From Tritonibacter horizontis (GTDB lineage Bacteria > Pseudomonadota > Alphaproteobacteria > Rhodobacterales > Rhodobacteraceae), in contig NZ_LPUY01000100.1 in the NCBI RefSeq assembly GCF_001518015.1, positions 1 to 64,000 on the forward strand: DNA of 64,000 nucleotides. The letters are read 5' to 3'. Under the pieces are notes generated by a model that worked only from the letters and a program-made list of their open reading frames with translations, made no database searches and was not told where the DNA came from. Both the position numbers and the translations under genes were made by a program. Below are positions 1-64,000 of this stretch, in pieces; position 1 is the first letter of the stretch; each line of letters opens with the position of its first letter.

Positions 1-92
1 CCCCCGAGGTATTTTCAAAAAGATGAAGGGTTTGGCGAATCTCCGGTGGCGTGGCATCTGGAGGGCCAACGTCATTCAAGGGGAGGGCCGAC

Positions 93-860
93 ATGGCGCC
101 GCAGTATCTGGACACCGCCGAAGGGCGACGCATTGCCTATCACAAGAGTGAAGGCCAAGGGCCGACGGTCGTGTTTCTGGGCGGGTTGAAGTCCGATATG
201 GAGGGCACCAAGGCGTTGTTCCTTGAGGCCTGGGCGCAGGCGCGGGGGCAGGCGTTCCTGCGGTTTGACTATTCCGGCCATGGGATGAGTTCGGGGCGGT
301 TTGAGGGCGGATCAATTGCCGACTGGCATGAAGATACGCTGGCGGTGGTGGACCGGTTGACGGAAGGCCCGGTCGTGGCGGTCGGATCGTCGATGGGGGG
401 CTGGCAGGCGCTGTTGCTGGCCAAGGCGCGGGCGGCGCGGATTGCGGGGCTGGTCACGATCGCGGCGGCGCCGGATTTCACTGAGGATGGCTATTGGGCC
501 AATTTCACCGATGCACAGAAGGCGGAATTGGCGGCGCGCGGACAGGTTGAGCTGCCAAGCGATTACATGGAACCCTATGTGGTGACGCAACGGATGATTG
601 ACGATGGCAGGCGCCATCTGGTGCTGCGTTCGGAGCTGGTGTTGCCCTTTGCGGTGCGCTGTCTGCAAGGCACCGATGATTCCGCCGTGTCGACCCAGAC
701 CGCGCTGGCCCTGCTGGACCATGCGCGCTGCGCGGACATGCGGTTGACGCTGGTCAAGGATGCCGATCACCGGTTCTCTGACCCGGCCTGTCTGGACCTG
801 ATCCGGGCGGCGGTGGAAGAGCTGTGTCAGGCTGGGGCGGGTCTGGGGTCGGCGGATTGA
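93..860 (+). CDS. alpha/beta hydrolase
   Basis: A 255-residue serine hydrolase of the alpha/beta fold, without signal peptide, so cytoplasmic. The nucleophile elbow GSSMGG is visible about residue 100, an acidic residue in LQGTDD and a histidine in DADHRF complete a likely Ser-Asp-His triad. The ATG at 93 is chosen because an AGGGGAGGG ribosome site lies just ahead (79-87); an upstream in-frame ATG at 51 lacks one. The family includes esterases and thioesterases such as ABHD10-like enzymes; the substrate cannot be told from sequence. The next gene (VOC protein) follows on the same strand after 76 bases. Confidence 0.85.
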   Translation: MAPQYLDTAEGRRIAYHKSEGQGPTVVFLGGLKSDMEGTKALFLEAWAQARGQAFLRFDYSGHGMSSGRFEGGSIADWHEDTLAVVDRLTEGPVVAVGSSMGGWQALLLAKARAARIAGLVTIAAAPDFTEDGYWANFTDAQKAELAARGQVELPSDYMEPYVVTQRMIDDGRRHLVLRSELVLPFAVRCLQGTDDSAVSTQTALALLDHARCADMRLTLVKDADHRFSDPACLDLIRAAVEELCQAGAGLGSAD

Positions 861-936
861 TTTTGTTTCTGGTTTGTTCTATGCTTTGTGGCAGGACAAT
901 ATCAGGCGCAAATCTGTGGCCTGCGGGAGGAATGTG

Positions 937-1362
937 ATGGAACAAAGAGTAAGCCTGATTACCTTGGGTGTGCGCGATCCTGCGCGGGCGGCGGCGTTCT
1001 ATGAGGCGCTTGGCTGGCAGCGTGCCCAGAGCCCGGATGGCGTCATCGCCTTTGATCTGCTGTCGCAGACGATCGGGCTTTATCCGCTGGAGAAGCTGGC
1101 GGAGGACCTTGGCCTGCCGGTGGAGGCGCTGGGAACCGGGGCGATGACGCTGAGCCACAACGTCAGAACGGCCGCGGAGGTCGCGCCGCTGATGGCCCGT
1201 GCCGAGGCGGCGGGGGCGGAGATCCTGCGCCCGGCGGGGCCGATTTTCTGGGGCGGCACCATCGGGTATTTCCGCGCACCGGATGGGCATATCTGGGAGA
1301 TTGCGCATAATCCGTTTTCGCCGCTGGCCCCTGACGGAAGGTTTCGCTGGGAGGGGTATTGA
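937..1362 (+). CDS. VOC family (glyoxalase/bleomycin resistance fold) protein
   Basis: A 141-residue protein with the vicinal-oxygen-chelate fold: N-terminal SLITLGVRDPARAAAFYEALGW and the C-terminal FRAPDGHIWEIAHNP pattern of the second beta-alpha-beta-beta-beta unit. The Glu in WEIAHNP is a usual metal ligand; other ligands are not clearly conserved, so it may bind a ligand without catalysing a glyoxalase reaction. The ATG at 937 has GGGAGG at 925-930. Substrate unknown. It sits between two alpha/beta hydrolases on the same strand. Confidence 0.85.
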   Translation: MEQRVSLITLGVRDPARAAAFYEALGWQRAQSPDGVIAFDLLSQTIGLYPLEKLAEDLGLPVEALGTGAMTLSHNVRTAAEVAPLMARAEAAGAEILRPAGPIFWGGTIGYFRAPDGHIWEIAHNPFSPLAPDGRFRWEGY

Positions 1363-1479
1363 TGAGGACACACATCTTTAACCAATCCCCGGCATAGTAA
1401 AAAAGTCCTTGCTGCCCCTCACTTAGGGACGTGTAGTAACCCCAAGCGCCACCATAGGCGCGTGGAACGGGCAGACAAT

Positions 1480-2244
1480 ATGACGAAAACAGCACGGATT
1501 GACCCGGCTGACTTGTCCCGGCGACCGCTTGTGGTGGTGCCGGGCTTCATGAGTGACAGCCGGGTATGGGAAACGCAGGTGCGGCTTTTGTCGCGGTACC
1601 TGCCGGTGACCGTCGCCCCTGTTACCGGCGGCGGGCGGGTCGAGGATGTGGCGCTTGCGCTGCTCGATGATTTGCCACGCTGCTTTACCGTGATCGGAAC
1701 AGGATTGGGCGGCGCCATTGCCATGGCGATGTTGCAGCGCGCGCCGGAGCGGATCGCGGGGATCGGGCTGATCGCCACCAGTCCGCTTGCTGAAACGCCG
1801 GCCAAGGCGGCTGAGCGCGAACCCTGGATCATCCGGGCCCGCACCGGGCGGTTGCGAGGGGTGATGCAGGAGGTGTTCCCAAGCGCGACGCTGGCGCCGG
1901 GACCGCGCCGTGGCCAGATCATGGCGGAGATTGCGGATATGGCGGACGATCTGGGGACAGAGCTGTTTGTCGAACAAAGTCGGATGCTGCAGCGGCGGAG
2001 CGACCAGCAGGCAACGCTGCGTCGGGCGGACCAGCCCGGGCTGGTGATTTGCGGCGTGCATGACAAGATCATCCCGGCGCGTCGGCAGCTCTTTACGGCG
2101 GAGCTGATGCGGCATGCGCGAATCGAGATCCTTGAAGATGCGGGACATTTGCCGCTGATGGAACAGCCGGAGCGGGTCTCTCAGATCCTGTGCGACTGGT
2201 TGTTGCCCCGGGTCGAGGTGGAAGAGCTGCGCCAGACGGGCTGA
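1480..2244 (+). CDS. alpha/beta hydrolase
   Basis: A 254-residue alpha/beta hydrolase. PLVVVPGFMSDSRVW near the N-terminus matches the usual oxyanion strand, and GTGLGG occupies the nucleophile elbow, where the expected Ser is replaced by Leu-Gly context (G-T-G-L-G-G), so the classic G-x-S-x-G serine is missing. ICGVHDKIIP and EDAGHLPLMEQP match the acid and histidine strands. The lost nucleophile suggests a non-canonical or degenerate enzyme. The start may be ATG 1480 or GTG 1462 in the same frame; no ribosome site decides. No convincing operon partner. Confidence 0.8.
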   Translation: MTKTARIDPADLSRRPLVVVPGFMSDSRVWETQVRLLSRYLPVTVAPVTGGGRVEDVALALLDDLPRCFTVIGTGLGGAIAMAMLQRAPERIAGIGLIATSPLAETPAKAAEREPWIIRARTGRLRGVMQEVFPSATLAPGPRRGQIMAEIADMADDLGTELFVEQSRMLQRRSDQQATLRRADQPGLVICGVHDKIIPARRQLFTAELMRHARIEILEDAGHLPLMEQPERVSQILCDWLLPRVEVEELRQTG

Positions 2245-2437
2245 GGGCGGGCGAGGTCAGGGTCGCCAACGCGGCCAGGCAAGTGGCGGACACCCCGCGC
2301 AATCAGACAGGCGTGCCCTTTGGGGTGGTTCGGACCCCGCGGAGCGGGGAGCAGAACAAAGAGAACGAACAGCACCGGACAGGCCGAAGGCCGGACCAGC
2401 GGGGGCATCGGCAGGATCGGCAGGAGGGGGGCCTAAA

Positions 2438-3052
2438 CTAGGGCTTGCACGGTTTGTCGCTTGTCAGCGCGTTGCGCTCCGCCTTGGACAGCACCTGTGG
2501 CGCCACCACCGGCGCTCCGGTGGCAATATCGAACAGCGGCGTTTGCCGCCAGCGACCGGAGAGGCGCGCGGGCACCATGCGGGTCATCAGCCGATAGGTC
2601 ATCCGGGCGGCGCCTTTGTGAGCCGGTGGTTTGCCGCGTCTGGGAATGAAGGCCTGGGCGATGATCCGCCCCAGCCGGTCCGGCGTGGCAAAGAGCGCGC
2701 TACGCACCGCGACAAAGGGCAGCTTGGGGCTGCGCGGCGTGTTGAACAACGGTGTCCCGCAACAGCCCGCAAACCACCGAAACATTCCGCGCGGCGACAG
2801 TTGCAGCAGCCGTAAATGCTCTGCACCCTGGTCGATATGCAGCATATCCGGGCTGAGCTGAAGCAAGTCGACGCCGCTGCCAGCGGGGTCGGGGCAGCTG
2901 TGGTAAAGCTCCACCGCGCGGCAATCCGCGCAGTGGCACAGGATACGGCTGCAATGACGTTCTGCCCCGCGCGAAATATGCCCGGCGAGGGATCCGCACT
3001 GGCAGGCGAAAGTCAGCGCGTCACCGGGCCCGGAGGCGGTCTTTGCGGCCAT
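2438..3052 (-). CDS. DUF6151 / GFA-like zinc-binding protein
   Basis: A 204-residue protein with Cys pairs typical of the glutathione-dependent formaldehyde-activating (GFA) zinc fold: CQCGS near residue 17, CHCADCRA around residue 39 and WFAGCCGTPLFN around residue 94. DUF6151 is the best family name I can give; enzymatic activity is unproven for such proteins. It begins two bases after the phaZ stop codon on the same strand, so it is almost certainly cotranscribed with phaZ. A role in PHA metabolism is therefore possible but only inferred from position. Confidence 0.8.
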   Translation of the reverse strand: MAAKTASGPGDALTFACQCGSLAGHISRGAERHCSRILCHCADCRAVELYHSCPDPAGSGVDLLQLSPDMLHIDQGAEHLRLLQLSPRGMFRWFAGCCGTPLFNTPRSPKLPFVAVRSALFATPDRLGRIIAQAFIPRRGKPPAHKGAARMTYRLMTRMVPARLSGRWRQTPLFDIATGAPVVAPQVLSKAERNALTSDKPCKP

Positions 3053-3054
3053 GG

Positions 3055-4332
3055 TTATTTCGCCGCAGTTCGGACAGGCTTGGTCCCTCGGGTCGGTTTG
3101 TCACGGGCGTTGGCATCCATGAATTCGATCACCAGCGGGCGGATGTTGTTGCGCCAGGCGCGGCCGGCAAAAATGCCGTAATGGCCGGCGTCGGGTTCCA
3201 CATGGCTGGCTTTCTTGCTGTCGGGCAGGCCGGTGCACAGATCAAGCGCCGCGATGCACTGGCCGGGGGCCGAGATGTCATCCTTGGCGCCTTCGACCGT
3301 TTTGACCGCAACATCGGTGATTTTCCCGATGTCCACATGTTTGCCTTCGACGGTGAATTCGTTCTTCGCGATCTCGCGATTCTTGAAGACACGTTCCACC
3401 GTTGAGAGGTAGAATTCCGCAGGCATGTCCATCACCGCGAGATATTCGTCGTAAAAGCGGTTGTGGGCGTCGTGGTCGGTCGCTTCGCCGCGACAGACCC
3501 GCATGATTTGATCGGAGAAGGCTTTGGAATGGCGCTCCATGTTCATCGACATGAAGGACGACAGCTGCAGGAGGCCGGGATAGACCGCGCGGCCGACGCC
3601 TTTGTATTTGAAGCCGACGCGCTGGATCATGGTCTGTTCCAGCTGTCCCATGGTGACGCGGTGGCCAAAGTCGGTGACGTCGGTCGGGGTCGCATCCGGG
3701 TCGACCGGCCCCCCGATCAGGGTCAGCGACGAGGGCTGCGCCTTGGGTTCCTCTGCGGCGAGGTAGGCGGTGGCGGCCAGGGTCAGCGGGGCCGGTTGGC
3801 AGACGGCGACCACGTGGCATTCGGGGCCCAGCTCGCGCATGAAATCAACGAGGTAGAGCGTATAATCCTCGACATCGAATTTGCCGGCCGAGACCGGAAT
3901 GTCGCGAGCGTTGTGCCAGTCTGTCACATAGACTTCGCAGTTTTCGATGAGGCTTTTGACGGTGGAGCGCAGGAGGGTCGCGTAGTGGCCGGACATCGGC
4001 GCAACAACCAGAACCTTGCGGGGCTGTTCCGGGCGATCGGTGACCCGGAAGTGGATCAGATCGCCAAAGGGTTTTTCGACCACGGTGTCGATCTCGACCA
4101 GGTGGTCCCTGCCGTCGGCGAGGGTGGTGTCGTGAATGCCCCAGTCGGGCTTTGCCACCATGCGCTCAAAACTGCGCTCGGTGACCTGTCCCCAAGCAGC
4201 AACCCAGCTGAGCATTGGGTTGGGCACGGCAGCATAGGCAGGGTAGGAAGCCATGGACAGGGCGGTGGCGCCGAGCCATTGGTTCGCGTTGCGAACCGTC
4301 TCCATCAGATCGTAGGACATCATGTAGCGCAT
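3055..4332 (-). CDS. phaZ: intracellular polyhydroxyalkanoate depolymerase
   Basis: A 425-residue cytoplasmic PHA depolymerase that mobilises stored polyester on the granule surface. It has the PhaZ1-type layout, with a catalytic Cys in VAVCQPA (Cys178) in place of the serine of a lipase box, an Asp region (GGPVDPDATP) and a C-terminal histidine in EPDAGHYGIFAG. The ATG at 4332 is preceded by an AAGGAG site; a longer frame to 4440 has no such site and would run into the divergent phaC promoter. It is transcribed away from phaC across 148 bases and followed directly by the DUF6151 gene. Confidence 0.95.
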   Translation of the reverse strand: MRYMMSYDLMETVRNANQWLGATALSMASYPAYAAVPNPMLSWVAAWGQVTERSFERMVAKPDWGIHDTTLADGRDHLVEIDTVVEKPFGDLIHFRVTDRPEQPRKVLVVAPMSGHYATLLRSTVKSLIENCEVYVTDWHNARDIPVSAGKFDVEDYTLYLVDFMRELGPECHVVAVCQPAPLTLAATAYLAAEEPKAQPSSLTLIGGPVDPDATPTDVTDFGHRVTMGQLEQTMIQRVGFKYKGVGRAVYPGLLQLSSFMSMNMERHSKAFSDQIMRVCRGEATDHDAHNRFYDEYLAVMDMPAEFYLSTVERVFKNREIAKNEFTVEGKHVDIGKITDVAVKTVEGAKDDISAPGQCIAALDLCTGLPDSKKASHVEPDAGHYGIFAGRAWRNNIRPLVIEFMDANARDKPTRGTKPVRTAAK

Positions 4333-4418
4333 GTGCGTCTCCTTGGCGGTGCTTTGCGTGCCGCGGTCTTGGCCGTATGTTGCCGGAGGATACCGGCGGA
4401 TTCGAACCCGAGGCCGCT

Positions 4419-4447
4419 TTGCCGTACACTGGCGAGGCAAGTATTCT
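4419..4447 (+). promoter_or_regulatory. predicted sigma-70 promoter of phaC
   Basis: TTGCCG at 4419-4424 and TATTCT at 4442-4447 are separated by exactly 17 bases, 34 bases upstream of the phaC ATG. The -10 element overlaps the first bases of the CTGC-N3-GCAG site beside it, the arrangement expected for a repressed promoter. Prediction from sequence only. Confidence 0.5.
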
Positions 4448-4456
4448 GCACAGCAG
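4446..4456. promoter_or_regulatory. predicted PhaR operator in the phaZ-phaC intergenic region
   Basis: CTGCACAGCAG fits the CTGC-N3-GCAG pattern described for PhaR of Rhodobacter/Paracoccus relatives. It overlaps the predicted phaC -10 box and lies 24 bases before the phaC start, and could influence divergent phaZ as well. The same pattern recurs before phaP and, with one extra spacer base, before phaR. Confidence 0.65.
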
Positions 4457-4480
4457 AAAGATTAAGAGGGTTTTATTAAG

Positions 4481-6322
4481 ATGACAACAACCGACAAGGC
4501 GATTGACGCGACTTCGACGGAACAGATTGACCGGCTTAAGGAAAATCTTGAACGTGTGGAGCTGTTGTCCAAGCGCCTGGTGGATGTCCTGGCTCAGAAG
4601 AAGCCCCATAACCCAGGATTGGACGCTCCGAATCAGGAGCTCTTTGCACGTGCAGCATCGAGCTATTGGGCGGCGATGGCGCAGAACCCGACCAGGCTGC
4701 TGGAACAACAGGTGTCGTTCTGGGGCAAATCGGTGCTGAATTACGCCGAGGCCCAGCAGATGATGGCGAACGCGCTGAGCGCCGAGCCAAAGGACGCGGC
4801 GGAGGCAGAAGCAGAGGCGCCGCCGCAGCCCTCCGGCCCGCCGGACCGCCGCTTTGCCAATCCGATGTGGGACAAGATCCCATATTTCAAATTCATCCGA
4901 GACCAGTATCTGACCAATGCCGAGGCGATCCGGATTGCCGTGGAAAAGGTGGAAGATCTGGACCGGATCGACAAGCAGCGCCTGAGCTATTTTGCCGACC
5001 AGATCATCAACATGATGGCGCCGACAAATTTCCTGGCGACCAATCCGGATGCGCTGGAAAAGGCACTGGAGACGGACGGCCAGTCGCTGATTGACGGGCT
5101 GGAGAATCTGGTCGCCGATCTGGAGGCCAACGACGGCGAGCTGATCGTGCGGCTGGCCGATGAAACCGCGTTCGAGATCGGGACCAATATTGCCACCACG
5201 CCCGGCGATGTGGTGTTTCGCAACCGGATGATGGAGCTGATCCAGTACCGCCCGACCACCGAAACGGTGCATGAGACGCCCATCGTGCTGTTTCCGCCCT
5301 GGATCAACAAGTTCTATATCCTCGACCTCAAGGAAAAGAACAGCCTGATCAAGTGGATCACCGATCAGGGCTATACGCTGTTCGTGGTCTCCTGGGTCAA
5401 CCCGGACCAATCTTATGCCGATACCACGCTGGAGGATTACGTCGAGGAGGGGTTCCTGAAGGCAATTGAGGTCAGCAAGCAGATTTGCGGCGTCGATCAG
5501 GTCAATGCGGTTGGCTATTGCATTGCCGGCACCACGCTGAGCCTGACGCTGTCGCTGATGAAACAGCGGGGCGATACCTCCGTCAAATCAGCGACCTTCT
5601 TTACCGCGCTGACGGATTTTTCCGATCAGGGCGATTTCACCCCCTTCCTGCAGAACGACTTTGTCGATGCGATCGAGGAAGAGGTCGGTGATGACGGTGT
5701 GATGCCGCATTATATCATGGCGCGGACCTTTTCGTTCCTTCGGGCCAATGACCTGGTCTATGGCCCGGCGATCCGCAGCTACATGATGGGGGAGACGCCG
5801 CCAGCCTTTGATCTGCTCTATTGGAACGGCGACGGGGCCAACCTGCCGGCCAAGATGGCCGTGCAGTATCTGCGTCGCCTGTGCCAGCAGAACCAATTCG
5901 CCCGCGAGGGGTTTGAAATGTTCGGCCACACCCTACATCTGAGTGAGGTCGACGTGCCCCTGATGGCGATCACCTGCGAAACGGACCACATCGCGCGCTG
6001 GAAGGACTGCTATAACGGCGTGCAGCAGATGGGGTCGCGGTCCAAGACATTTGTGGTCAGCCAGTCCGGCCATATCGCAGGCATTGTGAACCCGGTCAGC
6101 CGCAACAAATACGGCCATTACGTCAATGACGATCTCGCGCTTGATTCGGAGACCTGGATGCAGGGGGCTGAATTCCACGAGGGATCCTGGTGGCCCAGAT
6201 GGGAACGTTGGCTGAAGAAACGGGCGGGCAAGCAGGTGCCTGCGCGCGTCCCTGGTACAGAGGCGTTTCCTGCCATTGACGCCGCGCCTGGTCAGTATGT
6301 CCGCGTAAAGGCACGCCTTTAA
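4481..6322 (+). CDS. phaC: class I poly(R)-hydroxyalkanoic acid synthase
   Basis: A 613-residue class I PHA synthase, which polymerises hydroxyacyl-CoA into storage polyester. The lipase-box-like GYCIAG places the nucleophilic Cys at residue 347; ETDHIARW supplies the Asp and SQSGHIAGIVNP the His of the triad. The N-terminal ~200 residues are the usual variable PhaC_N region with an acidic, Ala-rich insert (DAAEAEAEAPP). An AGAGGG site precedes the ATG at 4481. Divergent from phaZ, with phaP and phaR following on the same strand, it forms a typical alphaproteobacterial pha locus. Confidence 0.97.
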   Translation: MTTTDKAIDATSTEQIDRLKENLERVELLSKRLVDVLAQKKPHNPGLDAPNQELFARAASSYWAAMAQNPTRLLEQQVSFWGKSVLNYAEAQQMMANALSAEPKDAAEAEAEAPPQPSGPPDRRFANPMWDKIPYFKFIRDQYLTNAEAIRIAVEKVEDLDRIDKQRLSYFADQIINMMAPTNFLATNPDALEKALETDGQSLIDGLENLVADLEANDGELIVRLADETAFEIGTNIATTPGDVVFRNRMMELIQYRPTTETVHETPIVLFPPWINKFYILDLKEKNSLIKWITDQGYTLFVVSWVNPDQSYADTTLEDYVEEGFLKAIEVSKQICGVDQVNAVGYCIAGTTLSLTLSLMKQRGDTSVKSATFFTALTDFSDQGDFTPFLQNDFVDAIEEEVGDDGVMPHYIMARTFSFLRANDLVYGPAIRSYMMGETPPAFDLLYWNGDGANLPAKMAVQYLRRLCQQNQFAREGFEMFGHTLHLSEVDVPLMAITCETDHIARWKDCYNGVQQMGSRSKTFVVSQSGHIAGIVNPVSRNKYGHYVNDDLALDSETWMQGAEFHEGSWWPRWERWLKKRAGKQVPARVPGTEAFPAIDAAPGQYVRVKARL

Positions 6323-6441
6323 GTCGGGCAGGGGCGAGGACCGGATCGCGCAGCGCCCCAACAGGGCGGCGGCGATTGTCAGAGGCGCGCCTGCATGAAG
6401 CCGGGAAAACCGGCACTTGCGTAAATGTACGGTGAAATTTG

Positions 6442-6452
6442 CTGCGTCGCAG
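6442..6452. promoter_or_regulatory. predicted PhaR operator 1 of phaP
   Basis: CTGCGTCGCAG, a perfect CTGC-N3-GCAG palindrome, 28 bases centre to centre from a second copy and just upstream of the predicted phaP -35 box. Its position argues that the phaP reading frame begins at 6543 and not at upstream ATGs. Confidence 0.7.
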
Positions 6453-6461
6453 AAAATTCAC

Positions 6462-6490
6462 TTGAAATGCTGCGCCGCAGCATGCATATT
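6462..6490 (+). promoter_or_regulatory. predicted sigma-70 promoter of phaP
   Basis: TTGAAA (6462-6467) and CATATT (6485-6490) are 17 bases apart. The second PhaR palindrome occupies the spacer, so repressor binding would block polymerase directly. Prediction from sequence only. Confidence 0.55.
6470..6480. promoter_or_regulatory. predicted PhaR operator 2 of phaP
   Basis: CTGCGCCGCAG, a perfect CTGC-N3-GCAG palindrome inside the 17-base spacer of the predicted phaP promoter. Together with the copy at 6442-6452 it makes a tandem operator, consistent with phasin being the main PhaR target in related bacteria. Confidence 0.7.
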
Positions 6491-6542
6491 GATCTCAACA
6501 GCGGGACAGGCCCGCTCGCAACGTGAACAAGGAATGAGTACC

Positions 6543-6989
6543 ATGGCCAAGACCCAAGATTTTTCCGCTATGATGAAAGACATGATGGCGTCCTTCCCAA
6601 TGGACACTTCCGCGATGGAAGACATGTTCAAAAATACCGCCGCGCTGAACGAGAAGCTGTCTTCCGTTGCGCTGGACGCGGCTGGCAAATCTGCCGAGAT
6701 TTCCTCCAAATGGACCAAGGACACCCTGAGCAAGATCGGTGAAATGTCCAAAGCGAAGACCGAGCCGGCCGACTATGCCAAGGCGGCAACCGATTTCGCG
6801 TCTTCTTCTGCCGAAGTCGCAGCCGAAAACATGGCCGCCTTTGCTGAAGTCGCGAAAAAGGTCCAGATGGACACCGTCGAGCTTCTGATGTCCGCTGGCA
6901 AGGACATGTCCGAAGAAGCAACGGCTGCGATGAAGAAAGCCACCGAAGAGGTGACCAGCGCAACCAAGAAAGCCGCCGCCGCGAAGTAA
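6543..6989 (+). CDS. phaP: phasin family protein
   Basis: A 148-residue phasin, the amphipathic helical protein that coats PHA granules. It is rich in Ala, Lys, Met and Ser with no cysteine, ends in a Lys/Ala-rich tail (ATKKAAAAK), and has the phasin_2-type helical composition. The ATG at 6543 has AAGGA nine bases upstream; the frame continues upstream to 6417 but that part covers the promoter and both PhaR palindromes, so it is not coding. A strong terminator follows at 7055. Confidence 0.93.
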   Translation: MAKTQDFSAMMKDMMASFPMDTSAMEDMFKNTAALNEKLSSVALDAAGKSAEISSKWTKDTLSKIGEMSKAKTEPADYAKAATDFASSSAEVAAENMAAFAEVAKKVQMDTVELLMSAGKDMSEEATAAMKKATEEVTSATKKAAAAK

Positions 6990-7054
6990 CGCGAAGGCCG
7001 ATACGTCCGGGGTCCACGCGCAGCTCTCCTCCCTTTGTACCGGGGACCTCGAAG

Positions 7055-7084
7055 AAAAGGGCAGACCAATGGTCTGCCCTTTTT
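7055..7084 (+). terminator. intrinsic terminator after phaP
   Basis: A 13-base perfect stem (AAAAGGGCAGACC paired with GGTCTGCCCTTTT) with a 3-base AAT loop, ending in a T run. It isolates phaP transcription from phaR and, being symmetrical, could work in both directions. Confidence 0.9.
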
Positions 7085-7167
7085 CACGGCCGATGCGGCT
7101 GCTGGCCAAGCAATTGTCCGGCTTTTGCCGCACCTGCAGCCCTTTGGGCCGCCGCGCCGCACCGATG

Positions 7168-7179
7168 CTGCGGGGGCAG
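7168..7179. promoter_or_regulatory. possible PhaR operator upstream of phaR
   Basis: CTGCGGGGGCAG is a CTGC-N4-GCAG variant 88 bases before the phaR start and after the phaP terminator. It would allow PhaR autoregulation. The one-base longer spacer and GC-rich centre make it weaker than the sites at phaC and phaP. Confidence 0.35.
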
Positions 7180-7267
7180 GGGGCATCCCCTTTTGTTTTC
7201 TATGCTTTCTTTTTTAAACCGCCTCGCCTAGGGTTTTTGAAACACGCAAAATTCCGGAGGAGCGACA

Positions 7268-7819
7268 ATGGCGGACAAGGATAAACCTCTGCTCATAAAG
7301 CGCTATGCCAGCCGTAGGCTCTATAATACCGAAACCAGCGATTACGTGACGCTGGAGGATATTGCGGGGTTCATCCGGGACGGACGCGAAGTTCAGATCA
7401 TCGACCTGAAATCCGGCGACGACCTGACCCGCCAGTACCTGTTGCAGATCATCGCCGAACACGAGAGCCGGGGCGAAAACGTGCTGCCGGTGACGGTGCT
7501 GAACGATCTGGTGCGCAGCTATATGGTGCCCGGCGGCGGTGTGATGCCGCAGTTCCTGCAGACCTCGTTTGATATGCTGCGCGAGAGCCAGTCGAAGATG
7601 ATGGAAAACATGAGCGCCATGAACCCGATTGCGCAGATGCCCGGCTTTGAGGCGATGAAGGCGCAGCAGGAAGCGTTCCTCAAGGCGATGACCGGCGGTT
7701 TCAGCGGTGGCTGGACCGGGGGCGGCGAAGAGGGGGATGCGAACGACGGCGAAGAGGATCTCGGCTCTATCAAACGGCAATTGGCAGAGCTTCAGGAAAA
7801 ACTCTCCAAGATGAGCTGA
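7268..7819 (+). CDS. phaR: polyhydroxyalkanoate synthesis repressor
   Basis: A 183-residue PhaR. The highly conserved N-terminal domain (IKRYASRRLYNTETSDYVTL, residues 10-29) binds DNA and polymer; the following PHB-accumulation domain spans roughly residues 65-115, and the C-terminus is Gly/Glu-rich and ends in a short coiled segment. PhaR represses phasin genes until granules titrate it. GGAGG stands five to nine bases ahead of the ATG. Matching palindromes before phaC, phaP and phaR point to these genes as its targets. Confidence 0.96.
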   Translation: MADKDKPLLIKRYASRRLYNTETSDYVTLEDIAGFIRDGREVQIIDLKSGDDLTRQYLLQIIAEHESRGENVLPVTVLNDLVRSYMVPGGGVMPQFLQTSFDMLRESQSKMMENMSAMNPIAQMPGFEAMKAQQEAFLKAMTGGFSGGWTGGGEEGDANDGEEDLGSIKRQLAELQEKLSKMS

Positions 7820-7840
7820 GTGCCGCCTGAAACGTGGAAC

Positions 7841-7867
7841 AAAGCCCCGGTTTGGCCGGGGCTTTTT
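7841..7867. terminator. terminator between phaR and the convergent aminotransferase gene
   Basis: AAGCCCCGG pairs with CCGGGGCTT around a short TTTG-type loop, followed by TTTTTT on the plus strand and preceded by AAA, so it may terminate both phaR and the gene coming from the right. Confidence 0.85.
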
Positions 7868-7970
7868 TGTATCTTACGCCTTGTGGATTGTTGCCCGCAC
7901 AGGCCGACGCCCACGATCACAGGCTGACGCCAGCGATCAAACCGGCGACAGACTGGGGCATGGGCGGAGA

Positions 7971-9194
7971 TCAGGCTGCGGCGCGGGCCAGGCTTTCTTC
8001 GATGGAAGACAACAAGATCCCGGCGATGATGTCGAGCTCAGCCTGGGTCAGCCGCACCGGCAGCCGCACGTCGCAGGCGGTCATCAACATGGCGCGGGTC
8101 TGTGGCAGCTCTGGCAGATCCTTGAGGAATTGCCAGTTCCAGAAGGCGCGCGCGTTGTCGCTGGAACGGCCGAAGATTTGCACCTTGACGCCCCGCGCCG
8201 CGGTGGCTGCGGCAAAGGTTTCGATCTGCACGTCGTCCAGCCCGACCAGGTTGAACTGGATCGAATCCGGGGCGCGACGTTCTGGCGCGAGCGGGGCCGG
8301 GACGTCAAAGTTGGCATGCGCATTGAGCTTTGCCGCGACATAGTCGTGATTTTTCAGACCGTTTTCGACCCGGCGCGCCAGTTCGGGCAGTTGTGGCCGC
8401 ACCACTGCCGCTGACAGATTGCTCATACGCAGGTTGTAGAGCGGGAGCTGGTTCTGCCAGCGGGCAAAGGCGTCGGCCAGGGCGGTGCCATTGTCGCCGC
8501 GGGCGGGTTTGTGTTTCTGCCAGTTATGTTCATAGGCGCCGGACATGATCACCGCGCGGGCCACGAGGTCGGCGTCGTTGGTGACCAGAATACCACCTTC
8601 GCCGGCGTTCAGCATCTTGTAGGACTGGAAGGAAAAGCAGCCGACCTGACCCAGGGTGCCGATGTTGCGGCCATGCCAGGTGGTGCCGAGCGAATGGGCC
8701 GCGTCCTCGACAACGGGGATGTTGCGTGCCGAACAGAGCGCCAGGATCGCGTCCATGTCAGAGGTATGACCCCGCATGTGCGAGATGATGACGGCGGCAA
8801 TGTCATCTTCGAGCTTGGCCTCGAAATCGGCCAGATCGACCCGGTAGTTGGCGCCGACTTCGCACAGGACCGGGATACAATCCGCGTGCACGACAGAGGA
8901 CGGCACGGCGGCAAAGGTAAAGGCGGGGATCAGCACACGGGCATCGTGCGGCAGGTCGAGCGCCTTGAGCGACAGGAACAGCGCCGCCGAACAGGAAGAC
9001 ACCGCAAGCGCATATTTGGTGCCCAGCAGTTCCGCGAATTCCGTCTCCAGCAGGGCGACGGGGGCGTCTTGCGGCGCGGTGTATCGAAACAGGTCGCCAG
9101 ATTGCATCAGTGCATCAATCGCCGCGCGCGCCGCCTCGGGGATCGGCTCACCCTGATGGACATTTGGAACTTGGACAGGCTGCTCTTGGCTCAT
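7971..9194 (-). CDS. DegT/DnrJ/EryC1/StrS family PLP-dependent aminotransferase
   Basis: A 407-residue fold-type I PLP enzyme of the sugar aminotransferase family. VSSCSAALFLSLKAL binds phosphate of the cofactor, VVEDAAHSLG carries the ring-stacking Asp, and the internal aldimine Lys lies in FQSYKMLNAGEGG. Family members usually aminate nucleotide-linked keto-sugars for surface polysaccharide or antibiotic synthesis, but no glycosyltransferase or sugar-nucleotide gene is nearby, so the substrate is open. It stands alone, divergent from the ICL/PEP-mutase family gene and convergent with phaR. Confidence 0.88.
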   Translation of the reverse strand: MSQEQPVQVPNVHQGEPIPEAARAAIDALMQSGDLFRYTAPQDAPVALLETEFAELLGTKYALAVSSCSAALFLSLKALDLPHDARVLIPAFTFAAVPSSVVHADCIPVLCEVGANYRVDLADFEAKLEDDIAAVIISHMRGHTSDMDAILALCSARNIPVVEDAAHSLGTTWHGRNIGTLGQVGCFSFQSYKMLNAGEGGILVTNDADLVARAVIMSGAYEHNWQKHKPARGDNGTALADAFARWQNQLPLYNLRMSNLSAAVVRPQLPELARRVENGLKNHDYVAAKLNAHANFDVPAPLAPERRAPDSIQFNLVGLDDVQIETFAAATAARGVKVQIFGRSSDNARAFWNWQFLKDLPELPQTRAMLMTACDVRLPVRLTQAELDIIAGILLSSIEESLARAAA

Positions 9195-9412
9195 ATTTCA
9201 AAATCCTGAAGTTACCTTTTCATAAATATAAAACAATGGCGCCAAGATGCCAAGGATTCCTGTCGGATCTGCCCCGGAGAAGGCGAAATTTCACGAAACT
9301 GTTGCCTGCGGGCGGTGTCCTTTGTGGTGTCGGCGCCCGATCTGCGGCGGTTTGCCATCTGGCACCGTGCTAGGGCCGAGGGCACATCCGAACGAGTAAA
9401 GGAGATCAACAT

Positions 9413-10192
9413 ATGTCACAGGATCAGGCGGCGGTGTTTCACGCGCTGCACCGGGGCGAGACGCCTTTGGTGCTGTTCAATGTCTGGGATGCCGTCAGCG
9501 CCCGCGTGATCGCGGAGCAGGGGGCGGAGGCGCTGGCGACCAGCAGTTGGGCGATGGCGCATGCGATGGGTCTGAAAGACGGCGAGGCGATGACCATCGA
9601 TGCGGTCTTGCAGCAGGTCGGGGAGATCCGTCAGGTCTCTGACCTGCCGCTGTCGGTCGATCTTGAAACCGGCTATAGCGAGACGCCGACAGGGCTGGCA
9701 GAAATCATTGCGCGCCTGATCGACCAGGGGGTGATCGGCATCAATCTGGAGGATCAGAAGATCGGAGCGGCGACGCTGCGGCCCTGTGCGGAACAGGCCC
9801 GGCGGATCGAGATCATCCGGGCGGCGGCAGAGCGCGCGGGGGTTGATCTCTTTATCAATGCGCGCACCGATGTGTGGTTCTTTGCCGGGGCGGCCCTGCC
9901 GGAGGAAACGCGGCTGCCGGAGACAACCCGCCGCGCCGCAGCCTATGGCGAGGCCGGGGCAAACGGCATCTTTGTGCCCGGCGTGACGGCGCCCGCACAG
10001 CTGGCCGAGATCGCAGCCGCGACCCCGTTGCCGGTGAATGCAATGGTGTCTGATGTGGCGCAAGAGGCGCTGCCTGATCGCTTGCGAGAGCTTGCCGCGG
10101 CCGGTGTGCGGCGTATCTCGACCGGGCCAGGCAGCTATCGCGCGATGCTGGCCGATCTCGCGATGCGGTGCGGGCAGTTCACGCCACGCTAA
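9413..10192 (+). CDS. isocitrate lyase/PEP mutase family protein
   Basis: A 259-residue TIM-barrel protein of the ICL/PEPM superfamily. The Mg-binding strand VDLETGYSE and NLEDQ are clear, and INARTDVWF follows. The catalytic-loop KKCGH/KRCGH of isocitrate and methylisocitrate lyases is absent, so it belongs with the shorter PEP-phosphonomutase-like or oxaloacetate-decarboxylase-like members. A strong AAAGGAG site (9398-9404) precedes the ATG. No clear operon partner. The reaction cannot be fixed from sequence. Confidence 0.85.
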   Translation: MSQDQAAVFHALHRGETPLVLFNVWDAVSARVIAEQGAEALATSSWAMAHAMGLKDGEAMTIDAVLQQVGEIRQVSDLPLSVDLETGYSETPTGLAEIIARLIDQGVIGINLEDQKIGAATLRPCAEQARRIEIIRAAAERAGVDLFINARTDVWFFAGAALPEETRLPETTRRAAAYGEAGANGIFVPGVTAPAQLAEIAAATPLPVNAMVSDVAQEALPDRLRELAAAGVRRISTGPGSYRAMLADLAMRCGQFTPR

Positions 10193-10304
10193 GCCGGGAC
10201 AGTGACGCGGACGCTGACACAGGTGTGAACGCGGACCGGAACAAGGACGCGGATTGGGGGCGCAGGTGGCCGACGGCAGAGAGCGACCGTCCCCCCGGTT
10301 CCGT

Positions 10305-11618
10305 TTACAATCCCAGCCTGTCCCGCAGGGAAAACCAGGTCATGGCAAGCACCAGCAGCGGCGTGCGCATGTTGGGGCCGCCGGGAAACGGCGTGGTCGG
10401 GATGCGCGCCATGGTGTTGAAACCGTCGCTTTCCCCGGCGATCGCCTGCGCCATCAGGCGGCCGGCATGGGTGGCGGTGCCGACCCCATGGCCGGAATAG
10501 CCGGAGGCCGTCAGGACCCGCGGGTTGATCCGGGCGAGGTAGGGCAGCCGTTTCATGGTGATTCCAAGCGTGCCGCCCCAGGCGTAGTCGATGCCGACAT
10601 GGGCCAGATGCGGGAAAATCTCGGTCATCGGGCCGCGCACCTTGGCAGCGATATCGGTGGGAAAGCGATAGCCATAGCTTTCGCCTCCACCGAACAGCAG
10701 GCGGCCATCGTGGCTGAGGCGGAAATAGTTCACCACGAATTTGCTGTCGGCCACCGCCACATCGCGGGTGAGCACCTGCGCGGTTTCCGGCCCAAGAGGT
10801 TCGGTGGCGGCCACGAAATTGTTGATCGGCATCACCCGCGCGGCGACCTGGGCATTCAGCCCGCCGAGGTATCCGTTGCAGGCAAGGATCAGGTGGTCGG
10901 CGCGCACGGTGCCCTCGCCGGTGCGCACCTCGACCTGCGGGCCGTCGTCGTCGATGGCAAAGACTTCGCTGCGTTCAAAAATCTGCACGCCTGCTGCGGT
11001 GGCCGCACGGGCCAGCCCCAACGCAAAGTTCAGCGGATGCAGGTGGCCCGCGCCATGGTCGAGGATCCCGCCCTTGTAAGCCGGCGACGGGCACATGGCA
11101 TGGCAGGCGTCCTGATCCAGGATCTCGATCTGGTCATAACCGTAGCGGTCTTTCAGGTGGTGCCCATAGTCATGCAGATGCCGCACATCGCGTCTGGACT
11201 CTGCGGTCCAGGCGACGCCGGGTTTGAGATGGCAATCAATGTCGTGTCTGGCAATCAGATCCTTGACCAGATCCTTTGCCTCCTCGCCAAGCGACCAGAG
11301 CTTGGCGGCGTCTTCGGCGCCCAACATGCGCTCCAGCACCTCCTGATCCTGGCGTTGGCCGGAGCCCAGCTGGCCACCGTTGCGCCCGGAGGCGCCAAAC
11401 CCGACCCGCTGGGCATCCAGAAGCACCACAGAGCGGCCTGTCTCGGCCAGGTGCAATGCCGCCGAAAGCCCGGTGTAGCCGGCGCCGACGATGCAGACAT
11501 CCGCCCGCACTCCTCCAGAAAGTGACGGGTAGTGGACGCCGGGCGTGGCGGTCGCGGCATACCAGCTTTTGGGGTAGCTGCCGGGGCGGTCATTGGCATG
11601 CAGGAGGTTGAGGGCCAT
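10305..11618 (-). CDS. FAD-dependent amine oxidoreductase (PuuB-like)
   Basis: A 437-residue DadA/PuuB-type flavoprotein. The dinucleotide-binding motif VCIVGAGYTGLSAALHL lies near residue 35, followed by LLDAQRVGFGASGRNGGQ, characteristic of gamma-glutamylputrescine oxidase-like enzymes; GGTLGITMKRLPYL and SGYSGHGVGTATHAG are C-terminal FAD and substrate regions. The ATG at 11618 has a GGAGAG site; the open frame to 11693 is not needed. It is the last gene of a run GS-like, amidotransferase, GS-like, oxidase, matching a gamma-glutamylated amine route in which this enzyme oxidises the amine to an aldehyde. Confidence 0.88.
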   Translation of the reverse strand: MALNLLHANDRPGSYPKSWYAATATPGVHYPSLSGGVRADVCIVGAGYTGLSAALHLAETGRSVVLLDAQRVGFGASGRNGGQLGSGQRQDQEVLERMLGAEDAAKLWSLGEEAKDLVKDLIARHDIDCHLKPGVAWTAESRRDVRHLHDYGHHLKDRYGYDQIEILDQDACHAMCPSPAYKGGILDHGAGHLHPLNFALGLARAATAAGVQIFERSEVFAIDDDGPQVEVRTGEGTVRADHLILACNGYLGGLNAQVAARVMPINNFVAATEPLGPETAQVLTRDVAVADSKFVVNYFRLSHDGRLLFGGGESYGYRFPTDIAAKVRGPMTEIFPHLAHVGIDYAWGGTLGITMKRLPYLARINPRVLTASGYSGHGVGTATHAGRLMAQAIAGESDGFNTMARIPTTPFPGGPNMRTPLLVLAMTWFSLRDRLGL

Positions 11619-11765
11619 GGGGTCTCTCCGAAGTCTTTCGTCTCCCGCGCCACGCGCCAGAGCGGGGTCGGGCCGTGATCTGGGCCCCGACACAGGCCTG
11701 CGGGTGGGGCTGTTGTGTCGGAGGCAGTCGGGGTCAGTCGGTGTCTGCCAGCGTGGTGCGCAGGA

Positions 11766-13133
11766 TCACACGTTCAGCAACAGATGCTCGCGTTCCCAAG
11801 GGGAAATCACCTGCAGGAACTCTTCGTATTCGGCGCGTTTGACGCAGCTGTAAACGCGGGCAAATTCCGGGCCCAGTACCTCGTGCAGGGCTTTGGCTTC
11901 GTCAAAGAGATCCAGCGCCTGACCCATGACCTGCGGGAAGTCTCCGTCGCCTTCGTAGGCGTCGCCCTTGAACTGGCGGCTGGGGCGGCGTTCTTCCATC
12001 AGGCCGAGATAGCCGCTGGCCAGCGACACGGCGATCCCGAGGTAGGGGTTGCAGTCCATGCCGGCGATGCGGTTTTCCACCCGGCGCGATTTCGCGCTGG
12101 ACAGAGGCACGCGGATGCCGGTGGTCCGGTTGTCGCGCGCCCATTCCAGATTGATCGGCGCGGCATGATTTTTCACATAGCGGCGATAGGAATTCACATA
12201 GGGCGCCAGCACCGCAAGCCCAGCCGGCAGGTGGTTCTGAAGGCCGCCGATGAAATGGTAAAAGGCATCGGTTTCGCCCCCCTGCGGGCCGGAAAAGATA
12301 TTCTCGCCCGTCTCGATGTCGATGATCGAGTGGTGAATATGCATGGCCGAGCCGGGTTCGTCCGCAATCGGTTTCGCCATGAAGGTGGCAAAGCAATCGT
12401 GGCGCAGGGCGGCCTCGCGGATCAGCCGTTTGAAGTAAAACACCTCATCCGCCAGCTTGACCGGATCGCCGTGCAGGAGGTTGATTTCCAACTGGCCGGC
12501 GCCGCCTTCCTGGGTGATGCCGTCGATCTCGAACCCCTGTGCCTCTGCAAAGTCATAGATGTCGTCGATCACCGGGCCGAATTCGTCCACTGCCGTCATC
12601 GAATAGGCCTGGCGGGCGGCGGCAGGGCGACCGGAGCGGCCCATCATTGGTTGAATGTCACGGGCCGGGTCGATGTTGCGTGCCACCAGGAAGAATTCCA
12701 TTTCCGGTGCGACGACCGGACGCCACCCCTGGGCCTCGTAGAGCGCAACGACGCGTTTCAACACATTGCGCGGGCTGTAGGGCACCGGCTCGTGGTCCCG
12801 GTCATAGGCGTCGTGGATCACCTGCAGGGTCCAGTCGCCGGTCCAGGGCGCGGCGGTCGCGGTGGACATGTCCGGCTTCAGGATCATGTCCTTCTCGATC
12901 CAGCCGTCCTCGTCCGCGGCATCGGCCCAATCGCCGGTGATGGTCTGGTAGAAGATGCTGTCGGGCAGGTGGAAATAGTCCTGCTTGACGAATTTGGACG
13001 CCGGCACCGCCTTGCCACGGGCGATGCCCGGCAGATCCGAGATAACGCATTCAACCTCGTCGAGACGACGGCCCTCCAGATAGGTCTTGGCGGCTTCGGG
13101 GAGCTTGTCCTGCCAGCGCGGCTCGGTGGGCAT
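11766..13133 (-). CDS. glutamine synthetase family protein (PuuA-like ligase)
   Basis: A 455-residue GS-fold ligase. VAPEMEFFLV carries metal-binding glutamates, SAMHIHHSI the conserved His, and RVENRIAGMDCNPYL the C-terminal Arg/Glu motif. Such homologues in amine clusters join glutamate to amines (as gamma-glutamylputrescine synthetase) instead of ammonia. Its ATG at 13133 shares one base with the stop of the amidotransferase gene (TGATG), implying coupled translation; the frame extending to 13352 lies inside that gene and is discounted. It differs from the neighbouring GS-like gene, so the two may use different amines. Confidence 0.9.
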   Translation of the reverse strand: MPTEPRWQDKLPEAAKTYLEGRRLDEVECVISDLPGIARGKAVPASKFVKQDYFHLPDSIFYQTITGDWADAADEDGWIEKDMILKPDMSTATAAPWTGDWTLQVIHDAYDRDHEPVPYSPRNVLKRVVALYEAQGWRPVVAPEMEFFLVARNIDPARDIQPMMGRSGRPAAARQAYSMTAVDEFGPVIDDIYDFAEAQGFEIDGITQEGGAGQLEINLLHGDPVKLADEVFYFKRLIREAALRHDCFATFMAKPIADEPGSAMHIHHSIIDIETGENIFSGPQGGETDAFYHFIGGLQNHLPAGLAVLAPYVNSYRRYVKNHAAPINLEWARDNRTTGIRVPLSSAKSRRVENRIAGMDCNPYLGIAVSLASGYLGLMEERRPSRQFKGDAYEGDGDFPQVMGQALDLFDEAKALHEVLGPEFARVYSCVKRAEYEEFLQVISPWEREHLLLNV

Positions 13134-13813
13134 CAGGTCCTCACTTTCTTGAAGAAGTCGGCGATTTCTGTGGCGATGTGATGGGAATCTATTGGTTGGT
13201 CCAGGGTTTCCTTGGCCGCAGCAAGGTGGGTGTCGGGCACCACGCCCTTGCCCCGCTTGTCGATCAGACCCTCGACAAAATCTTCGGCAAACTCGGGGTG
13301 CGGCTGCGAGGTCCAGATATGGTCGCCATAGGCGAGAAAGGCGTTGCGGCAAAAATCGCTCTGGCCGATGACGCGGGCCTCGGCCGGCAGGGCGACGACC
13401 TGATCCTGATGCCAGGCATGGACATGGATGGTCTCGCCGTCGCGTTCGTAGGCGGTACGTCCGACGCTCCAGCCGCCGTCGAATTTCTCGACCCGACCGC
13501 CAAGCGCCTGCGCGATGATCTGGTGGCCAAAGCAGACGCCGACCAGCGGCATCTTGCGGGCGTGGATGTCGCGGATCAGATCCTCCAGCGGCGGGATCCA
13601 GGGGTGATCTTCGTAGGCACCGTGTTTGGAGCCGGTGATCAGCCAGCCATCCGCTGCCGTGGCGGCGTCGGGAAAGACGCCATCGACCACTGCATAGGTC
13701 ACAAATTCTAAGCCATGACCCTCCAGCAGCACACGAAACATATCGTCGTAGTTGCCGCTGTCCGCGATCAGGTCGTCAGGCGCGTGGCCTGTTTGCAGGA
13801 TTCCGATCTTCAT
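13133..13813 (-). CDS. class I glutamine amidotransferase-like hydrolase
   Basis: A 226-residue class I amidotransferase domain protein (GMP synthase N-terminal type). The nucleophile elbow GVCFGHQI and the His-Glu pair in SQPHPEF form the catalytic triad, and LITGSKHGAYED is the oxyanion strand. In this setting, between two GS-like ligases and with an FAD oxidase downstream, it probably plays the PuuD role of hydrolysing a gamma-glutamyl intermediate and releasing glutamate. It overlaps the following GS-like gene by one base. Confidence 0.88.
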   Translation of the reverse strand: MKIGILQTGHAPDDLIADSGNYDDMFRVLLEGHGLEFVTYAVVDGVFPDAATAADGWLITGSKHGAYEDHPWIPPLEDLIRDIHARKMPLVGVCFGHQIIAQALGGRVEKFDGGWSVGRTAYERDGETIHVHAWHQDQVVALPAEARVIGQSDFCRNAFLAYGDHIWTSQPHPEFAEDFVEGLIDKRGKGVVPDTHLAAAKETLDQPIDSHHIATEIADFFKKVRT

Positions 13814-13868
13814 TTGTCACCACATATGATCAAAAACCAAGGCGAGGCGGGCACAGCCCTCCGCCGAT

Positions 13869-15188
13869 TCATACGGCCTCGAGCCAGGAGAGCCAATGGC
13901 TGTCTTGCGGCTTTTCAGCGAAACCGGCCAGTTCCTGTCGCTTGGTCATGACGAGATTTCGGATTGCCAGCGGCGGCAGGATCCGGGCGATGAGCGGGCT
14001 GTTTTCAAACAGGTTGATGGCCTCGGCCCAGTCGGAGGCGAGCTGTGGCAGGCCTTCGATTTCGTAGATATTGCCGTCAGACGGTGGCGGCGGCGTGAGC
14101 GAATCCTCGATCCCGACCAGCGCTGCGCCCAGCACCGTTGCCAGCATCAGATAGGGGTTGATGTCCCCGCCCGAGACCCGGTGTTCAATCCGGCGCGCCT
14201 TGTGGTTGCCACCTGGAATGCGGATCGCGGCGGTGCGGTTCTCGTAGGCCCAGGCCGCAGAGGTCGGCGCATGGGCTCCCGGCACCAGCCGCTCGTAGGA
14301 GTTGCCGTGGGGGGCAAAGACCAGCGTGCTGTCGCGCATCGCCGCGAGACAGCCTGCGACGGCAGCATGCAGGGCAGGAGTGCCTTCGGGGCCGCCGTTG
14401 TCAAAAATATTCGCGCCCGTTTCGTCGGTGATCGAGAAATGCACATGCATGCCGTTGCCGGCTTCTTCGCCATAGGGTTTCGCCATGAAGGTGGCGGCAA
14501 AGCCGTGCTTGCGGGCGATCCCCTTGACCAGCGCCTTGAACAGCCATGTATCGTCGGCTGCACGCATGGCGTCCTGATGGATCAGGTTGATTTCGAACTG
14601 TCCAAGCCCGGCTTCGGAGATGGCGTCCTGCGCGGGAATGCCCATCGCCTCGGCACCGTCATAGAGGTCGGTGAAAAAGTCGTCATAGGCGTCCAGCTCC
14701 GCGATCGAAAGCACCGACTGCTGGTCCAGCGCCCGGCCGGTGAGCGGGTCAATCGGCGGCAGCGGCTCGGTGCCGCCATCGTCGATCAGGATGAACTCCA
14801 GCTCGGTTGCGGCGCTGACAGTCCAGCCGCGGTCGCTGTAGCGCTGCATGACATGGGCCAGCACCTGCCGCGGGTCGCCGAGGAAGGGGCGGCCATCTTC
14901 CAGCGTCATTGTCATCGGCACCAGTGCCGAGGCGGTCGACAGCCAGGGCATCGGCACAGCACCGCGGTCCGTTGGCATCAGGATGCCATCGGCGTCGCCG
15001 GTTTCAAACACCAGCGGGCTGTCTTCGATGTCACGTCCCCAGATGTCGACGTTGAGGACGGAGAGAGGCATGCGCGCGGCACCTTCCCCAAGTTTGTCTG
15101 CCTGTCCAACGGGCAGGCGTTTGCCGCGCATCTGACCGTTGAGGTCACAGGCGGCGATACGGATCGTTCTGAGCGCAGAGAGGTCCAT
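13869..15188 (-). CDS. glutamine synthetase family protein
   Basis: A 439-residue GS-fold ligase opening the amine operon. ATELEFILID, GNGMHVHFSI and RIEHRVSGGDINPYL correspond to the metal, ATP and glutamate-binding motifs. It is shorter than housekeeping GlnA and lacks the adenylylation Tyr context, so assimilation of ammonia is unlikely. A 55-base gap separates it from the amidotransferase gene. Upstream (15189-15493) lies its promoter region, beyond which the ABC importer operon ends in a terminator. Confidence 0.9.
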   Translation of the reverse strand: MDLSALRTIRIAACDLNGQMRGKRLPVGQADKLGEGAARMPLSVLNVDIWGRDIEDSPLVFETGDADGILMPTDRGAVPMPWLSTASALVPMTMTLEDGRPFLGDPRQVLAHVMQRYSDRGWTVSAATELEFILIDDGGTEPLPPIDPLTGRALDQQSVLSIAELDAYDDFFTDLYDGAEAMGIPAQDAISEAGLGQFEINLIHQDAMRAADDTWLFKALVKGIARKHGFAATFMAKPYGEEAGNGMHVHFSITDETGANIFDNGGPEGTPALHAAVAGCLAAMRDSTLVFAPHGNSYERLVPGAHAPTSAAWAYENRTAAIRIPGGNHKARRIEHRVSGGDINPYLMLATVLGAALVGIEDSLTPPPPSDGNIYEIEGLPQLASDWAEAINLFENSPLIARILPPLAIRNLVMTKRQELAGFAEKPQDSHWLSWLEAV

Positions 15189-15493
15189 GCGCGGGCTCCT
15201 TGTCTTGTCGCGGACACTTTGGCGTGACCCGAGGAGGCTGGCAAGAGAATTTGATCAAAAATTGGATCTAGCCGGGCTGCCATAGCAGGTGGCGACGAGA
15301 AAGCAGGCGTAAATCTGCCAGCGGATCCTGCTGAGATGCGGGGCGGGAGTGGTTTCGCTTCGGGCAATGCCCGAAGCGACCGGCGTGACCTGCGTGATCT
15401 GAAACGTCAGCTGAAGCGTGGTCACAGGTGGTCAGACTGGCGGCACCTTTGGGGCGCCTAAAAAGAAAGGCCCCCAACGGGAGCCTTTCACAA
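15189..15493. other. intergenic region between the ABC importer and the GS-like gene
   Basis: 305 bases without a supported gene. It carries the terminator of the importer operon at 15465-15489 and must hold the promoter of the GS-like operon starting at 15188; I see no convincing -35/-10 pair or operator palindrome. Confidence 0.5.
15460..15489 (-). terminator. intrinsic terminator of the polar amino-acid ABC importer operon
   Basis: On the minus strand GAAAGGC pairs with GCCTTTC around a C/G-rich interior and is followed by TTTCTTTTT. It lies just after the last permease stop codon (15494). Confidence 0.85.
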
Positions 15494-16300
15494 TCAGCGG
15501 ATCACTTGTGGTTTGAACCGGATCTTCTGCCGTCGCTCCTGCGGCAGATGCCGGTTCAGATAGCTGTTGACGGCCCCGAAGACGGTGATGATGACCAGCG
15601 TCAGCAGGATGAAATAGAAGGCCAGGATCGGATAGGGCACAAACGGGTTGAAGGTCTTGTCCGCGAAGTAGTTCGCGTAATAGAGCGCGTCCCCTTGCTG
15701 TCGCCAGGCCGGAAAACCGGAAAAGAAGACCAGCGTTGTCGCGTGAAACAAAAAGATCGCTTCATTGGTGTAAGCCGGCCAGGCGAGGCGCATCGTGGTG
15801 GGCCAGATCACGCGGCGAAAGCGCGCCCAGCCTGACAGGCCATAGGCATCGGCCGCTTCGATGTCGCCCTTGGGAATCGACCGCAGCGCGCCATAGAAAA
15901 TCTCGGCCGAGTAGGCAGAAGTGTTCAGGAACAGCACGATCAGCGCCCCCATCCAGGCCGAGGACAGCAGGTTGAACACCGGCGAAACACTCTTGAGCGA
16001 CAGGAACAGGAAATAGGCAAAGAAGAACTGGATGAACAGCGGCGAGCCCCGGAACACGAAAATGAACCCATTGGCCGGTCGGCGCAGCCAGCCGCGGGAA
16101 GAGTTCTTGGCCACGGCCAGCGCATTGGCAAAGACAAAGCCCGTGACAATGGCCAGCACGCCAAAATAGATGTTCCACAACATGCCGGACCCGATCAGGA
16201 CAAACTGATCGCACAGCGTGAAGTCGCTACGGGGCAGCAGGCGTTCGCCATATCCGAGGGAGCGGAAGGCATAGGCCTGCAGGGTCTCAAGGCAGCTCAT
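15494..16300 (-). CDS. polar amino-acid ABC transporter permease (HisM/GlnP type)
   Basis: A 268-residue inner-membrane permease with about five membrane helices. FVFRGSPLFIQFFFAYF and EAADAYGLSGWARFRRVIWP (the EAA loop that contacts the ATPase) identify the His/Glu/Arg-opine family. Its ATG overlaps the preceding permease stop by four bases (ATGA), so the pair is translated together to form a heterodimer. Last gene of the importer operon; a terminator follows. Confidence 0.92.
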   Translation of the reverse strand: MSCLETLQAYAFRSLGYGERLLPRSDFTLCDQFVLIGSGMLWNIYFGVLAIVTGFVFANALAVAKNSSRGWLRRPANGFIFVFRGSPLFIQFFFAYFLFLSLKSVSPVFNLLSSAWMGALIVLFLNTSAYSAEIFYGALRSIPKGDIEAADAYGLSGWARFRRVIWPTTMRLAWPAYTNEAIFLFHATTLVFFSGFPAWRQQGDALYYANYFADKTFNPFVPYPILAFYFILLTLVIITVFGAVNSYLNRHLPQERRQKIRFKPQVIR

Positions 16301-17214
16301 GCCGGCGTCCCTTCTGAGTTTGCTTGGTCCTTGCGCATCGCTTCGCCAGCGAGGGTGGCCTGGCCACGGGACAGACGGCGGGTGATGCGGGAAAGCGCGA
16401 TTTCCGACACTTTGGTAAAGGCAAGATAGAAGATCAGCAGGCCGAGGAAATACCACATGCGCCAATCCGGGTGCGGGTAATCGGTGAATTGCGGCGCCTT
16501 GGAGCCGCCAAGCTCGCGCGCCCAATAGACGATATCCTCGACGCCGAGCAGGAACAGCAAAGGTGTCGCCTTGATCAGGACCATCCACAGGTTGGACAGG
16601 CCGGGCAGGGCAAAGACCCACATTTGCGGCACCAATACTCGCCAGAAGGCTTGACCGCGGCTCATGCCATAGGCCTCTGCAGTTTCGATCTGGGCCCGCG
16701 GAACGGCCCGCATGGCACCAAACAGCACATTGGCCGCAAATGCGCCAAAGACGATGGCAAAGGTCAGCACGGCAAGGGAGAAGCCATAGATCTCGTGCAT
16801 CCATTGCGGTGCCGAGTTCAAGGGCATCTTGGCAATGGAGCAGACGAGAAAGTCATTGCCCTGACGAATAGGGGCGTCCCAATCGGGACATTTGACCTGG
16901 TGGCGGAGCCATTCGATCCCCTGATCCAGCGCGATGACAAAAAACAGGAAAAAGGCAATGTCCGGCACGCCGCGCACGATGGCGATGTAGCCTTTGCCGA
17001 ACCAGGACAATGGCGCGAAATGGGCCCGTGCAGCCATGGCGCCACCAAAGCCAAAGACCAGCGCCAGCGGCGCCGTGATGGCCAGCAGCAGCAATACGGT
17101 GCCAAAGGACACATAGAACCCCATGTGCTTACCTGTGGTCAGATAGCAGCTCAGCCAGTGAAAGGTGTCCAGGCTTGCCGGATCGGAGCAAAAGGAAAAA
17201 ATGGCGGGCCTCAT
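16297..17214 (-). CDS. polar amino-acid ABC transporter permease (HisQ type)
   Basis: A 305-residue permease of the same family, longer than usual through a Cys-containing N-terminus and a ~40-residue loop after the second helix (HQVKCPDWDAPIRQGNDFLV). IVRGVPDIAFFLFF and ETAEAYGMSRGQAFWRVLVP (EAA loop) are diagnostic. I chose ATG 17214; ATG 17124 (KHMGFYVSFG) is the alternative and neither has a strong ribosome site. It follows the binding-protein gene after a GC-rich hairpin. Confidence 0.88.
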   Translation of the reverse strand: MRPAIFSFCSDPASLDTFHWLSCYLTTGKHMGFYVSFGTVLLLLAITAPLALVFGFGGAMAARAHFAPLSWFGKGYIAIVRGVPDIAFFLFFVIALDQGIEWLRHQVKCPDWDAPIRQGNDFLVCSIAKMPLNSAPQWMHEIYGFSLAVLTFAIVFGAFAANVLFGAMRAVPRAQIETAEAYGMSRGQAFWRVLVPQMWVFALPGLSNLWMVLIKATPLLFLLGVEDIVYWARELGGSKAPQFTDYPHPDWRMWYFLGLLIFYLAFTKVSEIALSRITRRLSRGQATLAGEAMRKDQANSEGTPA

Positions 17215-17311
17215 CTTCTGGGGCGGACCGGGACGGGAACGCGTCACTATCTTGTCGGTCGCGCGGGCGGATGGCAACGGGGCGCAGGTGGCGCGGGGGC
17301 CGATGGAAGGG

Positions 17312-17337
17312 GAAAGGGGGACGCAAGCCCCCCTTTC
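17312..17337 (-). terminator. hairpin between binding-protein and permease genes
   Basis: GAAAGGGGG and CCCCCTTTC flank a short ACGCAAGC-type loop, with only a weak T run after it on the minus strand. In ABC operons such a hairpin often stabilises or partly ends the abundant binding-protein message; that role is inferred. Confidence 0.55.
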
Positions 17338-17365
17338 CGGTCAGTTCAGCTGAAACGGGGGCGGA

Positions 17366-18076
17366 TCACCAGGTGCCGCCGACTTCCCATTTTTCGATCA
17401 GCGTGTTCAGGGTGCCGTCTTCCTTCATGGTGGCGATGGCCGCGTCGAATTTGCCGCGCAGCTCGTCATCGCTCTCGCGGAAGGCCATGCCGATTCCGTT
17501 GCCCAGCAGCACGTCTTCGCCCACGAACATCAGGTCGGTGGAGGAGACGATCGGCTCCAGGAAGTCCTTGTCGGCGAGCACGGCGTCGGCTTCACCTGCG
17601 TTGACGGCGGCAACGGTTTCATCCGGTGTCGGGTATTCAACGATGGTCGCGCCGGTGGACACGACGTGGTTGGCCTGGATGGTGGCGGTCTGGGCCGCCA
17701 CGATGCCGCCTTCGAGATCGACATCGGCCGACATCGCTGCATAAGCGGAGGGCGACGGCGGGGTGTAGCCCTGGGTGAAGTCTACGACTTCCTCACGCTC
17801 GTCGGTGATCGACATGCCGGCGATGATGGTGTCGTAGTTGCCCGACAGCAGGTTGGGAATGATCGAATCCCAATCGTTGGTGACCCACTCGCAGGTCAGC
17901 TCGGCGCGTTTGCACAGCTCGTCGCCCAGCTCGCGCTCGAACCCGTCCACTTCACCGGCATCGTTGATGAAGTTATACGGAGGGTAGGCGCCCTCGGTGC
18001 CGAGGCGCACGGTATCGGCCAGCGAAATGCTGGCGGTCAGAGCCAGTGCGGCAGAGCCAAGAAGCAGAGATTTCAT
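17366..18076 (-). CDS. periplasmic polar amino-acid-binding protein
   Basis: A 236-residue binding protein with a signal peptide (MKSLLLGSAALALTASISLA, cleaved before DTVRLG). VRLGTEGAYPPYNFIN, ERELGDELCKRAELTCEWV and the ligand loops DSIIPNLLSGNYDTIIAGMS and TDEREEVVDFTQGY are typical of the lysine/arginine/ornithine/histidine family. The two cysteines in ELCKRAELTC match the disulfide of LAO-type proteins. It delivers a basic or polar amino acid (or similar amine) to the permeases encoded just downstream. Confidence 0.93.
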   Translation of the reverse strand: MKSLLLGSAALALTASISLADTVRLGTEGAYPPYNFINDAGEVDGFERELGDELCKRAELTCEWVTNDWDSIIPNLLSGNYDTIIAGMSITDEREEVVDFTQGYTPPSPSAYAAMSADVDLEGGIVAAQTATIQANHVVSTGATIVEYPTPDETVAAVNAGEADAVLADKDFLEPIVSSTDLMFVGEDVLLGNGIGMAFRESDDELRGKFDAAIATMKEDGTLNTLIEKWEVGGTW

Positions 18077-18123
18077 GGTGTTACTCCCGTTAAGTTTGTT
18101 GGTTTTGGTCGTTTGGTTTTTAG

Positions 18124-18903
18124 CTATTGAGCCTGTCGCGTGGACGACAGGAACGCCCGCAACCGTTCGCTGCGGGTGTTTCCGAAAATCTCGTCAGGGC
18201 AGCCTTCTTCTTCGACCAGCCCCTTGTGCAGGAACACGATATGGTCGGACACATCGGCGGCCATGCGCATGTCGTGGGTGACGATCAGCATGGTGCGGCC
18301 TTCGGCGGCGAGCCCCTTGATGACCTGGACCACTTCCTGTTCCAGTTCAGGGTCAAGCGCAGAGGTGGGTTCGTCAAAAAGCAACGCCTGCGGTTCCATG
18401 CACAGGGCCCGCGCGATGGCGGCGCGCTGTTGCTGGCCACCGGAAAGCTGGGCCGGATAGGCATCGCATTTGTCACCGATGCCAACCTTGTCGAGATATT
18501 TGCGGGCGGAGGCCTCGACCTCGGCGCGGTCGCGTTTCAGCACCGTCAGCGGTGCTTCCATCACGTTTTGCAGGATGGTCATATGGGACCAGAGGTTGAA
18601 CTGCTGGAAGACCATCGACAGGTTGGTTCTGATCCGCAGCACCTGTTTTGCATCTGCCGGATGACGGCCAAGCCCGGTGCCGCGCCAGCTGATCGGTTCG
18701 CCCTTGAACAGGATGTCGCCTTCCTGGCTGTCCTCCAGCAGGTTGCAACACCGCAGCAAGGTCGATTTGCCGGAGCCGGAAGAGCCGATGAGCGAGACCA
18801 CATCCCCCCGTTTGGCGGTGATGTCCACCCCTTTGATCACTTCAAGGTCGCCGTAGGATTTGTGCAATCCGCGGATTTCGAGAACGGGGGTGTCGTCGGT
18901 CAA
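18124..18903 (-). CDS. polar amino-acid ABC transporter ATP-binding protein (HisP type)
   Basis: A 259-residue ABC ATPase: Walker A GSSGSGKST, Q-loop FQQFNLW, signature LSGGQQQR, Walker B ALLFDEPTSALD and the switch His in VTHDM. The insert after the second strand (ISWRGTGLGRHPADAKQ) is typical of HisP/OccP. First gene of the operon ATPase, binding protein, permease, permease; its promoter should lie in 18904-19068. Confidence 0.95.
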   Translation of the reverse strand: MTDDTPVLEIRGLHKSYGDLEVIKGVDITAKRGDVVSLIGSSGSGKSTLLRCCNLLEDSQEGDILFKGEPISWRGTGLGRHPADAKQVLRIRTNLSMVFQQFNLWSHMTILQNVMEAPLTVLKRDRAEVEASARKYLDKVGIGDKCDAYPAQLSGGQQQRAAIARALCMEPQALLFDEPTSALDPELEQEVVQVIKGLAAEGRTMLIVTHDMRMAADVSDHIVFLHKGLVEEEGCPDEIFGNTRSERLRAFLSSTRQAQ

Positions 18904-19068
18904 GGTATTTTCGCCCGGCTGTTATTCAAAGTCGCCCCTATTGGAACAACTTTCCGGTCGAATGCAATGTGCAAAGGGGGCAGGAACGGGAGCAAAACGT
19001 CAATTCCGCTGCGGAAACTGCCGGAAGGAACAACTCTTGAGCGTTGCCCCTGCAATCCCGGTGCCGGG

Positions 19069-19857
19069 TCACGTGCGTTCGGCCATGGCCTTTTCGCGGG
19101 CCAGCCGGTCCAGCACCAGCGTCGGCCCCGGCGGTGTCGGCACCGCGAGATAGTCGCTGGGCGGCAGGTGCACGATCTTTTTCAGGTGCAACACATCGCG
19201 ATGCGCTTGCGACAGGCTCTCTACGGCGGCTTCCAGCGCGTTGTAAATGGCCGGAACATCTTCGCCCAACGCCGTGATAAAGGGCAGAGCCGGGGTCGGC
19301 TCGGTGCGTTCCAGTTCGCACAGCTGTGCGGTCAGGTCGGGTTCGTAATCCTGCAACATCTGATAGGTCAGCGCGTCGATGGTGGCAAAATCCGCACGTC
19401 CCTCGGCGACAGCCTCGGCAGAGGCGCGATGGCCTCCGGTCTCGATCAACGCACCCGGCAGAAAGTCATCTGCGCGCATCCGCATCATGGCGGCGGCCCA
19501 GCCCGATTGCGACAGCGGGTCGTTATAGGCGAACCGGCTGCCGGCAAAGCTGGTGAACCGGGTGCCTTTCTGGTCGGCGCGGGCAATCAGAACGCTGTTG
19601 TAGTGGCCCTCGGGGCAGCCAGGCAGGCCATAGTCCGGCGTGGCGACCAGCTGCACATCGCCATAAAGGCGCGCGCGAAACGGCAGGCCGCAGGTCTGGG
19701 CCAGCAGCAGATCGGGCGACCGCCAGGCCTGCCAAAGATCCATATCCCGTGTCAGGTTTTCGGGGCCGCGCCCCAGTTCGGTACGGATCGCCTGCCAGAG
19801 GGCGTCATTGGCGGCAGCCGTTTCCGGCCGGTCATACATTGGCAGCAGCGCTATCAT
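19069..19857 (-). CDS. PhnD/SsuA-type substrate-binding-fold protein without signal peptide
   Basis: A 262-residue protein resembling phosphate/phosphonate-binding PhnD proteins (ALLPMYDRPETAAANDALW; RFAYNDPLSQSGW; GRADFATIDALTYQML). It lacks an N-terminal signal sequence and no permease or ATPase of that type is adjacent, so a cytoplasmic sensing or binding role is possible. Its ATG overlaps the preceding TerB-gene stop (ATGA), tying it firmly to the two TerB genes. Confidence 0.8.
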   Translation of the reverse strand: MIALLPMYDRPETAAANDALWQAIRTELGRGPENLTRDMDLWQAWRSPDLLLAQTCGLPFRARLYGDVQLVATPDYGLPGCPEGHYNSVLIARADQKGTRFTSFAGSRFAYNDPLSQSGWAAAMMRMRADDFLPGALIETGGHRASAEAVAEGRADFATIDALTYQMLQDYEPDLTAQLCELERTEPTPALPFITALGEDVPAIYNALEAAVESLSQAHRDVLHLKKIVHLPPSDYLAVPTPPGPTLVLDRLAREKAMAERT

Positions 19858-20294
19858 GATCGTGTCTCCGCCCGTTGGCGCGCCATGGCGCTGTCTACAT
19901 CATTCACACCGAGGAGATTGGCCGCGAGTCGAATCAGCGCATCCTCGTCATCATCCCGCTCGCCGTCGGCCAGGGCGACCTGCCACAGCGCTTCGACCAC
20001 GCCGATGCGATCCTGATAAGGCACCGCATCCTTGATCGCGCGGGTAAAGCGGACGGTGTCGGGGGCGGCGGCCTCCAGGCCCTCGCCCTGTTCGCGCAGG
20101 ATCTGCGCCGCACCGGGATCAAGATCGAACCGGGCGCGCAAAATACGGTCAATCCGGTCGCGTTCCACATCGGCATAGGCATTGTCGGATCGCGCAAGCC
20201 GCACCAGCAGCGCCGTCAGCGCAAGGCGGGCATCCTCATCCGGCAGAATAGCCGGGGCAGGGGCCAATAACTTATCTAGAAATTCTTTAAACAT
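19854..20294 (-). CDS. TerB-family protein (second of tandem pair)
   Basis: A 146-residue all-helical TerB-like protein: ARLALTALLVRLARSDNAYADVERDRID is the first acidic helix pair and VEALWQVALADGERDDDED the second, the places where TerB binds metal. It is a diverged copy of the preceding gene (same length, same ALxALLVRxAxSD motif). Start and stop overlap both neighbours (TAATG upstream, ATGA downstream). Tellurite resistance is only the family's historical label. Confidence 0.82.
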   Translation of the reverse strand: MFKEFLDKLLAPAPAILPDEDARLALTALLVRLARSDNAYADVERDRIDRILRARFDLDPGAAQILREQGEGLEAAAPDTVRFTRAIKDAVPYQDRIGVVEALWQVALADGERDDDEDALIRLAANLLGVNDVDSAMARQRAETRS

Positions 20295-20764
20295 TACCCA
20301 TTCTCCTGCGCGGCAAGCTGATCTGTCAACTTTTGCCGGGCTTTATCACGGGCACGGTCATTGTCCTTGCCCGACAGCCCCATTGCTTTGCAGGCATCGG
20401 CGACGATGCGGATCTCGCCCTCGTGTTCGAGATTGTCCGCCAGAACCACTTCCCAGAGCGCATCCAGCGCGGCCAGACGTTCCTCCAGGCCGGTGGTCTC
20501 ACGGATCAGCCGGGCGAAAGTGTCGGTCTGCGGCGCTGCGGCGTGCAGCTTTTCACAGGTGGCGCGCACCTTGGCGGCCTCAATCGCGTTGTGACCATAA
20601 AGACGGGCCAAAATGCGGTCGATCAGACTGATTTCTTCCAGTTGATAGTCACGATCCGACTGGGCGATCCGGACCAGCAACGCACCAAGCGCCAGCTCAG
20701 CATCCGGATCCGGGAGGCTGGCATTCTGCGGTGGGCGAAAAGCCTGAAACAGCTTCCTCAGCAT
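20294..20764 (-). CDS. TerB-family protein (first of tandem pair)
   Basis: A 156-residue TerB-like helical protein with AELALGALLVRIAQSDRDYQLEEISLID and LDALWEVVLADNLEHEGE as the two acidic motifs. The ATG at 20764 has a GAGGAG site. It is paralogous to the next gene, evidently by tandem duplication. The DUF1330 gene ends 22 bases upstream. Function unknown. Confidence 0.83.
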   Translation of the reverse strand: MLRKLFQAFRPPQNASLPDPDAELALGALLVRIAQSDRDYQLEEISLIDRILARLYGHNAIEAAKVRATCEKLHAAAPQTDTFARLIRETTGLEERLAALDALWEVVLADNLEHEGEIRIVADACKAMGLSGKDNDRARDKARQKLTDQLAAQENG

Positions 20765-20786
20765 CAAAAACTCCTCTTGCGCGGAC

Positions 20787-21080
20787 TCAGCCGTCGTAGC
20801 CTTCGACAATTTCCATATCACCGGTGGAGACCGGATCGCGCAAGACCTTTGCGGTCTGATAGGCGACACTGTCGTAGCAGGCCTTGGCGGTTGCGAAATC
20901 CTTGAACTCGATCACCACGGTGCGCGACCGCAACTGGCCCTCGCGGATTTCCTTTGCGCCACCGCGCACCAGAAACCGGGCGCCGTAGTCTGAAAAGGGG
21001 GCGGCATTCGCTGCGATGTAATCCTTGTAGCGCTCCATGTCGTCAATATCGACATGTGCGACCCAATATCCTTTTGCCAT
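20787..21080 (-). CDS. DUF1330 domain protein
   Basis: A 97-residue ferredoxin-fold (dimeric alpha/beta barrel) protein: KGYWVAHVDIDDMERYKDYI at the start, FLVRGG and VVIEFKDFATAKACYDS, all hallmarks of DUF1330. Family function is not established. It heads the small operon DUF1330, TerB, TerB, PhnD-like. Confidence 0.85.
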   Translation of the reverse strand: MAKGYWVAHVDIDDMERYKDYIAANAAPFSDYGARFLVRGGAKEIREGQLRSRTVVIEFKDFATAKACYDSVAYQTAKVLRDPVSTGDMEIVEGYDG

Positions 21081-21245
21081 GTGTCCCCCACCTGCAATCG
21101 GACCGGTGACCGGTCTCTTTCATATTCCGCACCAAGCTGAACCAGAACGGACGGCTTGGCAATCACCACCTATAGGCGATTGTCGATAATTTCACGGGGA
21201 AAGACCGCCTTTGTGCATCCTTTAAGCCGCTCTTGCACAACAAAA

Positions 21246-21272
21246 AACGCCCGCGTGCGGGACGCGGGCGTT
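21246..21272 (-). terminator. intrinsic terminator of valS
   Basis: AACGCCCGCGT pairs with ACGCGGGCGTT around GCGGG; on the minus strand it is followed by a T run. It lies 24 bases beyond the valS stop codon. Confidence 0.9.
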
Positions 21273-21295
21273 TATTATTCATTTTTTGCGATGGT

Positions 21296-24200
21296 TCAGC
21301 CGATTTCGGACAATCGCGCAAGGGCGTCCTTGATCCGGCTTTCTTCCTCTTCGCGCTGACGCAGGTTTTCCTTGGCTTCCTCGACGACCTCATCCGGGGC
21401 ACTGGCGACGAATTTCGGGTTGTTGAGCCGCCCCCGCAGGCCGCCCAGTTCCTTGGCAAGTTTGCCGAGGGTTTTTTCCAGACGCGCCTTTTCGCCGCCG
21501 ATGTCGATGATATCCGCAAGCGGCAGCAGGAAGGACGCACCGGGGGCCGAGATCGACACGCAGCCCTTGGGGGCGGTTTCGACCGCTGTCAGGTTTTCGA
21601 TCCGGGCCAGGCGCTTGATCAGCGTCTCGTTGGCATCCCAGGCGGCCTGACCGGCGGCGTCGATGTCGCTGACCAGCATCTCCACATAAAGCCCGGCGGG
21701 CACATGCATCTGGGCGCGGGCAGAGCGGGTGTTCTCAATCACCGAGATCACCCAGTTCATTTCCGCATCCGCCTCGGGTTTGACCAGATCGGCGGCTTTG
21801 TAGACGGGCCAGTCCGCATGCACCAGCAGGGTGTCGCGGGGGCCGGTCGCGCCCCACAGCTCTTCGGTGATGAAGGGCATGATCGGGTGCAGCAGGATCA
21901 TGCACTGATCCATCACCCAGCGCATGGTCTCGCGCGTTTCGGCCTGCGCCACCGCATCGTCCCCCTGCAGCAGCGGTTTGGACAGCTCCACATACCAGTC
22001 GCAGACCTTGCCCCAGACAAACCCATAAAGCGCCTGTGCCGCATCATTAAACCGGAACGCCTCCATCGCCTCGTCCACCGCTTCGCGCACGCGGGCGGTC
22101 TCGCCCACGATCCAGGCGTTGACGGCGGCCTTGGGGGCGAGCTGATCAACGGTTCGCTGCGGCACGGCGGGGGTGAAGACCTCGTTCATCTCGGCAAAGC
22201 GCACGGCGTTCCAGAGCTTGGTGCCGAAGTTGCGATAGCCCGCGATCCGCTGCATATCGAGCTTCAGCACGCCGCCCAGCGAGGCCATCGCCGCATTGGT
22301 GAACCGCAGCGCGTCGGCGCCGTATTCGTCGATGATCTCCAGGGGGTCGATGACGTTGCCGGTGGATTTCGACATCTTCTTGCCCTTGGCATCGCGCACA
22401 AGGCCATGCAGGTAGACGGTGTCAAACGGGATCTGATCCACAACGGCCAACTGCATCATCATCATCCGGGCGACCCAGAAGAACAGGATGTCCTGACCGG
22501 TCACAAGGGTGGAGGTCGGGAAATACTTCGCGCTCTCCTCACTCCACTCCGGCCAGCCCAGCGTGCCAATCGGCCAGAGGCCGGAAGAGAACCAGGTGTC
22601 GAGGACGTCGGGGTCGCGCCACATCGGAACCTGCATCGGGCCTTCAAAATTTTGGATGGTACCTTCGGTGCGCACATCCATCAGCTTGCGCTGTTCGACC
22701 AGAATGTCGACGGCTTCGTGCTGGTCCTGGACGATGCGGAATTCGGTACCTTCGGCAGATTGCAGACGGGCCTTTTTCAGCGCTTCTTCTTCCGTAGCGG
22801 CACAGATCGGGTACCAATCCTCTTCGCCGGGGATGTACCAGACCGGGATCTGATGACCCCACCAAAGCTGACGGGAGATACACCAGGGTTCGATGTTTTC
22901 CAGCCAGTGGAAATAGGTCTTCTCGCCCGACTCCGGCAGGATTTTGACGTCGCCATTGCGCACGGCATCCAGCGCGGGGGTGACGATCTTGTCGGTCTCG
23001 ACAAACCACTGATCGGTCAGCATCGGCTCGATCACGACCTTGGAGCGGTCGCCAAAGGGCTGCATGATCGGCTTGTTCTCGACCAGCGGAACAAGCACCT
23101 CGATCTCGTTGCCTTCGTCATCCTTCTGAACCTCGGTGGTCATCACCGCGAGGCCCTCGTCGGTGATTTCCTGCACAACGAGCTTGCGTGCCTCGAACCG
23201 GTCGAGACCGCGTAGGTGATCGGGCACGAGGTTGATGGCGTCCACCTCATTCTCGGTGAAGGTCGCCCCCCCCGACAAATAGGCTTGCGCATGGGCCTGC
23301 GCCTTGGTGGCCTCTTCGGCGTAGGGGGCACCATCGGCGCGCATGGCGCCCTTGGTGTCCATCAGCCGGTACATCGGGATGCCACCGCGTTTGGCGACCT
23401 GATAGTCGTTGAAGTCATGCGCGCCGGTGATCTTCACCGCGCCGGAGCCGAAATCCTTGTCCGGGTACTCATCGGTGATGATCGGGATCAGGCGGCGGTG
23501 TTCCTTGGGGCCGACCGGAATTTCGACCAGTTTGCCAACGATGGGCGCGTAACGTTCGTCCGAGGGGTGCACCGCAACCGCACCGTCACCCAGCATGGTT
23601 TCGGGCCGGGTGGTGGCGATAGAAATGTAATCGCGCTCCTCGCTGAGGGTTACGTTGCCCTCCGCGTCCTTTTCCACATAGGTGTAGGTCGCGCCGTCGG
23701 CGAGCGGGTATTTGAAGTGCCACATATGGCCGGCGACCTCGATATTCTCGACCTCAAGGTCAGAAATCGCCGTTTCGAAATGCGGGTCCCAGTTCACCAG
23801 CCGCTTGCCGCGGTAGATGAGGCCCTTGTTGTACATCTCGACAAAGACCTTGATCACCGCATCGTGGAAATCAGGCGAGTTCTCGTGGCCGGTGCGGGTG
23901 TCGCCCGCAGCGCCCGCCATGGTAAAGGCGGTGCGAGAGTAATCACAGGAAGCACCCAGACGTTTCAGCTGGTTGATGATGGTGCCGCCGGACTGCTCTT
24001 TCCACTCCCAGATCTTTGCCAGAAAGTCCGGGCGGGAGAAATCGGTGCGTTTCTTGCCCTCGGCAGCCAGTTGGCGTTCGACCACCATCTGGGTCGCGAT
24101 GCCGGCGTGGTCGGTGCCCGGTTGCCAGAGCGTGTCATAACCCTGCATGCGTTTCCAGCGGATCAGGATGTCCTGCAGGGTGTTGTTGAAGGCATGGCCC

Positions 24201-24361
24201 ATGTGCAGCACGCCGGTGACATTCGGCGGCGGGATCATGATGCAATAGGTTGACGCGCCGGGACGCGCGTTGGCGCCGGCGGTGAAACAGCCGGCTTTTT
24301 CCCAGGCGTCAAAAAGGCGGCCTTCCGCCTCGGCTGCGTTGAATGTCTTTTCCAGTGCCAT
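21296..24361 (-). CDS. valS: valine--tRNA ligase
   Basis: A 1021-residue class I synthetase that charges tRNA-Val and edits threonine. [15 protein letters not shown] (HIGH-type motif) near residue 48, the connective editing domain with [10 protein letters not shown], and KMSKSTGN (KMSKS) near residue 555 are all present; the C-terminal coiled coil ([20 protein letters not shown]) is also there. ATG 24361 is the start; the frame open to 24445 has no support. A terminator follows. Alone in its transcription unit. Confidence 0.98.
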
Positions 24362-24842
24362 ATCCGTTGCCCCGTCCGTCGTCCTGCGTCTGTTTATGCG
24401 GCGATCTGCGCGCGTTGCGCCATCCCATATCGAATGAGGCGACAAAGGGAAAGTCTGGAACCATCAACGGTTCGGTCTCCTCTTGGAGCCGGTTTGTGAT
24501 TTTTTTGCGGGAGTGGCCGTTTCGGGGTGTCTGATAACCAAATATTAAATCTGATTTGAGACAAACATGGATGAAGGTTGCAGGACCCACCCCACCCACC
24601 CACTCCCACTGCAGCCTGACATTTTTCCTTCCCCGGTGCGCGTGTGCCCGGTCAGGGCTGACGCGTCTCACGCGGATCTGACGGGGCGCATGGGCGCCGG
24701 GCGAAGGCGAATGTCGTTTTATCGCGCAATCGCGTCCCCCTTCCCGACAAATTTCCTTCACCTGTTCAGGGCTATGACTGGACAACCGCGTCGGGGGCAT
24801 TAGGCTCCGCCGCGACAAAGGCACATGCGAGGGAGCGGTCAC
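24362..24842. other. intergenic region between valS and the CoxL-like gene
   Basis: 481 bases between divergent genes. It has a noticeable change to lower GC around 24480-24570 and a C-rich tract (24576-24608), and must hold both promoters. No tRNA, T-box or operator that I can recognise; the short frames here have no ribosome sites. Confidence 0.5.
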
Positions 24843-27152
24843 ATGAACAAGCAGGTCGAGAAGTTCGGAAAAAGCCAACCCCTGACGCGGGTTGAGGATC
24901 AGCGGTTTCTGACCGGGCAGGGGCGGTATCTGGAAGACACCATGCCTGAGGGCGCGCTGACCGCTTATGTGTTTCGCAGCCCCGTGGCGCATGCGGAGAT
25001 CACCACGCTGAATGTCGAGGACGCCCGCGCGGCAGACGGCGTGCATCTGGTGTTGACGCAGGCTGATCTGGTGGCGGCGGGCATCGAGGCACGTCTTGAC
25101 GGGGCGCTGGTCAAGAACATTGACGGCAGTTCCGGCGCAGCCCCCGTGCGCCCGGTGCTGGCGGGCGACCGGGTGCGCTATGTCGGAGAGCCGGTGGCGG
25201 TGGTCATCGCCGATACCCTGGATCAGGCCCGCGACGCGGCAGAGTTGATCGAGTTCGACTATGACGATCTTGACGTGAAACTCGACCTGGCGGTCGGCGG
25301 CCCGGAGATCCACCCCGAAGCGCCCGGCAACCGGGCCTTCAACTGGGGGCTGGGCGACAAGGCGGCGACCGACGCGGCCTTTGACAAGGCCGCCCACACC
25401 GTGCGCCTGCAAGTGGTGGACAACCGGATCATCGTGAATTCGATGGAACCGCGTGGCTGTCATGCCGTCTGGTCGCAGGGACGCCTGCATTTCACCTATG
25501 GCGGTCAGGGCGTCTGGGCCATGAAAGATCAAATGGTGCAGAAATTTAACCTGTCGCCAGAGGATGTGCACGTGGTGACGCCGGACGTTGGCGGCGGCTT
25601 TGGCATGAAGGGGATGCCCTATCCGGAGTACTTTGTCGTGGCGCAGGCGGCACGGGTCCTGGACCGCCCGGTGGGCTGGATGTCGGACCGTACCGAAGCC
25701 ATGCTGAGCGACAACAGCGGTCGGGATCTGACCTCGCTTGCGGAGCTGGCGTTTGATGCGGATCTGAAGATCACCGCCTACCGCGTGCATACGCATTGTA
25801 ACCTTGGGGCCTATAATTCGCATTTCGGGCAGCCGATCCAGACACAACTGTTTTCGCGTGTCTTGGCAGGGGTCTACGACATCCAGACCGCCTGGCTCGA
25901 GGTCGATGGGATCTATACCAACACCACTCAGGTCGATGCCTATCGCGGCGCTGGCCGACCCGAGGCGATCTATGTGCTGGAGCGGGTGATGGACCGCGCG
26001 GCGCGGGATCTCGGGGTCGATCCGCTGGAGCTGCGGCGGCGGAACTTTATCGCGCCGCAGAAGTTTCCATACCGTTCGGTCTCGGACGAGACCTATGACG
26101 TAGGGGATTTCAACCTGGTGCTTTCGCGATTGGAAAAAGAAGCCGACCTTGCCGGATTCGCAGCCCGTCGTGCCAAGGACGAGGCTGAAGGTCGTTACCG
26201 GGGCGCAGGGCTTTGTTACTATATCGAAAGTATTCTGGGTGATCCTTCCGAGTCCGCAGATGTGGAATTTCTGGAGGACGGTCGTGTGAACATCTATGTC
26301 GGCACGCAAAGCAACGGACAGGGGCATGAAACCGTTTATGCCAAGTTCCTTGCTGACCAGACCGGAATTCCGTTTAGCGCCATCACTGTCATTCAGGGCG
26401 ACAGCGACCGTATCGCCAAGGGCGGCGGCACCGGGGGGTCCCGGTCTGTGACCACACAGGCGAATGCGACCCTGGCTACGGTCGACAAGATGGTCACCGC
26501 TTTTGCACCGTTCATCGCCGATGAACTGGGAGTTGCGGCGGAAGCTGTCGAATTCGACGGCGAAACCTTCCGCGCGCCGGGATCCAACCTTACGCCGACC
26601 GTTCTGGAAGCGGCCGAACTGGCGCGGGAGCGGGGGCGCGAGGACTTGCTGCGCCATCAGGCAACGGCGGTTCTGGATGGGCGATCCTTTCCGAACGGGG
26701 CGCATCTGGCAGAGATCGTGGTTGATCCGGAAACCGGTCAGTCGGTTGTCGATCGCTATACGGTCGTCGACGATTTCGGCAACCTGATCAATCCGATGCT
26801 GGCCGAAGGTCAGGTGCATGGTGGTGTCGCGCAGGGGCTGGGTCAGGCGATGCTGGAACATGTTGTCTATGACACGGAGGGGCAATTGCTCACGGCAACG
26901 TTCATGGACTACGCCATGCCGCGTGCCGAAGATATGCCCTGGGTCGGGTTCACCTCGGAACCGGTGCCGTCAACGCAGAACCCGATGGGTATGAAGGGCT
27001 GCGGCGAGGCAGGTACCGTCGGGGCGCTGGCCGCGGTCGCCAATGCCATGCAGGACGCGCTGTGGGATCGGGGCGTGCGTCAGGTGGACATGCCGTTCAC
27101 GCCAGTCAAACTATGGGAGTTGTTGCAGGATGTTCCTCAAGCGGCTGAGTAA
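24843..27152 (+). CDS. molybdenum hydroxylase large subunit, form II CoxL-like
   Basis: A 769-residue xanthine-oxidase-family catalytic subunit that would bind molybdopterin-cytosine dinucleotide. The active-site loop reads AYRGAGR, the form II signature, not the AYRCSFR of true CO dehydrogenase, so the substrate is probably an aldehyde or N-heterocycle. GGGFGMKG and GMKGCGEAGT (with the catalytic Glu) are present. GAGGGAG precedes ATG 24843. No medium FAD or small 2Fe-2S subunit gene lies next to it, which is unusual. It overlaps the next gene by 23 bases. Confidence 0.93.
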   Translation: MNKQVEKFGKSQPLTRVEDQRFLTGQGRYLEDTMPEGALTAYVFRSPVAHAEITTLNVEDARAADGVHLVLTQADLVAAGIEARLDGALVKNIDGSSGAAPVRPVLAGDRVRYVGEPVAVVIADTLDQARDAAELIEFDYDDLDVKLDLAVGGPEIHPEAPGNRAFNWGLGDKAATDAAFDKAAHTVRLQVVDNRIIVNSMEPRGCHAVWSQGRLHFTYGGQGVWAMKDQMVQKFNLSPEDVHVVTPDVGGGFGMKGMPYPEYFVVAQAARVLDRPVGWMSDRTEAMLSDNSGRDLTSLAELAFDADLKITAYRVHTHCNLGAYNSHFGQPIQTQLFSRVLAGVYDIQTAWLEVDGIYTNTTQVDAYRGAGRPEAIYVLERVMDRAARDLGVDPLELRRRNFIAPQKFPYRSVSDETYDVGDFNLVLSRLEKEADLAGFAARRAKDEAEGRYRGAGLCYYIESILGDPSESADVEFLEDGRVNIYVGTQSNGQGHETVYAKFLADQTGIPFSAITVIQGDSDRIAKGGGTGGSRSVTTQANATLATVDKMVTAFAPFIADELGVAAEAVEFDGETFRAPGSNLTPTVLEAAELARERGREDLLRHQATAVLDGRSFPNGAHLAEIVVDPETGQSVVDRYTVVDDFGNLINPMLAEGQVHGGVAQGLGQAMLEHVVYDTEGQLLTATFMDYAMPRAEDMPWVGFTSEPVPSTQNPMGMKGCGEAGTVGALAAVANAMQDALWDRGVRQVDMPFTPVKLWELLQDVPQAAE

Positions 27153-28215
27153 AGGTGTTCTGGGATGGCTCGGGCGGCCACGGCTGCTGTCCGCGCAATC
27201 CTCGGAGTCCGTTGCTCGTGGGCCGCAATGCCACGTGATCATCCTCGATGGGACCATGTCGTCGCTGGAGCCGGGGCATGAAACCCATGCCGGCATGGCC
27301 TACAGGCTGTGCAAGGAAATGGGGCCGGGCGTGTCGGTCTACTACGAGGCGGGCGTGCAATGGTCGGCCTGGAATAAGACGGCCGATGTGATGGTCGGGC
27401 GCGGCATAAATCGCAAAATTCGCCGCGCCTACGGGTATCTTGCCTCGCGCTACCGCCCCGGCGACAAGATCTTTTTGCTGGGGTATTCGCGCGGGGCCTA
27501 TGCCGTGCGCTCGCTGGCGGGGGTGCTGGGGGCGGTCGGGCTGTTGAAACAGCAGCACGCGACCGTTCGCAATATCCGCACCGCTTACCGCCACTACCAG
27601 CTGAGCAGCGGCGCCGAGGTTCGCGCAGCTTTTGCACGCGCCCATTGTCACGAGACAACTGAGGTCGAGATGGTCGGGGTCTGGGACACGGTCAAGGCGC
27701 TGGGGCTGCGGTTTCCGATCCTGTGGCGCTGGGCGGAGACCCGACATGCCTTTCACGACCATCGGCTGGGCGCACATGTAAAGGCAGGCTTTCAGGCGCT
27801 GGCACTGGACGAAACCCGGGATGTCTACACACCCGTGCTGTGGGACAGTAACGAAGGATCCGGCGGGCAGATCGAACAGGTCTGGTTCCGTGGCTCGCAT
27901 GGGGATATTGGCGGCCAGCTTGGCGGCTTCGAGGCTGCGCGCCCCTTGGCCAATATTCCGTTGATCTGGATGCTGGAACGGGCGGAGATGTCCGGCCTGC
28001 CGCTGCCACGTGACTGGCGCATGCGGTTTCCGGTGGATGCAGATGCGCCGACGGTCGGAACCTGGTCTGGCTGGGGCAAGATCTTTCTCTTGCGCAGTCG
28101 CCGCAAGGTGGGACGGGACATCAGCGAAAAGATCCACCCGAGTGCCCGATCCTCCCATGAGGCCCGCAAATCGGCGCATTGGCGTGCGTTTTTTCTGCGC
28201 CGGACCCCACATTGA
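27130..28215 (+). CDS. DUF2235 alpha/beta hydrolase-like protein
   Basis: A 361-residue protein of the DUF2235 family. VIILDGTMSSLEPG is the first strand, IFLLGYSRGAYAVRSLAGVLG contains the G-x-S-x-G nucleophile, VGVWDTVKALG the Asp strand and VWFRGSHGDIGG the His. The family includes type VI secretion phospholipases, but no secretion genes are nearby and no signal peptide is seen. The start at ATG 27130 lies inside the CoxL-like gene; the longer frame to 27043 is less likely. Function unknown. Confidence 0.82.
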   Translation: MFLKRLSKGVLGWLGRPRLLSAQSSESVARGPQCHVIILDGTMSSLEPGHETHAGMAYRLCKEMGPGVSVYYEAGVQWSAWNKTADVMVGRGINRKIRRAYGYLASRYRPGDKIFLLGYSRGAYAVRSLAGVLGAVGLLKQQHATVRNIRTAYRHYQLSSGAEVRAAFARAHCHETTEVEMVGVWDTVKALGLRFPILWRWAETRHAFHDHRLGAHVKAGFQALALDETRDVYTPVLWDSNEGSGGQIEQVWFRGSHGDIGGQLGGFEAARPLANIPLIWMLERAEMSGLPLPRDWRMRFPVDADAPTVGTWSGWGKIFLLRSRRKVGRDISEKIHPSARSSHEARKSAHWRAFFLRRTPH

Positions 28216-28375
28216 ACCGATTGTGACATTGAACCAGGGGGCTTTCGGGCGAGCGAACGCGCCTCGCTTCGGTGCCCGTGTCAGTGTCTGGGGCAAGGCC
28301 CTTGGCCCGTGGCCCTGTCGCGCCTACAAATGTATCCAGGCCAACAGGGCATGGGTATGAACACAGGCGGGACAG

Positions 28376-29332
28376 ATGGCAGAGGACGGACGAGCGGACC
28401 CAACGGATCGGCAGGCGATGTTTCTGACCTATACCGGGATGGAAACCGATCTGATATTTACCCAAGGGGTCGCGCTGCCGGGGTTCGCGGCCTTTGCATT
28501 GCTTGAAACGCCAGAGGGACGGGAGAGGATTCAGACCTATTACCGGGACCTGATTGCGATCGGGGCGCAATACGGGCTTGGGGTGATCCTGGAAAGCCCG
28601 ACCTGGGTTGCCCACCGGGACCGGGCGGCCGCGCTGGGCTATGGGGCCGAGGCGCTGGCTGCGTTGAATCGGCAGGCCATCGACCAGATGTGCGCGGCGC
28701 GAACGCTCTATGGTGATCTTCCGACCCTCATCAGCGCCAATATCGGGCCGCGTTTTGATGCCTATGCGCCGCAAGGCCGGATGAGCGTGGCCGAGGCAGA
28801 CGACTATCACAGCGAACAGATAGCGGTTCTGGCGCAGACGCAGGTTGATCTGCTCAGCGGCTATACGCTGGCCTGCAGCAACGAAGCGAGCGGCATCGTA
28901 AGAGCGGCCAAACAGCGTGACCTGCCGGTTGTGATCGCTTTTACGGTCGAGACAGACGGACGCCTGCCAACGGGAGAAACGCTGCAGGATGCGATCCAAA
29001 CGGTGGATGCGGCCACAGGCGGGTATGCGGCCTATTTCATGATCAATTGCGCCCACCCCGACCATTTTGCCGAAACGCTGGAAGACGCGCCCTGGATGCA
29101 GCGGCTGCGTGGGGTCGTGGCCAATGCCTCGCGGTGCAGCCACGCAGAGCTGGACGACGCGCAAGAGCTGGACGCGGGCGATCCGGTGGCGCTGGCACAG
29201 GACCTGTCGGCCATCGCCCGACGTTTTGCACAGATCAGCGTTCTTGGCGGGTGCTGCGGCACCGATATGCGCCACCTGGCCGAGATTGCAAAGCAGGCCC
29301 CGAAAGACCGGGCCGTGACACCCCCCGGCTGA
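28376..29332 (+). CDS. homocysteine S-methyltransferase family protein
   Basis: A 318-residue zinc methyltransferase barrel (MmuM/BhmT type). GMETDLIFTQGVALPGFAAF at the N-terminus, the Zn ligand Cys in FMINCAHPDHF and the GGCCGTD pair near the end are diagnostic. It would move a methyl group from a methylated donor (betaine, S-methylmethionine or similar) to homocysteine. ATG 28418 is an alternative start giving 304 residues. metF and metR lie 1 kb downstream, which fits methionine metabolism, though they are on other transcripts. Confidence 0.88.
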   Translation: MAEDGRADPTDRQAMFLTYTGMETDLIFTQGVALPGFAAFALLETPEGRERIQTYYRDLIAIGAQYGLGVILESPTWVAHRDRAAALGYGAEALAALNRQAIDQMCAARTLYGDLPTLISANIGPRFDAYAPQGRMSVAEADDYHSEQIAVLAQTQVDLLSGYTLACSNEASGIVRAAKQRDLPVVIAFTVETDGRLPTGETLQDAIQTVDAATGGYAAYFMINCAHPDHFAETLEDAPWMQRLRGVVANASRCSHAELDDAQELDAGDPVALAQDLSAIARRFAQISVLGGCCGTDMRHLAEIAKQAPKDRAVTPPG

Positions 29333-29350
29333 GGCGGGCGATGCCGGTCG

Positions 29351-29833
29351 TCAGGGTGCCAGTTTCATCACGATACATGTGGTGGAGCCCGTGGCATAAA
29401 GCTTGCCATCCTCGACGCCACGGATTTCGCCATGCGCAATCCCGGTGGAGCGGCCGACGTGGTCAATCTCGCCCCAGCAATCGACGGTCATGCCAAGCGG
29501 GATCGGGCGCAGGATGTTGATCTTGTATTCCAGCGTTGTGTAGACGGAGCCTTTTGGCACCCGGGTCATCACCGCGCAGGCCATGGCGCTGTCCAGAAGG
29601 GTGCCGTACCAGCCGCCGTGCACGGTGCCCATCGGGTTTGTGACTGCAAACTCCGGGGTGCCGCGAAACACCACGCGTCCGGGGGCAACGCTGTGCAGGG
29701 TATAGCCCATGGTGGTGCCGATGGGCGGGCCGGGCAGGCGGCCCTCCAGGATGCCGGTCATGAATTCAAGGCCGGAGATCGTCGCGATCTCGGCCATTGG
29801 CATCAGGTCCTGGGCTGAAGTTGCAATGGCCAT
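29351..29833 (-). CDS. PaaI-family hotdog thioesterase
   Basis: A 160-residue hotdog-fold acyl-CoA thioesterase. The helix motif NPMGTVHGGWYGTLLDSAM is the PaaI/YbgC-like hotdog signature in which a conserved Asn/His/Asp environment holds the thioester. TTLEYKINILRPI is the following strand. No operon partner; convergent with the homocysteine methyltransferase gene, and downstream of metF on the same strand. Substrate unknown. Confidence 0.87.
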   Translation of the reverse strand: MAIATSAQDLMPMAEIATISGLEFMTGILEGRLPGPPIGTTMGYTLHSVAPGRVVFRGTPEFAVTNPMGTVHGGWYGTLLDSAMACAVMTRVPKGSVYTTLEYKINILRPIPLGMTVDCWGEIDHVGRSTGIAHGEIRGVEDGKLYATGSTTCIVMKLAP

Positions 29834-29895
29834 GGCGTCCTCCGGGCTTTTGCTGTTGCGCAGAAGCTAGGAGGACGCAGAGCCGTCAACAAGGC

Positions 29896-30765
29896 TTACG
29901 CCACGTTCTCCAGGCGGATCTTGGATTTGACCCCAAGCGCATGGCAGACATCGCGGGTCAGCTCGGGGCGGTTGAGCGTATAGAAATGCAGTTTCTTCAC
30001 GCCGCCTTCGAGCAGCTCTGTGCACAGTTCCGAACACAGCGCCGTCGCCAGCAGGTCGCAGCGGTCGTCGCGCTGGGCCTTGTCAAAGGCTTCGTCCAGC
30101 CAGGCCGGGATCGTGGTGCCACAGGCCTCGGCAAAGCGGCGCACGCCTTTCCAATTCTCGATCGGCAGGATGCCGGGGGTGATGCGGTCGGTGTCGATCC
30201 CGGCCTTGGCGCAGGCGTCGCGGAAGCGGAAAAAGCTTTCTGCTTCGAAGAAGAACTGTGTAAGCGCCTCGGTGGCACCGGCGTCCAGCTTGCGTTTCAG
30301 CCAGTCGACATTGGCCTGCTGGCTGGCGGCTTCCGGGTGGCTTTCAGGATAGGCGCCGACGCAGAGGTTGAATTTCCCCTTGGCGGCCAGCGCCTCGATC
30401 AGCTCGACAGAGGAGGCAAAACCATCCTCTGTTGGGGCAAAGCTGCCCTGATCCTTTGGCGGGTCGCCGCGCAGGGCGACAATATCGGTGATCCCGGCCT
30501 CGGCATATTGATCGGCAATGGCGAGGGTTTCGGCGCGGGTGGCGGACACACAGGTCAGATGCGCTGCAACCTTCAGGCCGGAATTCTTGTGCAGGGTGGT
30601 GACCGCATCGCGGGTCAACTCGCGGGTGGTGCCGCCCGCGCCATAGGTCACGGAGACAAACCGCGGCCCCAGCGGCGACAACGACTGCACGGTATCCCAA
30701 AGACGGAAGGAGGCTTCGAGGTTCTTGGGCGGGAAAAATTCAAAGGAAATTTCAGGCGTGCTCAC
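29896..30765 (-). CDS. metF: 5,10-methylenetetrahydrofolate reductase
   Basis: A 289-residue FAD enzyme making 5-methyl-THF for methionine synthesis. SFEFFPPK near the N-terminus carries the catalytic Glu, VSVTYGAGG and LRGDPP are family motifs. GTG 30765 is chosen: it has GAGGAG about ten bases upstream and puts EISFEFFPP where other MetF proteins have it. An ATG at 30855, also with a purine-rich site, would add 30 residues rich in Pro/Asp with no family counterpart. The divergent metR and a MetR box at 30885 point to MetR control. Confidence 0.93.
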   Translation of the reverse strand: MSTPEISFEFFPPKNLEASFRLWDTVQSLSPLGPRFVSVTYGAGGTTRELTRDAVTTLHKNSGLKVAAHLTCVSATRAETLAIADQYAEAGITDIVALRGDPPKDQGSFAPTEDGFASSVELIEALAAKGKFNLCVGAYPESHPEAASQQANVDWLKRKLDAGATEALTQFFFEAESFFRFRDACAKAGIDTDRITPGILPIENWKGVRRFAEACGTTIPAWLDEAFDKAQRDDRCDLLATALCSELCTELLEGGVKKLHFYTLNRPELTRDVCHALGVKSKIRLENVA

Positions 30766-30884
30766 TGTCTCTGTCTCCTCAAGGTCCACCGGGACCGGAA
30801 TGGGGGCGATCTGCGGCGCTGTGTCGCTTTTGACGGCGCAAGGGTCGCAAGTCATTTGACCCCTTGTGTCACGAGAACTAAGAG

Positions 30885-30897
30885 TGAAGCAAATTCA
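30885..30897. promoter_or_regulatory. predicted MetR-binding site
   Basis: TGAAGCAAATTCA matches the MetR consensus TGAA-N5-TTCA exactly, including A at the centre. It lies between divergent metF and metR, 35 bases before the metR ATG, and could control both. Confidence 0.7.
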
Positions 30898-30931
30898 TAT
30901 TTCTCAAGAACAACATGAGGCGCACCGTAGA

Positions 30932-31837
30932 ATGCACATCGAGTTCCGTCATCTGCGCACGATCAAGGCGATTCACGAGGAGGGGGGACTGGCCCGCGCG
31001 GCGGATCAGTTGAACATCACCCAAAGCGCGCTGAGCCATCAGATCAAGGGGTTGGAGGAGCAAACCGGGGTGGAGCTTTTCCTGCGCCGCTCCAAGCCGA
31101 TGAAACTGTCGGCGGCCGGCATGCGGTTGTTGCGACTGGCGGATCAGATTCTGCCCCAGGTCGAGGCGGCTCAGGCAGAATTTGCCGCTTTGCGTGATGG
31201 CGAGGCGGGGCGGTTGCATATCGCGATCGAATGCCACGCCTGTTTCGAATGGCTGTTTCCAGTGCTGGAAGGGTTCCGCAAAAGCTGGGGCGACGTCGAT
31301 GTGGACATCCGTCCGGGCCTGGCGTTCGAGGCGATGCCGGCGCTGAAACGCGAAGAAGTGGATCTGGTGGTGTCTTCCGACCCGGAAGAGCTGCCGGGGG
31401 TGACCTTCATCGAACTCTTCGATTATAACCCGGTTTTTGTGGCGTCGGCGCAGCATCCGCTGGCGGCGAAACCCTATGTCGAGGCCGAGGATTTCCGGGG
31501 GCAGACCCTGATCACCTATCCGGTGGACCGGACCCGGCTGGATGTGTTCAGCCAGCTTCTGATTCCGGCGGGGGTCGAGCCTGCGAGCATCCGAAAGGTG
31601 GAACTGACGGCGGTGATCCTGTTGCTTGTTGCCTCGAACCGGGGGGTGTCGGTGCTGCCGGACTGGGTGGTCCGCGAGGTGAAGTATTCGTCCGATTATG
31701 TGACCCGCCCCCTGACCGAGGCCGGGATTACCCGTCGGCTTTATGCGGCGATCCGCAGCGATGATGAGGGCAAGCCCTACATGCAGGAGCTGATCCGCCT
31801 GGCACGGGTCGAAGCGCGCAAACTGCAACAGAAATAG
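30932..31837 (+). CDS. metR: LysR-family regulator, MetR
   Basis: A 301-residue LysR regulator. The N-terminal winged helix (MHIEFRHLRTIKAIHEEGGL; LNITQSALSHQIKGLEEQTG) ends about residue 60 and is followed by the inducer-binding domain. MetR activates methionine genes with homocysteine as cofactor. ATG 30932 is preferred because an upstream extension to 30866 would put the MetR box inside the coding region. Divergent from metF, as in many Rhodobacterales. Confidence 0.92.
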   Translation: MHIEFRHLRTIKAIHEEGGLARAADQLNITQSALSHQIKGLEEQTGVELFLRRSKPMKLSAAGMRLLRLADQILPQVEAAQAEFAALRDGEAGRLHIAIECHACFEWLFPVLEGFRKSWGDVDVDIRPGLAFEAMPALKREEVDLVVSSDPEELPGVTFIELFDYNPVFVASAQHPLAAKPYVEAEDFRGQTLITYPVDRTRLDVFSQLLIPAGVEPASIRKVELTAVILLLVASNRGVSVLPDWVVREVKYSSDYVTRPLTEAGITRRLYAAIRSDDEGKPYMQELIRLARVEARKLQQK

Positions 31838-31840
31838 TGT

Positions 31841-31887
31841 CGCGACGCGCCCCACGGACGCAGCATGCGCCAGCGGTGCGCGTCGCG
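31841..31887. terminator. inverted repeat between convergent metR and reductase genes
   Basis: CGCGACGCGC (31841-31850) and GCGCGTCGCG (31878-31887) are perfect complements with a 27-base loop, placed between two convergent stop codons. There is no T run, so termination is only suggested. Confidence 0.4.
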
Positions 31888-31903
31888 GCACCAGAAGACC
31901 GTA

Positions 31904-32929
31904 TCAGTCCAGTTTCACCACCTGTTTGCCGGTGTTGCCGCCCTTGAGCATCTTTATGAACGCCTCAGGTGCATTCTCCAGACCGGTCGCCACATCCTCG
32001 ACAAAGCGCACCTGACCACCGGCGACCAGTGGCGAGACCTCTTTGAGGAAGGCCGGGTAGCGGTCATAGTGATTGGCGATGATGAAACCGCTGATGGTGA
32101 GATGCTTGACCAGCACCGTGCGCCACAGGCCGGGCGCGGTCAGCCGGGTGTCGCTGGTTTCGCCATCATACCAGGCGATCATGCCGCAGAGGGGAATGCG
32201 CCCGAAACGGTTCATCAGCGGCAGCACCGCTTCCAGGACCTTGCCGCCAACGTTTTCAAAATAGATGTCGATGCCATCGGGGCAGGCCTCGGCCAGGGCG
32301 GCGCGCAGGTCCTTGGCCGTGGCATAGGACCGGTGGTCGAGACAGGCATCAAACCCAAAGGTATCGGTGGCGAGTTTGCATTTGTCGGCACCTCCCGCGA
32401 TGCCGACAACCTTGAGCCCGCGCGCCCGCGCCAGCTGGCCCACCATGGATCCGACCGGCCCGGTTGCGGCAGCGACCACGAGGGTCTCGCCCGCTTTGGG
32501 GCGGCCGATTTCGTTCAACCCGTGCCAGCCGGTGAACCCCGGCATTCCCAGCACGCCGAGCGCGGCAGAAATGGGCTGCAACGCGGGATCCAGCTTTTGC
32601 AATTGGGCGCCGGGCAGGCAGCCATGGCTGGCCCAGCCGAACATGCCCAGAACCGTATCGCCCGGCGCAAGGTCGGGATGGTTCGAGGTGACAACCTCGC
32701 CCACCGCGCCGCCCTCCATCGCGCCGCCCACCGGCACCGGATCGGCATAGGAGGCCACGTCGCTCATGCGGCCGCGCATGTAGGGGTCGAGGGACATGTA
32801 CTGGGCCTTCACCAGGACCTCGCCCGGACCGGGGGTCGGCAAGTCTGTGGTCTCCAGCCGGAAATTCTCTGCTGTCGGGGCGCCCTCGGGACGGCTGTTG
32901 AGGACGATACGCTGCATCTTGGATGTCAT
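31904..32929 (-). CDS. NADP-dependent alkenal/quinone-type reductase (CurA-like)
   Basis: A 341-residue zinc-free medium-chain dehydrogenase/reductase. SLDPYMRGRM near residue 50 and VVAAATGPVGSMVGQLAR (NADP motif) are typical of the CurA/leukotriene-B4-dehydrogenase group, which reduces activated C=C bonds. DIYFENVGGKVLEAVLP is also family-specific. AAGGAG precedes ATG 32929; the upstream frame to 33607 crosses the divergent phosphatase gene and is spurious. Single-gene unit. Confidence 0.9.
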   Translation of the reverse strand: MTSKMQRIVLNSRPEGAPTAENFRLETTDLPTPGPGEVLVKAQYMSLDPYMRGRMSDVASYADPVPVGGAMEGGAVGEVVTSNHPDLAPGDTVLGMFGWASHGCLPGAQLQKLDPALQPISAALGVLGMPGFTGWHGLNEIGRPKAGETLVVAAATGPVGSMVGQLARARGLKVVGIAGGADKCKLATDTFGFDACLDHRSYATAKDLRAALAEACPDGIDIYFENVGGKVLEAVLPLMNRFGRIPLCGMIAWYDGETSDTRLTAPGLWRTVLVKHLTISGFIIANHYDRYPAFLKEVSPLVAGGQVRFVEDVATGLENAPEAFIKMLKGGNTGKQVVKLD

Positions 32930-33163
32930 AAGACGGATGCTCCTTTGAGTTTGGGCCGCTGCCATGTGCGGCGGCGGAGTCAGGATGTGAACCAAACAGT
33001 TCAGATCGGCTGATGCAAGCCCCGGCGCGACGTCAGGGCGGTTTTGACGCCGGGCTTGGTTTACCATATCCCCAACTGGGCCCGGTTTCTCCCTTGGCAA
33101 GGGCGGCGCGGGGGTGTATGGGCACCCTTTGACCGCATCTCCCCCGCAAGGACAGCTCGTACA

Positions 33164-33949
33164 ATGATTGGTAGCGCAAATCTCAATGTGATGATCAAGG
33201 CCGCCCGCAAGGCCGGCCGTTCCCTCGTGAAGGATTTCCGCGAAGTGGAAAACCTTCAGGTTTCCACCAAGGGGGCCGGAGATTTTGTCAGCCGCGCCGA
33301 TATTGCCGCCGAACAGATCCTCAAGGAGGAGCTGATGGGCGCCCGCCCGACCTATGGCTGGCTGGCGGAAGAGGGCGGCGAGGAGCCGGGCGAGGATCCG
33401 ACGCGCCGCTGGATCGTCGATCCGCTCGATGGCACCACCAATTTCCTGCATGGTCTGCCCCATTGGGCGATCTCCATCGCGCTGGAACACAAGGGCAAGA
33501 TCGTTGCCGGTGTGGTTTTTGATGCGGCCAAGGACGAGATGTTCTTTGCCGAAAAGGGTACCGGAGCCTGGATGAACGAAACCCGTATTCGTGTCTCGTC
33601 GCGCCATCGGATGATCGAGTCTATTTTTGCCACCGGGCTGCCCTTTGCCGGCCGCTCGGACCTGCCGGAAACCCTGCAGGATCTTGCCCGTCTGATGCCG
33701 GCCTGTGCTGGCGTGCGCCGCTGGGGCGCTGCCGCGCTGGATATGGCCTATGTGGCCGCTGGTCGCTACGAAGGGTTCTGGGAACGTCGCCTGAACGCCT
33801 GGGATCTGGCGGCGGGCATCATCATCGTCAAGGAAGCCGGCGGTCTGTGCGAGGCGCTTGATCCTGCGGCTTCGATTGTCGAAAGCGGTGAAGTGATCTG
33901 TTCAAACGAACCCATCTTTGAAAATTTCGCCAAGGTCATCCGCACCTAA
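33164..33949 (+). CDS. inositol monophosphatase family protein (SuhB-like)
   Basis: A 261-residue Mg-dependent phosphatase. The metal motif VDPLDGTTNFLHG near residue 87 and NAWDLAAGIIIVKEAGG near residue 210 identify the IMPase superfamily; length and motifs fit SuhB-type enzymes. AAGGA at 33148-33152 precedes ATG 33164. A strong terminator follows. Inositol-1-phosphatase or the related 3'-phosphoadenosine phosphatase activity cannot be separated by sequence alone. Confidence 0.93.
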   Translation: MIGSANLNVMIKAARKAGRSLVKDFREVENLQVSTKGAGDFVSRADIAAEQILKEELMGARPTYGWLAEEGGEEPGEDPTRRWIVDPLDGTTNFLHGLPHWAISIALEHKGKIVAGVVFDAAKDEMFFAEKGTGAWMNETRIRVSSRHRMIESIFATGLPFAGRSDLPETLQDLARLMPACAGVRRWGAAALDMAYVAAGRYEGFWERRLNAWDLAAGIIIVKEAGGLCEALDPAASIVESGEVICSNEPIFENFAKVIRT

Positions 33950-33977
33950 GCGCGTTTCAATCATTGCGGTGAGACAA

Positions 33978-34012
33978 GCGCGTGCCCGATGATCCGGGCG
34001 CGCGCTTTTTCT
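33978..34012 (+). terminator. intrinsic terminator after the IMPase-family gene
   Basis: GCGCGTGCCCG pairs with CGGGCGCGCGC around ATGATC and is followed by TTTTTCTTT, 29 bases after the stop codon. Confidence 0.88.
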
Positions 34013-34045
34013 TTGCGCCATGTTGGGGGAGAAGGCTGCCCGGCC

Positions 34046-34447
34046 TCAGGTGGCGGTGGTGCGATCCGACGGGTGATTGACGCCGTCGCTCCAGGGGATC
34101 TCACCATGGGTCCGCGCATGGTGGCGTGGGTTGCCGCCGTCGATACAGGCGAGGTTTATGCCGCATTGGCGCGGGTCGGAGCGCCGCTGATGGTACATAT
34201 AGATCCCGCAGGTTTTGCAGAAATAATGCTGCGCGGTGTGGCTTCCCCAGGTGTAGAGTGTCAGGTTCTCCTCGCCCTGAAGTATGCGCAAACTGTCGGT
34301 GCGCGCGGTTACGGCGGCTGCACCGCGCCGTAAACAGAACGAACAATCACAGCGGCTTGCTGAGGCAAGCCCGTCTGGCAGCAGCGCCGAAATGGTGACG
34401 GCACCGCAATGGCAGGTTGCGCGACAGGTTTCGTCCTTTGTGCCCAT
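34046..34447 (-). CDS. GFA family zinc-binding protein
   Basis: A 133-residue GFA-fold protein: CHCGAV near residue 12, CDCSFCLRRGA near residue 33 and YFCKTCGIYMYHQ near residue 77 supply the two zinc sites. The family is named after formaldehyde activation by glutathione, though most members are uncharacterised. It ends the pair with the rhomboid gene, 10 bases downstream of that gene's stop codon, so the two are probably cotranscribed. Confidence 0.87.
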   Translation of the reverse strand: MGTKDETCRATCHCGAVTISALLPDGLASASRCDCSFCLRRGAAAVTARTDSLRILQGEENLTLYTWGSHTAQHYFCKTCGIYMYHQRRSDPRQCGINLACIDGGNPRHHARTHGEIPWSDGVNHPSDRTTAT

Positions 34448-34457
34448 GTGATGTCTC

Positions 34458-35222
34458 CTACTTTCCCCAGGGGCCAGGCTGGCGAGGGATTCGACGTACC
34501 CGCGGGATGCGAGAGCTGCTGAGGTGGGTTTCGGGATGCGGTGGATGGCCGTCTGTTCGGCGCCAGAACCTTGGCCCGCCGCGTGCGATCCACAGGGGCA
34601 GCGTCAGCGCCAGCCCGATGAGGAACCCACCGGCATGGGCCCAATAGGCGACACCGCCCAGCGACGGATCCGCGCCGACGCCGCCGATGAATTGCATGCC
34701 GAGCCAGAGACCCAGCATCACAAAGGCCGGAACCGGCACGATACGAAAGAAGACGACAAGGATGATCAGGATGTCCACCTGCGCCTTGGGGAACATCAAC
34801 AGATAGCCCCCCATGACGCCCGCAATGGCCCCGGAAGCTCCGACCAGGGGCACATTGGACGACGGTGCAGACACCACATGGGCAAGCGTCGCCCCGACAC
34901 CGCAGACCACATAGAACAAAAGAAATGGCAGATGGCCCATCTCGTCTTCCATGTTGTCGCCAAAGATCCACAGAAACAGCATGTTGCCGGCCAGATGCAT
35001 CAAGCCGCCGTGGATGAACATTGAGGTGAGCAAGGTCAGCGGCGCCTCGCCTGCCATGATCTCGCGCGGGATGGCGGCAAAACTGTCATAGAACATCATC
35101 AGGCTGCGGTCGGTGGCAAAGCTGGTCGAATACCACAGGTAGCCGAGGATATTGGCCGCCATCAGCAGATAGACAACATAAGGCGTGCTGCCGGACGGAT
35201 TATGGTCGCGTAAGGGAAACAT
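34458..35222 (-). CDS. rhomboid family intramembrane serine protease
   Basis: A 254-residue inner-membrane protease with about six helices. MFIHGGLMHLAGNMLFLWIFGD is the conserved loop and helix 2, GASGAIAG holds the catalytic Ser (about residue 130) and AYWAHAGGF the partner His (about residue 196). The C-terminal ~40 residues are Arg/Pro-rich and cytoplasmic. Substrate unknown. GFA gene follows closely. Confidence 0.93.
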   Translation of the reverse strand: MFPLRDHNPSGSTPYVVYLLMAANILGYLWYSTSFATDRSLMMFYDSFAAIPREIMAGEAPLTLLTSMFIHGGLMHLAGNMLFLWIFGDNMEDEMGHLPFLLFYVVCGVGATLAHVVSAPSSNVPLVGASGAIAGVMGGYLLMFPKAQVDILIILVVFFRIVPVPAFVMLGLWLGMQFIGGVGADPSLGGVAYWAHAGGFLIGLALTLPLWIARGGPRFWRRTDGHPPHPETHLSSSRIPRVRRIPRQPGPWGK

Positions 35223-35230
35223 CCGCAGAA

Positions 35231-35252
35231 GCTGGGCCGTTCCCGGCCCAGC
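35231..35252 (-). terminator. hairpin downstream of putA
   Basis: GCTGGGCC pairs with GGCCCAGC around GTTCCC, 63 bases past the putA stop codon and just before the rhomboid start. No T run, so it may be a weak terminator or an mRNA 3' stabiliser. Confidence 0.5.
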
Positions 35253-35314
35253 GTCAAGAGGTTAGATCCGGTTTCGCCTACCACCGACCCGTGGTTGCCG
35301 AAAACCGGGGCGGG

Positions 35315-38300
35315 TCAGGCGTTGCCGCCCAGCAGGGCCGCATTGCCCCCGGCCGCCGTGGTGTCGACGCAGACATGGCGTTCCGCCAGCACCCGCGCCC
35401 GGTCGGGGCGCCCGGGGATCAGCGGCAGGATCGGGCCCGCCCGTCTGGACAGCGCCTGCTCGATCTCGCGCCCGGTCGCGGCGTCGCCCCACCACAGCAC
35501 GCCGGACAGGCCCTCAATATGTTGCAGCCTGTGCAGGTCCATCATGCCATCCGCGATCAGGGCGGTGCCACCGAGCGCCTGGACGATATCGGCCTGGTCC
35601 GCGGCAGCGGCGCTGCCCGGTCCCAGGCACAAAAGCGGCGGTCGGGCTGAAACCGTCAGCCGGTTGGATTCGCCTGTGGGGCCGGGCAGGGAGGTGGTTA
35701 CCGGCGCGGCAGCCGAACCCGTTGCCGACGGCAGGTCCGCCATTGTGTTGGACCAGCTGTCCTTGCTGACCTGGCGGTCGGGGGCGCAGAACCGCGCCAG
35801 GTAGTGGGGGCCGCCGGCCTTGGGACCCGTGCCCGACAGACCTTCGCCGCCAAAGGGCTGGCTGCCGACGATAGCGCCGATCTGATTGCGGTTCACATAG
35901 AGATTGCCAGCATGCACACGGTCGCAGACGTGCTGAACCCGGTCGTCGATCCGTGTGTGCAGCCCGAAGGTAAGTCCGTATCCGGTGGCGTTGATTGCAT
36001 CGATGACCGTATCCAGCTGGCGCGATTTGAAGGTCGCCACATGCAGGACAGGGCCAAAGATCTCTTCTTCCAGATCGCCGATGCCGTTGACCCGGATCAG
36101 CGTCGGGCCAACAAAGGTTCCGCCTTGCGGCGCCTGCATCTCTTTCAGCACCCGACCTTCGCTGCGGGCCTGTTCGATATGGGCGAGGATCTTGGCACGG
36201 GCGGCCTCGTCGATCACCGGACCGCTGTCGGTGGCCAGATGCCAGGGGTCATCGAGATCCAGCACCTCCATCGCGCCCTGCAACATGGTCAGCACGTCCT
36301 CGGCCACATCTTCCTGCAGGTAGAGACAGCGCAGAGCAGAGCAGCGCTGACCGGCAGATTGGAACGCACTTTCGACAATGGCCTGCACGGCCTGTTCGGG
36401 CAGGGCGGTGGAATCCACGATCATGGCGTTCAGCCCGCCTGTTTCCGCAATGAGGGGCGTGCCGGGGGCGCAGTGTTCGGCCATCGCGGCACGAATGCGC
36501 AGGGCGGTGGCGGTCGAGCCGGTAAAGGCAACGCCGCCCACGCGCGCGTCGCCGGTGATCGCGGCGCCTACGGTGCTGCCGCGACCGGGCAGAAATTGCA
36601 AAACCTCACGGGGGACGCCGGCCTCATGCAGCAGTTCGACGGCACGATAGGCCACCAATGGTGTCTGATCTGCCGGTTTCGCCAGCACGGCATTGCCCGC
36701 CGCCAGCGCCGCCGAAACCTGCCCCGTGAAAATCGCGAGCGGAAAGTTCCAGGGCGAAATGCAGCTGAAGATGCCCGCAGGCGGGGCATCGGGAATGCGC
36801 GCCGCGTAGTAGCGCAGGAAATCCACTGCCTCGCGCAGTTCTGCCACCGCGTCCATCTGCGTCTTGCCGGCCTCGCGCGCCAACAAGGCAAACAGTTCGC
36901 CAAAATGCGTCTCGTAGAGATCGGCCGCCTTGTTCAGCGCCTGGGCGCGGGTGCTGGCGGGCACATCCCAGATGGTGGCCGAGGCCAGGGCCAGTTCGAT
37001 ATCCTCGGCGCTGGATTGCGCGACTGTGCCGATCTCGCTGAGGTCGCTTGGGTTGGTTACCGCTGTCGGACTCTCCGGGGCGGCCTTGCCGGACAGCAGC
37101 GGCTTTGCCTGCCAGTGATGATCCCGGAACGGCGCACGGGTTGCCTCGATGGCGGCAAGGGTTGGCGCGTGGCGCAGATCGAACCCCATGGCATTTTTGC
37201 GTTCGGGCTGAAAGAGCTCGACACCGGTTGGAATGTCGCTGGCAAGGTCGTCGATGTCCAGGAACGGATCGGCGGCGACCACCTCTGGCGGGACGTCCTC
37301 GTCGACGATCTGGTTGACAAAGGAAGAGTTGGCGCCGTTTTCCAACAGGCGCCGCACCAGATAGGCCAGCAGGTCGCGATGGGCGCCAACCGGGGCATAG
37401 ACACGGCAGCGGGTGGCGTTCTTGTCCATCACCTTCTGGTGCAGGGTTTCGCCCATGCCATGCAGGCGCTGGAATTCAAAGGCTTGCCCCTCTTGCGCCA
37501 GATGCAGGATGGCGCTGACCGTATGGGCGTTATGGGTGGCAAACTGCGGATAGATCCGATCTGTGCGCGCCAGCAGTTTGCGGGCGTTGGCAATATAGGA
37601 GACATCCGTCAGCGCCTTGGAGGTATAGACCGGAAAGCCGCCCATCCCCTCTACCTGCGCGCGCTTGATCTCGGTGTCCCAATAGGCGCCCTTGACCAGC
37701 CGCACCATAATGCGGCGATCGTGTCTTTCTGCCATTTCATACAGGGCGTCGATGGCCAGACCGGTGCGCGGCCCGAAGGCCTGAACCACGACGCCGAACC
37801 CGTCCCAGCCCTTGAGCGCCGGATCGCAGATCACCTCTTCGATCACCTCAAGGGACAGCGACAGCCGGTCGGCCTCCTCGGCGTCCACATTCAGCCCCAT
37901 GCGGGCCGCCTTGGCCAGGATCGCCAGCGCCTTTAGCCGGGGAACAAGCTGTTGGCGGACCGATGCGGTCTTGGCGATCTCGTAGCGCGGGTGCAGCGCC
38001 GACAGTTTGACAGAAATGCCGGGGTTTTCGCGGATGTCATTCTTGGTGCAGGCGGCGGCAATGGCGGAAATCGCGCGCGAATACGACAGGTGATAGCGCG
38101 CGGCATCCGCTTCGGTACGGGCGGCTTCTCCCAGCATATCGTAGGAATAGGTATAGCCCTTCGCCTCCATATTGGCGGCACGTTTCATCGCGCTTTCTAT
38201 GGTCTCTCCGAGGACGAACTGGCGGCCCATTTCCTTCATTGCGCGGGCCACCGCGGTGCGGATCACCGGCTCTCCGAGGCGTTTCACCGCCCCCCGCAGC

Positions 38301-38722
38301 GCGCCAATCGGGCTGCGGTCTTCGTCCAGAACACGCCCCGTCAACATCAGCGCCCAGGTGGAGGCATTGACCAGCGACGAGGTGGATTTGCCAAGATGCT
38401 TGCCCCAGTCAGAGGGCGCGATCTTGTCCTCGATCAGCGCGTCGATGGTATCCGCATCCGGCACCCGGAGCAGCGCCTCGGCAAGGCACATCAGGGCGAC
38501 GCCTTCCTCGGTCGACAGGCCGTATTCGGCCAGAAAGACCTCCATCAAACCCGGCGCGGAATGGCCGCGGATGTCTTTTACCAGCTGCGTGGCGTCGGCG
38601 CAGATGGCCTGTCGTTCCGCCTGCGACAGGGCTGCCTGTGCTACCAGCGCATCGCGCATATGGGTTTGGTCAACATAGGTCCCGGCATCAATCTGGTCGC
38701 GCAGTTTCAGGTCATGTGTCAT
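35315..38722 (-). CDS. putA: bifunctional proline dehydrogenase / glutamate-semialdehyde dehydrogenase
   Basis: A 1135-residue PutA that turns proline into glutamate in two steps. The proline dehydrogenase barrel covers roughly residues 140-450 ([37 protein letters not shown]); the aldehyde dehydrogenase module follows (about 530-990), with catalytic Cys794 in GQRCSALRC and the Glu in [11 protein letters not shown] further C-terminal ALDH-superfamily-like domain ends the protein. No N-terminal ribbon-helix-helix DNA-binding domain, in line with a separate regulator, putR, divergent from it. ATG 38722 is the start. Confidence 0.97.
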
Positions 38723-38729
38723 CAGGATG

Positions 38730-38796
38730 TCCCCATCGTCAGAGATATGACCTAATATACCGCGTTTTATCTGGTCATTTGTCCCGTAACTGGGGA
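38730..38796. promoter_or_regulatory. putA-putR operator region with nested inverted repeats
   Basis: Two inverted repeats share almost one centre (about 38763): ATGACC (38747-38752) with GGTCAT (38773-38778), and outside it TCCCCA (38730-38735) with TGGGGA (38791-38796). Lrp-family regulators bind such spread, symmetrical sites; PutR is the obvious candidate. The AT-rich middle (CTAATATACCGCG) may hold a -10 element. Confidence 0.5.
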
Positions 38797-38835
38797 TAAC
38801 ACAGTCCATATGCGTCTATTTACGGAGGTGTCTTG

Positions 38836-39312
38836 ATGCAATCGCGCTTTCCCGGGCTGGACCGGTTTGACCAGGCGATTCTACGTGAGCTCAGTCACAA
38901 TGGCCGGGTGTCGGTTTCTGATCTGGCGCGCGGGATCGGCCTGTCCAAATCGCCCACCCAAACGCGGCTGAAACGGTTGGAGGCGGAAGGGTTCATTCAG
39001 GGCTACCGGGCCTTGATCGATCCGATCCGGTTGGGGCTGGATCATGTCGCCTTTGTCGAGGTCAAGCTGACCGACACCCGGGAGATGGCGTTGGCGGCGT
39101 TCAACGCCGCCGTGGTGCAGGTGCCGGAAATCGAAGAAGTTCATATGCTTGCGTCCCATTTCGACTATCTACTCAAGGTGCGCTGCCGGTCCATGTCTGA
39201 TTTTCGCGCGGTGCTGGGAGAGAAGGTTTCCTCCCTGCCTTATGTGTCCTCGACCTCGACCTATATGTCGATGCAGACGGTCAAGGACGACGGTGGGCTG
39301 GGCCCGATGTAG
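38836..39312 (+). CDS. putR: Lrp/AsnC-family proline-responsive activator
   Basis: A 158-residue Lrp-type regulator: helix-turn-helix NGRVSVSDLARGIGLSKSP (residues about 22-41), then a RAM effector domain (LGLDHVAFVEVKLTD; HMLASHFDYLLKVRC). The position, divergent from putA, identifies it as PutR, which activates putA when proline is present in related alphaproteobacteria. GGAGGTG lies at 38824-38830, giving the right spacing for ATG 38836 and not for the TTG at 38833. Confidence 0.93.
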   Translation: MQSRFPGLDRFDQAILRELSHNGRVSVSDLARGIGLSKSPTQTRLKRLEAEGFIQGYRALIDPIRLGLDHVAFVEVKLTDTREMALAAFNAAVVQVPEIEEVHMLASHFDYLLKVRCRSMSDFRAVLGEKVSSLPYVSSTSTYMSMQTVKDDGGLGPM

Positions 39313-39413
39313 GGCAGGGCAAAGCTGTCACCAGATGCGGGGCGGCGCGGTTTCTGGACGCCGCGCGCGAAGTTGTGATTTGTTCACCGCGTCAGGGTGG
39401 GCATGATTGGGTC

Positions 39414-39989
39414 ATGTTGTGCCCTGTGATCCCCCGGTTTGTTTGCCTTGTCGCGTTTGTCTGTGGCGCGGGGGGCGCCATGGCGGTCTGTCCGGCGCCA
39501 CCGGATCATTCCAGTCAGATCAGCGCCCTTTTGGGCGAAATCCAGTCGGCTGAGACCGAACACGAGGCCAGGCTGATCGGCAATGAGCTTTGGACCTATT
39601 GGGCCGATGCACCGGATGCAGAGGCGCAGGCGATCCTGGATCGGGGCATGACCCGGCGCTCTGCCTATGATTTTCTCGGTGCGCTTGCGGATTTTGACCT
39701 GCTCATCGCCTATTGTCCGAACTATGCCGAAGGCTACAATCAGCGGGCCTTTGTCAACTATCTGCGCCGGGATTTTGCGCGCGCGCTGGTGGATCTGGAG
39801 CGGGCGCTGGCGCTGTCGCCCCGGCATGTGGCCGCGATGAGCGGCCGCGCCCTGTCGCTTTATGGGCTGGGGCGGCTCGAAGAGGCGCGCATCGCATTGG
39901 AATCCGCACTGGCGTATAATCCATGGCTGACGGAGCGCTACCTGCTCGCGCCCGGAGGCCCGCTGGATATGGAGGATGTCGAACTCTAG
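39414..39989 (+). CDS. secreted tetratricopeptide-repeat protein
   Basis: A 191-residue protein with a likely signal peptide (VCLVAFVCGAGGAMA, cleaved before VCPAPP). Two or three TPR units can be read: YDFLGALADFDLLIAYCPNY, AEGYNQRAFVNYLRRDFARA and HVAAMSGRALSLYGLGRLEE. Probably a periplasmic scaffold; no specific function. Roseobacter genomes commonly carry such small TPR proteins. Confidence 0.8.
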   Translation: MLCPVIPRFVCLVAFVCGAGGAMAVCPAPPDHSSQISALLGEIQSAETEHEARLIGNELWTYWADAPDAEAQAILDRGMTRRSAYDFLGALADFDLLIAYCPNYAEGYNQRAFVNYLRRDFARALVDLERALALSPRHVAAMSGRALSLYGLGRLEEARIALESALAYNPWLTERYLLAPGGPLDMEDVEL

Positions 39990-40082
39990 CGCCGCGCGCG
40001 GATCACGGTCTGTGCCGATGCCGAATTTCCGATTGAACCCCGCACCATGCGCGGATAGATCTGGACGCCGAAGTCCAGGCGC

Positions 40083-40166
40083 GCGGGCGTGGTGGAATGG
40101 TAGACACAGGGGACTTAAAATCCCCAGGCTTTAGCCGTGCGGGTTCGAGTCCCGCCGCCCGTACCA
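40083..40166 (+). tRNA. tRNA-Leu (anticodon UAA)
   Basis: Acceptor stem GCGGGCG pairs with CGCCCGT (G-U at the first pair), D-arm GGTGGAATGGTAGACAC, anticodon stem GGGGA/TCCCC with loop CTTAAAA giving anticodon TAA, a short variable arm (AGGCTTTAGCCGT), T-loop TTCGAGT, and an encoded CCA. The long variable region and the anticodon make it leucine. No integrase or att duplication is nearby. Confidence 0.95.
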
Positions 40167-40416
40167 GTTTGATTTTAAAGGGGTTTACCTTGCCATCCGG
40201 TCACGTTGCCTGGGGGCGATTTTCCAGCACTTACATCGCTATGCTCTTTGGCTGTTCTGGTGCACCTGGTGTCCGCAGGTGTTCTTACCGCTTTTTTGCG
40301 CATGAAGCGGCCATGCGGCAGCTGCTGCGTGGCCTATATACGGCCCGGTCTGGACGCCGGATTGCGGCGGCCAGCCCGGGGCGTAGCGATGCGTCCTTTA
40401 TCCGCGGATCACCGCG

Positions 40417-42186
40417 CTAGTGGTTGTGGCGGGGCAATTTGCGGGCAATCCGCTGGAAGCCTTCGGCCGAGCGCATCACCGCGCCATCGCTCAGTTGGTT
40501 GGTTTCTTCGCGGTAGATCTTTTGCCAGGGCGTCTGTGCGGGCGGGATGGCGGGGGTACCCTGCTGGCGCCGGGCTTCGATTTCGGCCTCTGGAACCAGC
40601 ATGTCGCACCGTCCCTCATTCAGGTCGATGCGGATTTTGTCACCGCTGCGCAGCCAGGCGAGGCCGCCGCCGGCCGCGCTCTCGGGGGAAGCATGAACAA
40701 TCGAAGGGCTGTCGGCGGTGCCCGATTGCCGGCCGTCGCCGATGGTCGGCAGGCTGGTGATCCCGGCACGAATGAGCCGGTCCGGCGGCTGCATGTTCAC
40801 CACCTCGGCAGAGCCGGGCCAGCCGATCGGACCGGAGCCGCGAATGACCAGGATTGATCGTTCGTCGATGTCCAGCTCGGGATCATTGATCCGGGTGTGG
40901 TAGTCTTCCGAGCCATCAAACACCACGGCGCGGCCTTCGAAACAGTTTTCCTTGCCCGGTTCGGCCAGAAAACGGCGGCGGAAGTCCTCTGAGATCACAC
41001 AGGTTTTCATGATCGCGAAATCAAAGAGATTGCCCTTGAGCACGCGAAACCCAGCGCGTTCCATCAGCGGTTGGGCAAAGGGGCGGATGACTTCGCGATC
41101 CCGTGCTTCGCTCCCCTTGAGGTTCTCGGCCAGGCTTTGGCCGCTTACGGTCAGGCAGGTGGTGTCCAGAACACCGGCTTCGGCCAGTTCCCACATGATG
41201 GCGGGGACCCCGCCGGCCCGGTGAAACCGTTCCGACAGAAACCGCCCCGCCGGCTGCACATCGGCCAGCAGCGGGATGTCATAGCCATGCAGCTGCCAGT
41301 CGTCCTTGCTGAGGGCGACACCGGCGGTTTCGGCGATGGCGGTCAGATGCGGCTGGGCATTGGTTGAGCCGCCAATCGCTGCATTGACCCGCAGCGCGTT
41401 CAGAAGCGCATCTCGGGTCAGGATCTGCGATGGACGCAGGTCCTCATGCACCATATCCACCACACGTTTGCCGGTCCGATAAGCCATCTGGCCCCGTTCG
41501 CGGTAGGCGGCCGGGATCGCCGCGCAGCCGGGCAGGGACATGCCCATGGCCTCGGCCAGGGCGTTCAGGGTGGAGGCGGTGCCCATCGTGTTGCAATGGC
41601 CGATGGAGGGGGCAGAGGTCATCGCCGCCTCCAGAAACTCTTCGCGGTTGATTTCACCGGCGGCATAGCGGCGACGGGATTGCCAGATGACGGTGCCGGA
41701 ACCGGCCAAGCGCCCTTCATGTACGGAATCGAGCATCGCGCCCCCGGACAGAACAATCGCCGGAATATCCACGGTCGCTGCGGCCATGATCGCCGCTGGC
41801 GTGGTCTTGTCGCACCCGGTGGTCAGCACCACACCGTCGAGCGGATAGCCGTGCAACAGCTCGACCAGCCCGAGGTACGCCAGGTTGCGGTCCAGCGCGG
41901 CGGTCGGGCGGCGACAGTTTTCAAAGATCGGATGGGTCGGGAATTCCATCGGAATACCGCCCGCATCGCGAATGCCGTCGCGCACCCGCGTGGCCAGATC
42001 GATGTGATGCCGGTTGCACGGCGACAGGTCGCTGCCGGATTGGGCAATCCCGATGATGGGGCGGCCTTCGGACAGCTCTTCGGGGGTCAGCCCATAGTTC
42101 ATGAAGCGCTCCAGATAGAGCGCGGTCAGGTCGGCGTGGTCGGGGTTGTCGAACCAGTCCTGGCTTCGCAGGCGGCGTTTCGTCAT
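40417..42186 (-). CDS. IlvD/Edd-family sugar-acid dehydratase
   Basis: A 589-residue Fe-S dehydratase of the IlvD/Edd family, in the pentonate-dehydratase branch (AraC/XylD-like): SGSDLSPCNRHHIDL, TTGCDKTTPAA and GHCNTMGTAST provide the three cluster cysteines. These enzymes turn L-arabonate, D-xylonate or similar acids into 2-keto-3-deoxy sugars. Its ATG overlaps the FAH-family stop by four bases. Last gene of the TRAP, regulator, FAH, dehydratase operon. The exact sugar acid is unknown. Confidence 0.92.
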   Translation of the reverse strand: MTKRRLRSQDWFDNPDHADLTALYLERFMNYGLTPEELSEGRPIIGIAQSGSDLSPCNRHHIDLATRVRDGIRDAGGIPMEFPTHPIFENCRRPTAALDRNLAYLGLVELLHGYPLDGVVLTTGCDKTTPAAIMAAATVDIPAIVLSGGAMLDSVHEGRLAGSGTVIWQSRRRYAAGEINREEFLEAAMTSAPSIGHCNTMGTASTLNALAEAMGMSLPGCAAIPAAYRERGQMAYRTGKRVVDMVHEDLRPSQILTRDALLNALRVNAAIGGSTNAQPHLTAIAETAGVALSKDDWQLHGYDIPLLADVQPAGRFLSERFHRAGGVPAIMWELAEAGVLDTTCLTVSGQSLAENLKGSEARDREVIRPFAQPLMERAGFRVLKGNLFDFAIMKTCVISEDFRRRFLAEPGKENCFEGRAVVFDGSEDYHTRINDPELDIDERSILVIRGSGPIGWPGSAEVVNMQPPDRLIRAGITSLPTIGDGRQSGTADSPSIVHASPESAAGGGLAWLRSGDKIRIDLNEGRCDMLVPEAEIEARRQQGTPAIPPAQTPWQKIYREETNQLSDGAVMRSAEGFQRIARKLPRHNH

Positions 42187-43340
42187 GCTACCATTCCTCT
42201 TGCAAATAGGTTTTCCATCAAGGCGCGGGTGCCAAAGGTCCAGGGCTCGACCTGGTCACAGGGGTGCACCTGGTTCACCAAACGGCCCAGCAGGGGCGAG
42301 GTCACGGTCACCCGGTCCCCGGTCTTGTGGGTAAAGCCGGCCCCTTCGCCATCGCGGTCTTTGGTGGGCGCGAACATTGTCCCGAGGTAGAGCATGGCGC
42401 CATCTGGATATTGATGGCTTGGGTTCAGCAACTGCGCCGCAAGATCGGCAGGCTGGCGCGAAATCTGCGCCATGTCGGAATGGTCCTGCAGTTCGAAGCC
42501 GTCTTCTCCGACGATCTCCAGCCCGACACGCAGGGTGCCGACATCCTGCAGGGTAAACGTGTCGTCGAACAGCCGGATAAAGGGGCCGAGCGCGGCGGCG
42601 GCGTTATTGTCCTTGGCCTTGCCCAGCAACAGGGCAGAGCGCCCTTCGAAATCGCGCAGGTTGACGTCATTGCCCAGCGTGGCGCCGCGCAGGACGCCCT
42701 GTGAGTTGATCGCCAGTACCACCTCTGGTTCCGGATTGTTCCAATGGGAGCCGCTGTGGACACCGATCTGGGCGCCGCAGCCGACCGCGGACATGGGCTG
42801 CGCCTTGGTGAAAATCTCGGCGTCGGGGCCAATCCCGACCTCCAGATATTGCGACCAGAGACCGGCCTCTTGCAGGTGCGCCTTGACGGCGGCGGCCTGT
42901 TGCGATCCGGGAACGAGCCCCCGCAGATTGCCGCCCAGGATGTCCGAAAGCTCGGCGCGGATCGCCGCAGCCCGACCGGGATCGCCCTTGGCGCGTTCTT
43001 CGATGACCCGTTCGATCATCGACCCGGCAAAGGTGACCCCGGCCGCCTTGACCGCCTGCAGGTCGCAGGGCGCCAACAGCCTGCCGAGCCGTCCGGTGCC
43101 ATTGCCTGCATCGAGGTAGCCGTCCAGCGGCCCGAGCGAGTCACCGCCCGCGCGCGCCACGTCCAGCAGGTCCGGCCGCTCCAGCAGGCCTGACATGGTC
43201 GCGCAGGCATGGCTCAGATCCAGAAGCGCGTTGTCATGCACCACCACCGGGCAGGGGCCGCCAATGGCGTTTGACCAGACCCGCCCCACCAGGACGCCGC
43301 CGGGCGTTTCGGGCAGGATTTCCGCTGCTGTCAGTTTCAC
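42183..43340 (-). CDS. fumarylacetoacetate hydrolase family protein (2-keto-3-deoxy-acid dehydratase type)
   Basis: A 385-residue FAH-fold enzyme. EPEVVLAINSQG carries metal-binding acidic residues and LGNDVNLRDFEGRSALLLGKAKDNNAA the substrate loop. Such long FAH members in sugar-acid clusters dehydrate 2-keto-3-deoxypentonate toward alpha-ketoglutarate semialdehyde. The GTG at 43340 with a GAGGAG site is preferred to a TTG at 43358. Translationally coupled to the IlvD/Edd-type dehydratase, supporting consecutive steps. Confidence 0.88.
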   Translation of the reverse strand: MKLTAAEILPETPGGVLVGRVWSNAIGGPCPVVVHDNALLDLSHACATMSGLLERPDLLDVARAGGDSLGPLDGYLDAGNGTGRLGRLLAPCDLQAVKAAGVTFAGSMIERVIEERAKGDPGRAAAIRAELSDILGGNLRGLVPGSQQAAAVKAHLQEAGLWSQYLEVGIGPDAEIFTKAQPMSAVGCGAQIGVHSGSHWNNPEPEVVLAINSQGVLRGATLGNDVNLRDFEGRSALLLGKAKDNNAAAALGPFIRLFDDTFTLQDVGTLRVGLEIVGEDGFELQDHSDMAQISRQPADLAAQLLNPSHQYPDGAMLYLGTMFAPTKDRDGEGAGFTHKTGDRVTVTSPLLGRLVNQVHPCDQVEPWTFGTRALMENLFARGMVA

Positions 43341-43416
43341 GATACCGTTTCTCCTCAATTTGAATGTCTTGCTGTGCGCATGCTGGCCGGTTGCGGGACC
43401 GGTGCGATGACAGGCA

Positions 43417-44136
43417 TCACGCCTCGCTTTCGGTGGATTTGGGTGGAAACGGGAACGTCGCCAGTCCAGCCCGAAGATGGGTGCGCATCAGATACTGATA
43501 GGCGAGATCGTCCGCTGTTTCGATCGCGCGCAGGATGCCTTCGTGTTCCTGGAACGTCTCGCCTTCGATGATCCGGCGGGTTTTGCCGCGCTGCATGATC
43601 CGCAGGATCACCGGTTTCATGATGCCGTAGATGTCCAGAATGGATTTGTTGCCGGTCAGAGCGATCAGCCCGGTATGGAATTTGAAATCGTACTGCGACG
43701 CCTCGACGATGCTGCGCGCCTGAACCATTTGCTGGTTGGTCTCGCGCAGGGTGATCAGATCCTGCGGCGTGACCGCCTCGAAGATATGCAGCGCAGAGCC
43801 GGTTTCGATCAGTTCGCGAAACCCCTGGATGTCGTCAAAGGTCTCGCGTGAGATTTCGGCGACGTTGAAGGAAAAGATATCCAGCGCACGGTTCATGCGG
43901 TTGTCGACCAGCGTCGCGCCAACCTTGGGGCGGACATCGACAATGCCATAGGCCTTGAGCATCCGCATCGCTTCGCGCACCGTGTTGCGGCTTGTGGCAA
44001 AGCGTTCGCACAGCTCCCGCTCTGTCGGCAGCTTGTCACCGACCGACAGCCCGTCGCTGTCGATCAGTTCGCGGATCTGGGCCACGACCTGATCGACGGC
44101 GGATCCGGCTGCGGCCTCATCGAAGACATCGTCCAA
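43417..44136 (-). CDS. GntR-family regulator with FCD domain (FadR type)
   Basis: A 239-residue regulator: winged helix (VGDKLPTERELCERFATSRN; TVREAMRMLKAYGIV) at residues about 30-75 and an FCD effector domain behind it with metal-binding histidines (FKFHTGLIAL; EHEGILRAIE). It lies inside the sugar-acid operon and would respond to a pathway intermediate. A candidate operator with the FadR-type TNGT-N3-ACNA pattern is at 47406 upstream of the operon. Confidence 0.92.
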   Translation of the reverse strand: MDDVFDEAAAGSAVDQVVAQIRELIDSDGLSVGDKLPTERELCERFATSRNTVREAMRMLKAYGIVDVRPKVGATLVDNRMNRALDIFSFNVAEISRETFDDIQGFRELIETGSALHIFEAVTPQDLITLRETNQQMVQARSIVEASQYDFKFHTGLIALTGNKSILDIYGIMKPVILRIMQRGKTRRIIEGETFQEHEGILRAIETADDLAYQYLMRTHLRAGLATFPFPPKSTESEA

Positions 44137-44175
44137 GGTCGGTGCTCCTTGCTGTTTGGATCAGAGAATGCCGCC

Positions 44176-45492
44176 TCATATCGCCCAGGTCGCAATCGGT
44201 GGAAAGAACAGAATGATCCCCAGAACCACCAGCTGCAACGCGATGAACGGAAGCAGGGCGACATAGATATGTTTCAACGTGATTTCCCGCGGTGCCACGC
44301 TCTTGAGGTAGAAGGCGGCCGGTCCGAAGGGCGGTGTGAGATAGGACACCTGCATATTGACCGCAAAGAGAATGCCGAACCAGATCGGATCATAGCCAAG
44401 CTGGATCACGATGGGCACGAAAATCGGCAGGGTCAGCAGCGCGATCCCGATCCAGTCGAGGAACATGCCCAAGACCAGCAGGATCACCATCATCACCATG
44501 ATGATCACCACCGGTGGCGCGTCGATGGCCAGGATGGATTGGGCAACAAACCGGTTGCCGCCCATCAGGTTGTAGACCCCGACCAGAACCGCAGCGGCAA
44601 TGCCGATCCAGATGATCATGCCGCAGGTTTCCAGCGTATGGACCAGGCTGTCCTGGATCAGTTTTACCGTCAGTTCGCGGCGAAACAGCGAGATGATCAT
44701 CACCGCAGAGACCCCCATGGCGGCGGCCTCGGTGATGGAGGCGACACCGCCATAGATCGACCCGAGCACCACGAACACGATGAACAGCGGCGCGGCAAGC
44801 GAGCGCAGGGCGCTGGCAAGGGATTCCTGCGCGGCTTCTTCCTCGGACATGGGCGGGCCAAGCTCGGGATTGCGCCAGCACATGAACAGCACATAGGCCA
44901 CATAGAAGGCCAACAGCAGCAGCGCCGGGGTGATGGCCGCGACAAACAGATCCGCAATCGAGACATTGGCGACCAGGCCAAAGATGATCAACACGATGGA
45001 GGGTGGCATCATGGTGCCCAGCGACCCGCCCGCACAGACCACACCAATCGACAGGTTGCGATCATAGCCAAGCCGCAGCATCTGGGGCAGGGCAAGGATG
45101 CCGAGCAGGACGATTTCGCCGCCAATCACCCCCGACATGGCAGCCATCAGGATGGCCACGATCAGGGTCTGCACGGCGACCCCGCCCGGCAGGCGGCCGG
45201 CCAGAATACGCATCCCGTTGAACAGGGATTTGGCAATGCCGGACCGATCCAGCAAGGCAGCCATCAGGATGAACATCGGAATGGCGACCAGCGAATACTC
45301 GGTGATAAAGCCAAAGATCCGCGAGGTGACCAGCGGCAGGGCCATGGGGCCGAACCAACCGAAGGTGAAAACAAGGGCGACCAACCCGGTGACCCAGGCC
45401 AGCGGCTGACCGGTCAGCAGCAGCAGGAAAATCGCCGCCACAAGCAGGTAAGAGCCGTATTCGATGCCAAGTGCGCTAAGATCCATGGTCAT
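44176..45492 (-). CDS. TRAP transporter large permease (DctM)
   Basis: A 438-residue membrane protein with about 12-13 helices of the DctM family; IGGEIVLLGILALPQM, GGSLGTMMPPSIVLIIFG (the conserved Ser/Pro loop) and LDWIGIALLTLPIFVPI are typical. It carries substrate with Na+ from the binding protein. Overlaps the small-permease stop by four bases. Confidence 0.95.
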   Translation of the reverse strand: MTMDLSALGIEYGSYLLVAAIFLLLLTGQPLAWVTGLVALVFTFGWFGPMALPLVTSRIFGFITEYSLVAIPMFILMAALLDRSGIAKSLFNGMRILAGRLPGGVAVQTLIVAILMAAMSGVIGGEIVLLGILALPQMLRLGYDRNLSIGVVCAGGSLGTMMPPSIVLIIFGLVANVSIADLFVAAITPALLLLAFYVAYVLFMCWRNPELGPPMSEEEAAQESLASALRSLAAPLFIVFVVLGSIYGGVASITEAAAMGVSAVMIISLFRRELTVKLIQDSLVHTLETCGMIIWIGIAAAVLVGVYNLMGGNRFVAQSILAIDAPPVVIIMVMMVILLVLGMFLDWIGIALLTLPIFVPIVIQLGYDPIWFGILFAVNMQVSYLTPPFGPAAFYLKSVAPREITLKHIYVALLPFIALQLVVLGIILFFPPIATWAI

Positions 45493-46070
45493 TCTGCTCC
45501 GGTCTCAACAGGGGCAGCGGGGTCGGCAGGGCGCCGGATGGCCGCGATCAGATGCAACAGCGTTTGCACAAACATGACAACCACGCAGATCAGAACCAGC
45601 AATTTCAGCAACGCCGGAGTGGGCGGATTCCAGGATGTGCCGGTGCCTTCGAGATGAAAGGCGCCTGTGGGGGTGAACCAGGATTTGCTGACCATGATCC
45701 AGCTGGCAAAGGCAAGGCCGCCAAAAAACACCAGCGCGATCAGGGAGTTGACGATATCCAGGACCCGCTTCCGCTTTGGTCCGACGGCATCATAGAACAT
45801 CCGCACGCGAATATGTTTGTCCCGCGCCAGCGCGACCGGTCCGCCGATCAGGAAAACCGCGGCGATCAGAAACGACGTGGTTTCATGCGCCCAGAAAGTC
45901 GGGCTGTTGAACACATATCGCGACACGACCTCGACCACTGAAATGAGAAAGGCGACGAAAATCGCCCAGGCAAAGAATTTTGCCGCCTGTGTCAACGCAT
46001 GGTCCAGCCCGGTGCGGACCTCTGCGTCATGGTCTTCGACCTGGTGAATGATCTCGGCTACTTTGGCCAT
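45489..46070 (-). CDS. TRAP transporter small permease (DctQ)
   Basis: A 193-residue four-helix DctQ protein; SVVEVVSRYVFNSPTFWAHE and AAVFLIGGPVALARDKHIRV are the conserved motifs. ATG 46070 has a GGGGGAGAG site; an upstream ATG at 46097 is weaker. It pairs with the large permease, overlapping its start. Confidence 0.92.
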   Translation of the reverse strand: MAKVAEIIHQVEDHDAEVRTGLDHALTQAAKFFAWAIFVAFLISVVEVVSRYVFNSPTFWAHETTSFLIAAVFLIGGPVALARDKHIRVRMFYDAVGPKRKRVLDIVNSLIALVFFGGLAFASWIMVSKSWFTPTGAFHLEGTGTSWNPPTPALLKLLVLICVVVMFVQTLLHLIAAIRRPADPAAPVETGAE

Positions 46071-46151
46071 TTGCGGCTCTCCCCCGTCCTGTCGCATTTG
46101 CGCCCGGCGGTTGGTGAGCCGGGCGCAGTTCTGTTTTGGTGGCCTGCTAGA

Positions 46152-47177
46152 TCAAAGCAGGTTGCGACCCTTGAGATAGGCGGTGACCGCATCGTAGTAG
46201 CGCTGCGTCATCGCGGTCTTGGGCGCCCAGTTCTGCCATTCCTGCTGGGCAATGCGGCGGAACTTGGCCCGCTCGTCACCCGACCAGTTGATGATCTCGA
46301 TCTCGGGGTTGGCTTTGGCCTGCTCGACGGCGCTGGCGTCCAGTTGGCGCACCGAATAGATGTGGTTGAAGCTGAATTGCTTGACCGAGGTGAGCAGGAT
46401 TTCCTGCAGATCCTCTGGCAGCCCGTCCCAGATCTGTTTGTTCATCGACACGTCGATCATCGGCAGCGAGTGAAAGCCGGGATAAAGCGGGAAATTGGCA
46501 ATGTCGTTCATGCCAAGCGCCTGGTTGGTGGCAAAGACGGTATTGTCAGCCGCGTCGACAACCCCCTTGTCCAGCGCCGAGAAGATCTCCGAACCGGGCA
46601 GCGACACCGGAGCCGCACCGGCCTTGGAGAAGATCTCGTAGACCATACCTTCAGGCGCGCGCAGTTTGACACCTTTCAGGTCCTCGACCGTGCGGATCGG
46701 CAGGCGGGAGACAAACGCCTCTGGCTCGGTCGCTGCTGCGCCGATGAACTTCACGCCGTAAGGCTCGACGAGTTCGGAATAAAGTTCGTTGCCGCCACCG
46801 CTCTGCATGAAGCCAAGCAGTTCAAACGGGTCGCTCCAGGCGCCAACCAGGTTGCCCATCATCGCAAAGGCCGGATCCTTGCCCGAGAAATAGCTCGGAT
46901 CGGTCAGATGCCCTTGCAGGATGCCGGCGCCAACCGCGTCAAGCGTATCGGTATGCGGGACAACCGATCCGATCGGCAGGATTTCGATAGCGATCCGCCC
47001 GCCCGACAGCGTGGCCACGTCGTCGGCCCATTTCTGCTTGTTCACGAACCCTGGTTCGCCGGCGGTTTCCGATGTCTGGAATGTCCATTCGTAGTCCGCG
47101 GCCAGCGCAGCTCCGCCCAGTCCCATTACCGAAACCGCCACAGCGGCCAGTCCGGCAAGCTTTTTCGTAAAGCGCAT
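46152..47177 (-). CDS. TRAP transporter substrate-binding protein (DctP)
   Basis: A 341-residue periplasmic protein with signal peptide (ending GGAALA before ADYEWTFQ). WADDVATLSGGRIAIEILP, GVKLRAPEGMVYEIFSKAGA (the Arg that binds carboxylate) and GVVDAADNTVFATNQALGM are DctP motifs. The ligand is likely a sugar acid, since the dehydratase and FAH-family enzyme follow in the operon. First gene of the unit; promoter upstream in 47178-47563. Confidence 0.94.
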   Translation of the reverse strand: MRFTKKLAGLAAVAVSVMGLGGAALAADYEWTFQTSETAGEPGFVNKQKWADDVATLSGGRIAIEILPIGSVVPHTDTLDAVGAGILQGHLTDPSYFSGKDPAFAMMGNLVGAWSDPFELLGFMQSGGGNELYSELVEPYGVKFIGAAATEPEAFVSRLPIRTVEDLKGVKLRAPEGMVYEIFSKAGAAPVSLPGSEIFSALDKGVVDAADNTVFATNQALGMNDIANFPLYPGFHSLPMIDVSMNKQIWDGLPEDLQEILLTSVKQFSFNHIYSVRQLDASAVEQAKANPEIEIINWSGDERAKFRRIAQQEWQNWAPKTAMTQRYYDAVTAYLKGRNLL

Positions 47178-47563
47178 GTCTCTCTCCCTTTGGTTGATGC
47201 CCAACTGATCTCCTCCAACGAACCGGGAGGGGCATCCTCTGACCCGGTGGTTGGACAAATTAGACATGGATCGTGATTCAGATCAACAACATGTCCCAGG
47301 ATTCTGCCCGATCTTGGCAATTTCATCTGACCAATAGGATATATTTCAGGTTCTGGCGTGAAATACTTGGTCCGCAGTGCAGATTTTCTGGACGGAAAAC
47401 TATCTTGGTCCTACAAAATGAGTCGAGAGAGCCTGACGTATTGCCGCTGCGTCATCTTGTATTATCACCCAATGGCGCGACGTTTGCGCCATCAGGATGG
47501 GCGATGCGCAAAGCGATCAGTGGCTTTTCGAAGAGGCGAAACAATCAGAGCGGGAGAGCACCC
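47178..47563. other. regulatory region between divergent TRAP operon and SDR gene
   Basis: 386 bases without a supported gene. Three TTGGTC elements occur at 47329-47334 (inverted), 47367-47372 and 47405-47410, exactly 38 bases apart. The last continues into a TGGTCCTACAA match to the FadR-family pattern. The lower-GC stretch 47270-47420 would be the promoter zone for both transcripts. Confidence 0.55.
47406..47416. promoter_or_regulatory. possible operator of the GntR/FCD regulator
   Basis: TGGTCCTACAA fits TNGT-N3-ACNA, the half-palindrome reported for FadR-subfamily regulators. It sits 148 bases before the SDR and 229 bases before dctP. Single short match; not proof. Confidence 0.35.
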
Positions 47564-48325
47564 ATGGGCGAGCTGACAGGCAAGGTGGCGATGGTGACCG
47601 GTGGCAACGGCGGTATTGGTCTGGCGATGGCAACCGCGCTTGCCGATGCGGGCGCAACACTTGCCCTGGTCGGGCGCGACGCGGCAAAAACCGCTGCCGC
47701 TCAGGGTGCGCTGGGGCGGGCGGGCGTGCCGGCGGCACTGGCGCTGACAGGCGATATGACGGACGAAGACAGCGTGGCCGAGGTCACGACCGAGATCGTG
47801 CGCCAGTTCGGCGGCCTTGATCTGCTGATCAACAACGCAGGCTCCAACGACCGCAAATTGCCGCAGGAATACCCGCTCGCGGAGTGGAATGCGCTGATCC
47901 AGAGCAACCTGACCTCTGCGTTCCTGGTATCGCAGGCGGCCTATCCGCTGATGGTCGCACGGGGCGGTGGCAAGATTGTCAATATCGGGTCGATGCTGTC
48001 CATTTTCGGCTCCGCCATGGCCGCACCCTATGCCGCTGCCAAGGGTGGGGTGGTGCAATTGACGAAATCGCTCGCTCAGGCCTGGGCAGGCGATAATATT
48101 CAGGTCAACGCCATCCTGCCCGGCTGGATCGAGACGGAGCTGACGGTGACGGCAAAGCAGCAGATCCCCGGCCTGCACGACCATGTGATGTCGCGGACGC
48201 CCGCTGGCCGCTGGGGACGACCGCAAGACGTCGGCGGCGCGGCACGGTTCCTCTGTTCGCCGGCCGCCGATTTCGTGACCGGCGTCAGCCTGCCGGTGGA
48301 CGGTGGGTTTTCCTCGGCGATCTAG
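47564..48325 (+). CDS. short-chain dehydrogenase/reductase
   Basis: A 253-residue classical SDR: TGGNGGIG cofactor motif, NNAG, catalytic Ser in NIGSMLS, YAAAK (Tyr-x-x-x-Lys) and the C-terminal PVDGGFSS. Related enzymes oxidise sugars or reduce keto-gluconates (glucose 1-dehydrogenase, KduD, gluconate 5-dehydrogenase). Divergent from the TRAP operon, it probably makes or interconverts the sugar acid consumed there. GGGAGA precedes ATG 47564; the long upstream frame is not coding. Confidence 0.92.
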   Translation: MGELTGKVAMVTGGNGGIGLAMATALADAGATLALVGRDAAKTAAAQGALGRAGVPAALALTGDMTDEDSVAEVTTEIVRQFGGLDLLINNAGSNDRKLPQEYPLAEWNALIQSNLTSAFLVSQAAYPLMVARGGGKIVNIGSMLSIFGSAMAAPYAAAKGGVVQLTKSLAQAWAGDNIQVNAILPGWIETELTVTAKQQIPGLHDHVMSRTPAGRWGRPQDVGGAARFLCSPAADFVTGVSLPVDGGFSSAI

Positions 48326-48445
48326 GTCTGCCGTTGCGCCTGCAAGGCGTTAATGGGGCGTGCGACCACCCAACTCAAAATCAAAAAAGCTTTGCAATCA
48401 TGCTCCGGCCTGACCCACGGACCGCCGCTTGCAAAGGATATTCAC

Positions 48446-48556
48446 ATGCGCCTGATCGACCCGTTTTCTGCCTGTGTCTGGGGCGCCGCCACCCGCGCCA
48501 TGGACATGGATGTGCCTGCCTGGCCAGAGCCTGCCCGGCCTGAGGTGGGTCAATGA
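48446..48556 (+). CDS. candidate 36-residue small protein, coupled to the beta-helix gene
   Basis: A 36-codon frame with AAAGGA at 48433-48438, seven bases ahead of ATG, and a TGA that overlaps the next ATG (ATGA). The product starts MRLIDPFSACVWGAA and has no membrane helix or known domain. The good ribosome site and exact overlap suggest either a real small protein or a leader that couples translation of the following gene. Too short for a family call. Confidence 0.5.
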   Translation: MRLIDPFSACVWGAATRAMDMDVPAWPEPARPEVGQ

Positions 48557-50937
48557 CCGGCCCGAGCGCAGCCGGGGCAGGCGCGCCGCTGCCGCAGGTC
48601 GCCTTTGATCCGGTGAACGGAGGGCTCACGATCCGACTGGTCAACACCGATGACGGGGATCGGGGCGCTGTTGCGCTGACCCGCGTGGCGGTTGATGGGG
48701 TTGATCGCACCGGCTCTGTCGTGGCTGCGGCGGCGACGGATCTTGTTACGGACGTGACCTTTCCGCGCGCGGCGGCGGGGGGCGGTGTGCTGGCCTTTGT
48801 CACGGCCGACAGCCTGTCGGGCGGGTCGTGGTATCACCTGCAGTATACCATCTCCGATCAGGCCGCCGGATCCTATCCGTTTTTCGCAATCGGGTCTCCC
48901 TGTTCGAACAGCGGCGAGCAATTGCCACAGGGCATCGGCACGCATTCGGTGCTGGTCGAGATCAAGAGCGGTTTTTCCGGCCAGGGGGCGGTGGAGCTGA
49001 TCCGGGCCAGTGGCGAGATCACCCTGTCCGAAGTCTCTTTCTACAAGGCAGAGTGGTGGCTCGATCTTGCCGGATCCAGAGAATGGGCCGCCGTCACCGA
49101 TCCTGGCAGGCTCTCGGGCAGCAACGCTGCGACAGTGTTGTCGCTGGCCCCCGGCGGCAGCATCACCCAGGGCGAGCGTTTCACGCTGGACTATGAAATC
49201 ATCGAGGCCGAGGAGGTCAGCCATTTCTTTGTTCCCGACGTCGGCAGCCCGTTCCATTTTACGTCCTTGCCCAGCACGCCGGGCGTGCACCGGGTGCCCC
49301 TGGTCGCGGATGGGGATATCAGCGACCGGGCGGTTTTGGCCAGGCTGACCGGGCGACTTTCGATGGGGTTCGTGTCGTTGCGCAAAGACGGGGAGGGGCG
49401 CGGCGTCGAGGTGGAGATCTCGGTCGGCCCCAAAAGCTATGGCGGGACAACTGTCGCGCCCTTGCCGCAGGTCTGGCATGTGGCGGGCTCTGGCGACGAC
49501 CTGCGCGGCACCGGATCGCCGGAAAAACCGTTTCGAACCCCAGCGCAGGCGATGACCGTTTGCAGCGGCGCCGATACGCTGTATCTGCGGGCCGGCGATT
49601 TCGCCGCCTTCGATGTCACCGTTTCAGGCCACTCCGCCGCCGAGCGGTTTCGCATCACCACGCTGCCGGGCGAGGAGAGATTGCCACAGGTCATCGGTCA
49701 CGATTTGCTCACGGCGGGACGTACCGGCAACTACAGCGCCATCCGGCTGCGGGAGGTGAACAATGTTGAAGTGTCCCATCTCAGCATCCTTGGCTCAATG
49801 AAAGAAGGCCTGCTCCTTCAGGGGCAGGAACCCGAAGATGATGTTGGCCCGCCCCCGGTCTATGGTGGGCATCTCATCCACGGCAACAAGGTGCGCCAGA
49901 CCGGGTCCTCGGGGATCATGGCCTGCGGGTTTTATCCCGGCAAGCGGATCGGGATCGGCAATGCGGCAACCGAGGTCTTTCGCCTGTCCGATGTGGTGAT
50001 TTCATACAATGACGTGGCCGAGACCAACGTCGCAAACGACTACAATAGCGCGTTTTCCAATGCCGACGGGCTGCCCGGTGGCAACAACGAGGCGATCACG
50101 ATTGCCGCCTCGGTGCAGGGCTATGTGGTGGAGCACAACCACGTTCATGACACCCTGCAATACGGGATTGATTCAAAGTCAGGCACCCGCGGCGGCACGA
50201 TCCGCTACAACCGGATCTGGAATTGCACCAATCATGGGCTCTATATCGACGCCTCGCGTCGTTTCGTGGACGATCTGGAAATTCATGACAATGTCATCTG
50301 GAGCTGCCGCAATGGTCTCGTCCTCGCCCGAGAGGCAGATTTCGACGCTGACGATCCGACGCTGGATCTGGCCGATTTCGACATGCGGCTTGAGGATATC
50401 CGGGTCTGGAACAACGTGATCTTCGACATGGAACGCGACGGGTTGGTGTGTTTTGCCCATCCCGGTGACCACCCGTCCGGTCGCATCGCCGGGATCGTCA
50501 TTCGGTTCAATACGGTGTTCAACTGTGGGCAGGAGCAGGCCTATCGCGATGAAATTCGCCTTGTCGACTGGGCCGACCCGGCGTGGCGGGCTGCGGGTGT
50601 CGTTCGTGATTTCGAGATGACCGGCAATCTTGTCTGGCGCGACGACGGCAACTTTGACGTGACCGATGACTTCAGTGGGCATGCGGCGTTTTCGATCAAC
50701 GAGAATTTCAATTTCGACGGCCCGCGTGACCCGCTGTTCGTCGCTCCGACGGCGGCAAAGATCGTGGGGCCGGGGGATTACCTGCCGGAGCTGTCCTTGC
50801 CGGACTTGCGCCTGCAACCCGGATCGGCTGCGGCCGAGACCGTCCGGCGCGGTGTCGCCGGGCGATATAATCTGGATGCGGGTGGGCTGGCGCGCGACGC
50901 CCCGACCGCTGCCGGGGCCTTTGCCGTGACCGTGTGA
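48553..50937 (+). CDS. large right-handed parallel beta-helix protein
   Basis: A 794-residue protein. Residues about 75-165 and 193-278 look like two related beta-sandwich modules (WYHLQYTISDQAAG... and FTLDYEIIEAEEVS..., each ending in a VELI/VLARL strand and an LS-V-S-F/L-K motif). From about residue 305 (WHVAGSGDDLRGTGSPEKPF) runs a parallel beta-helix with many Asn/His turns (HNHVHDTLQYGIDSKSGTRG; IHDNVIWSCRNG). The helix resembles pectate-lyase/DUF1565-type polysaccharide-active folds; no catalytic set is certain. No signal peptide and no RTX tail. Neighbouring sugar-acid genes suggest a carbohydrate substrate. Confidence 0.82.
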   Translation: MTGPSAAGAGAPLPQVAFDPVNGGLTIRLVNTDDGDRGAVALTRVAVDGVDRTGSVVAAAATDLVTDVTFPRAAAGGGVLAFVTADSLSGGSWYHLQYTISDQAAGSYPFFAIGSPCSNSGEQLPQGIGTHSVLVEIKSGFSGQGAVELIRASGEITLSEVSFYKAEWWLDLAGSREWAAVTDPGRLSGSNAATVLSLAPGGSITQGERFTLDYEIIEAEEVSHFFVPDVGSPFHFTSLPSTPGVHRVPLVADGDISDRAVLARLTGRLSMGFVSLRKDGEGRGVEVEISVGPKSYGGTTVAPLPQVWHVAGSGDDLRGTGSPEKPFRTPAQAMTVCSGADTLYLRAGDFAAFDVTVSGHSAAERFRITTLPGEERLPQVIGHDLLTAGRTGNYSAIRLREVNNVEVSHLSILGSMKEGLLLQGQEPEDDVGPPPVYGGHLIHGNKVRQTGSSGIMACGFYPGKRIGIGNAATEVFRLSDVVISYNDVAETNVANDYNSAFSNADGLPGGNNEAITIAASVQGYVVEHNHVHDTLQYGIDSKSGTRGGTIRYNRIWNCTNHGLYIDASRRFVDDLEIHDNVIWSCRNGLVLAREADFDADDPTLDLADFDMRLEDIRVWNNVIFDMERDGLVCFAHPGDHPSGRIAGIVIRFNTVFNCGQEQAYRDEIRLVDWADPAWRAAGVVRDFEMTGNLVWRDDGNFDVTDDFSGHAAFSINENFNFDGPRDPLFVAPTAAKIVGPGDYLPELSLPDLRLQPGSAAAETVRRGVAGRYNLDAGGLARDAPTAAGAFAVTV

Positions 50938-51050
50938 TCGACAGCCAGCAAGCGCCGGACAGGGCTGATGGTGGGGGCAAACGGTCCGCGGGCGGCGACG
51001 TCACTGCGTCGCAATGGCCGACGGGATCAACCGCCAGAGGTTTCCGGCCC

Positions 51051-51776
51051 CTATTCGTAGAGCGCCCGAAGATCCGAAATCGCGATCTCCCTGCGGCTGA
51101 CTTCGAGGATGCCCTCGGCCTGCATCCGGTCCAGAGACTGGGTGACCCATTGCCGGGTTGCGCCGACAATGGTGGCGATCTGGTCGTAGGTGATCGTGCG
51201 ATCAATGACGATGCGGCTGCCCTCGTGGCGGCCATAGGTCTCTGCCAGGATTACCAGCAATTGCCGCAGCCGTTCGGCCACCGTGCGGGTGCCCAGCATC
51301 TGGATCAGGGCCGAATAGCATTTCCCCTTGTTGACCAGACCGTTGATGATCGCGATTGCCACATCGGGGATGTCCCGCACCAGACGTTGCAAACTGACCC
51401 CGGACAAAAACAGCAATTCGCAGTCTTCCAGCGCATCTGCCGACCAGACATGCCGCCCGCCGCCAAAGACCTCGGGCCCGCCGATGAAATGGCCGATGCT
51501 CCAGTAAGCGAGGGTGATTTCACGGCCCGATGGCCCGGCATAAAAGGTCCGCACGCGCCCTTTTTCGACGACCCAGACGCCAGTGTGCGGATCGCCCTGA
51601 AAGAAGATGCCTTCGCCCTTGGTCACCGTGCATCGGGTGCCAAGCTGGCGGGTGGTGCGTTGATCTTCATCCGTCAGCGAGGACAGAAAGCCGGCGCCCT
51701 TGTTGATGTCCAACAGGTACTCCGACAGGAAGATGGCGCTTGGGCCATCGTTGGGCTCGTCAATATTCTCGGTCAC
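51051..51776 (-). CDS. Crp/Fnr-family transcriptional regulator
   Basis: A 241-residue regulator: cyclic-nucleotide-like beta-roll (EGIFFQGDPHTGVWVVEKGR; IGHFIGGPEVFGGG) at residues about 50-125 and an HTH_Crp helix pair (TITYDQIATIVGATRQWVTQ; SLDRMQAEGIL) near the C-terminus. FNR's N-terminal Cys cluster is absent. It begins with GTG overlapping the cytochrome stop (GTGA) and is the last gene of the copper/ABC operon, so it may sense the operon's substrate or redox state. I found no FNR-like box in the nearby promoters. Confidence 0.88.
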   Translation of the reverse strand: MTENIDEPNDGPSAIFLSEYLLDINKGAGFLSSLTDEDQRTTRQLGTRCTVTKGEGIFFQGDPHTGVWVVEKGRVRTFYAGPSGREITLAYWSIGHFIGGPEVFGGGRHVWSADALEDCELLFLSGVSLQRLVRDIPDVAIAIINGLVNKGKCYSALIQMLGTRTVAERLRQLLVILAETYGRHEGSRIVIDRTITYDQIATIVGATRQWVTQSLDRMQAEGILEVSRREIAISDLRALYE

Positions 51777-52369
51777 TCCGGTCTTTCCAGTGAAGCAAGA
51801 TAGGCGGCGATCTCGTCGATGCCTGTGTCCATCCCGCTGAAGATCTCCTGGTGCATCTCTGCGAACGCACCGTGGTCACGCCGACCGTCGCGAAAATCGC
51901 GCATCTGCTTTGACAGATAGCCCGCATGCTGGGCCGAAAGATACGGCACCGCGCCATCGCTGTCCACCTCGTGACAGCCAAGGCAGCCCGCCGCCGCGGT
52001 CAGGGTCTGGCCCAGATCGCTATCCGGCGGATCGCTGGCCGGGGGCGGATCCTGCTGTGCGAACCACTCGATCACGACCGGCAGGTCTTCGGGTGCCAGC
52101 TCTGTCACGATGCTCGACATCTGGCCGCCGTCGTTGCGCCGGATCCCGGAGAGGAAGGCCGCCAGCTGAGCCTGGATATAGGCCGGGTTTTGCCCGGCAA
52201 GATGGGGAAACCGGTCCAGACGGGACTGGCCAGACAGCCCGTGGCAGAGCGCGCAGGTTTCATAGGCGGGATAGCTGTCGGCATCAAAATCCGCATGAAG
52301 CGGCGCGGCCACAGCGGTTGTCAGACCGATGGCCAGACAGAAGGCTGCGCCCATAGGATGGCGGGTCAT
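51773..52369 (-). CDS. diheme c-type cytochrome
   Basis: A 198-residue periplasmic cytochrome with signal peptide (MTRHPMGAAFCLAIGLTTAV, cut near APLHA). Two CxxCH haem sites, CALCH (residues 39-43) and CLGCH (129-133), each followed by a Met-containing segment (GGQMSSIV; SKQMRDF), make two cytochrome c domains of the c4/c553 type. Overlaps its neighbours by four bases on both sides. It would carry electrons from the pathway to the respiratory chain. Confidence 0.92.
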   Translation of the reverse strand: MTRHPMGAAFCLAIGLTTAVAAPLHADFDADSYPAYETCALCHGLSGQSRLDRFPHLAGQNPAYIQAQLAAFLSGIRRNDGGQMSSIVTELAPEDLPVVIEWFAQQDPPPASDPPDSDLGQTLTAAAGCLGCHEVDSDGAVPYLSAQHAGYLSKQMRDFRDGRRDHGAFAEMHQEIFSGMDTGIDEIAAYLASLERPE

Positions 52370-52797
52370 GATCCGGCGCCAGCGGCCCCTACGGTGGCGG
52401 TAACGGATTGGCTCGTGCCATCTGCGAAGCTCAGGACCAGTTCGACCGTATCTCCCGCCTGCAGCGTCCGGTCCGGGTGCATCAGCATGATGTGCAACCC
52501 ACCCGGCGCCAGCGCAATGGTTTGCCCCGGTGCGATCTCCAGCTGGTGCAGCATCGCCATGGTGGCGACGCCGTCCTGTTCGGCGCTGGCATGCAGATGG
52601 GCCATGGCGTAGCCTGCCGCCGTCACCCCGACGAGCCGAAGCGGGGCGGTGCCGGCGTTTGCCAGAGTCATATAGGCCGCATGGGTCATGACGCCCGGCG
52701 GGGCAAGCGGGACATAGGCCGCCTCAACCCGGAGTTGCTGTGCAAAGGCCGAGGTGGCCCAAAGCAGCGCCAGGACCGGCGTGACAGAGCGCATCAT
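52366..52797 (-). CDS. periplasmic copper chaperone PCu(A)C
   Basis: A 143-residue periplasmic protein with signal peptide (ending AFAQ before QLRVEA). The copper site matches H-x10-M-x21-H-x-M exactly: His69, Met80, His102, Met104. PCu(A)C hands Cu(I) to oxidases together with SCO, whose gene comes immediately upstream. Overlaps both neighbours by four bases. Confidence 0.94.
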   Translation of the reverse strand: MMRSVTPVLALLWATSAFAQQLRVEAAYVPLAPPGVMTHAAYMTLANAGTAPLRLVGVTAAGYAMAHLHASAEQDGVATMAMLHQLEIAPGQTIALAPGGLHIMLMHPDRTLQAGDTVELVLSFADGTSQSVTATVGAAGAGS

Positions 52798-53390
52798 TGT
52801 GTTTTCTCCTTGCGATAGCTGAGTTGCAAACGGGCGAGGAATTCTGCCGTCAGCCCCGGATCAAATGGGGGCTGCAGCTTGGCCCGCAGGGTTCCATCGG
52901 GCGCGATGACGGACACGGCCGAGCTGTGCTGGACCTCGTAGTAGCCGTCCTTGTCGGCGGGCAGCAGGCGGTAGAAACCGTCGGTCGCGTCGATAAAGCG
53001 GTCGATCTGGGCGCGGGTGCCGGTCATGCTGCGAAAATCGGGGTGAAAGAAGGGCGCATATTCACTGACAAAAGCGCCGTCCCGGTCCGGGTCGACGGAC
53101 AGGAACCAGACCTTTGGCAGATTGTCCGGTCGCACCCGCATCCCGGTCTCGGCCACGGCCGCCTCAAGATTGCCGAGGGTGAAGGGGCAGACATCGGGGC
53201 AGGACATGAACCCGATCATCACAAGGGTCCACTGACCCTTCAAGTCGGCGCTTGTAAAGGTCGCGCCCGTTTCGTCGTGAAAGGCAAGGTCGGGCAGGGC
53301 GACCGGAGCGTCGAGCATGACGCCCTGCACCTGGGCCTGTGCCAGCGCGGGCCAGCACAGCAGGGCGAGGAGATGCAGCAGGCGTCTCAT
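52794..53390 (-). CDS. SCO family copper protein
   Basis: A 198-residue thioredoxin-fold copper protein with an N-terminal export signal (LLHLLALLCWPALAQA). CPDVCP supplies Cys64 and Cys68 and EVQHSS the partner His (about 155), the classical copper-binding set. SCO proteins load the CuA site of oxidases or act as thiol-disulfide reductants. Here it is cotranscribed with an ABC importer, not with cytochrome oxidase genes, which is unusual. Confidence 0.94.
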   Translation of the reverse strand: MRRLLHLLALLCWPALAQAQVQGVMLDAPVALPDLAFHDETGATFTSADLKGQWTLVMIGFMSCPDVCPFTLGNLEAAVAETGMRVRPDNLPKVWFLSVDPDRDGAFVSEYAPFFHPDFRSMTGTRAQIDRFIDATDGFYRLLPADKDGYYEVQHSSAVSVIAPDGTLRAKLQPPFDPGLTAEFLARLQLSYRKEKTQ

Positions 53391-54229
53391 GCGTTTTGCG
53401 CCGCAAAGGCCTTGCGACTTTCGGCGCGGATGGTGTCGAGGCAGAATTGCCGGGCCTCCAGGTATTTCGGCGTGCTGGCCATTTCGGGCGAGCGGGGGCG
53501 CGGCAACTCCACCCTGACGTCCTCGATGATGCGGCCGGGGGCGGCGCTCATGATCAGGACGCGATCCGCGAGAAACACCGCCTCGTCCACGTCATGGGTG
53601 ATGAAAACCACCGTGGTGCCGAACTTGCGCCAGATGTCCAGCAGGCTTTCCTGCATCATCAGCCGGGTCTGGGCGTCGAGCGCGCCAAAGGGTTCATCCA
53701 TCAGCAGGACGCTGGGGTAATTGGCCAGCGCCCGTGCGATGCCGACCCGCTGCTGCATCCCGCCCGACAGTTCCGCCGGGTAGCGGTTGCCGAATTTCTT
53801 CAGCCCGACCAGACCGAGGAACGTATTGGCGACGGAACCGGCACTGGTGCGCGAGGCGCCAGCCATTTTGGGGCCGAAGGCGACGTTTTCATAGACGGTT
53901 TTCCACGGCAGAAGGGAATACTGCTGAAACACCATGCCGCGATCCGGGCCGGGGCCGGTGACCTTGACGTCATCCACGGTCACCTGTCCGGTGGTCGGCT
54001 TTGTATAGCCGGCAATGGCGTTAAGCAGCGTCGATTTTCCGCAACCAGAGGGGCCGAGGATACAGACAAATTCGCCTGCCTCGATATCAATAGAGGTGCT
54101 TTCAACGGCCTGATGCGCGCTGGCACCCTGACCGAATCTGATCGACACATCGCTGATCCGGATCCGTCCTTTGTCGGCGTCATTGGCAAGGGCGGTGTCG
54201 GGTTTTTTGAATTTCAATACGTCAAGCAT
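53387..54229 (-). CDS. ABC transporter ATP-binding protein (TauB/SsuB/NrtD type)
   Basis: A 280-residue ABC ATPase: Walker A GPSGCGKST, Q-loop FQQYSLLPW, signature LSGGMQQR, Walker B VLLMDEPFGALD, switch His THDVDEA. The PWKTVYENVAFG stretch is typical of taurine/sulfonate/nitrate importers. Its start overlaps the end of the membrane-protein gene by eight bases and its stop overlaps the SCO start. It energises the permease at 54887. Confidence 0.95.
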   Translation of the reverse strand: MLDVLKFKKPDTALANDADKGRIRISDVSIRFGQGASAHQAVESTSIDIEAGEFVCILGPSGCGKSTLLNAIAGYTKPTTGQVTVDDVKVTGPGPDRGMVFQQYSLLPWKTVYENVAFGPKMAGASRTSAGSVANTFLGLVGLKKFGNRYPAELSGGMQQRVGIARALANYPSVLLMDEPFGALDAQTRLMMQESLLDIWRKFGTTVVFITHDVDEAVFLADRVLIMSAAPGRIIEDVRVELPRPRSPEMASTPKYLEARQFCLDTIRAESRKAFAAQNA

Positions 54230-54887
54230 GGCTCGGGGCTCCCATTTGCGATTTGGCTGCACGGGTCTTCCGCCAGGCCAGAAACACTACAGTGCAAGAA
54301 AGCAGGCCAAAGCCCGCGATGTTCAGGGCCGGGCCCATGGTCTCCAGCGCCAGTGAGGTGGCAACGCCCAGCCCCAGCATGGCCAGTCCGACCACCCAGG
54401 AGGGTGCGGCGCAGCAGACCACCCAGCTCATGGTGGCATTGGTCATGGCCACCAGGATGGTCCCGATCCCGGTGGCGGCGCGCAGCGTTGTGGCAGGGCC
54501 CGCCGTGCAGGTGTCACGGCGCTGCAGGCTGGTGCAGAGCGCCACAAGGAGGCCCAGCACAAAGAGCACCATCATCCGCACCGGCACGACGTTGAGGCTC
54601 CATTCCGATATGCCGGTGCCGTATTCATAGTTGATCTTGCCGACCTCAAGCAGCCATTCCTGGTTGATGATCGGCGGGATGTCGCGCCAGGACGGTGTGG
54701 ATTTGACGATATGGATGACATTGCCGATCCAGTCATAGGCCACCACGTAGTTCGGCAGAGCCTGAAACCGGATCATCAGCGCCAGCAGCATCAGCACCTG
54801 AAACAGCACCGCAAACAGCAGACCCGAAAGCAGCATCCGCTGCCAGTCCTGCGCGATGGTGTGGTGTAGGGTTCTCAGCACCGCCAT
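54222..54887 (-). CDS. Cys-rich multi-pass membrane protein of unknown function
   Basis: A 221-residue inner-membrane protein with about five helices, placed between permease and ATPase genes of the ABC importer and coupled to both (TGATG upstream, 8-base overlap downstream). It lacks an EAA loop, so it is not the second ABC permease. Its helix VVCCAAPSWVVGLAMLGLG recalls the CC...P...LGLG helices of MerT/MerC/MerF-type metal transporters, and LSC near the end adds a third Cys. A possible role in copper or thiol handling is inferred only. Confidence 0.7.
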   Translation of the reverse strand: MAVLRTLHHTIAQDWQRMLLSGLLFAVLFQVLMLLALMIRFQALPNYVVAYDWIGNVIHIVKSTPSWRDIPPIINQEWLLEVGKINYEYGTGISEWSLNVVPVRMMVLFVLGLLVALCTSLQRRDTCTAGPATTLRAATGIGTILVAMTNATMSWVVCCAAPSWVVGLAMLGLGVATSLALETMGPALNIAGFGLLSCTVVFLAWRKTRAAKSQMGAPSHA

Positions 54888-55768
54888 CACCGTGCCCTCT
54901 TTTGCCATTTCAGCATCGGCGAGGTGGCCAGTTTCACGGCGGCAGTGGAGGCGGTGCCAAGCCCGCCGATCACCAGCATACCCACGACAATGTCCTGGTA
55001 GTTGATCAGGCTGTAAGCATTCCAGGTGAAGTACCCGATGCCGTATTGCCCGGAGATGATCTCTCCGGCGAGCAGCGAGAACCAGCTGACCCCCATGCCA
55101 ATCGCGAGCCCGGCCGCGATAGAGGGCAACGCGGCCGGGATCACAACATGGAGAAACACCGCCACGCGGGATGCGCCCAGCGATTGGACCGCGCGCACCA
55201 GCACCTCGGGCGTTTGTTCCACCCCATGTAACGTATTGAGAACAATAGGAAACAACGCGCCCAGGAAGGTGATATAGATGATCGAGCTTTCTTCCGTTGG
55301 CCACATCAGGATGGCCAGCGGAATCCAGGCGACGGCCGGAATGGGGCGGATGACCTCAATATAGGGCATCACAAAGGCCCGCGCGATCCGGGAGCGTCCC
55401 ATCATCAGGCCGATGGTGATCCCGAGCACCACAGCGATGGAATAGCTGATGAGGATCCGCCGCATCGACACCCCGATATGGGTCCAGAAAATCTCGGTCT
55501 GGATATGGGCGAAAAAGGCAGAAAAGACCTTCCACGGGGCGGGCACGTTGGAAAAGTTGATGTAAAAATCCAGATTGATCGCCGTCGCGATATGCCAGAG
55601 CCCGATCCCGACACTGAGCGAGACGAGCGCCATGGCGAGACCTTGTAGCCGCTCGGCGGAGAGGCGCGGCACACCCTTGCGCGCTGGTGGCGGCGCGGCC
55701 GGGGTGACCTCGGCGCTGGGTTTGGGTTCGGCTGTGGGGTTTTCCGCATCTTTTACAAGGGGTTGCAT
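54887..55768 (-). CDS. ABC transporter permease (TauC/SsuC type)
   Basis: A 293-residue permease: Pro/Ala-rich N-terminal tail (about 35 residues), then six helices. VRAVQSLGASRVAVFLHVVI is the EAA loop, and EVIRPIPAVAWIPLAILMW the conserved family segment. ATG 55768 is chosen; the open frame extends to 55897 without support. It follows the binding protein after 91 bases and works with the ATPase downstream. Confidence 0.93.
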   Translation of the reverse strand: MQPLVKDAENPTAEPKPSAEVTPAAPPPARKGVPRLSAERLQGLAMALVSLSVGIGLWHIATAINLDFYINFSNVPAPWKVFSAFFAHIQTEIFWTHIGVSMRRILISYSIAVVLGITIGLMMGRSRIARAFVMPYIEVIRPIPAVAWIPLAILMWPTEESSIIYITFLGALFPIVLNTLHGVEQTPEVLVRAVQSLGASRVAVFLHVVIPAALPSIAAGLAIGMGVSWFSLLAGEIISGQYGIGYFTWNAYSLINYQDIVVGMLVIGGLGTASTAAVKLATSPMLKWQKRAR

Positions 55769-55859
55769 GGGTATCTGCCTTAGATCAGGGGGATGGGTCG
55801 TCACGCAAGTCGGGGGGGCTCCGGGCGATCTTGCCGCCCGGAGCCTGCTCAATCGGACA

Positions 55860-57236
55860 TCAGGTTTCCGAGATGAAGTCGGCCACGGCCTCGTCAAAGG
55901 TCACCAGCGCGCCGGCGTTTTCGGCGGCATAGGCCTCGGCTTCGCCCTTGCGCAGGAAGGTCGCATAGCCGTCACCGGTCTTGACCCAGAACGCCGTCTT
56001 GCCAAAGAGCTTCAGCCCGGTTTCCACGTCATAGACATAGGTGGAGTTCAGCTTGGCGCCGGTGCCCTGCATCTCTGCCACGGCGGTCAGGAACTCCGGC
56101 ATGGTGGCATAGCTGCTGATGCCGTCGCGCGCGTGCCAGATTTCCATCGGCAGACCTTCGTTGGCGACGGCGGGGTCCACCATCTTGGCCTTGTCGGCGG
56201 CGTAGTCGACGCCCATGTCCGCATAGGCGGCCTTGAGGTAGTCCTCGGTGATCCAGGCCTCGAAATCGAGCGGCGGAATCGCCTTTTCCTTGACCAGAAC
56301 GCCATGGTTGAACTTGAGCGCGTCAATCCACTCGGTTTTGATCGAGGGTTCCAGCGTCAGGTGACCGCCCTTCGAGAAATAGAGATAGAGCACTTCCTTC
56401 TCGACCCCGGTCCAGCCCTCCATTTCGGACACGGCGCGCATCGGGTCCTCGCGGATCCATTCGCCGGCCTCGTAGACGGCCTTGATGAAGGCCTGCACCA
56501 CCTCGGGGTATTCCTCGGCAAAATCCTGGCGCACGACGACACCGTGCAGGTAGGGCACACCGGTTTCGGCACCGTCATAGATCTTGCGACCGGTGCCGCG
56601 GAATTCCATGATTTCGGACCAGGGGCAGAAATCGGAATGGGCGTCGATCTTGCCCGCGGCGATATTGGCCGCGCCGACCGCTGGGCTCTGGTTTTTCAGA
56701 ACGTAATCAGAGGTCGGGATGCCATTGTCCTGCATCGCCTTGAGCAACATGCCCCAGGCGGCGGAACCAACCGGGGTCGAGACCTCTTTGCCGTTGAGCT
56801 GGTCGATCGAGTAGATGTCGCTTTCGACCGGCACGACGATTGCGTTGCCGGACCCTTTGAGGTTGTAGCCGGTGCCCGCCACATAGAGCGTTCGCAGGCT
56901 GTCGGTTTCCTGGAACTTGGCGCCGTTCACGATCAGGGGATAGTCGCCCATGACGCCAAAGTTCAATTTGTTGGCCAGCATCTGGTTGGTGATCGGTCCG
57001 CCTGAACTGTAGTCGGCCCAGCTGATGTCATATTCCGCATCGGCATAGGCGCCCTCTGTCGGCAGGTGCTTTTCCAGAAGCCCAAGCTCCTTGATCACGA
57101 TGCCGGCGGTATAGGTGTCGGTGCACATGGATTGATGCCCGACGGCAATCGAAATTTTTTCCGCCTGGGCGATGGCGCCGATCGGGATCAGGGTGGCTGC
57201 CAAGAATGCGGACTTGAGGTTGAAGCAATTCTTCAT
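55860..57236 (-). CDS. ABC transporter substrate-binding protein, NMT1/TauA-like, long form
   Basis: A 458-residue binding protein with signal peptide (ending GAIAQA before EKISIAVG). ISIAVGHQSMCTDTYTAG and the ligand strands SSGGPITNQMLANKLNFGVMG and GVPYLHGVVVRQDF resemble SsuA/TauA/NrtA families; at 458 residues it is much longer than TauA (~320) and near NrtA/CmpA (~440). Two Cys in mature protein (QSMC; DFCPW). GGAG stands six bases before ATG 57236. The ligand is unknown. Confidence 0.88.
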   Translation of the reverse strand: MKNCFNLKSAFLAATLIPIGAIAQAEKISIAVGHQSMCTDTYTAGIVIKELGLLEKHLPTEGAYADAEYDISWADYSSGGPITNQMLANKLNFGVMGDYPLIVNGAKFQETDSLRTLYVAGTGYNLKGSGNAIVVPVESDIYSIDQLNGKEVSTPVGSAAWGMLLKAMQDNGIPTSDYVLKNQSPAVGAANIAAGKIDAHSDFCPWSEIMEFRGTGRKIYDGAETGVPYLHGVVVRQDFAEEYPEVVQAFIKAVYEAGEWIREDPMRAVSEMEGWTGVEKEVLYLYFSKGGHLTLEPSIKTEWIDALKFNHGVLVKEKAIPPLDFEAWITEDYLKAAYADMGVDYAADKAKMVDPAVANEGLPMEIWHARDGISSYATMPEFLTAVAEMQGTGAKLNSTYVYDVETGLKLFGKTAFWVKTGDGYATFLRKGEAEAYAAENAGALVTFDEAVADFISET

Positions 57237-57291
57237 TTTCGTCTCCATTGGTCAGTTCAATTTTCGGTATTGAAATCAGTGTCCAATGAAA

Positions 57292-57305
57292 GCGGTCCGG
57301 ACCGC
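57292..57305. promoter_or_regulatory. perfect 14-base palindrome upstream of the importer operon
   Basis: GCGGTCCGGACCGC lies 56 bases before the binding-protein start. A possible regulator site; no known consensus recognised. Confidence 0.35.
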
Positions 57306-57477
57306 AGGGAATTCATATCCCGATCAGGCCCTATCTTTCAGACGCGCAAAATAACGGCAAATTTTGCGGCAAAAGGCGAAAGCGCGGGCGTAAAAAAACC
57401 TCTCAAACTTCGGGTGCTCAAGAATCGGGTGATATTTTTATCTTTTAGAATCAGTGAGTTGAGTGGTATTTGAAGGC

Positions 57478-57515
57478 AAAATTGCACCCTTGGGGTGATC
57501 TCCCCAGGGTGCAAT
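57478..57515 (-). terminator. intrinsic terminator of the flavoprotein-ferredoxin-HEAT operon
   Basis: ATTGCACCCTTGGGG pairs with CCCCAGGGTGCAAT (one-base bulge) around TGATCT; on the minus strand the stem is followed by TTTTG. It lies 29 bases beyond the HEAT gene stop and separates the redox genes from the importer genes. Confidence 0.85.
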
Positions 57516-57543
57516 CAAAAACGGTGGTCCTTTTTCAGCAGGC

Positions 57544-58500
57544 TTATTGCACGGCCATCTTTCCGAGGGCCCAGCGGACGTTTTTGCGGACGTCCGGGTC
57601 CGGGTCGTCTTTGTACTTTTCCAAAAAGGGCAGGGTTTCGACGACGGCCATTTCGCCGAGCACCGCCGCGCATTCCTTGCGCAAATTCGGGACCGGGAGA
57701 TCCATCATCGGCGCGATTTCAATGGCGGCTTCTGTCGCGTTCAGACGCCCCAGGGAGCGCACCGCCTTGAGCCGGACCTGCCAGAATTCATCCTGCAGGG
57801 CGTCGCGCAGCACGGCCACGCAACCGGCGCTGCCGGATTTGGCAAGTGTTTCCGCTGCGGCCTCGCGCACCATCCATTCCGGGTCCTTCAGCCCCTCGAC
57901 CAGCGTTGCCTCGGCATGTTCGGATTTTGAAAATCCAAGCGCCGCCAGGGCGGTCCGGCGCACCTGGGTTTCGCCATCCTTTGCGGCGTCCCGCAGGGCA
58001 GGCAGGGCGTTTTGGTCCTGTAGCCAGCCGATCACCCCGACCGCTTCGGCGCGCACGCCTGCGTCGGCGTGTTTCAGCGCGGCGATCGCGGGCCCCATCG
58101 CTTCGGGGCGGCGCAGTTCCTTGATCCCCGCCAGACAGGCCTTGAGCTTGATGGTATCGGGATCGTCCAGATGCGGCAGGATGGCGTCGCCGGCAGCGGG
58201 GTCTTTGAGTTCCGTCAGGCTGACTGAGGCGGCGGCGACCACGGCCGCGTCGCCATCCGTCAGGGCCGAGACCAGGGCCGCGGCGGTGTCGGGGCCGTCA
58301 AAATCGGTCAGCGCCAGCGCGGCCTGTTTGCGCACGCCCGCATCGGCGTCGGCGATTGCGCGGGCGAGATGGGGAATGGCGGCCGGATCGGCGCTGTCGG
58401 CCAGTTCCATCACCGCCATGATCCGCGCCCCCGGCGACGGGTCGTCCAGCGCCTCGGCCAGTTCACCAATTTCGTCAAAGTCTTCAAACAGAGCGGTCAT
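57544..58500 (-). CDS. HEAT-repeat protein
   Basis: A 318-residue protein built from about nine or ten HEAT/PBS-lyase-type repeats of ~31 residues with the pattern DPDxxVRxxAAxALGxxG (for example DADAGVRKQAALAL, DGETQVRRTALAALG, DPDPDVRKNVRWALG). A solenoid for protein contacts, acting in the cytoplasm. It follows the ferredoxin gene by seven bases, so it probably assembles with the flavoprotein and ferredoxin. Ends at a strong terminator. Confidence 0.88.
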   Translation of the reverse strand: MTALFEDFDEIGELAEALDDPSPGARIMAVMELADSADPAAIPHLARAIADADAGVRKQAALALTDFDGPDTAAALVSALTDGDAAVVAAASVSLTELKDPAAGDAILPHLDDPDTIKLKACLAGIKELRRPEAMGPAIAALKHADAGVRAEAVGVIGWLQDQNALPALRDAAKDGETQVRRTALAALGFSKSEHAEATLVEGLKDPEWMVREAAAETLAKSGSAGCVAVLRDALQDEFWQVRLKAVRSLGRLNATEAAIEIAPMMDLPVPNLRKECAAVLGEMAVVETLPFLEKYKDDPDPDVRKNVRWALGKMAVQ

Positions 58501-58507
58501 CTCAGTC

Positions 58508-58750
58508 TCACTTCAACAAATAGGGGAGGTTTACGGTGACGGCGCCGGTGGGGCAGTCCGCTTCGCAGGGCATGCAGTACCAGCATTCATCGTACTTCAT
58601 ATAGGCCGTCTGGGTGCCGTCGTCGCTGGCCGCGATGCGCAGAACATCGAGCGGGCAGACATCGACACAGACGGTGCAGCCCTTGTCCGCGATGCACAGC
58701 GCCTTGTCCACGACAACGGGAACAATGGAGGAGGTTTGAGCCAATGGCAT
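58508..58750 (-). CDS. 8-Cys ferredoxin, AprB-like
   Basis: An 80-residue ferredoxin with two cluster motifs: C19-x5-C25-x2-C28-x3-C32-P and C56-x2-C59-x2-C62-x3-C66-P, for two [4Fe-4S] clusters. The long first spacing (x5) is unusual. Gene order flavoprotein, ferredoxin, with an AprA-like flavoprotein 11 bases upstream suggests an AprBA-like heterodimer where this protein relays electrons. The long C-terminal tail of true AprB is missing. Confidence 0.88.
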   Translation of the reverse strand: MPLAQTSSIVPVVVDKALCIADKGCTVCVDVCPLDVLRIAASDDGTQTAYMKYDECWYCMPCEADCPTGAVTVNLPYLLK

Positions 58751-58761
58751 GGTTTTATTCC

Positions 58762-60504
58762 TTATTCTGCCGCGACCGTGCTGTTGACACGCTGGTTTGC
58801 ATAGGCGTTCTTCTCGTCGTCATCGATTTCGACGACATAGGGTTGAACAGGCTGCTTGCGGTGTGCGGGTTTGCCATCGTCGCCCTTGGTCAGGATGGTG
58901 TGGCAGAACCAGTTTTCGTCGTCGCGCTCGTATTCGACCCGGTTGTGGTAAAGGCCCCAGCGGCTCTCGGTGCGATAAAGCGAGGCGGCAGCGGCCATGT
59001 CGGCGCAATCCAGGATGGTCGACGCTTCGAGCGACCGCATCAGCTCGTGACTGTCGCGGACATACATCTCGTTTTCCATATCGTGGCGCACCTCGGCAAA
59101 GCGGCGCTGCGCCAGTTCCATCTTTGCGGTGACTTTCGGCGGTTGCAGATAGTCATTCACAAAGCGGCGGGTCTTGTATTCGATCTGGTTCGGCGGGATG
59201 CCATCATCGCGTTTGGTCGGGGCCAGCACGCGGGTCTGTTCGGCGTCAACTTCACCCATGTCGAAATCAGCGAAATCAACATCCTTGATGTAGTCCACCG
59301 CATCGAGCCCGGCAAAGGCGCCGTTGGTAAAGGCCCCAAGCATGTAGTTATGCGGCACGTTGGCCATGTCGCCGGCCGCATAGAGGCCGGGAATGGTGGT
59401 GCGGGCGTGTTCGTCGACAAACACACCGCTGGCAGAGTGGCCGGAGCAGAACCCGACCTCCGAGATGTGCATCTCGATCATTTCGGTCCGGTAGTCGGTG
59501 CCACGCCCCTTGTGGAAATGGCCACGGGTTGGCCGCTCGACGATGTGCAGGACACGCTCGATCTCGGCCACGGTTTCTTCGGCCAGGTGGTTCAGCTTGA
59601 GGTAGACGGGCCCCTTGCCGCCCTGAAGTTCGTCATAGAACTCCTGCATCATCTGACCGGACCAATAGTCGCATTCGATAAACCGCTCGCCCTGGGCATT
59701 GGCCGTATAGCCGCCCATCGGCCCCGCGACATAGGCGCAGGCCGGTCCGTTGTAATCCTTGATCAGCGGGTTGATCTGGAAACACTCGAGGTTCGCAAGG
59801 CCAGCCCCTGCGTGATAGGACATCGCGTAGCCTTCGCCGCTGTTGGAGGCGTTCTCGTAGGTACCATAGAGGTAGCCGGAAGAGGGCAGACCGAGGCGCC
59901 CGGCCGCGCCAAGCGCCATGATGACAGCCTTGGCCCGCACGACGAGGAATTCGGCGGTGCGCGTGTTGACACAGATGGCACCGGCGATGCGATCCTCACC
60001 GGTCAGAAGGCGGGTCGCCATATAGCGGTTGACGATATTGATGCGCGCCTTGCGCAGTTGCCGATAAAGCGCCTTTTTCACCGTGTCGCCATTGGGCATA
60101 GGCAGCACATAGGTGCCGATGTGGTGGACCTTTTTGACGTCATATTCGCCGTTCTGATCCTTCTGAAACCGGATGCCGAACTGGTCCAGCTCCTGGATGA
60201 TGCCATAACATTCATCCGCGTAGCGATAGACCGCCTTTTGATCGACGATGCCGTCGTTGGCGATGGTGATTTCCTTGGTGTATTGCTCGGGGGTGGCATA
60301 GCCGGGAATGACCGAGTTGTTCAGCCCGTCCATCCCCATCGAGATCGCCCCGGACCGTTTCACGTTGGCCTTGTCCAGCAGGACAACGTTGGCCTCGGGG
60401 TTCTTGCGTTTTGCCTTGAGGGCAGCCATCGGACCGGCCGTGCCGCCGCCAATGATCAGGATGTCGCAATCGATCTGCGTCGTTCCATCCAAGATTTCGT
60501 CCAT
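58762..60504 (-). CDS. AprA-like FAD flavoprotein (fumarate reductase/APS reductase family)
   Basis: A 580-residue flavoprotein of the SdhA/FrdA/AprA superfamily. CDILIIGGGTAGPMAALKA binds FAD; KRSGAISMGMDGLNN is closest to the KRSGAVAMG-type segment of APS reductase alpha, and GFCSGHSASGVFVDEHARTT and LYAAGDMANVPHNYMLGAF complete the fold. True AprA is longer (~630-660). ATG 60504 has GGAG six bases upstream; a TTG at 60516 is the alternative. Substrate unknown; it heads a unit with ferredoxin and HEAT genes. Confidence 0.87.
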   Translation of the reverse strand: MDEILDGTTQIDCDILIIGGGTAGPMAALKAKRKNPEANVVLLDKANVKRSGAISMGMDGLNNSVIPGYATPEQYTKEITIANDGIVDQKAVYRYADECYGIIQELDQFGIRFQKDQNGEYDVKKVHHIGTYVLPMPNGDTVKKALYRQLRKARINIVNRYMATRLLTGEDRIAGAICVNTRTAEFLVVRAKAVIMALGAAGRLGLPSSGYLYGTYENASNSGEGYAMSYHAGAGLANLECFQINPLIKDYNGPACAYVAGPMGGYTANAQGERFIECDYWSGQMMQEFYDELQGGKGPVYLKLNHLAEETVAEIERVLHIVERPTRGHFHKGRGTDYRTEMIEMHISEVGFCSGHSASGVFVDEHARTTIPGLYAAGDMANVPHNYMLGAFTNGAFAGLDAVDYIKDVDFADFDMGEVDAEQTRVLAPTKRDDGIPPNQIEYKTRRFVNDYLQPPKVTAKMELAQRRFAEVRHDMENEMYVRDSHELMRSLEASTILDCADMAAAASLYRTESRWGLYHNRVEYERDDENWFCHTILTKGDDGKPAHRKQPVQPYVVEIDDDEKNAYANQRVNSTVAAE

Positions 60505-60564
60505 ATCGGGCTCCAATGCAGTGATGTCTTATCCTGCGCCGTGCTGCGGCGCGGCAAATGTCAA

Positions 60565-60855
60565 TTAGTTTCCGTATTGCTCGGAAAGCGCGTGCAGATA
60601 CTCAAAAGGGTAGATTGCGCGGTCATGACCGTCTGAAAAATGGATGTTCACGCCGCCGCGCCCGACCTGTGCCAGGGCGGTGATGGTCAGGTCCGGCGCC
60701 ACGGCGATCTCCCCGTGGTCCAGCTTGGCGCGCCGTGTGTAGGCGTCGCGGGCCTCGCGCCGCAGGGTGGTGGCGGCCAGTTCGGTTGTGCCGCCGCCCT
60801 CCCATTCGACGATCAGGTGACGGTTGTCTGTGGTTGCGGAGAGCCTGTCGATCAT
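60565..60855 (-). CDS. DUF971 (gamma-butyrobetaine hydroxylase N-terminal-like) protein
   Basis: A 96-residue protein of the DUF971 family: LIVEWEGGGTTELAATTLRR and VNIHFSDGHDRAIYPFEYLH are characteristic. The domain is found alone or fused to Fe-S carrier (Mrp/ApbC) or hydroxylase proteins. It sits 60 bases before the flavoprotein gene on the same strand, in keeping with Fe-S assembly for the ferredoxin. Confidence 0.88.
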   Translation of the reverse strand: MIDRLSATTDNRHLIVEWEGGGTTELAATTLRREARDAYTRRAKLDHGEIAVAPDLTITALAQVGRGGVNIHFSDGHDRAIYPFEYLHALSEQYGN

Positions 60856-60978
60856 ATGCGGTCCCTTTCGATTTCTCTCAGGATGCCGCATCGCAGAATC
60901 GCTCAATAGCAATTTGTTTACGGACAGGGTTTCTGCGGCGCGGCACGCTGGGCGCAAACTGGAGAAAGAGAACCCGCC

Positions 60979-61320
60979 ATGACCTTCGTCGTCACCGACA
61001 ACTGCATCGCCTGCAAATACACTGACTGCGTTTCCGTCTGCCCCGTGGATTGTTTTTACGAGGGCGAGAACATGTTGGTGATCGACCCGGAAGAATGCAT
61101 CGACTGTGGCGTCTGCGAACCGGAATGCCCGGCGGATGCGATTCGTGCCGACACCGAAGAGGGCATGGAACCCTGGATCGCCTTCAACGAAAAATACGCA
61201 AAGATCTGGCCGGTCATCACCGAAGCCAAGGACCCGCTGCCGGAGGCCGACGATATGGACGGCCAGGCCAATAAGCTCGAGACCCATTTTTCGGAAAACC
61301 CCGCCACCGAGGCGGCCTGA
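60979..61320 (+). CDS. fdxA: 7Fe ferredoxin
   Basis: A 113-residue FdxA-type ferredoxin with one [3Fe-4S] and one [4Fe-4S] cluster: [18 protein letters not shown] then [16 protein letters not shown], and the C-terminal [19 protein letters not shown] tail typical of FdxA. GGAG precedes the ATG. The divergent promoter region is shared with DUF971 and the flavoprotein operon, and ferredoxin-NADP reductase follows after 12 bases. Confidence 0.95.
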
Positions 61321-61332
61321 AGGACCTAGCTG

Positions 61333-62133
61333 ATGAACGTACAAACCCAAAGCCCCGCCAAGATCCTGCCCGATGCACAGACGGTTTCCTCCGTGCATCA
61401 TTGGACCGACACGTTGTTTTCGTTTCGCGTGTCGCGGCCGAAATCACTGCGGTTCCGATCCGGTGAATTCGTGATGATCGGCCTGTTGAAGGAGGACGGT
61501 AAACCGCTGTTGCGCGCCTATTCGATTGCGTCGCCCAGCTGGGACGAGGAGCTGGAATTCTATTCGATCAAGGTGCCGGATGGTCCGCTGACCTCACGCC
61601 TGCAAAAAATCGCACCGGGGGACGAGATCATCCTGCGCCCGAAACCGGTGGGGACCTTGGTTCTGGACGCGCTGTTGCCGGGAAAACGGCTGTGGATGAT
61701 CTGTACCGGCACCGGTGTTGCCCCCTTTGCCTCCCTGTTGCGCGATCCGGAAACCTGGGAGCAATACGACGAGGTGATTCTGGCGCATACCTGTCGCACG
61801 GCGGCTGAACTGGACTATGGCCGCACGCTGGTCGAGGCCTTGCCGGATGACCCACTGATCGGCGAATTGGTGGGCGACAAGCTGAAATATTACCCGACAA
61901 CCACGCGCGAGCCCTCGGCCATCGAGGGGCGCATCAGCGATCACATCCGCGATGGCCGGGTGTTTGCGGCCCTGGGGTTGCCGGAATGGACCTGCGACAG
62001 CGACCGGGTGATGGTCTGCGGCAATCTTGCCCTGAACAAGGACATCATGGGGCTGTGCGAAGGCTATGGGCTGGTCGAGGGGGCCAATTCAGACCCGAAG
62101 CATTTTGTGGTCGAAAAGGCATTTATTGACTGA
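61333..62133 (+). CDS. fpr: ferredoxin--NADP reductase
   Basis: A 266-residue FAD enzyme of the bacterial FPR type: RAYSIASPSW binds FAD, GTGVAPFASLLRDPET binds NADP, and C-terminal VEKAFID follows (bacterial FPRs extend beyond the Tyr of plant type). It would pass electrons between NADPH and the ferredoxin encoded 12 bases upstream. The last 11 bases overlap the convergent DsbA-like gene. Confidence 0.94.
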   Translation: MNVQTQSPAKILPDAQTVSSVHHWTDTLFSFRVSRPKSLRFRSGEFVMIGLLKEDGKPLLRAYSIASPSWDEELEFYSIKVPDGPLTSRLQKIAPGDEIILRPKPVGTLVLDALLPGKRLWMICTGTGVAPFASLLRDPETWEQYDEVILAHTCRTAAELDYGRTLVEALPDDPLIGELVGDKLKYYPTTTREPSAIEGRISDHIRDGRVFAALGLPEWTCDSDRVMVCGNLALNKDIMGLCEGYGLVEGANSDPKHFVVEKAFID

Positions 62134-62881
62134 GCCACCCGGCCACCAGCGCCTCTGCATCCGTGCCGCCGATCTGGACGGATGTGGGGGTCACAAATGC
62201 CGGCGTGCCGCGAAGCCCCAGATCGCCTGCGATCTGGCGGTTGCGGGCGATCCGGCTGGTGATCGCGTCGCTGTCCATTTCCACCCTGAGGCGGGTCCAG
62301 TCCAGACCCTGCTCTGCCGCGATCTCGGCAAAAGCGGCCTCTTGAAGGGGGCGGTGCAGCGACCAGAGGGCCGTATGCGTGGCCTCGTATTTTTCCTGCC
62401 CTGCCAAATGTTTGACCGCAAGGGCAAAACGTGCCGCGCGCTCTGATCCGGGCGACAGGATCGGCAGATGGCGCATTTCAACCCGCAGCTCCGGATGGTC
62501 GGCAAGGGCGGCCTTCAACGGCGCGTGCAGCGCCTTGCAGGGGGCGCATTTGTAATCGAAAAACTCGATCACGGTGATCGGCGCGTCCGCCGGACCCAAT
62601 CCGAGGCTAGGCGGTTCGCTGAACAGATCCGGATATTGCGCGATTCTGGCGGTTTGTTGTGCTCTGGCTTCGCGCTCTGACAGGATTTCCATCGCTTCGA
62701 GAATGATGTCCGGGTGGGACAGGATATAGGCGCGCAGCCGTTCTTCGAACTCCTGATCCGACATGTCGCCGAGCGCCGGACCGACAAGGCAGGCCGCCAT
62801 CGCACAGCGTGCAAGGCGCTGGAGCCACCGGCCTGCGCGAGGTCCTGCTGGTTTCCGTCGTGCCAATTTCTGTCGTGCCAT
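62123..62881 (-). CDS. DsbA-family thiol oxidoreductase
   Basis: A 252-residue secreted thioredoxin-fold protein. After an Arg/Lys-rich, hydrophobic signal (LQRLARCAMAACLVGPALG) come an N-terminal helical extension and FFDYKCAPCKALHAPL with the redox-active CAPC, then the family GLRGTPAFVTP cis-Pro loop. Like BdbD/DsbA-type oxidases it acts in the periplasm. ATG 62881 is the start; the upstream frame to 63166 lacks support. Convergent overlap with fpr. Confidence 0.9.
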   Translation of the reverse strand: MARQKLARRKPAGPRAGRWLQRLARCAMAACLVGPALGDMSDQEFEERLRAYILSHPDIILEAMEILSEREARAQQTARIAQYPDLFSEPPSLGLGPADAPITVIEFFDYKCAPCKALHAPLKAALADHPELRVEMRHLPILSPGSERAARFALAVKHLAGQEKYEATHTALWSLHRPLQEAAFAEIAAEQGLDWTRLRVEMDSDAITSRIARNRQIAGDLGLRGTPAFVTPTSVQIGGTDAEALVAGWLSQ

Positions 62882-63168
62882 GTCACGCCCCAGGTTGTCT
62901 GACGTCCAAGCGTGCCAGAGTTTTTGCGATCTGTGGCGGCAAAGAGCATAGGGCGGCGCGCGTTGCCGTCCCCGGTGCGACCTGTGCTGAAAAGGCGCGC
63001 AGATTGGCCGCAAACGCCCGTTTGCCGGGCACTCCGCAGGCCCTGTTGCAGGACGCGCTGCCCGGCCCGCAACGGCGTGCAGGACCGCCCGCGCCGCGGG
63101 ATTAGGTTTGGACCCGCGCCGCCAATTGCGCCATAAGGCCTGAACGGCAACTTCAGGACGGATCACCG

Positions 63169-64000
63169 ATGACCACAGCGCTGACAGGCACCGCGATGAT
63201 CGCTGAGAGCGCAGCGGTGCCGGTGGTCGATGTGGCGCCCTTCAAGACGCAATTGCTGAAATGGGTCGGCAACAAGCAACGCTTCGCCCATGACATCGTC
63301 GCCCATCTGCCGCAGGATTATGGCACCTATTTTGAGCCCTTCCTTGGGGCGGGGGGCGTCATGGCGACCCTGCGTCCGCATCGGGCGGTGGGTTCGGATA
63401 TCTTTGCGCCGCTGGTCGAAATCTGGCAAACGCTCGCTGCCGCGCCGGATCAACTGGTTGGCTGGTATGCGGATCGTCACGCGCAGTTCCACGCCGGCAA
63501 TCGGGTTGAGGTCTACGAGACGATCAAGGCGCGCTATAACGCGGCGCCCAACGGGGCGGATTTCCTGTTCCTATGTCGGGCCTGCTATGGCGGCGTTGTC
63601 CGGTTTCGCCGCAAGGACAACTATATGTCGACGCCCTGCGGCAGCCATCCGGTTATCAGCCCGGAGAAATTCGCCCGTCGCGTGGCGCTGTGGCAAGAGC
63701 GGATGGCGGGCGCGCGGTTTGCATGCCTCGACTACCGTGCCGCGATGGCCCAGGCGCGCGCTGGTGACGTGATTTATTGCGACCCGCCCTATGCTCACTC
63801 GCAAACCATTCTCTATGGCGCGCAGGCCTTTCGTCTGGAGGAGCTGTTTGCCGCCATCACCGCCTGCAAGGCGCGCGGCGTGCGGGTGGCGATGTCCATC
63901 GACGGAACCAAGAAATCCGGCGACGTCTATTGCGATATCGCCATCCCCTCGGGATTGTTTGAACGCGAAATCCTGGTGAACATGGGGCAGTCGATGCTCA
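63169..64000 (+). CDS. Dam-type DNA adenine methylase (D12 class), 3' end outside the window
   Basis: An open frame of 277 codons without a stop before the window edge. KWVGNKQRFAHDIVAHLP, FEPFLGAGGVMATLRP (SAM-binding motif I) and YCDPPYAH (motif IV, DPPY) are clear; the order is typical of D12-class N6-adenine methyltransferases such as Dam. A clear ribosome site is not visible before ATG 63169. Rhodobacterales normally use CcrM, so this may belong to a restriction-modification unit or a phage remnant; the neighbours to the right are not visible. Confidence 0.85.
   Translation, partial: MTTALTGTAMIAESAAVPVVDVAPFKTQLLKWVGNKQRFAHDIVAHLPQDYGTYFEPFLGAGGVMATLRPHRAVGSDIFAPLVEIWQTLAAAPDQLVGWYADRHAQFHAGNRVEVYETIKARYNAAPNGADFLFLCRACYGGVVRFRRKDNYMSTPCGSHPVISPEKFARRVALWQERMAGARFACLDYRAAMAQARAGDVIYCDPPYAHSQTILYGAQAFRLEELFAAITACKARGVRVAMSIDGTKKSGDVYCDIAIPSGLFEREILVNMGQSML

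Follow-up and report, generated by a model that had tools for sequence, protein, structure and literature searches.

We have found that a flavoprotein encoded in Tritonibacter horizontis is, judged from its sequence, a relative of AprA and PAPSR with a rebuilt active site. The core to which it belongs (flavoprotein, ferredoxin, HEAT-repeat protein and Tau/Ssu-type importer) recurs in 88 other loci, and this recurrence exceeds chance. We propose, with a little less than an even chance of being right, that a sulfonate-like anion is taken up by ABC transport and cleaved by redox chemistry in an AprBA-derived enzyme, releasing sulfite. The preliminary description of this DNA, in which an organosulfur compound or similar anion is imported and handled by a flavoprotein-ferredoxin pair, is partly supported. 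The window is the whole analysed stretch of 64,000 nucleotides (contig NZ_LPUY01000100.1, positions 1 to 64,000).

Gene layout

All previously named reading frames are open at or very near their reported positions, on the minus strand except for fdxA and fpr, and their gene labels agree with Pfam and NCBIfam.

51051-51776, minus: Crp/Fnr-family regulator (PF00027 and PF13545)
51773-52369, minus: diheme cytochrome c (PF00034; two CxxCH)
52366-52797, minus: PCu(A)C copper chaperone (PF04314, 106 bits)
52794-53390, minus: SCO copper chaperone/thiol protein (PF02630, 93 bits)
53387-54262, minus: ABC ATPase (GTG start, or ATG at 54229; PF00005, 113 bits)
54222-54887, minus: membrane protein, 221 aa, WVVCCA motif, without known family
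54887-55768, minus: ABC permease (PF00528, 77 bits)
55860-57248, minus: binding protein, 462 aa, SsuA-like and NosL-like C-terminal domains
57482-57514, minus: terminator-like GC-rich inverted repeat, then TTTT, 3' of the HEAT gene (from sequence)
57544-58500, minus: HEAT-repeat protein, 318 aa (PF13646, 160 bits)
58508-58750, minus: 2[4Fe-4S]-type ferredoxin, 80 aa, 8 Cys, AprB-like beta subunit
58762-60516, minus: FAD flavoprotein, 584 aa, alpha subunit, PRK08275 (TTG start, or ATG four codons in)
60565-60891, minus: DUF971/GBBH-like_N protein, 108 aa (alternative ATG start 60855; PF06155, 58.7 bits)
60979-61320, plus: FdxA-type ferredoxin, fdxA (PF11953 and Fer4)
61333-62133, plus: ferredoxin-NADP reductase, fpr (PF00175 and PF00970)

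By their coordinates, all six junctions from the permease gene to the Crp gene overlap, as had been described for nearly the whole run; the exception is a 91-base gap between the binding-protein and permease genes. The genes from DUF971 to HEAT had been called one terminated unit. A GC-rich hairpin with four T behind it does follow the HEAT gene (57514-57482), but it is absent from the list of our terminator scan, whose 11 matches are not above the shuffle mean of 9.4, so the terminator is a candidate read from the letters themselves. The sequence of the Crp/Fnr regulator contains no N-terminal Cys cluster of the Fnr type. When the window and 15 loci were compared, no perfect inverted repeat that could be a common operator was shared between the regions 5' of the binding-protein gene and of fdxA/DUF971. 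A link to defence systems was tried for five proteins and rejected, since at 1e-5 PADLOC matched just one of them, the HEAT protein, and the models matched were HEAT models.

The flavoprotein

The flavoprotein scores 1042.1 bits against NF006131 (NCBIfam PRK08275), passing the cutoff of 587; the NCBI name of this family, fumarate reductase/succinate dehydrogenase flavoprotein subunit, is an annotation label only. Scores lie below cutoff for the AprA model TIGR02061 (130.8 against 641.75 bits) and for the SdhA, FrdA and NadB models (161.1 against 567.3, 116.5 against 727.35 and 110.9 against 452.75 bits). The closest solved structure is the Methanothermococcus PAPS reductase (PDB 8a8o_A, E 1.8e-62), which, like its Ilyobacter relative, has subunits of similar size. 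In the fold comparison, fumarate reductases score about equal to APS reductase. In the tree, PRK08275 forms one group (support 91/85) apart from AprA, PAPSR, one SdhA and one NadB, FrdA having been compared by model and fold only. The rooting depends on two long outgroup rows, and a sister placement to AprA plus PAPSR is therefore tentative.

The residues around the APS sulfate in AprA are Asn74, Trp234, Arg265 and His398, according to the accessible part of PMC2211403. Arg265 is kept in 10/10 AprA rows of our residue table (rows picked by phmmer), whereas in 24/24 family rows its position is Leu251 and that of Trp234 is Tyr220. The family resembles AprBA in retaining Asn74, His398 and His446 as N66, H360 and H389 (the first two in 24/24 rows), and differs from it in that the REGQW substrate loop is replaced by a conserved V-H-H-x-G-x-Y-V-L-P-M-P (24/24 rows). 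Both pocket-region Arg of AprA and PAPSR, which the Methanothermococcus and Ilyobacter enzymes keep, are absent in all 24 rows. Because Arg265 has become Leu and the conserved loop is different, APS reduction is very unlikely. Of the earlier label "AprA-like", then, the kinship with AprA and PAPSR stands, but the protein belongs to a group of its own.

Three assignments were rejected: APS reductase proper (Arg265 lost, AprA and AprB cutoffs missed), SdhA or NadB (below model cutoffs and outside the rows tested in the tree), and an MtPAPSR-type assimilatory PAPS reductase (Arg pair absent in 24/24, separate group, no cysC/cysD nearby). Neither cysC nor cysD occurs in 16 annotated neighbour tables of family loci; the Ilyobacter copy neighbours cysC, cysD and a GTP-binding protein, whereas the present family neighbours an ABC importer. 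The AlphaFold model is weak right around the active site (mean pLDDT 68), and pocket geometry is accordingly left unclaimed.

Ferredoxin, HEAT protein and DUF971 protein

The 80-aa partner has eight cysteines arranged as in AprB, together with the relay Trp, and two [4Fe-4S] clusters are predicted. These cysteines and Trp57 are invariant in 24/24 rows (23 from the family and the Ilyobacter beta), which bears out its description as AprB-like. Against the aprB model TIGR02060 it scores 27.5 bits over residues 11-74, below the cutoff of 135.65. An FAD alpha subunit paired with an 8-Cys, Trp-bearing beta subunit is thus common to AprBA and the present family, but here beta is only 80 aa and an importer, a HEAT protein and often Fpr are encoded alongside. 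HEAT is joined to flavoprotein within model PRK13800, and the two are probably fused in Tsukamurella; the HEAT protein may serve the flavoprotein as a scaffold or in its assembly. The DUF971 protein, present in 74 of the 88 other loci, is a possible Fe-S assembly helper. An Mrp/NBP35 Fe-S ATPase gene follows the HEAT gene in three cyanobacterial plasmid loci (by Pfam in one).

Importer, membrane protein and copper/cytochrome genes

The importer had been called TauA/SsuA-type. Its binding-protein fold and its permease and ATPase families are those of TauABC/SsuABC, but the binding protein is below the cutoffs of the SsuA-family model (116.1 against 163.5 bits) and the taurine model (72.1 against 304.25) and, unlike those of TauABC/SsuABC, has a NosL-like C-terminal domain. 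The two domains explain the length noticed earlier. At E<=0.1 the NosL-like domain was found in 12 members out of 22; the best match has E 2e-8, and the window copy reaches only E 0.08. The sulfonate-ligand reference positions tested were Gln36, Gly68, Gly86 and Ser141. Agreement with them is mixed. Gln39 and Gly83, at two of these positions, occur in 90/90 binding proteins. The Gly86 site is Gly in 68 and Ala in 22, and the Ser141 site is Ala in 69 and Thr in 21. The top-scoring models for ATPase and permease are SaoA and SaoP; membership in the SAO organometal system was rejected, as SaoA, SaoP and SaoX score far below their curated cutoffs (261.5/360, 136.9/295 and 32.5/300 bits).

The only cysteines of the window binding protein are 8 (in the leader), 42 and 208, the latter two beside the presumed pocket. 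The 12 binding proteins with Cys42/Cys208 are close kin (60-89% identity), so this pattern is confounded by ancestry. Both cysteines also occur in locus L073, a 7.4-kb contig on which no membrane-protein gene is in view. The 221-aa membrane protein has no Pfam or NCBIfam match at 0.01 and only sub-cutoff matches at E<=5; its double-Cys motif presumably resembles one of mercury transporters. It occurs in 9/295 genomes of the window's family, all nine with the flavoprotein. Copper chaperones and the diheme cytochrome follow the importer in the window's branch. The cytochrome gene was found in 11 of the 88 other loci, with two CxxCH in all 11 relatives and the window copy, and an Fpr-like protein in 54.

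Recurrence across genomes

The flavoprotein, ferredoxin, HEAT protein and importer recur together, as the preliminary description required. Hosts of the core are Pseudomonadota, cyanobacterial plasmids and one actinobacterial plasmid, and it also recurs in a phylum draw. A count of 90 loci at E<=1e-4 admitted weak unrelated ABC matches; the 88 come from a recount under tighter bit-score thresholds, which were set once the data had been inspected, and exclude one SdhA match and a duplicate of the window region. Sulfite/sulfate-exporter families lie nearby in 43/110 loci, and several flavoprotein copies lie amid sulfur-scavenging genes. One plasmid copy is beside a chromate exporter gene. Different lineages have different regulators (Crp, GntR-UTRA, LysR), as would be expected if the inducer were a small molecule of whatever kind. 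None of the 16 annotated neighbour tables names an ATP sulfurylase.

Proposed mechanism and alternatives

We infer the substrate, direction, product, electron route and copper role as follows. The SsuA-like binding protein would catch a sulfonate-like anion, and the permease and ATPase would pump it inward. The cytoplasmic AprBA-derived enzyme would consist of the flavoprotein alpha and 8-Cys ferredoxin beta subunits. The HEAT protein would assemble the two or keep them together, and the DUF971 protein would aid Fe-S loading. Electrons may run from NADPH through Fpr and FdxA to the beta clusters, Trp57 and FAD. Reduced FAD would attack or reduce the imported molecule and free sulfite, probably via an FAD-N5-sulfite adduct, a feature of APS reductase; the sulfite could be assimilated, or exported by YeiH/TauE-type exporters, whose genes are often close by. 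In the window's branch, SCO, PCu(A)C and the diheme cytochrome might load the two-cysteine site with copper or set its redox state. In a bolder version, which we consider doubtful, the AprBA-derived enzyme would cleave an organosulfonate or other S-oxo anion reductively through its flavin, independently of O2, on a HEAT scaffold and with its own importer. In one branch the binding protein would itself have become a copper/dithiol redox protein, one that SCO and PCu(A)C assemble and that is connected to the diheme cytochrome, so that substrate is captured at a metal/thiol site before uptake.

The flavoprotein may instead have left sulfur chemistry, its AprA-derived scaffold reducing a C=C, C=O or other bond of a non-sulfur anion from a nitrate/sulfonate-type importer, like fumarate reductase relatives. 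The missing Arg pair, the wholly different loop, the near-equal fold scores of fumarate reductases and the variety of regulators point this way, and nitrate and bicarbonate are bound by the same binding-protein fold; the retained Asn66, His360 and His389, the recurrent exporters and the copies among sulfur-scavenging genes speak for sulfur, and we consider the non-sulfur reading unlikely, if a serious contender. The reaction could also run oxidatively, a sulfur compound being oxidised at FAD and its electrons passing to ferredoxins/Fpr and NADP, or to the cytochrome of the periplasm; such a role has been proposed for the APS reductase that sulfur oxidisers possess. Operation of AprBA in both directions has been suggested (PMC2211403, accessible part), and SCO, PCu(A)C and the cytochrome share one overlapping gene run; with ATP sulfurylase unnamed in the 16 neighbour tables and the cytochrome much rarer than Fpr, this direction is improbable. 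Less probable still is detoxification, the uptake and disarming of a metal or thiol-reactive compound akin to proposed organometal-handling systems: SaoA/SaoP as best models, the double-Cys motif (presumably mercury-transporter-like), the copper chaperones and the chromate exporter gene favour it, but the Sao scores are far under cutoff and the exporters near the core belong to sulfite/sulfate families.

Significance and relation to earlier work

To our knowledge, the known aerobic sulfonate desulfonation enzymes for sulfur supply all use O2. Desulfonation by MsuD, for example, uses O2 (PMC8234197, accessible part). The window's unit, in a further difference from TauABC/SsuABC, has neither monooxygenase nor dioxygenase. 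If the sulfonate reading is true, the organic sulfur cycle of the sea, soil and root nodules would gain a further branch, an AprBA-derived alternative that is widespread yet patchy. It would give a testable role to flavoenzymes labelled "fumarate reductase/succinate dehydrogenase" in rhizobia, methylobacteria and cyanobacteria, and a two-Cys binding protein served by copper chaperones would capture its substrate in an unusual way.

The preliminary description knew of no published pathway built from these genes. Among the papers listed for our queries in the open-access PMC library, none describes one, and the accessible part of PMC3826726 is silent on the set. However, one listed paper, the only one seen to name such operons, already predicts organosulfonate use for those on 'F. 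caldus' plasmids (PMC12375680, 2025), with ferredoxin, "APS reductase", GntR and ABC sulfonate transporter modules like ours. In its accessible part this is a brief prediction for plasmid copies, without a family, active-site or co-occurrence test; these analyses are added here. Our locus L084 is pTcM1, a plasmid in a figure legend of that paper.

Conservation of the core genes

The genes for the flavoprotein, its AprB-like ferredoxin, the HEAT-repeat protein and the ABC importer form one system. Fifteen window proteins were scored against the surroundings of fetched relatives of the flavoprotein, with a first pass over 90 loci, among them a duplicate of the window region and an SdhA gene from the same genome. 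The 88 others (80 named genome contigs and 8 plasmid loci; 35 of the 88 are from Bradyrhizobium) were then recounted with stricter score limits, chosen after the data had been seen. Under these limits the flavoprotein was found at all 88 loci and the ferredoxin at 87, and the importer's binding protein, permease and ATPase were each found at 76. Twelve loci had no strong match for the binding protein; several of these lie on short contigs, and the rest do not. Matches to DUF971 (74/88), a Crp-like regulator (64/88), an Fpr-like reductase (54/88) and FdxA (27/88) were also present. The preliminary description had proposed neighbor conservation of the flavoprotein with the HEAT protein and the 221-aa membrane protein as a check; the HEAT protein was found at 86 of the 88 loci. 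The membrane protein was found at 11, as were SCO and the diheme cytochrome c, with PCu(A)C at nine.

Of 299 Pseudomonadota genomes sampled evenly, 15 had the flavoprotein, and it was absent from all 14 well-known control genomes. The 14 carriers besides the window's own genome all had the ferredoxin and the HEAT protein. Conservation of the operon with its importer in other genomes, a check named in the preliminary description, is borne out by a complete importer at 74 of the 88 loci and an importer in 13 of the 14 carriers of the even sample. The system is genuine and conserved; its distribution is patchy, and some of its copies are on plasmids.

Relation to known systems

The window system resembles AprBA in having a flavo-FeS enzyme of that type, and it resembles the Tau systems in its importer. 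Every core part descends from a known parent family, and for that reason the system is not categorically new. A search of the open PMC literature for a biochemical description of the system returned none. The gene set is carried by L084, the plasmid pTcM1, which is named in a figure legend of PMC12375680, a 2025 paper that predicted organosulfonate operons on 'F. caldus' plasmids.

Gene order and neighbors in the window

Every gene named in the preliminary description is present in the window, and its labels agree with Pfam and NCBIfam. Stop-start overlaps occur, as described, at all six junctions from the permease gene to the Crp gene; the binding-protein and permease genes are separated by 91 bases. 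Two further genes adjoin the set:

48553-50937, plus strand: 794-aa right-handed beta-helix protein adjoining the Crp gene, with a NosD match just below the cutoff
62126-62779, minus strand: DsbA-like protein carrying a copper-resistance domain (ScsC_N), its gene convergent with fpr

The DsbA-like/ScsC_N neighbor is found again beside fpr in several Rhodobacteraceae loci.

The membrane protein and the copper branch

The 221-aa membrane protein belongs to the system. Nine of 295 genomes of the window's family had it and ten had the flavoprotein, both counts including the window's genome. Each of the nine was a flavoprotein carrier, and none of the 285 non-carriers had the membrane protein (Fisher p 2e-16 over the 295 family genomes, a value that ignores kinship). 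In the tenth carrier, G778, the fetched stretch lacked not only the membrane protein but also SCO, PCu(A)C and the cytochrome. A class-level survey of 385 genomes included four flavoprotein carriers and placed the membrane protein in the window's genome only. The membrane protein is grouped with SCO, the cytochrome c and, in some cases, PCu(A)C as one block of genes in Rhodobacteraceae, Labrenzia, Chelativorans, Granulosicoccus and others. The copper-linked branch in the window is unusual.

Loci with the membrane protein also have a distinct binding protein. All 12 of their binding proteins carry SMCTDTY at positions 40-46 and DFCPW at 206-210, and among 78 binding proteins from loci without the membrane protein, Cys42 was found in one and Cys208 in three. 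These two residues are the sole cysteines in eight of the 12; in the remaining four, the extra cysteines lie upstream, in leaders or in frames of uncertain start. Gln39 aligns with the SsuA residue that binds the sulfonate, and, as counted on the alignment, position 207 matches the pocket-facing Trp185 of SsuA, so Cys42 and Cys208 would lie beside the presumed pocket. SCO and PCu(A)C are builders of CuA sites, and the sequence pattern points to a putative copper or dithiol site at the presumed pocket of the binding protein. Shared ancestry alone can also produce the Cys42/Cys208 pattern, and the 12 binding proteins that carry it are close kin. A NosL-like C-terminal domain was found in 12 of 22 binding proteins, of both kinds, with and without the membrane protein at the locus, and the present data do not tie this domain to copper.

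Apparently decayed, plasmid-borne and variant copies

In one flavoprotein carrier, genome G714, the flavoprotein, DUF971, HEAT protein, permease, membrane protein, ATPase and Crp genes are each split between frames, and the ferredoxin, binding protein, SCO and PCu(A)C each match in one piece; a cytochrome gene was sought at this locus (L156) and was not found. The many split frames would fit decay of the whole system together, and they may instead reflect an assembly fault.

Plasmid copies were found in cyanobacteria (Nostoc, Leptolyngbya and Pseudanabaena), Tsukamurella and Acidithiobacillus. In Tsukamurella the gene for the flavoprotein spans 2,682 bases, with no separate HEAT match at the locus. 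The NCBIfam model PRK13800 describes a flavoprotein and HEAT protein joined, and the window HEAT protein matches its C-terminal part. Other loci have additional genes within or beside the set:

L086 (Nostoc edaphicum plasmid pNe_5), 9989-16144: inserted block of two HAD hydrolase genes and methyltransferase, GNAT and VOC genes, splitting the flavoprotein from the ferredoxin and HEAT genes
L124 (Paraburkholderia), 18625-22737: LLM flavin oxidoreductase, class II aldolase, 3-mercaptopropionate dioxygenase and rhodanese genes beside the system, possibly an organosulfur catabolic set
L019, L044 and L054: thioredoxin-like periplasmic protein (TlpA-type by eye) and GntR regulator genes between the HEAT and binding-protein genes
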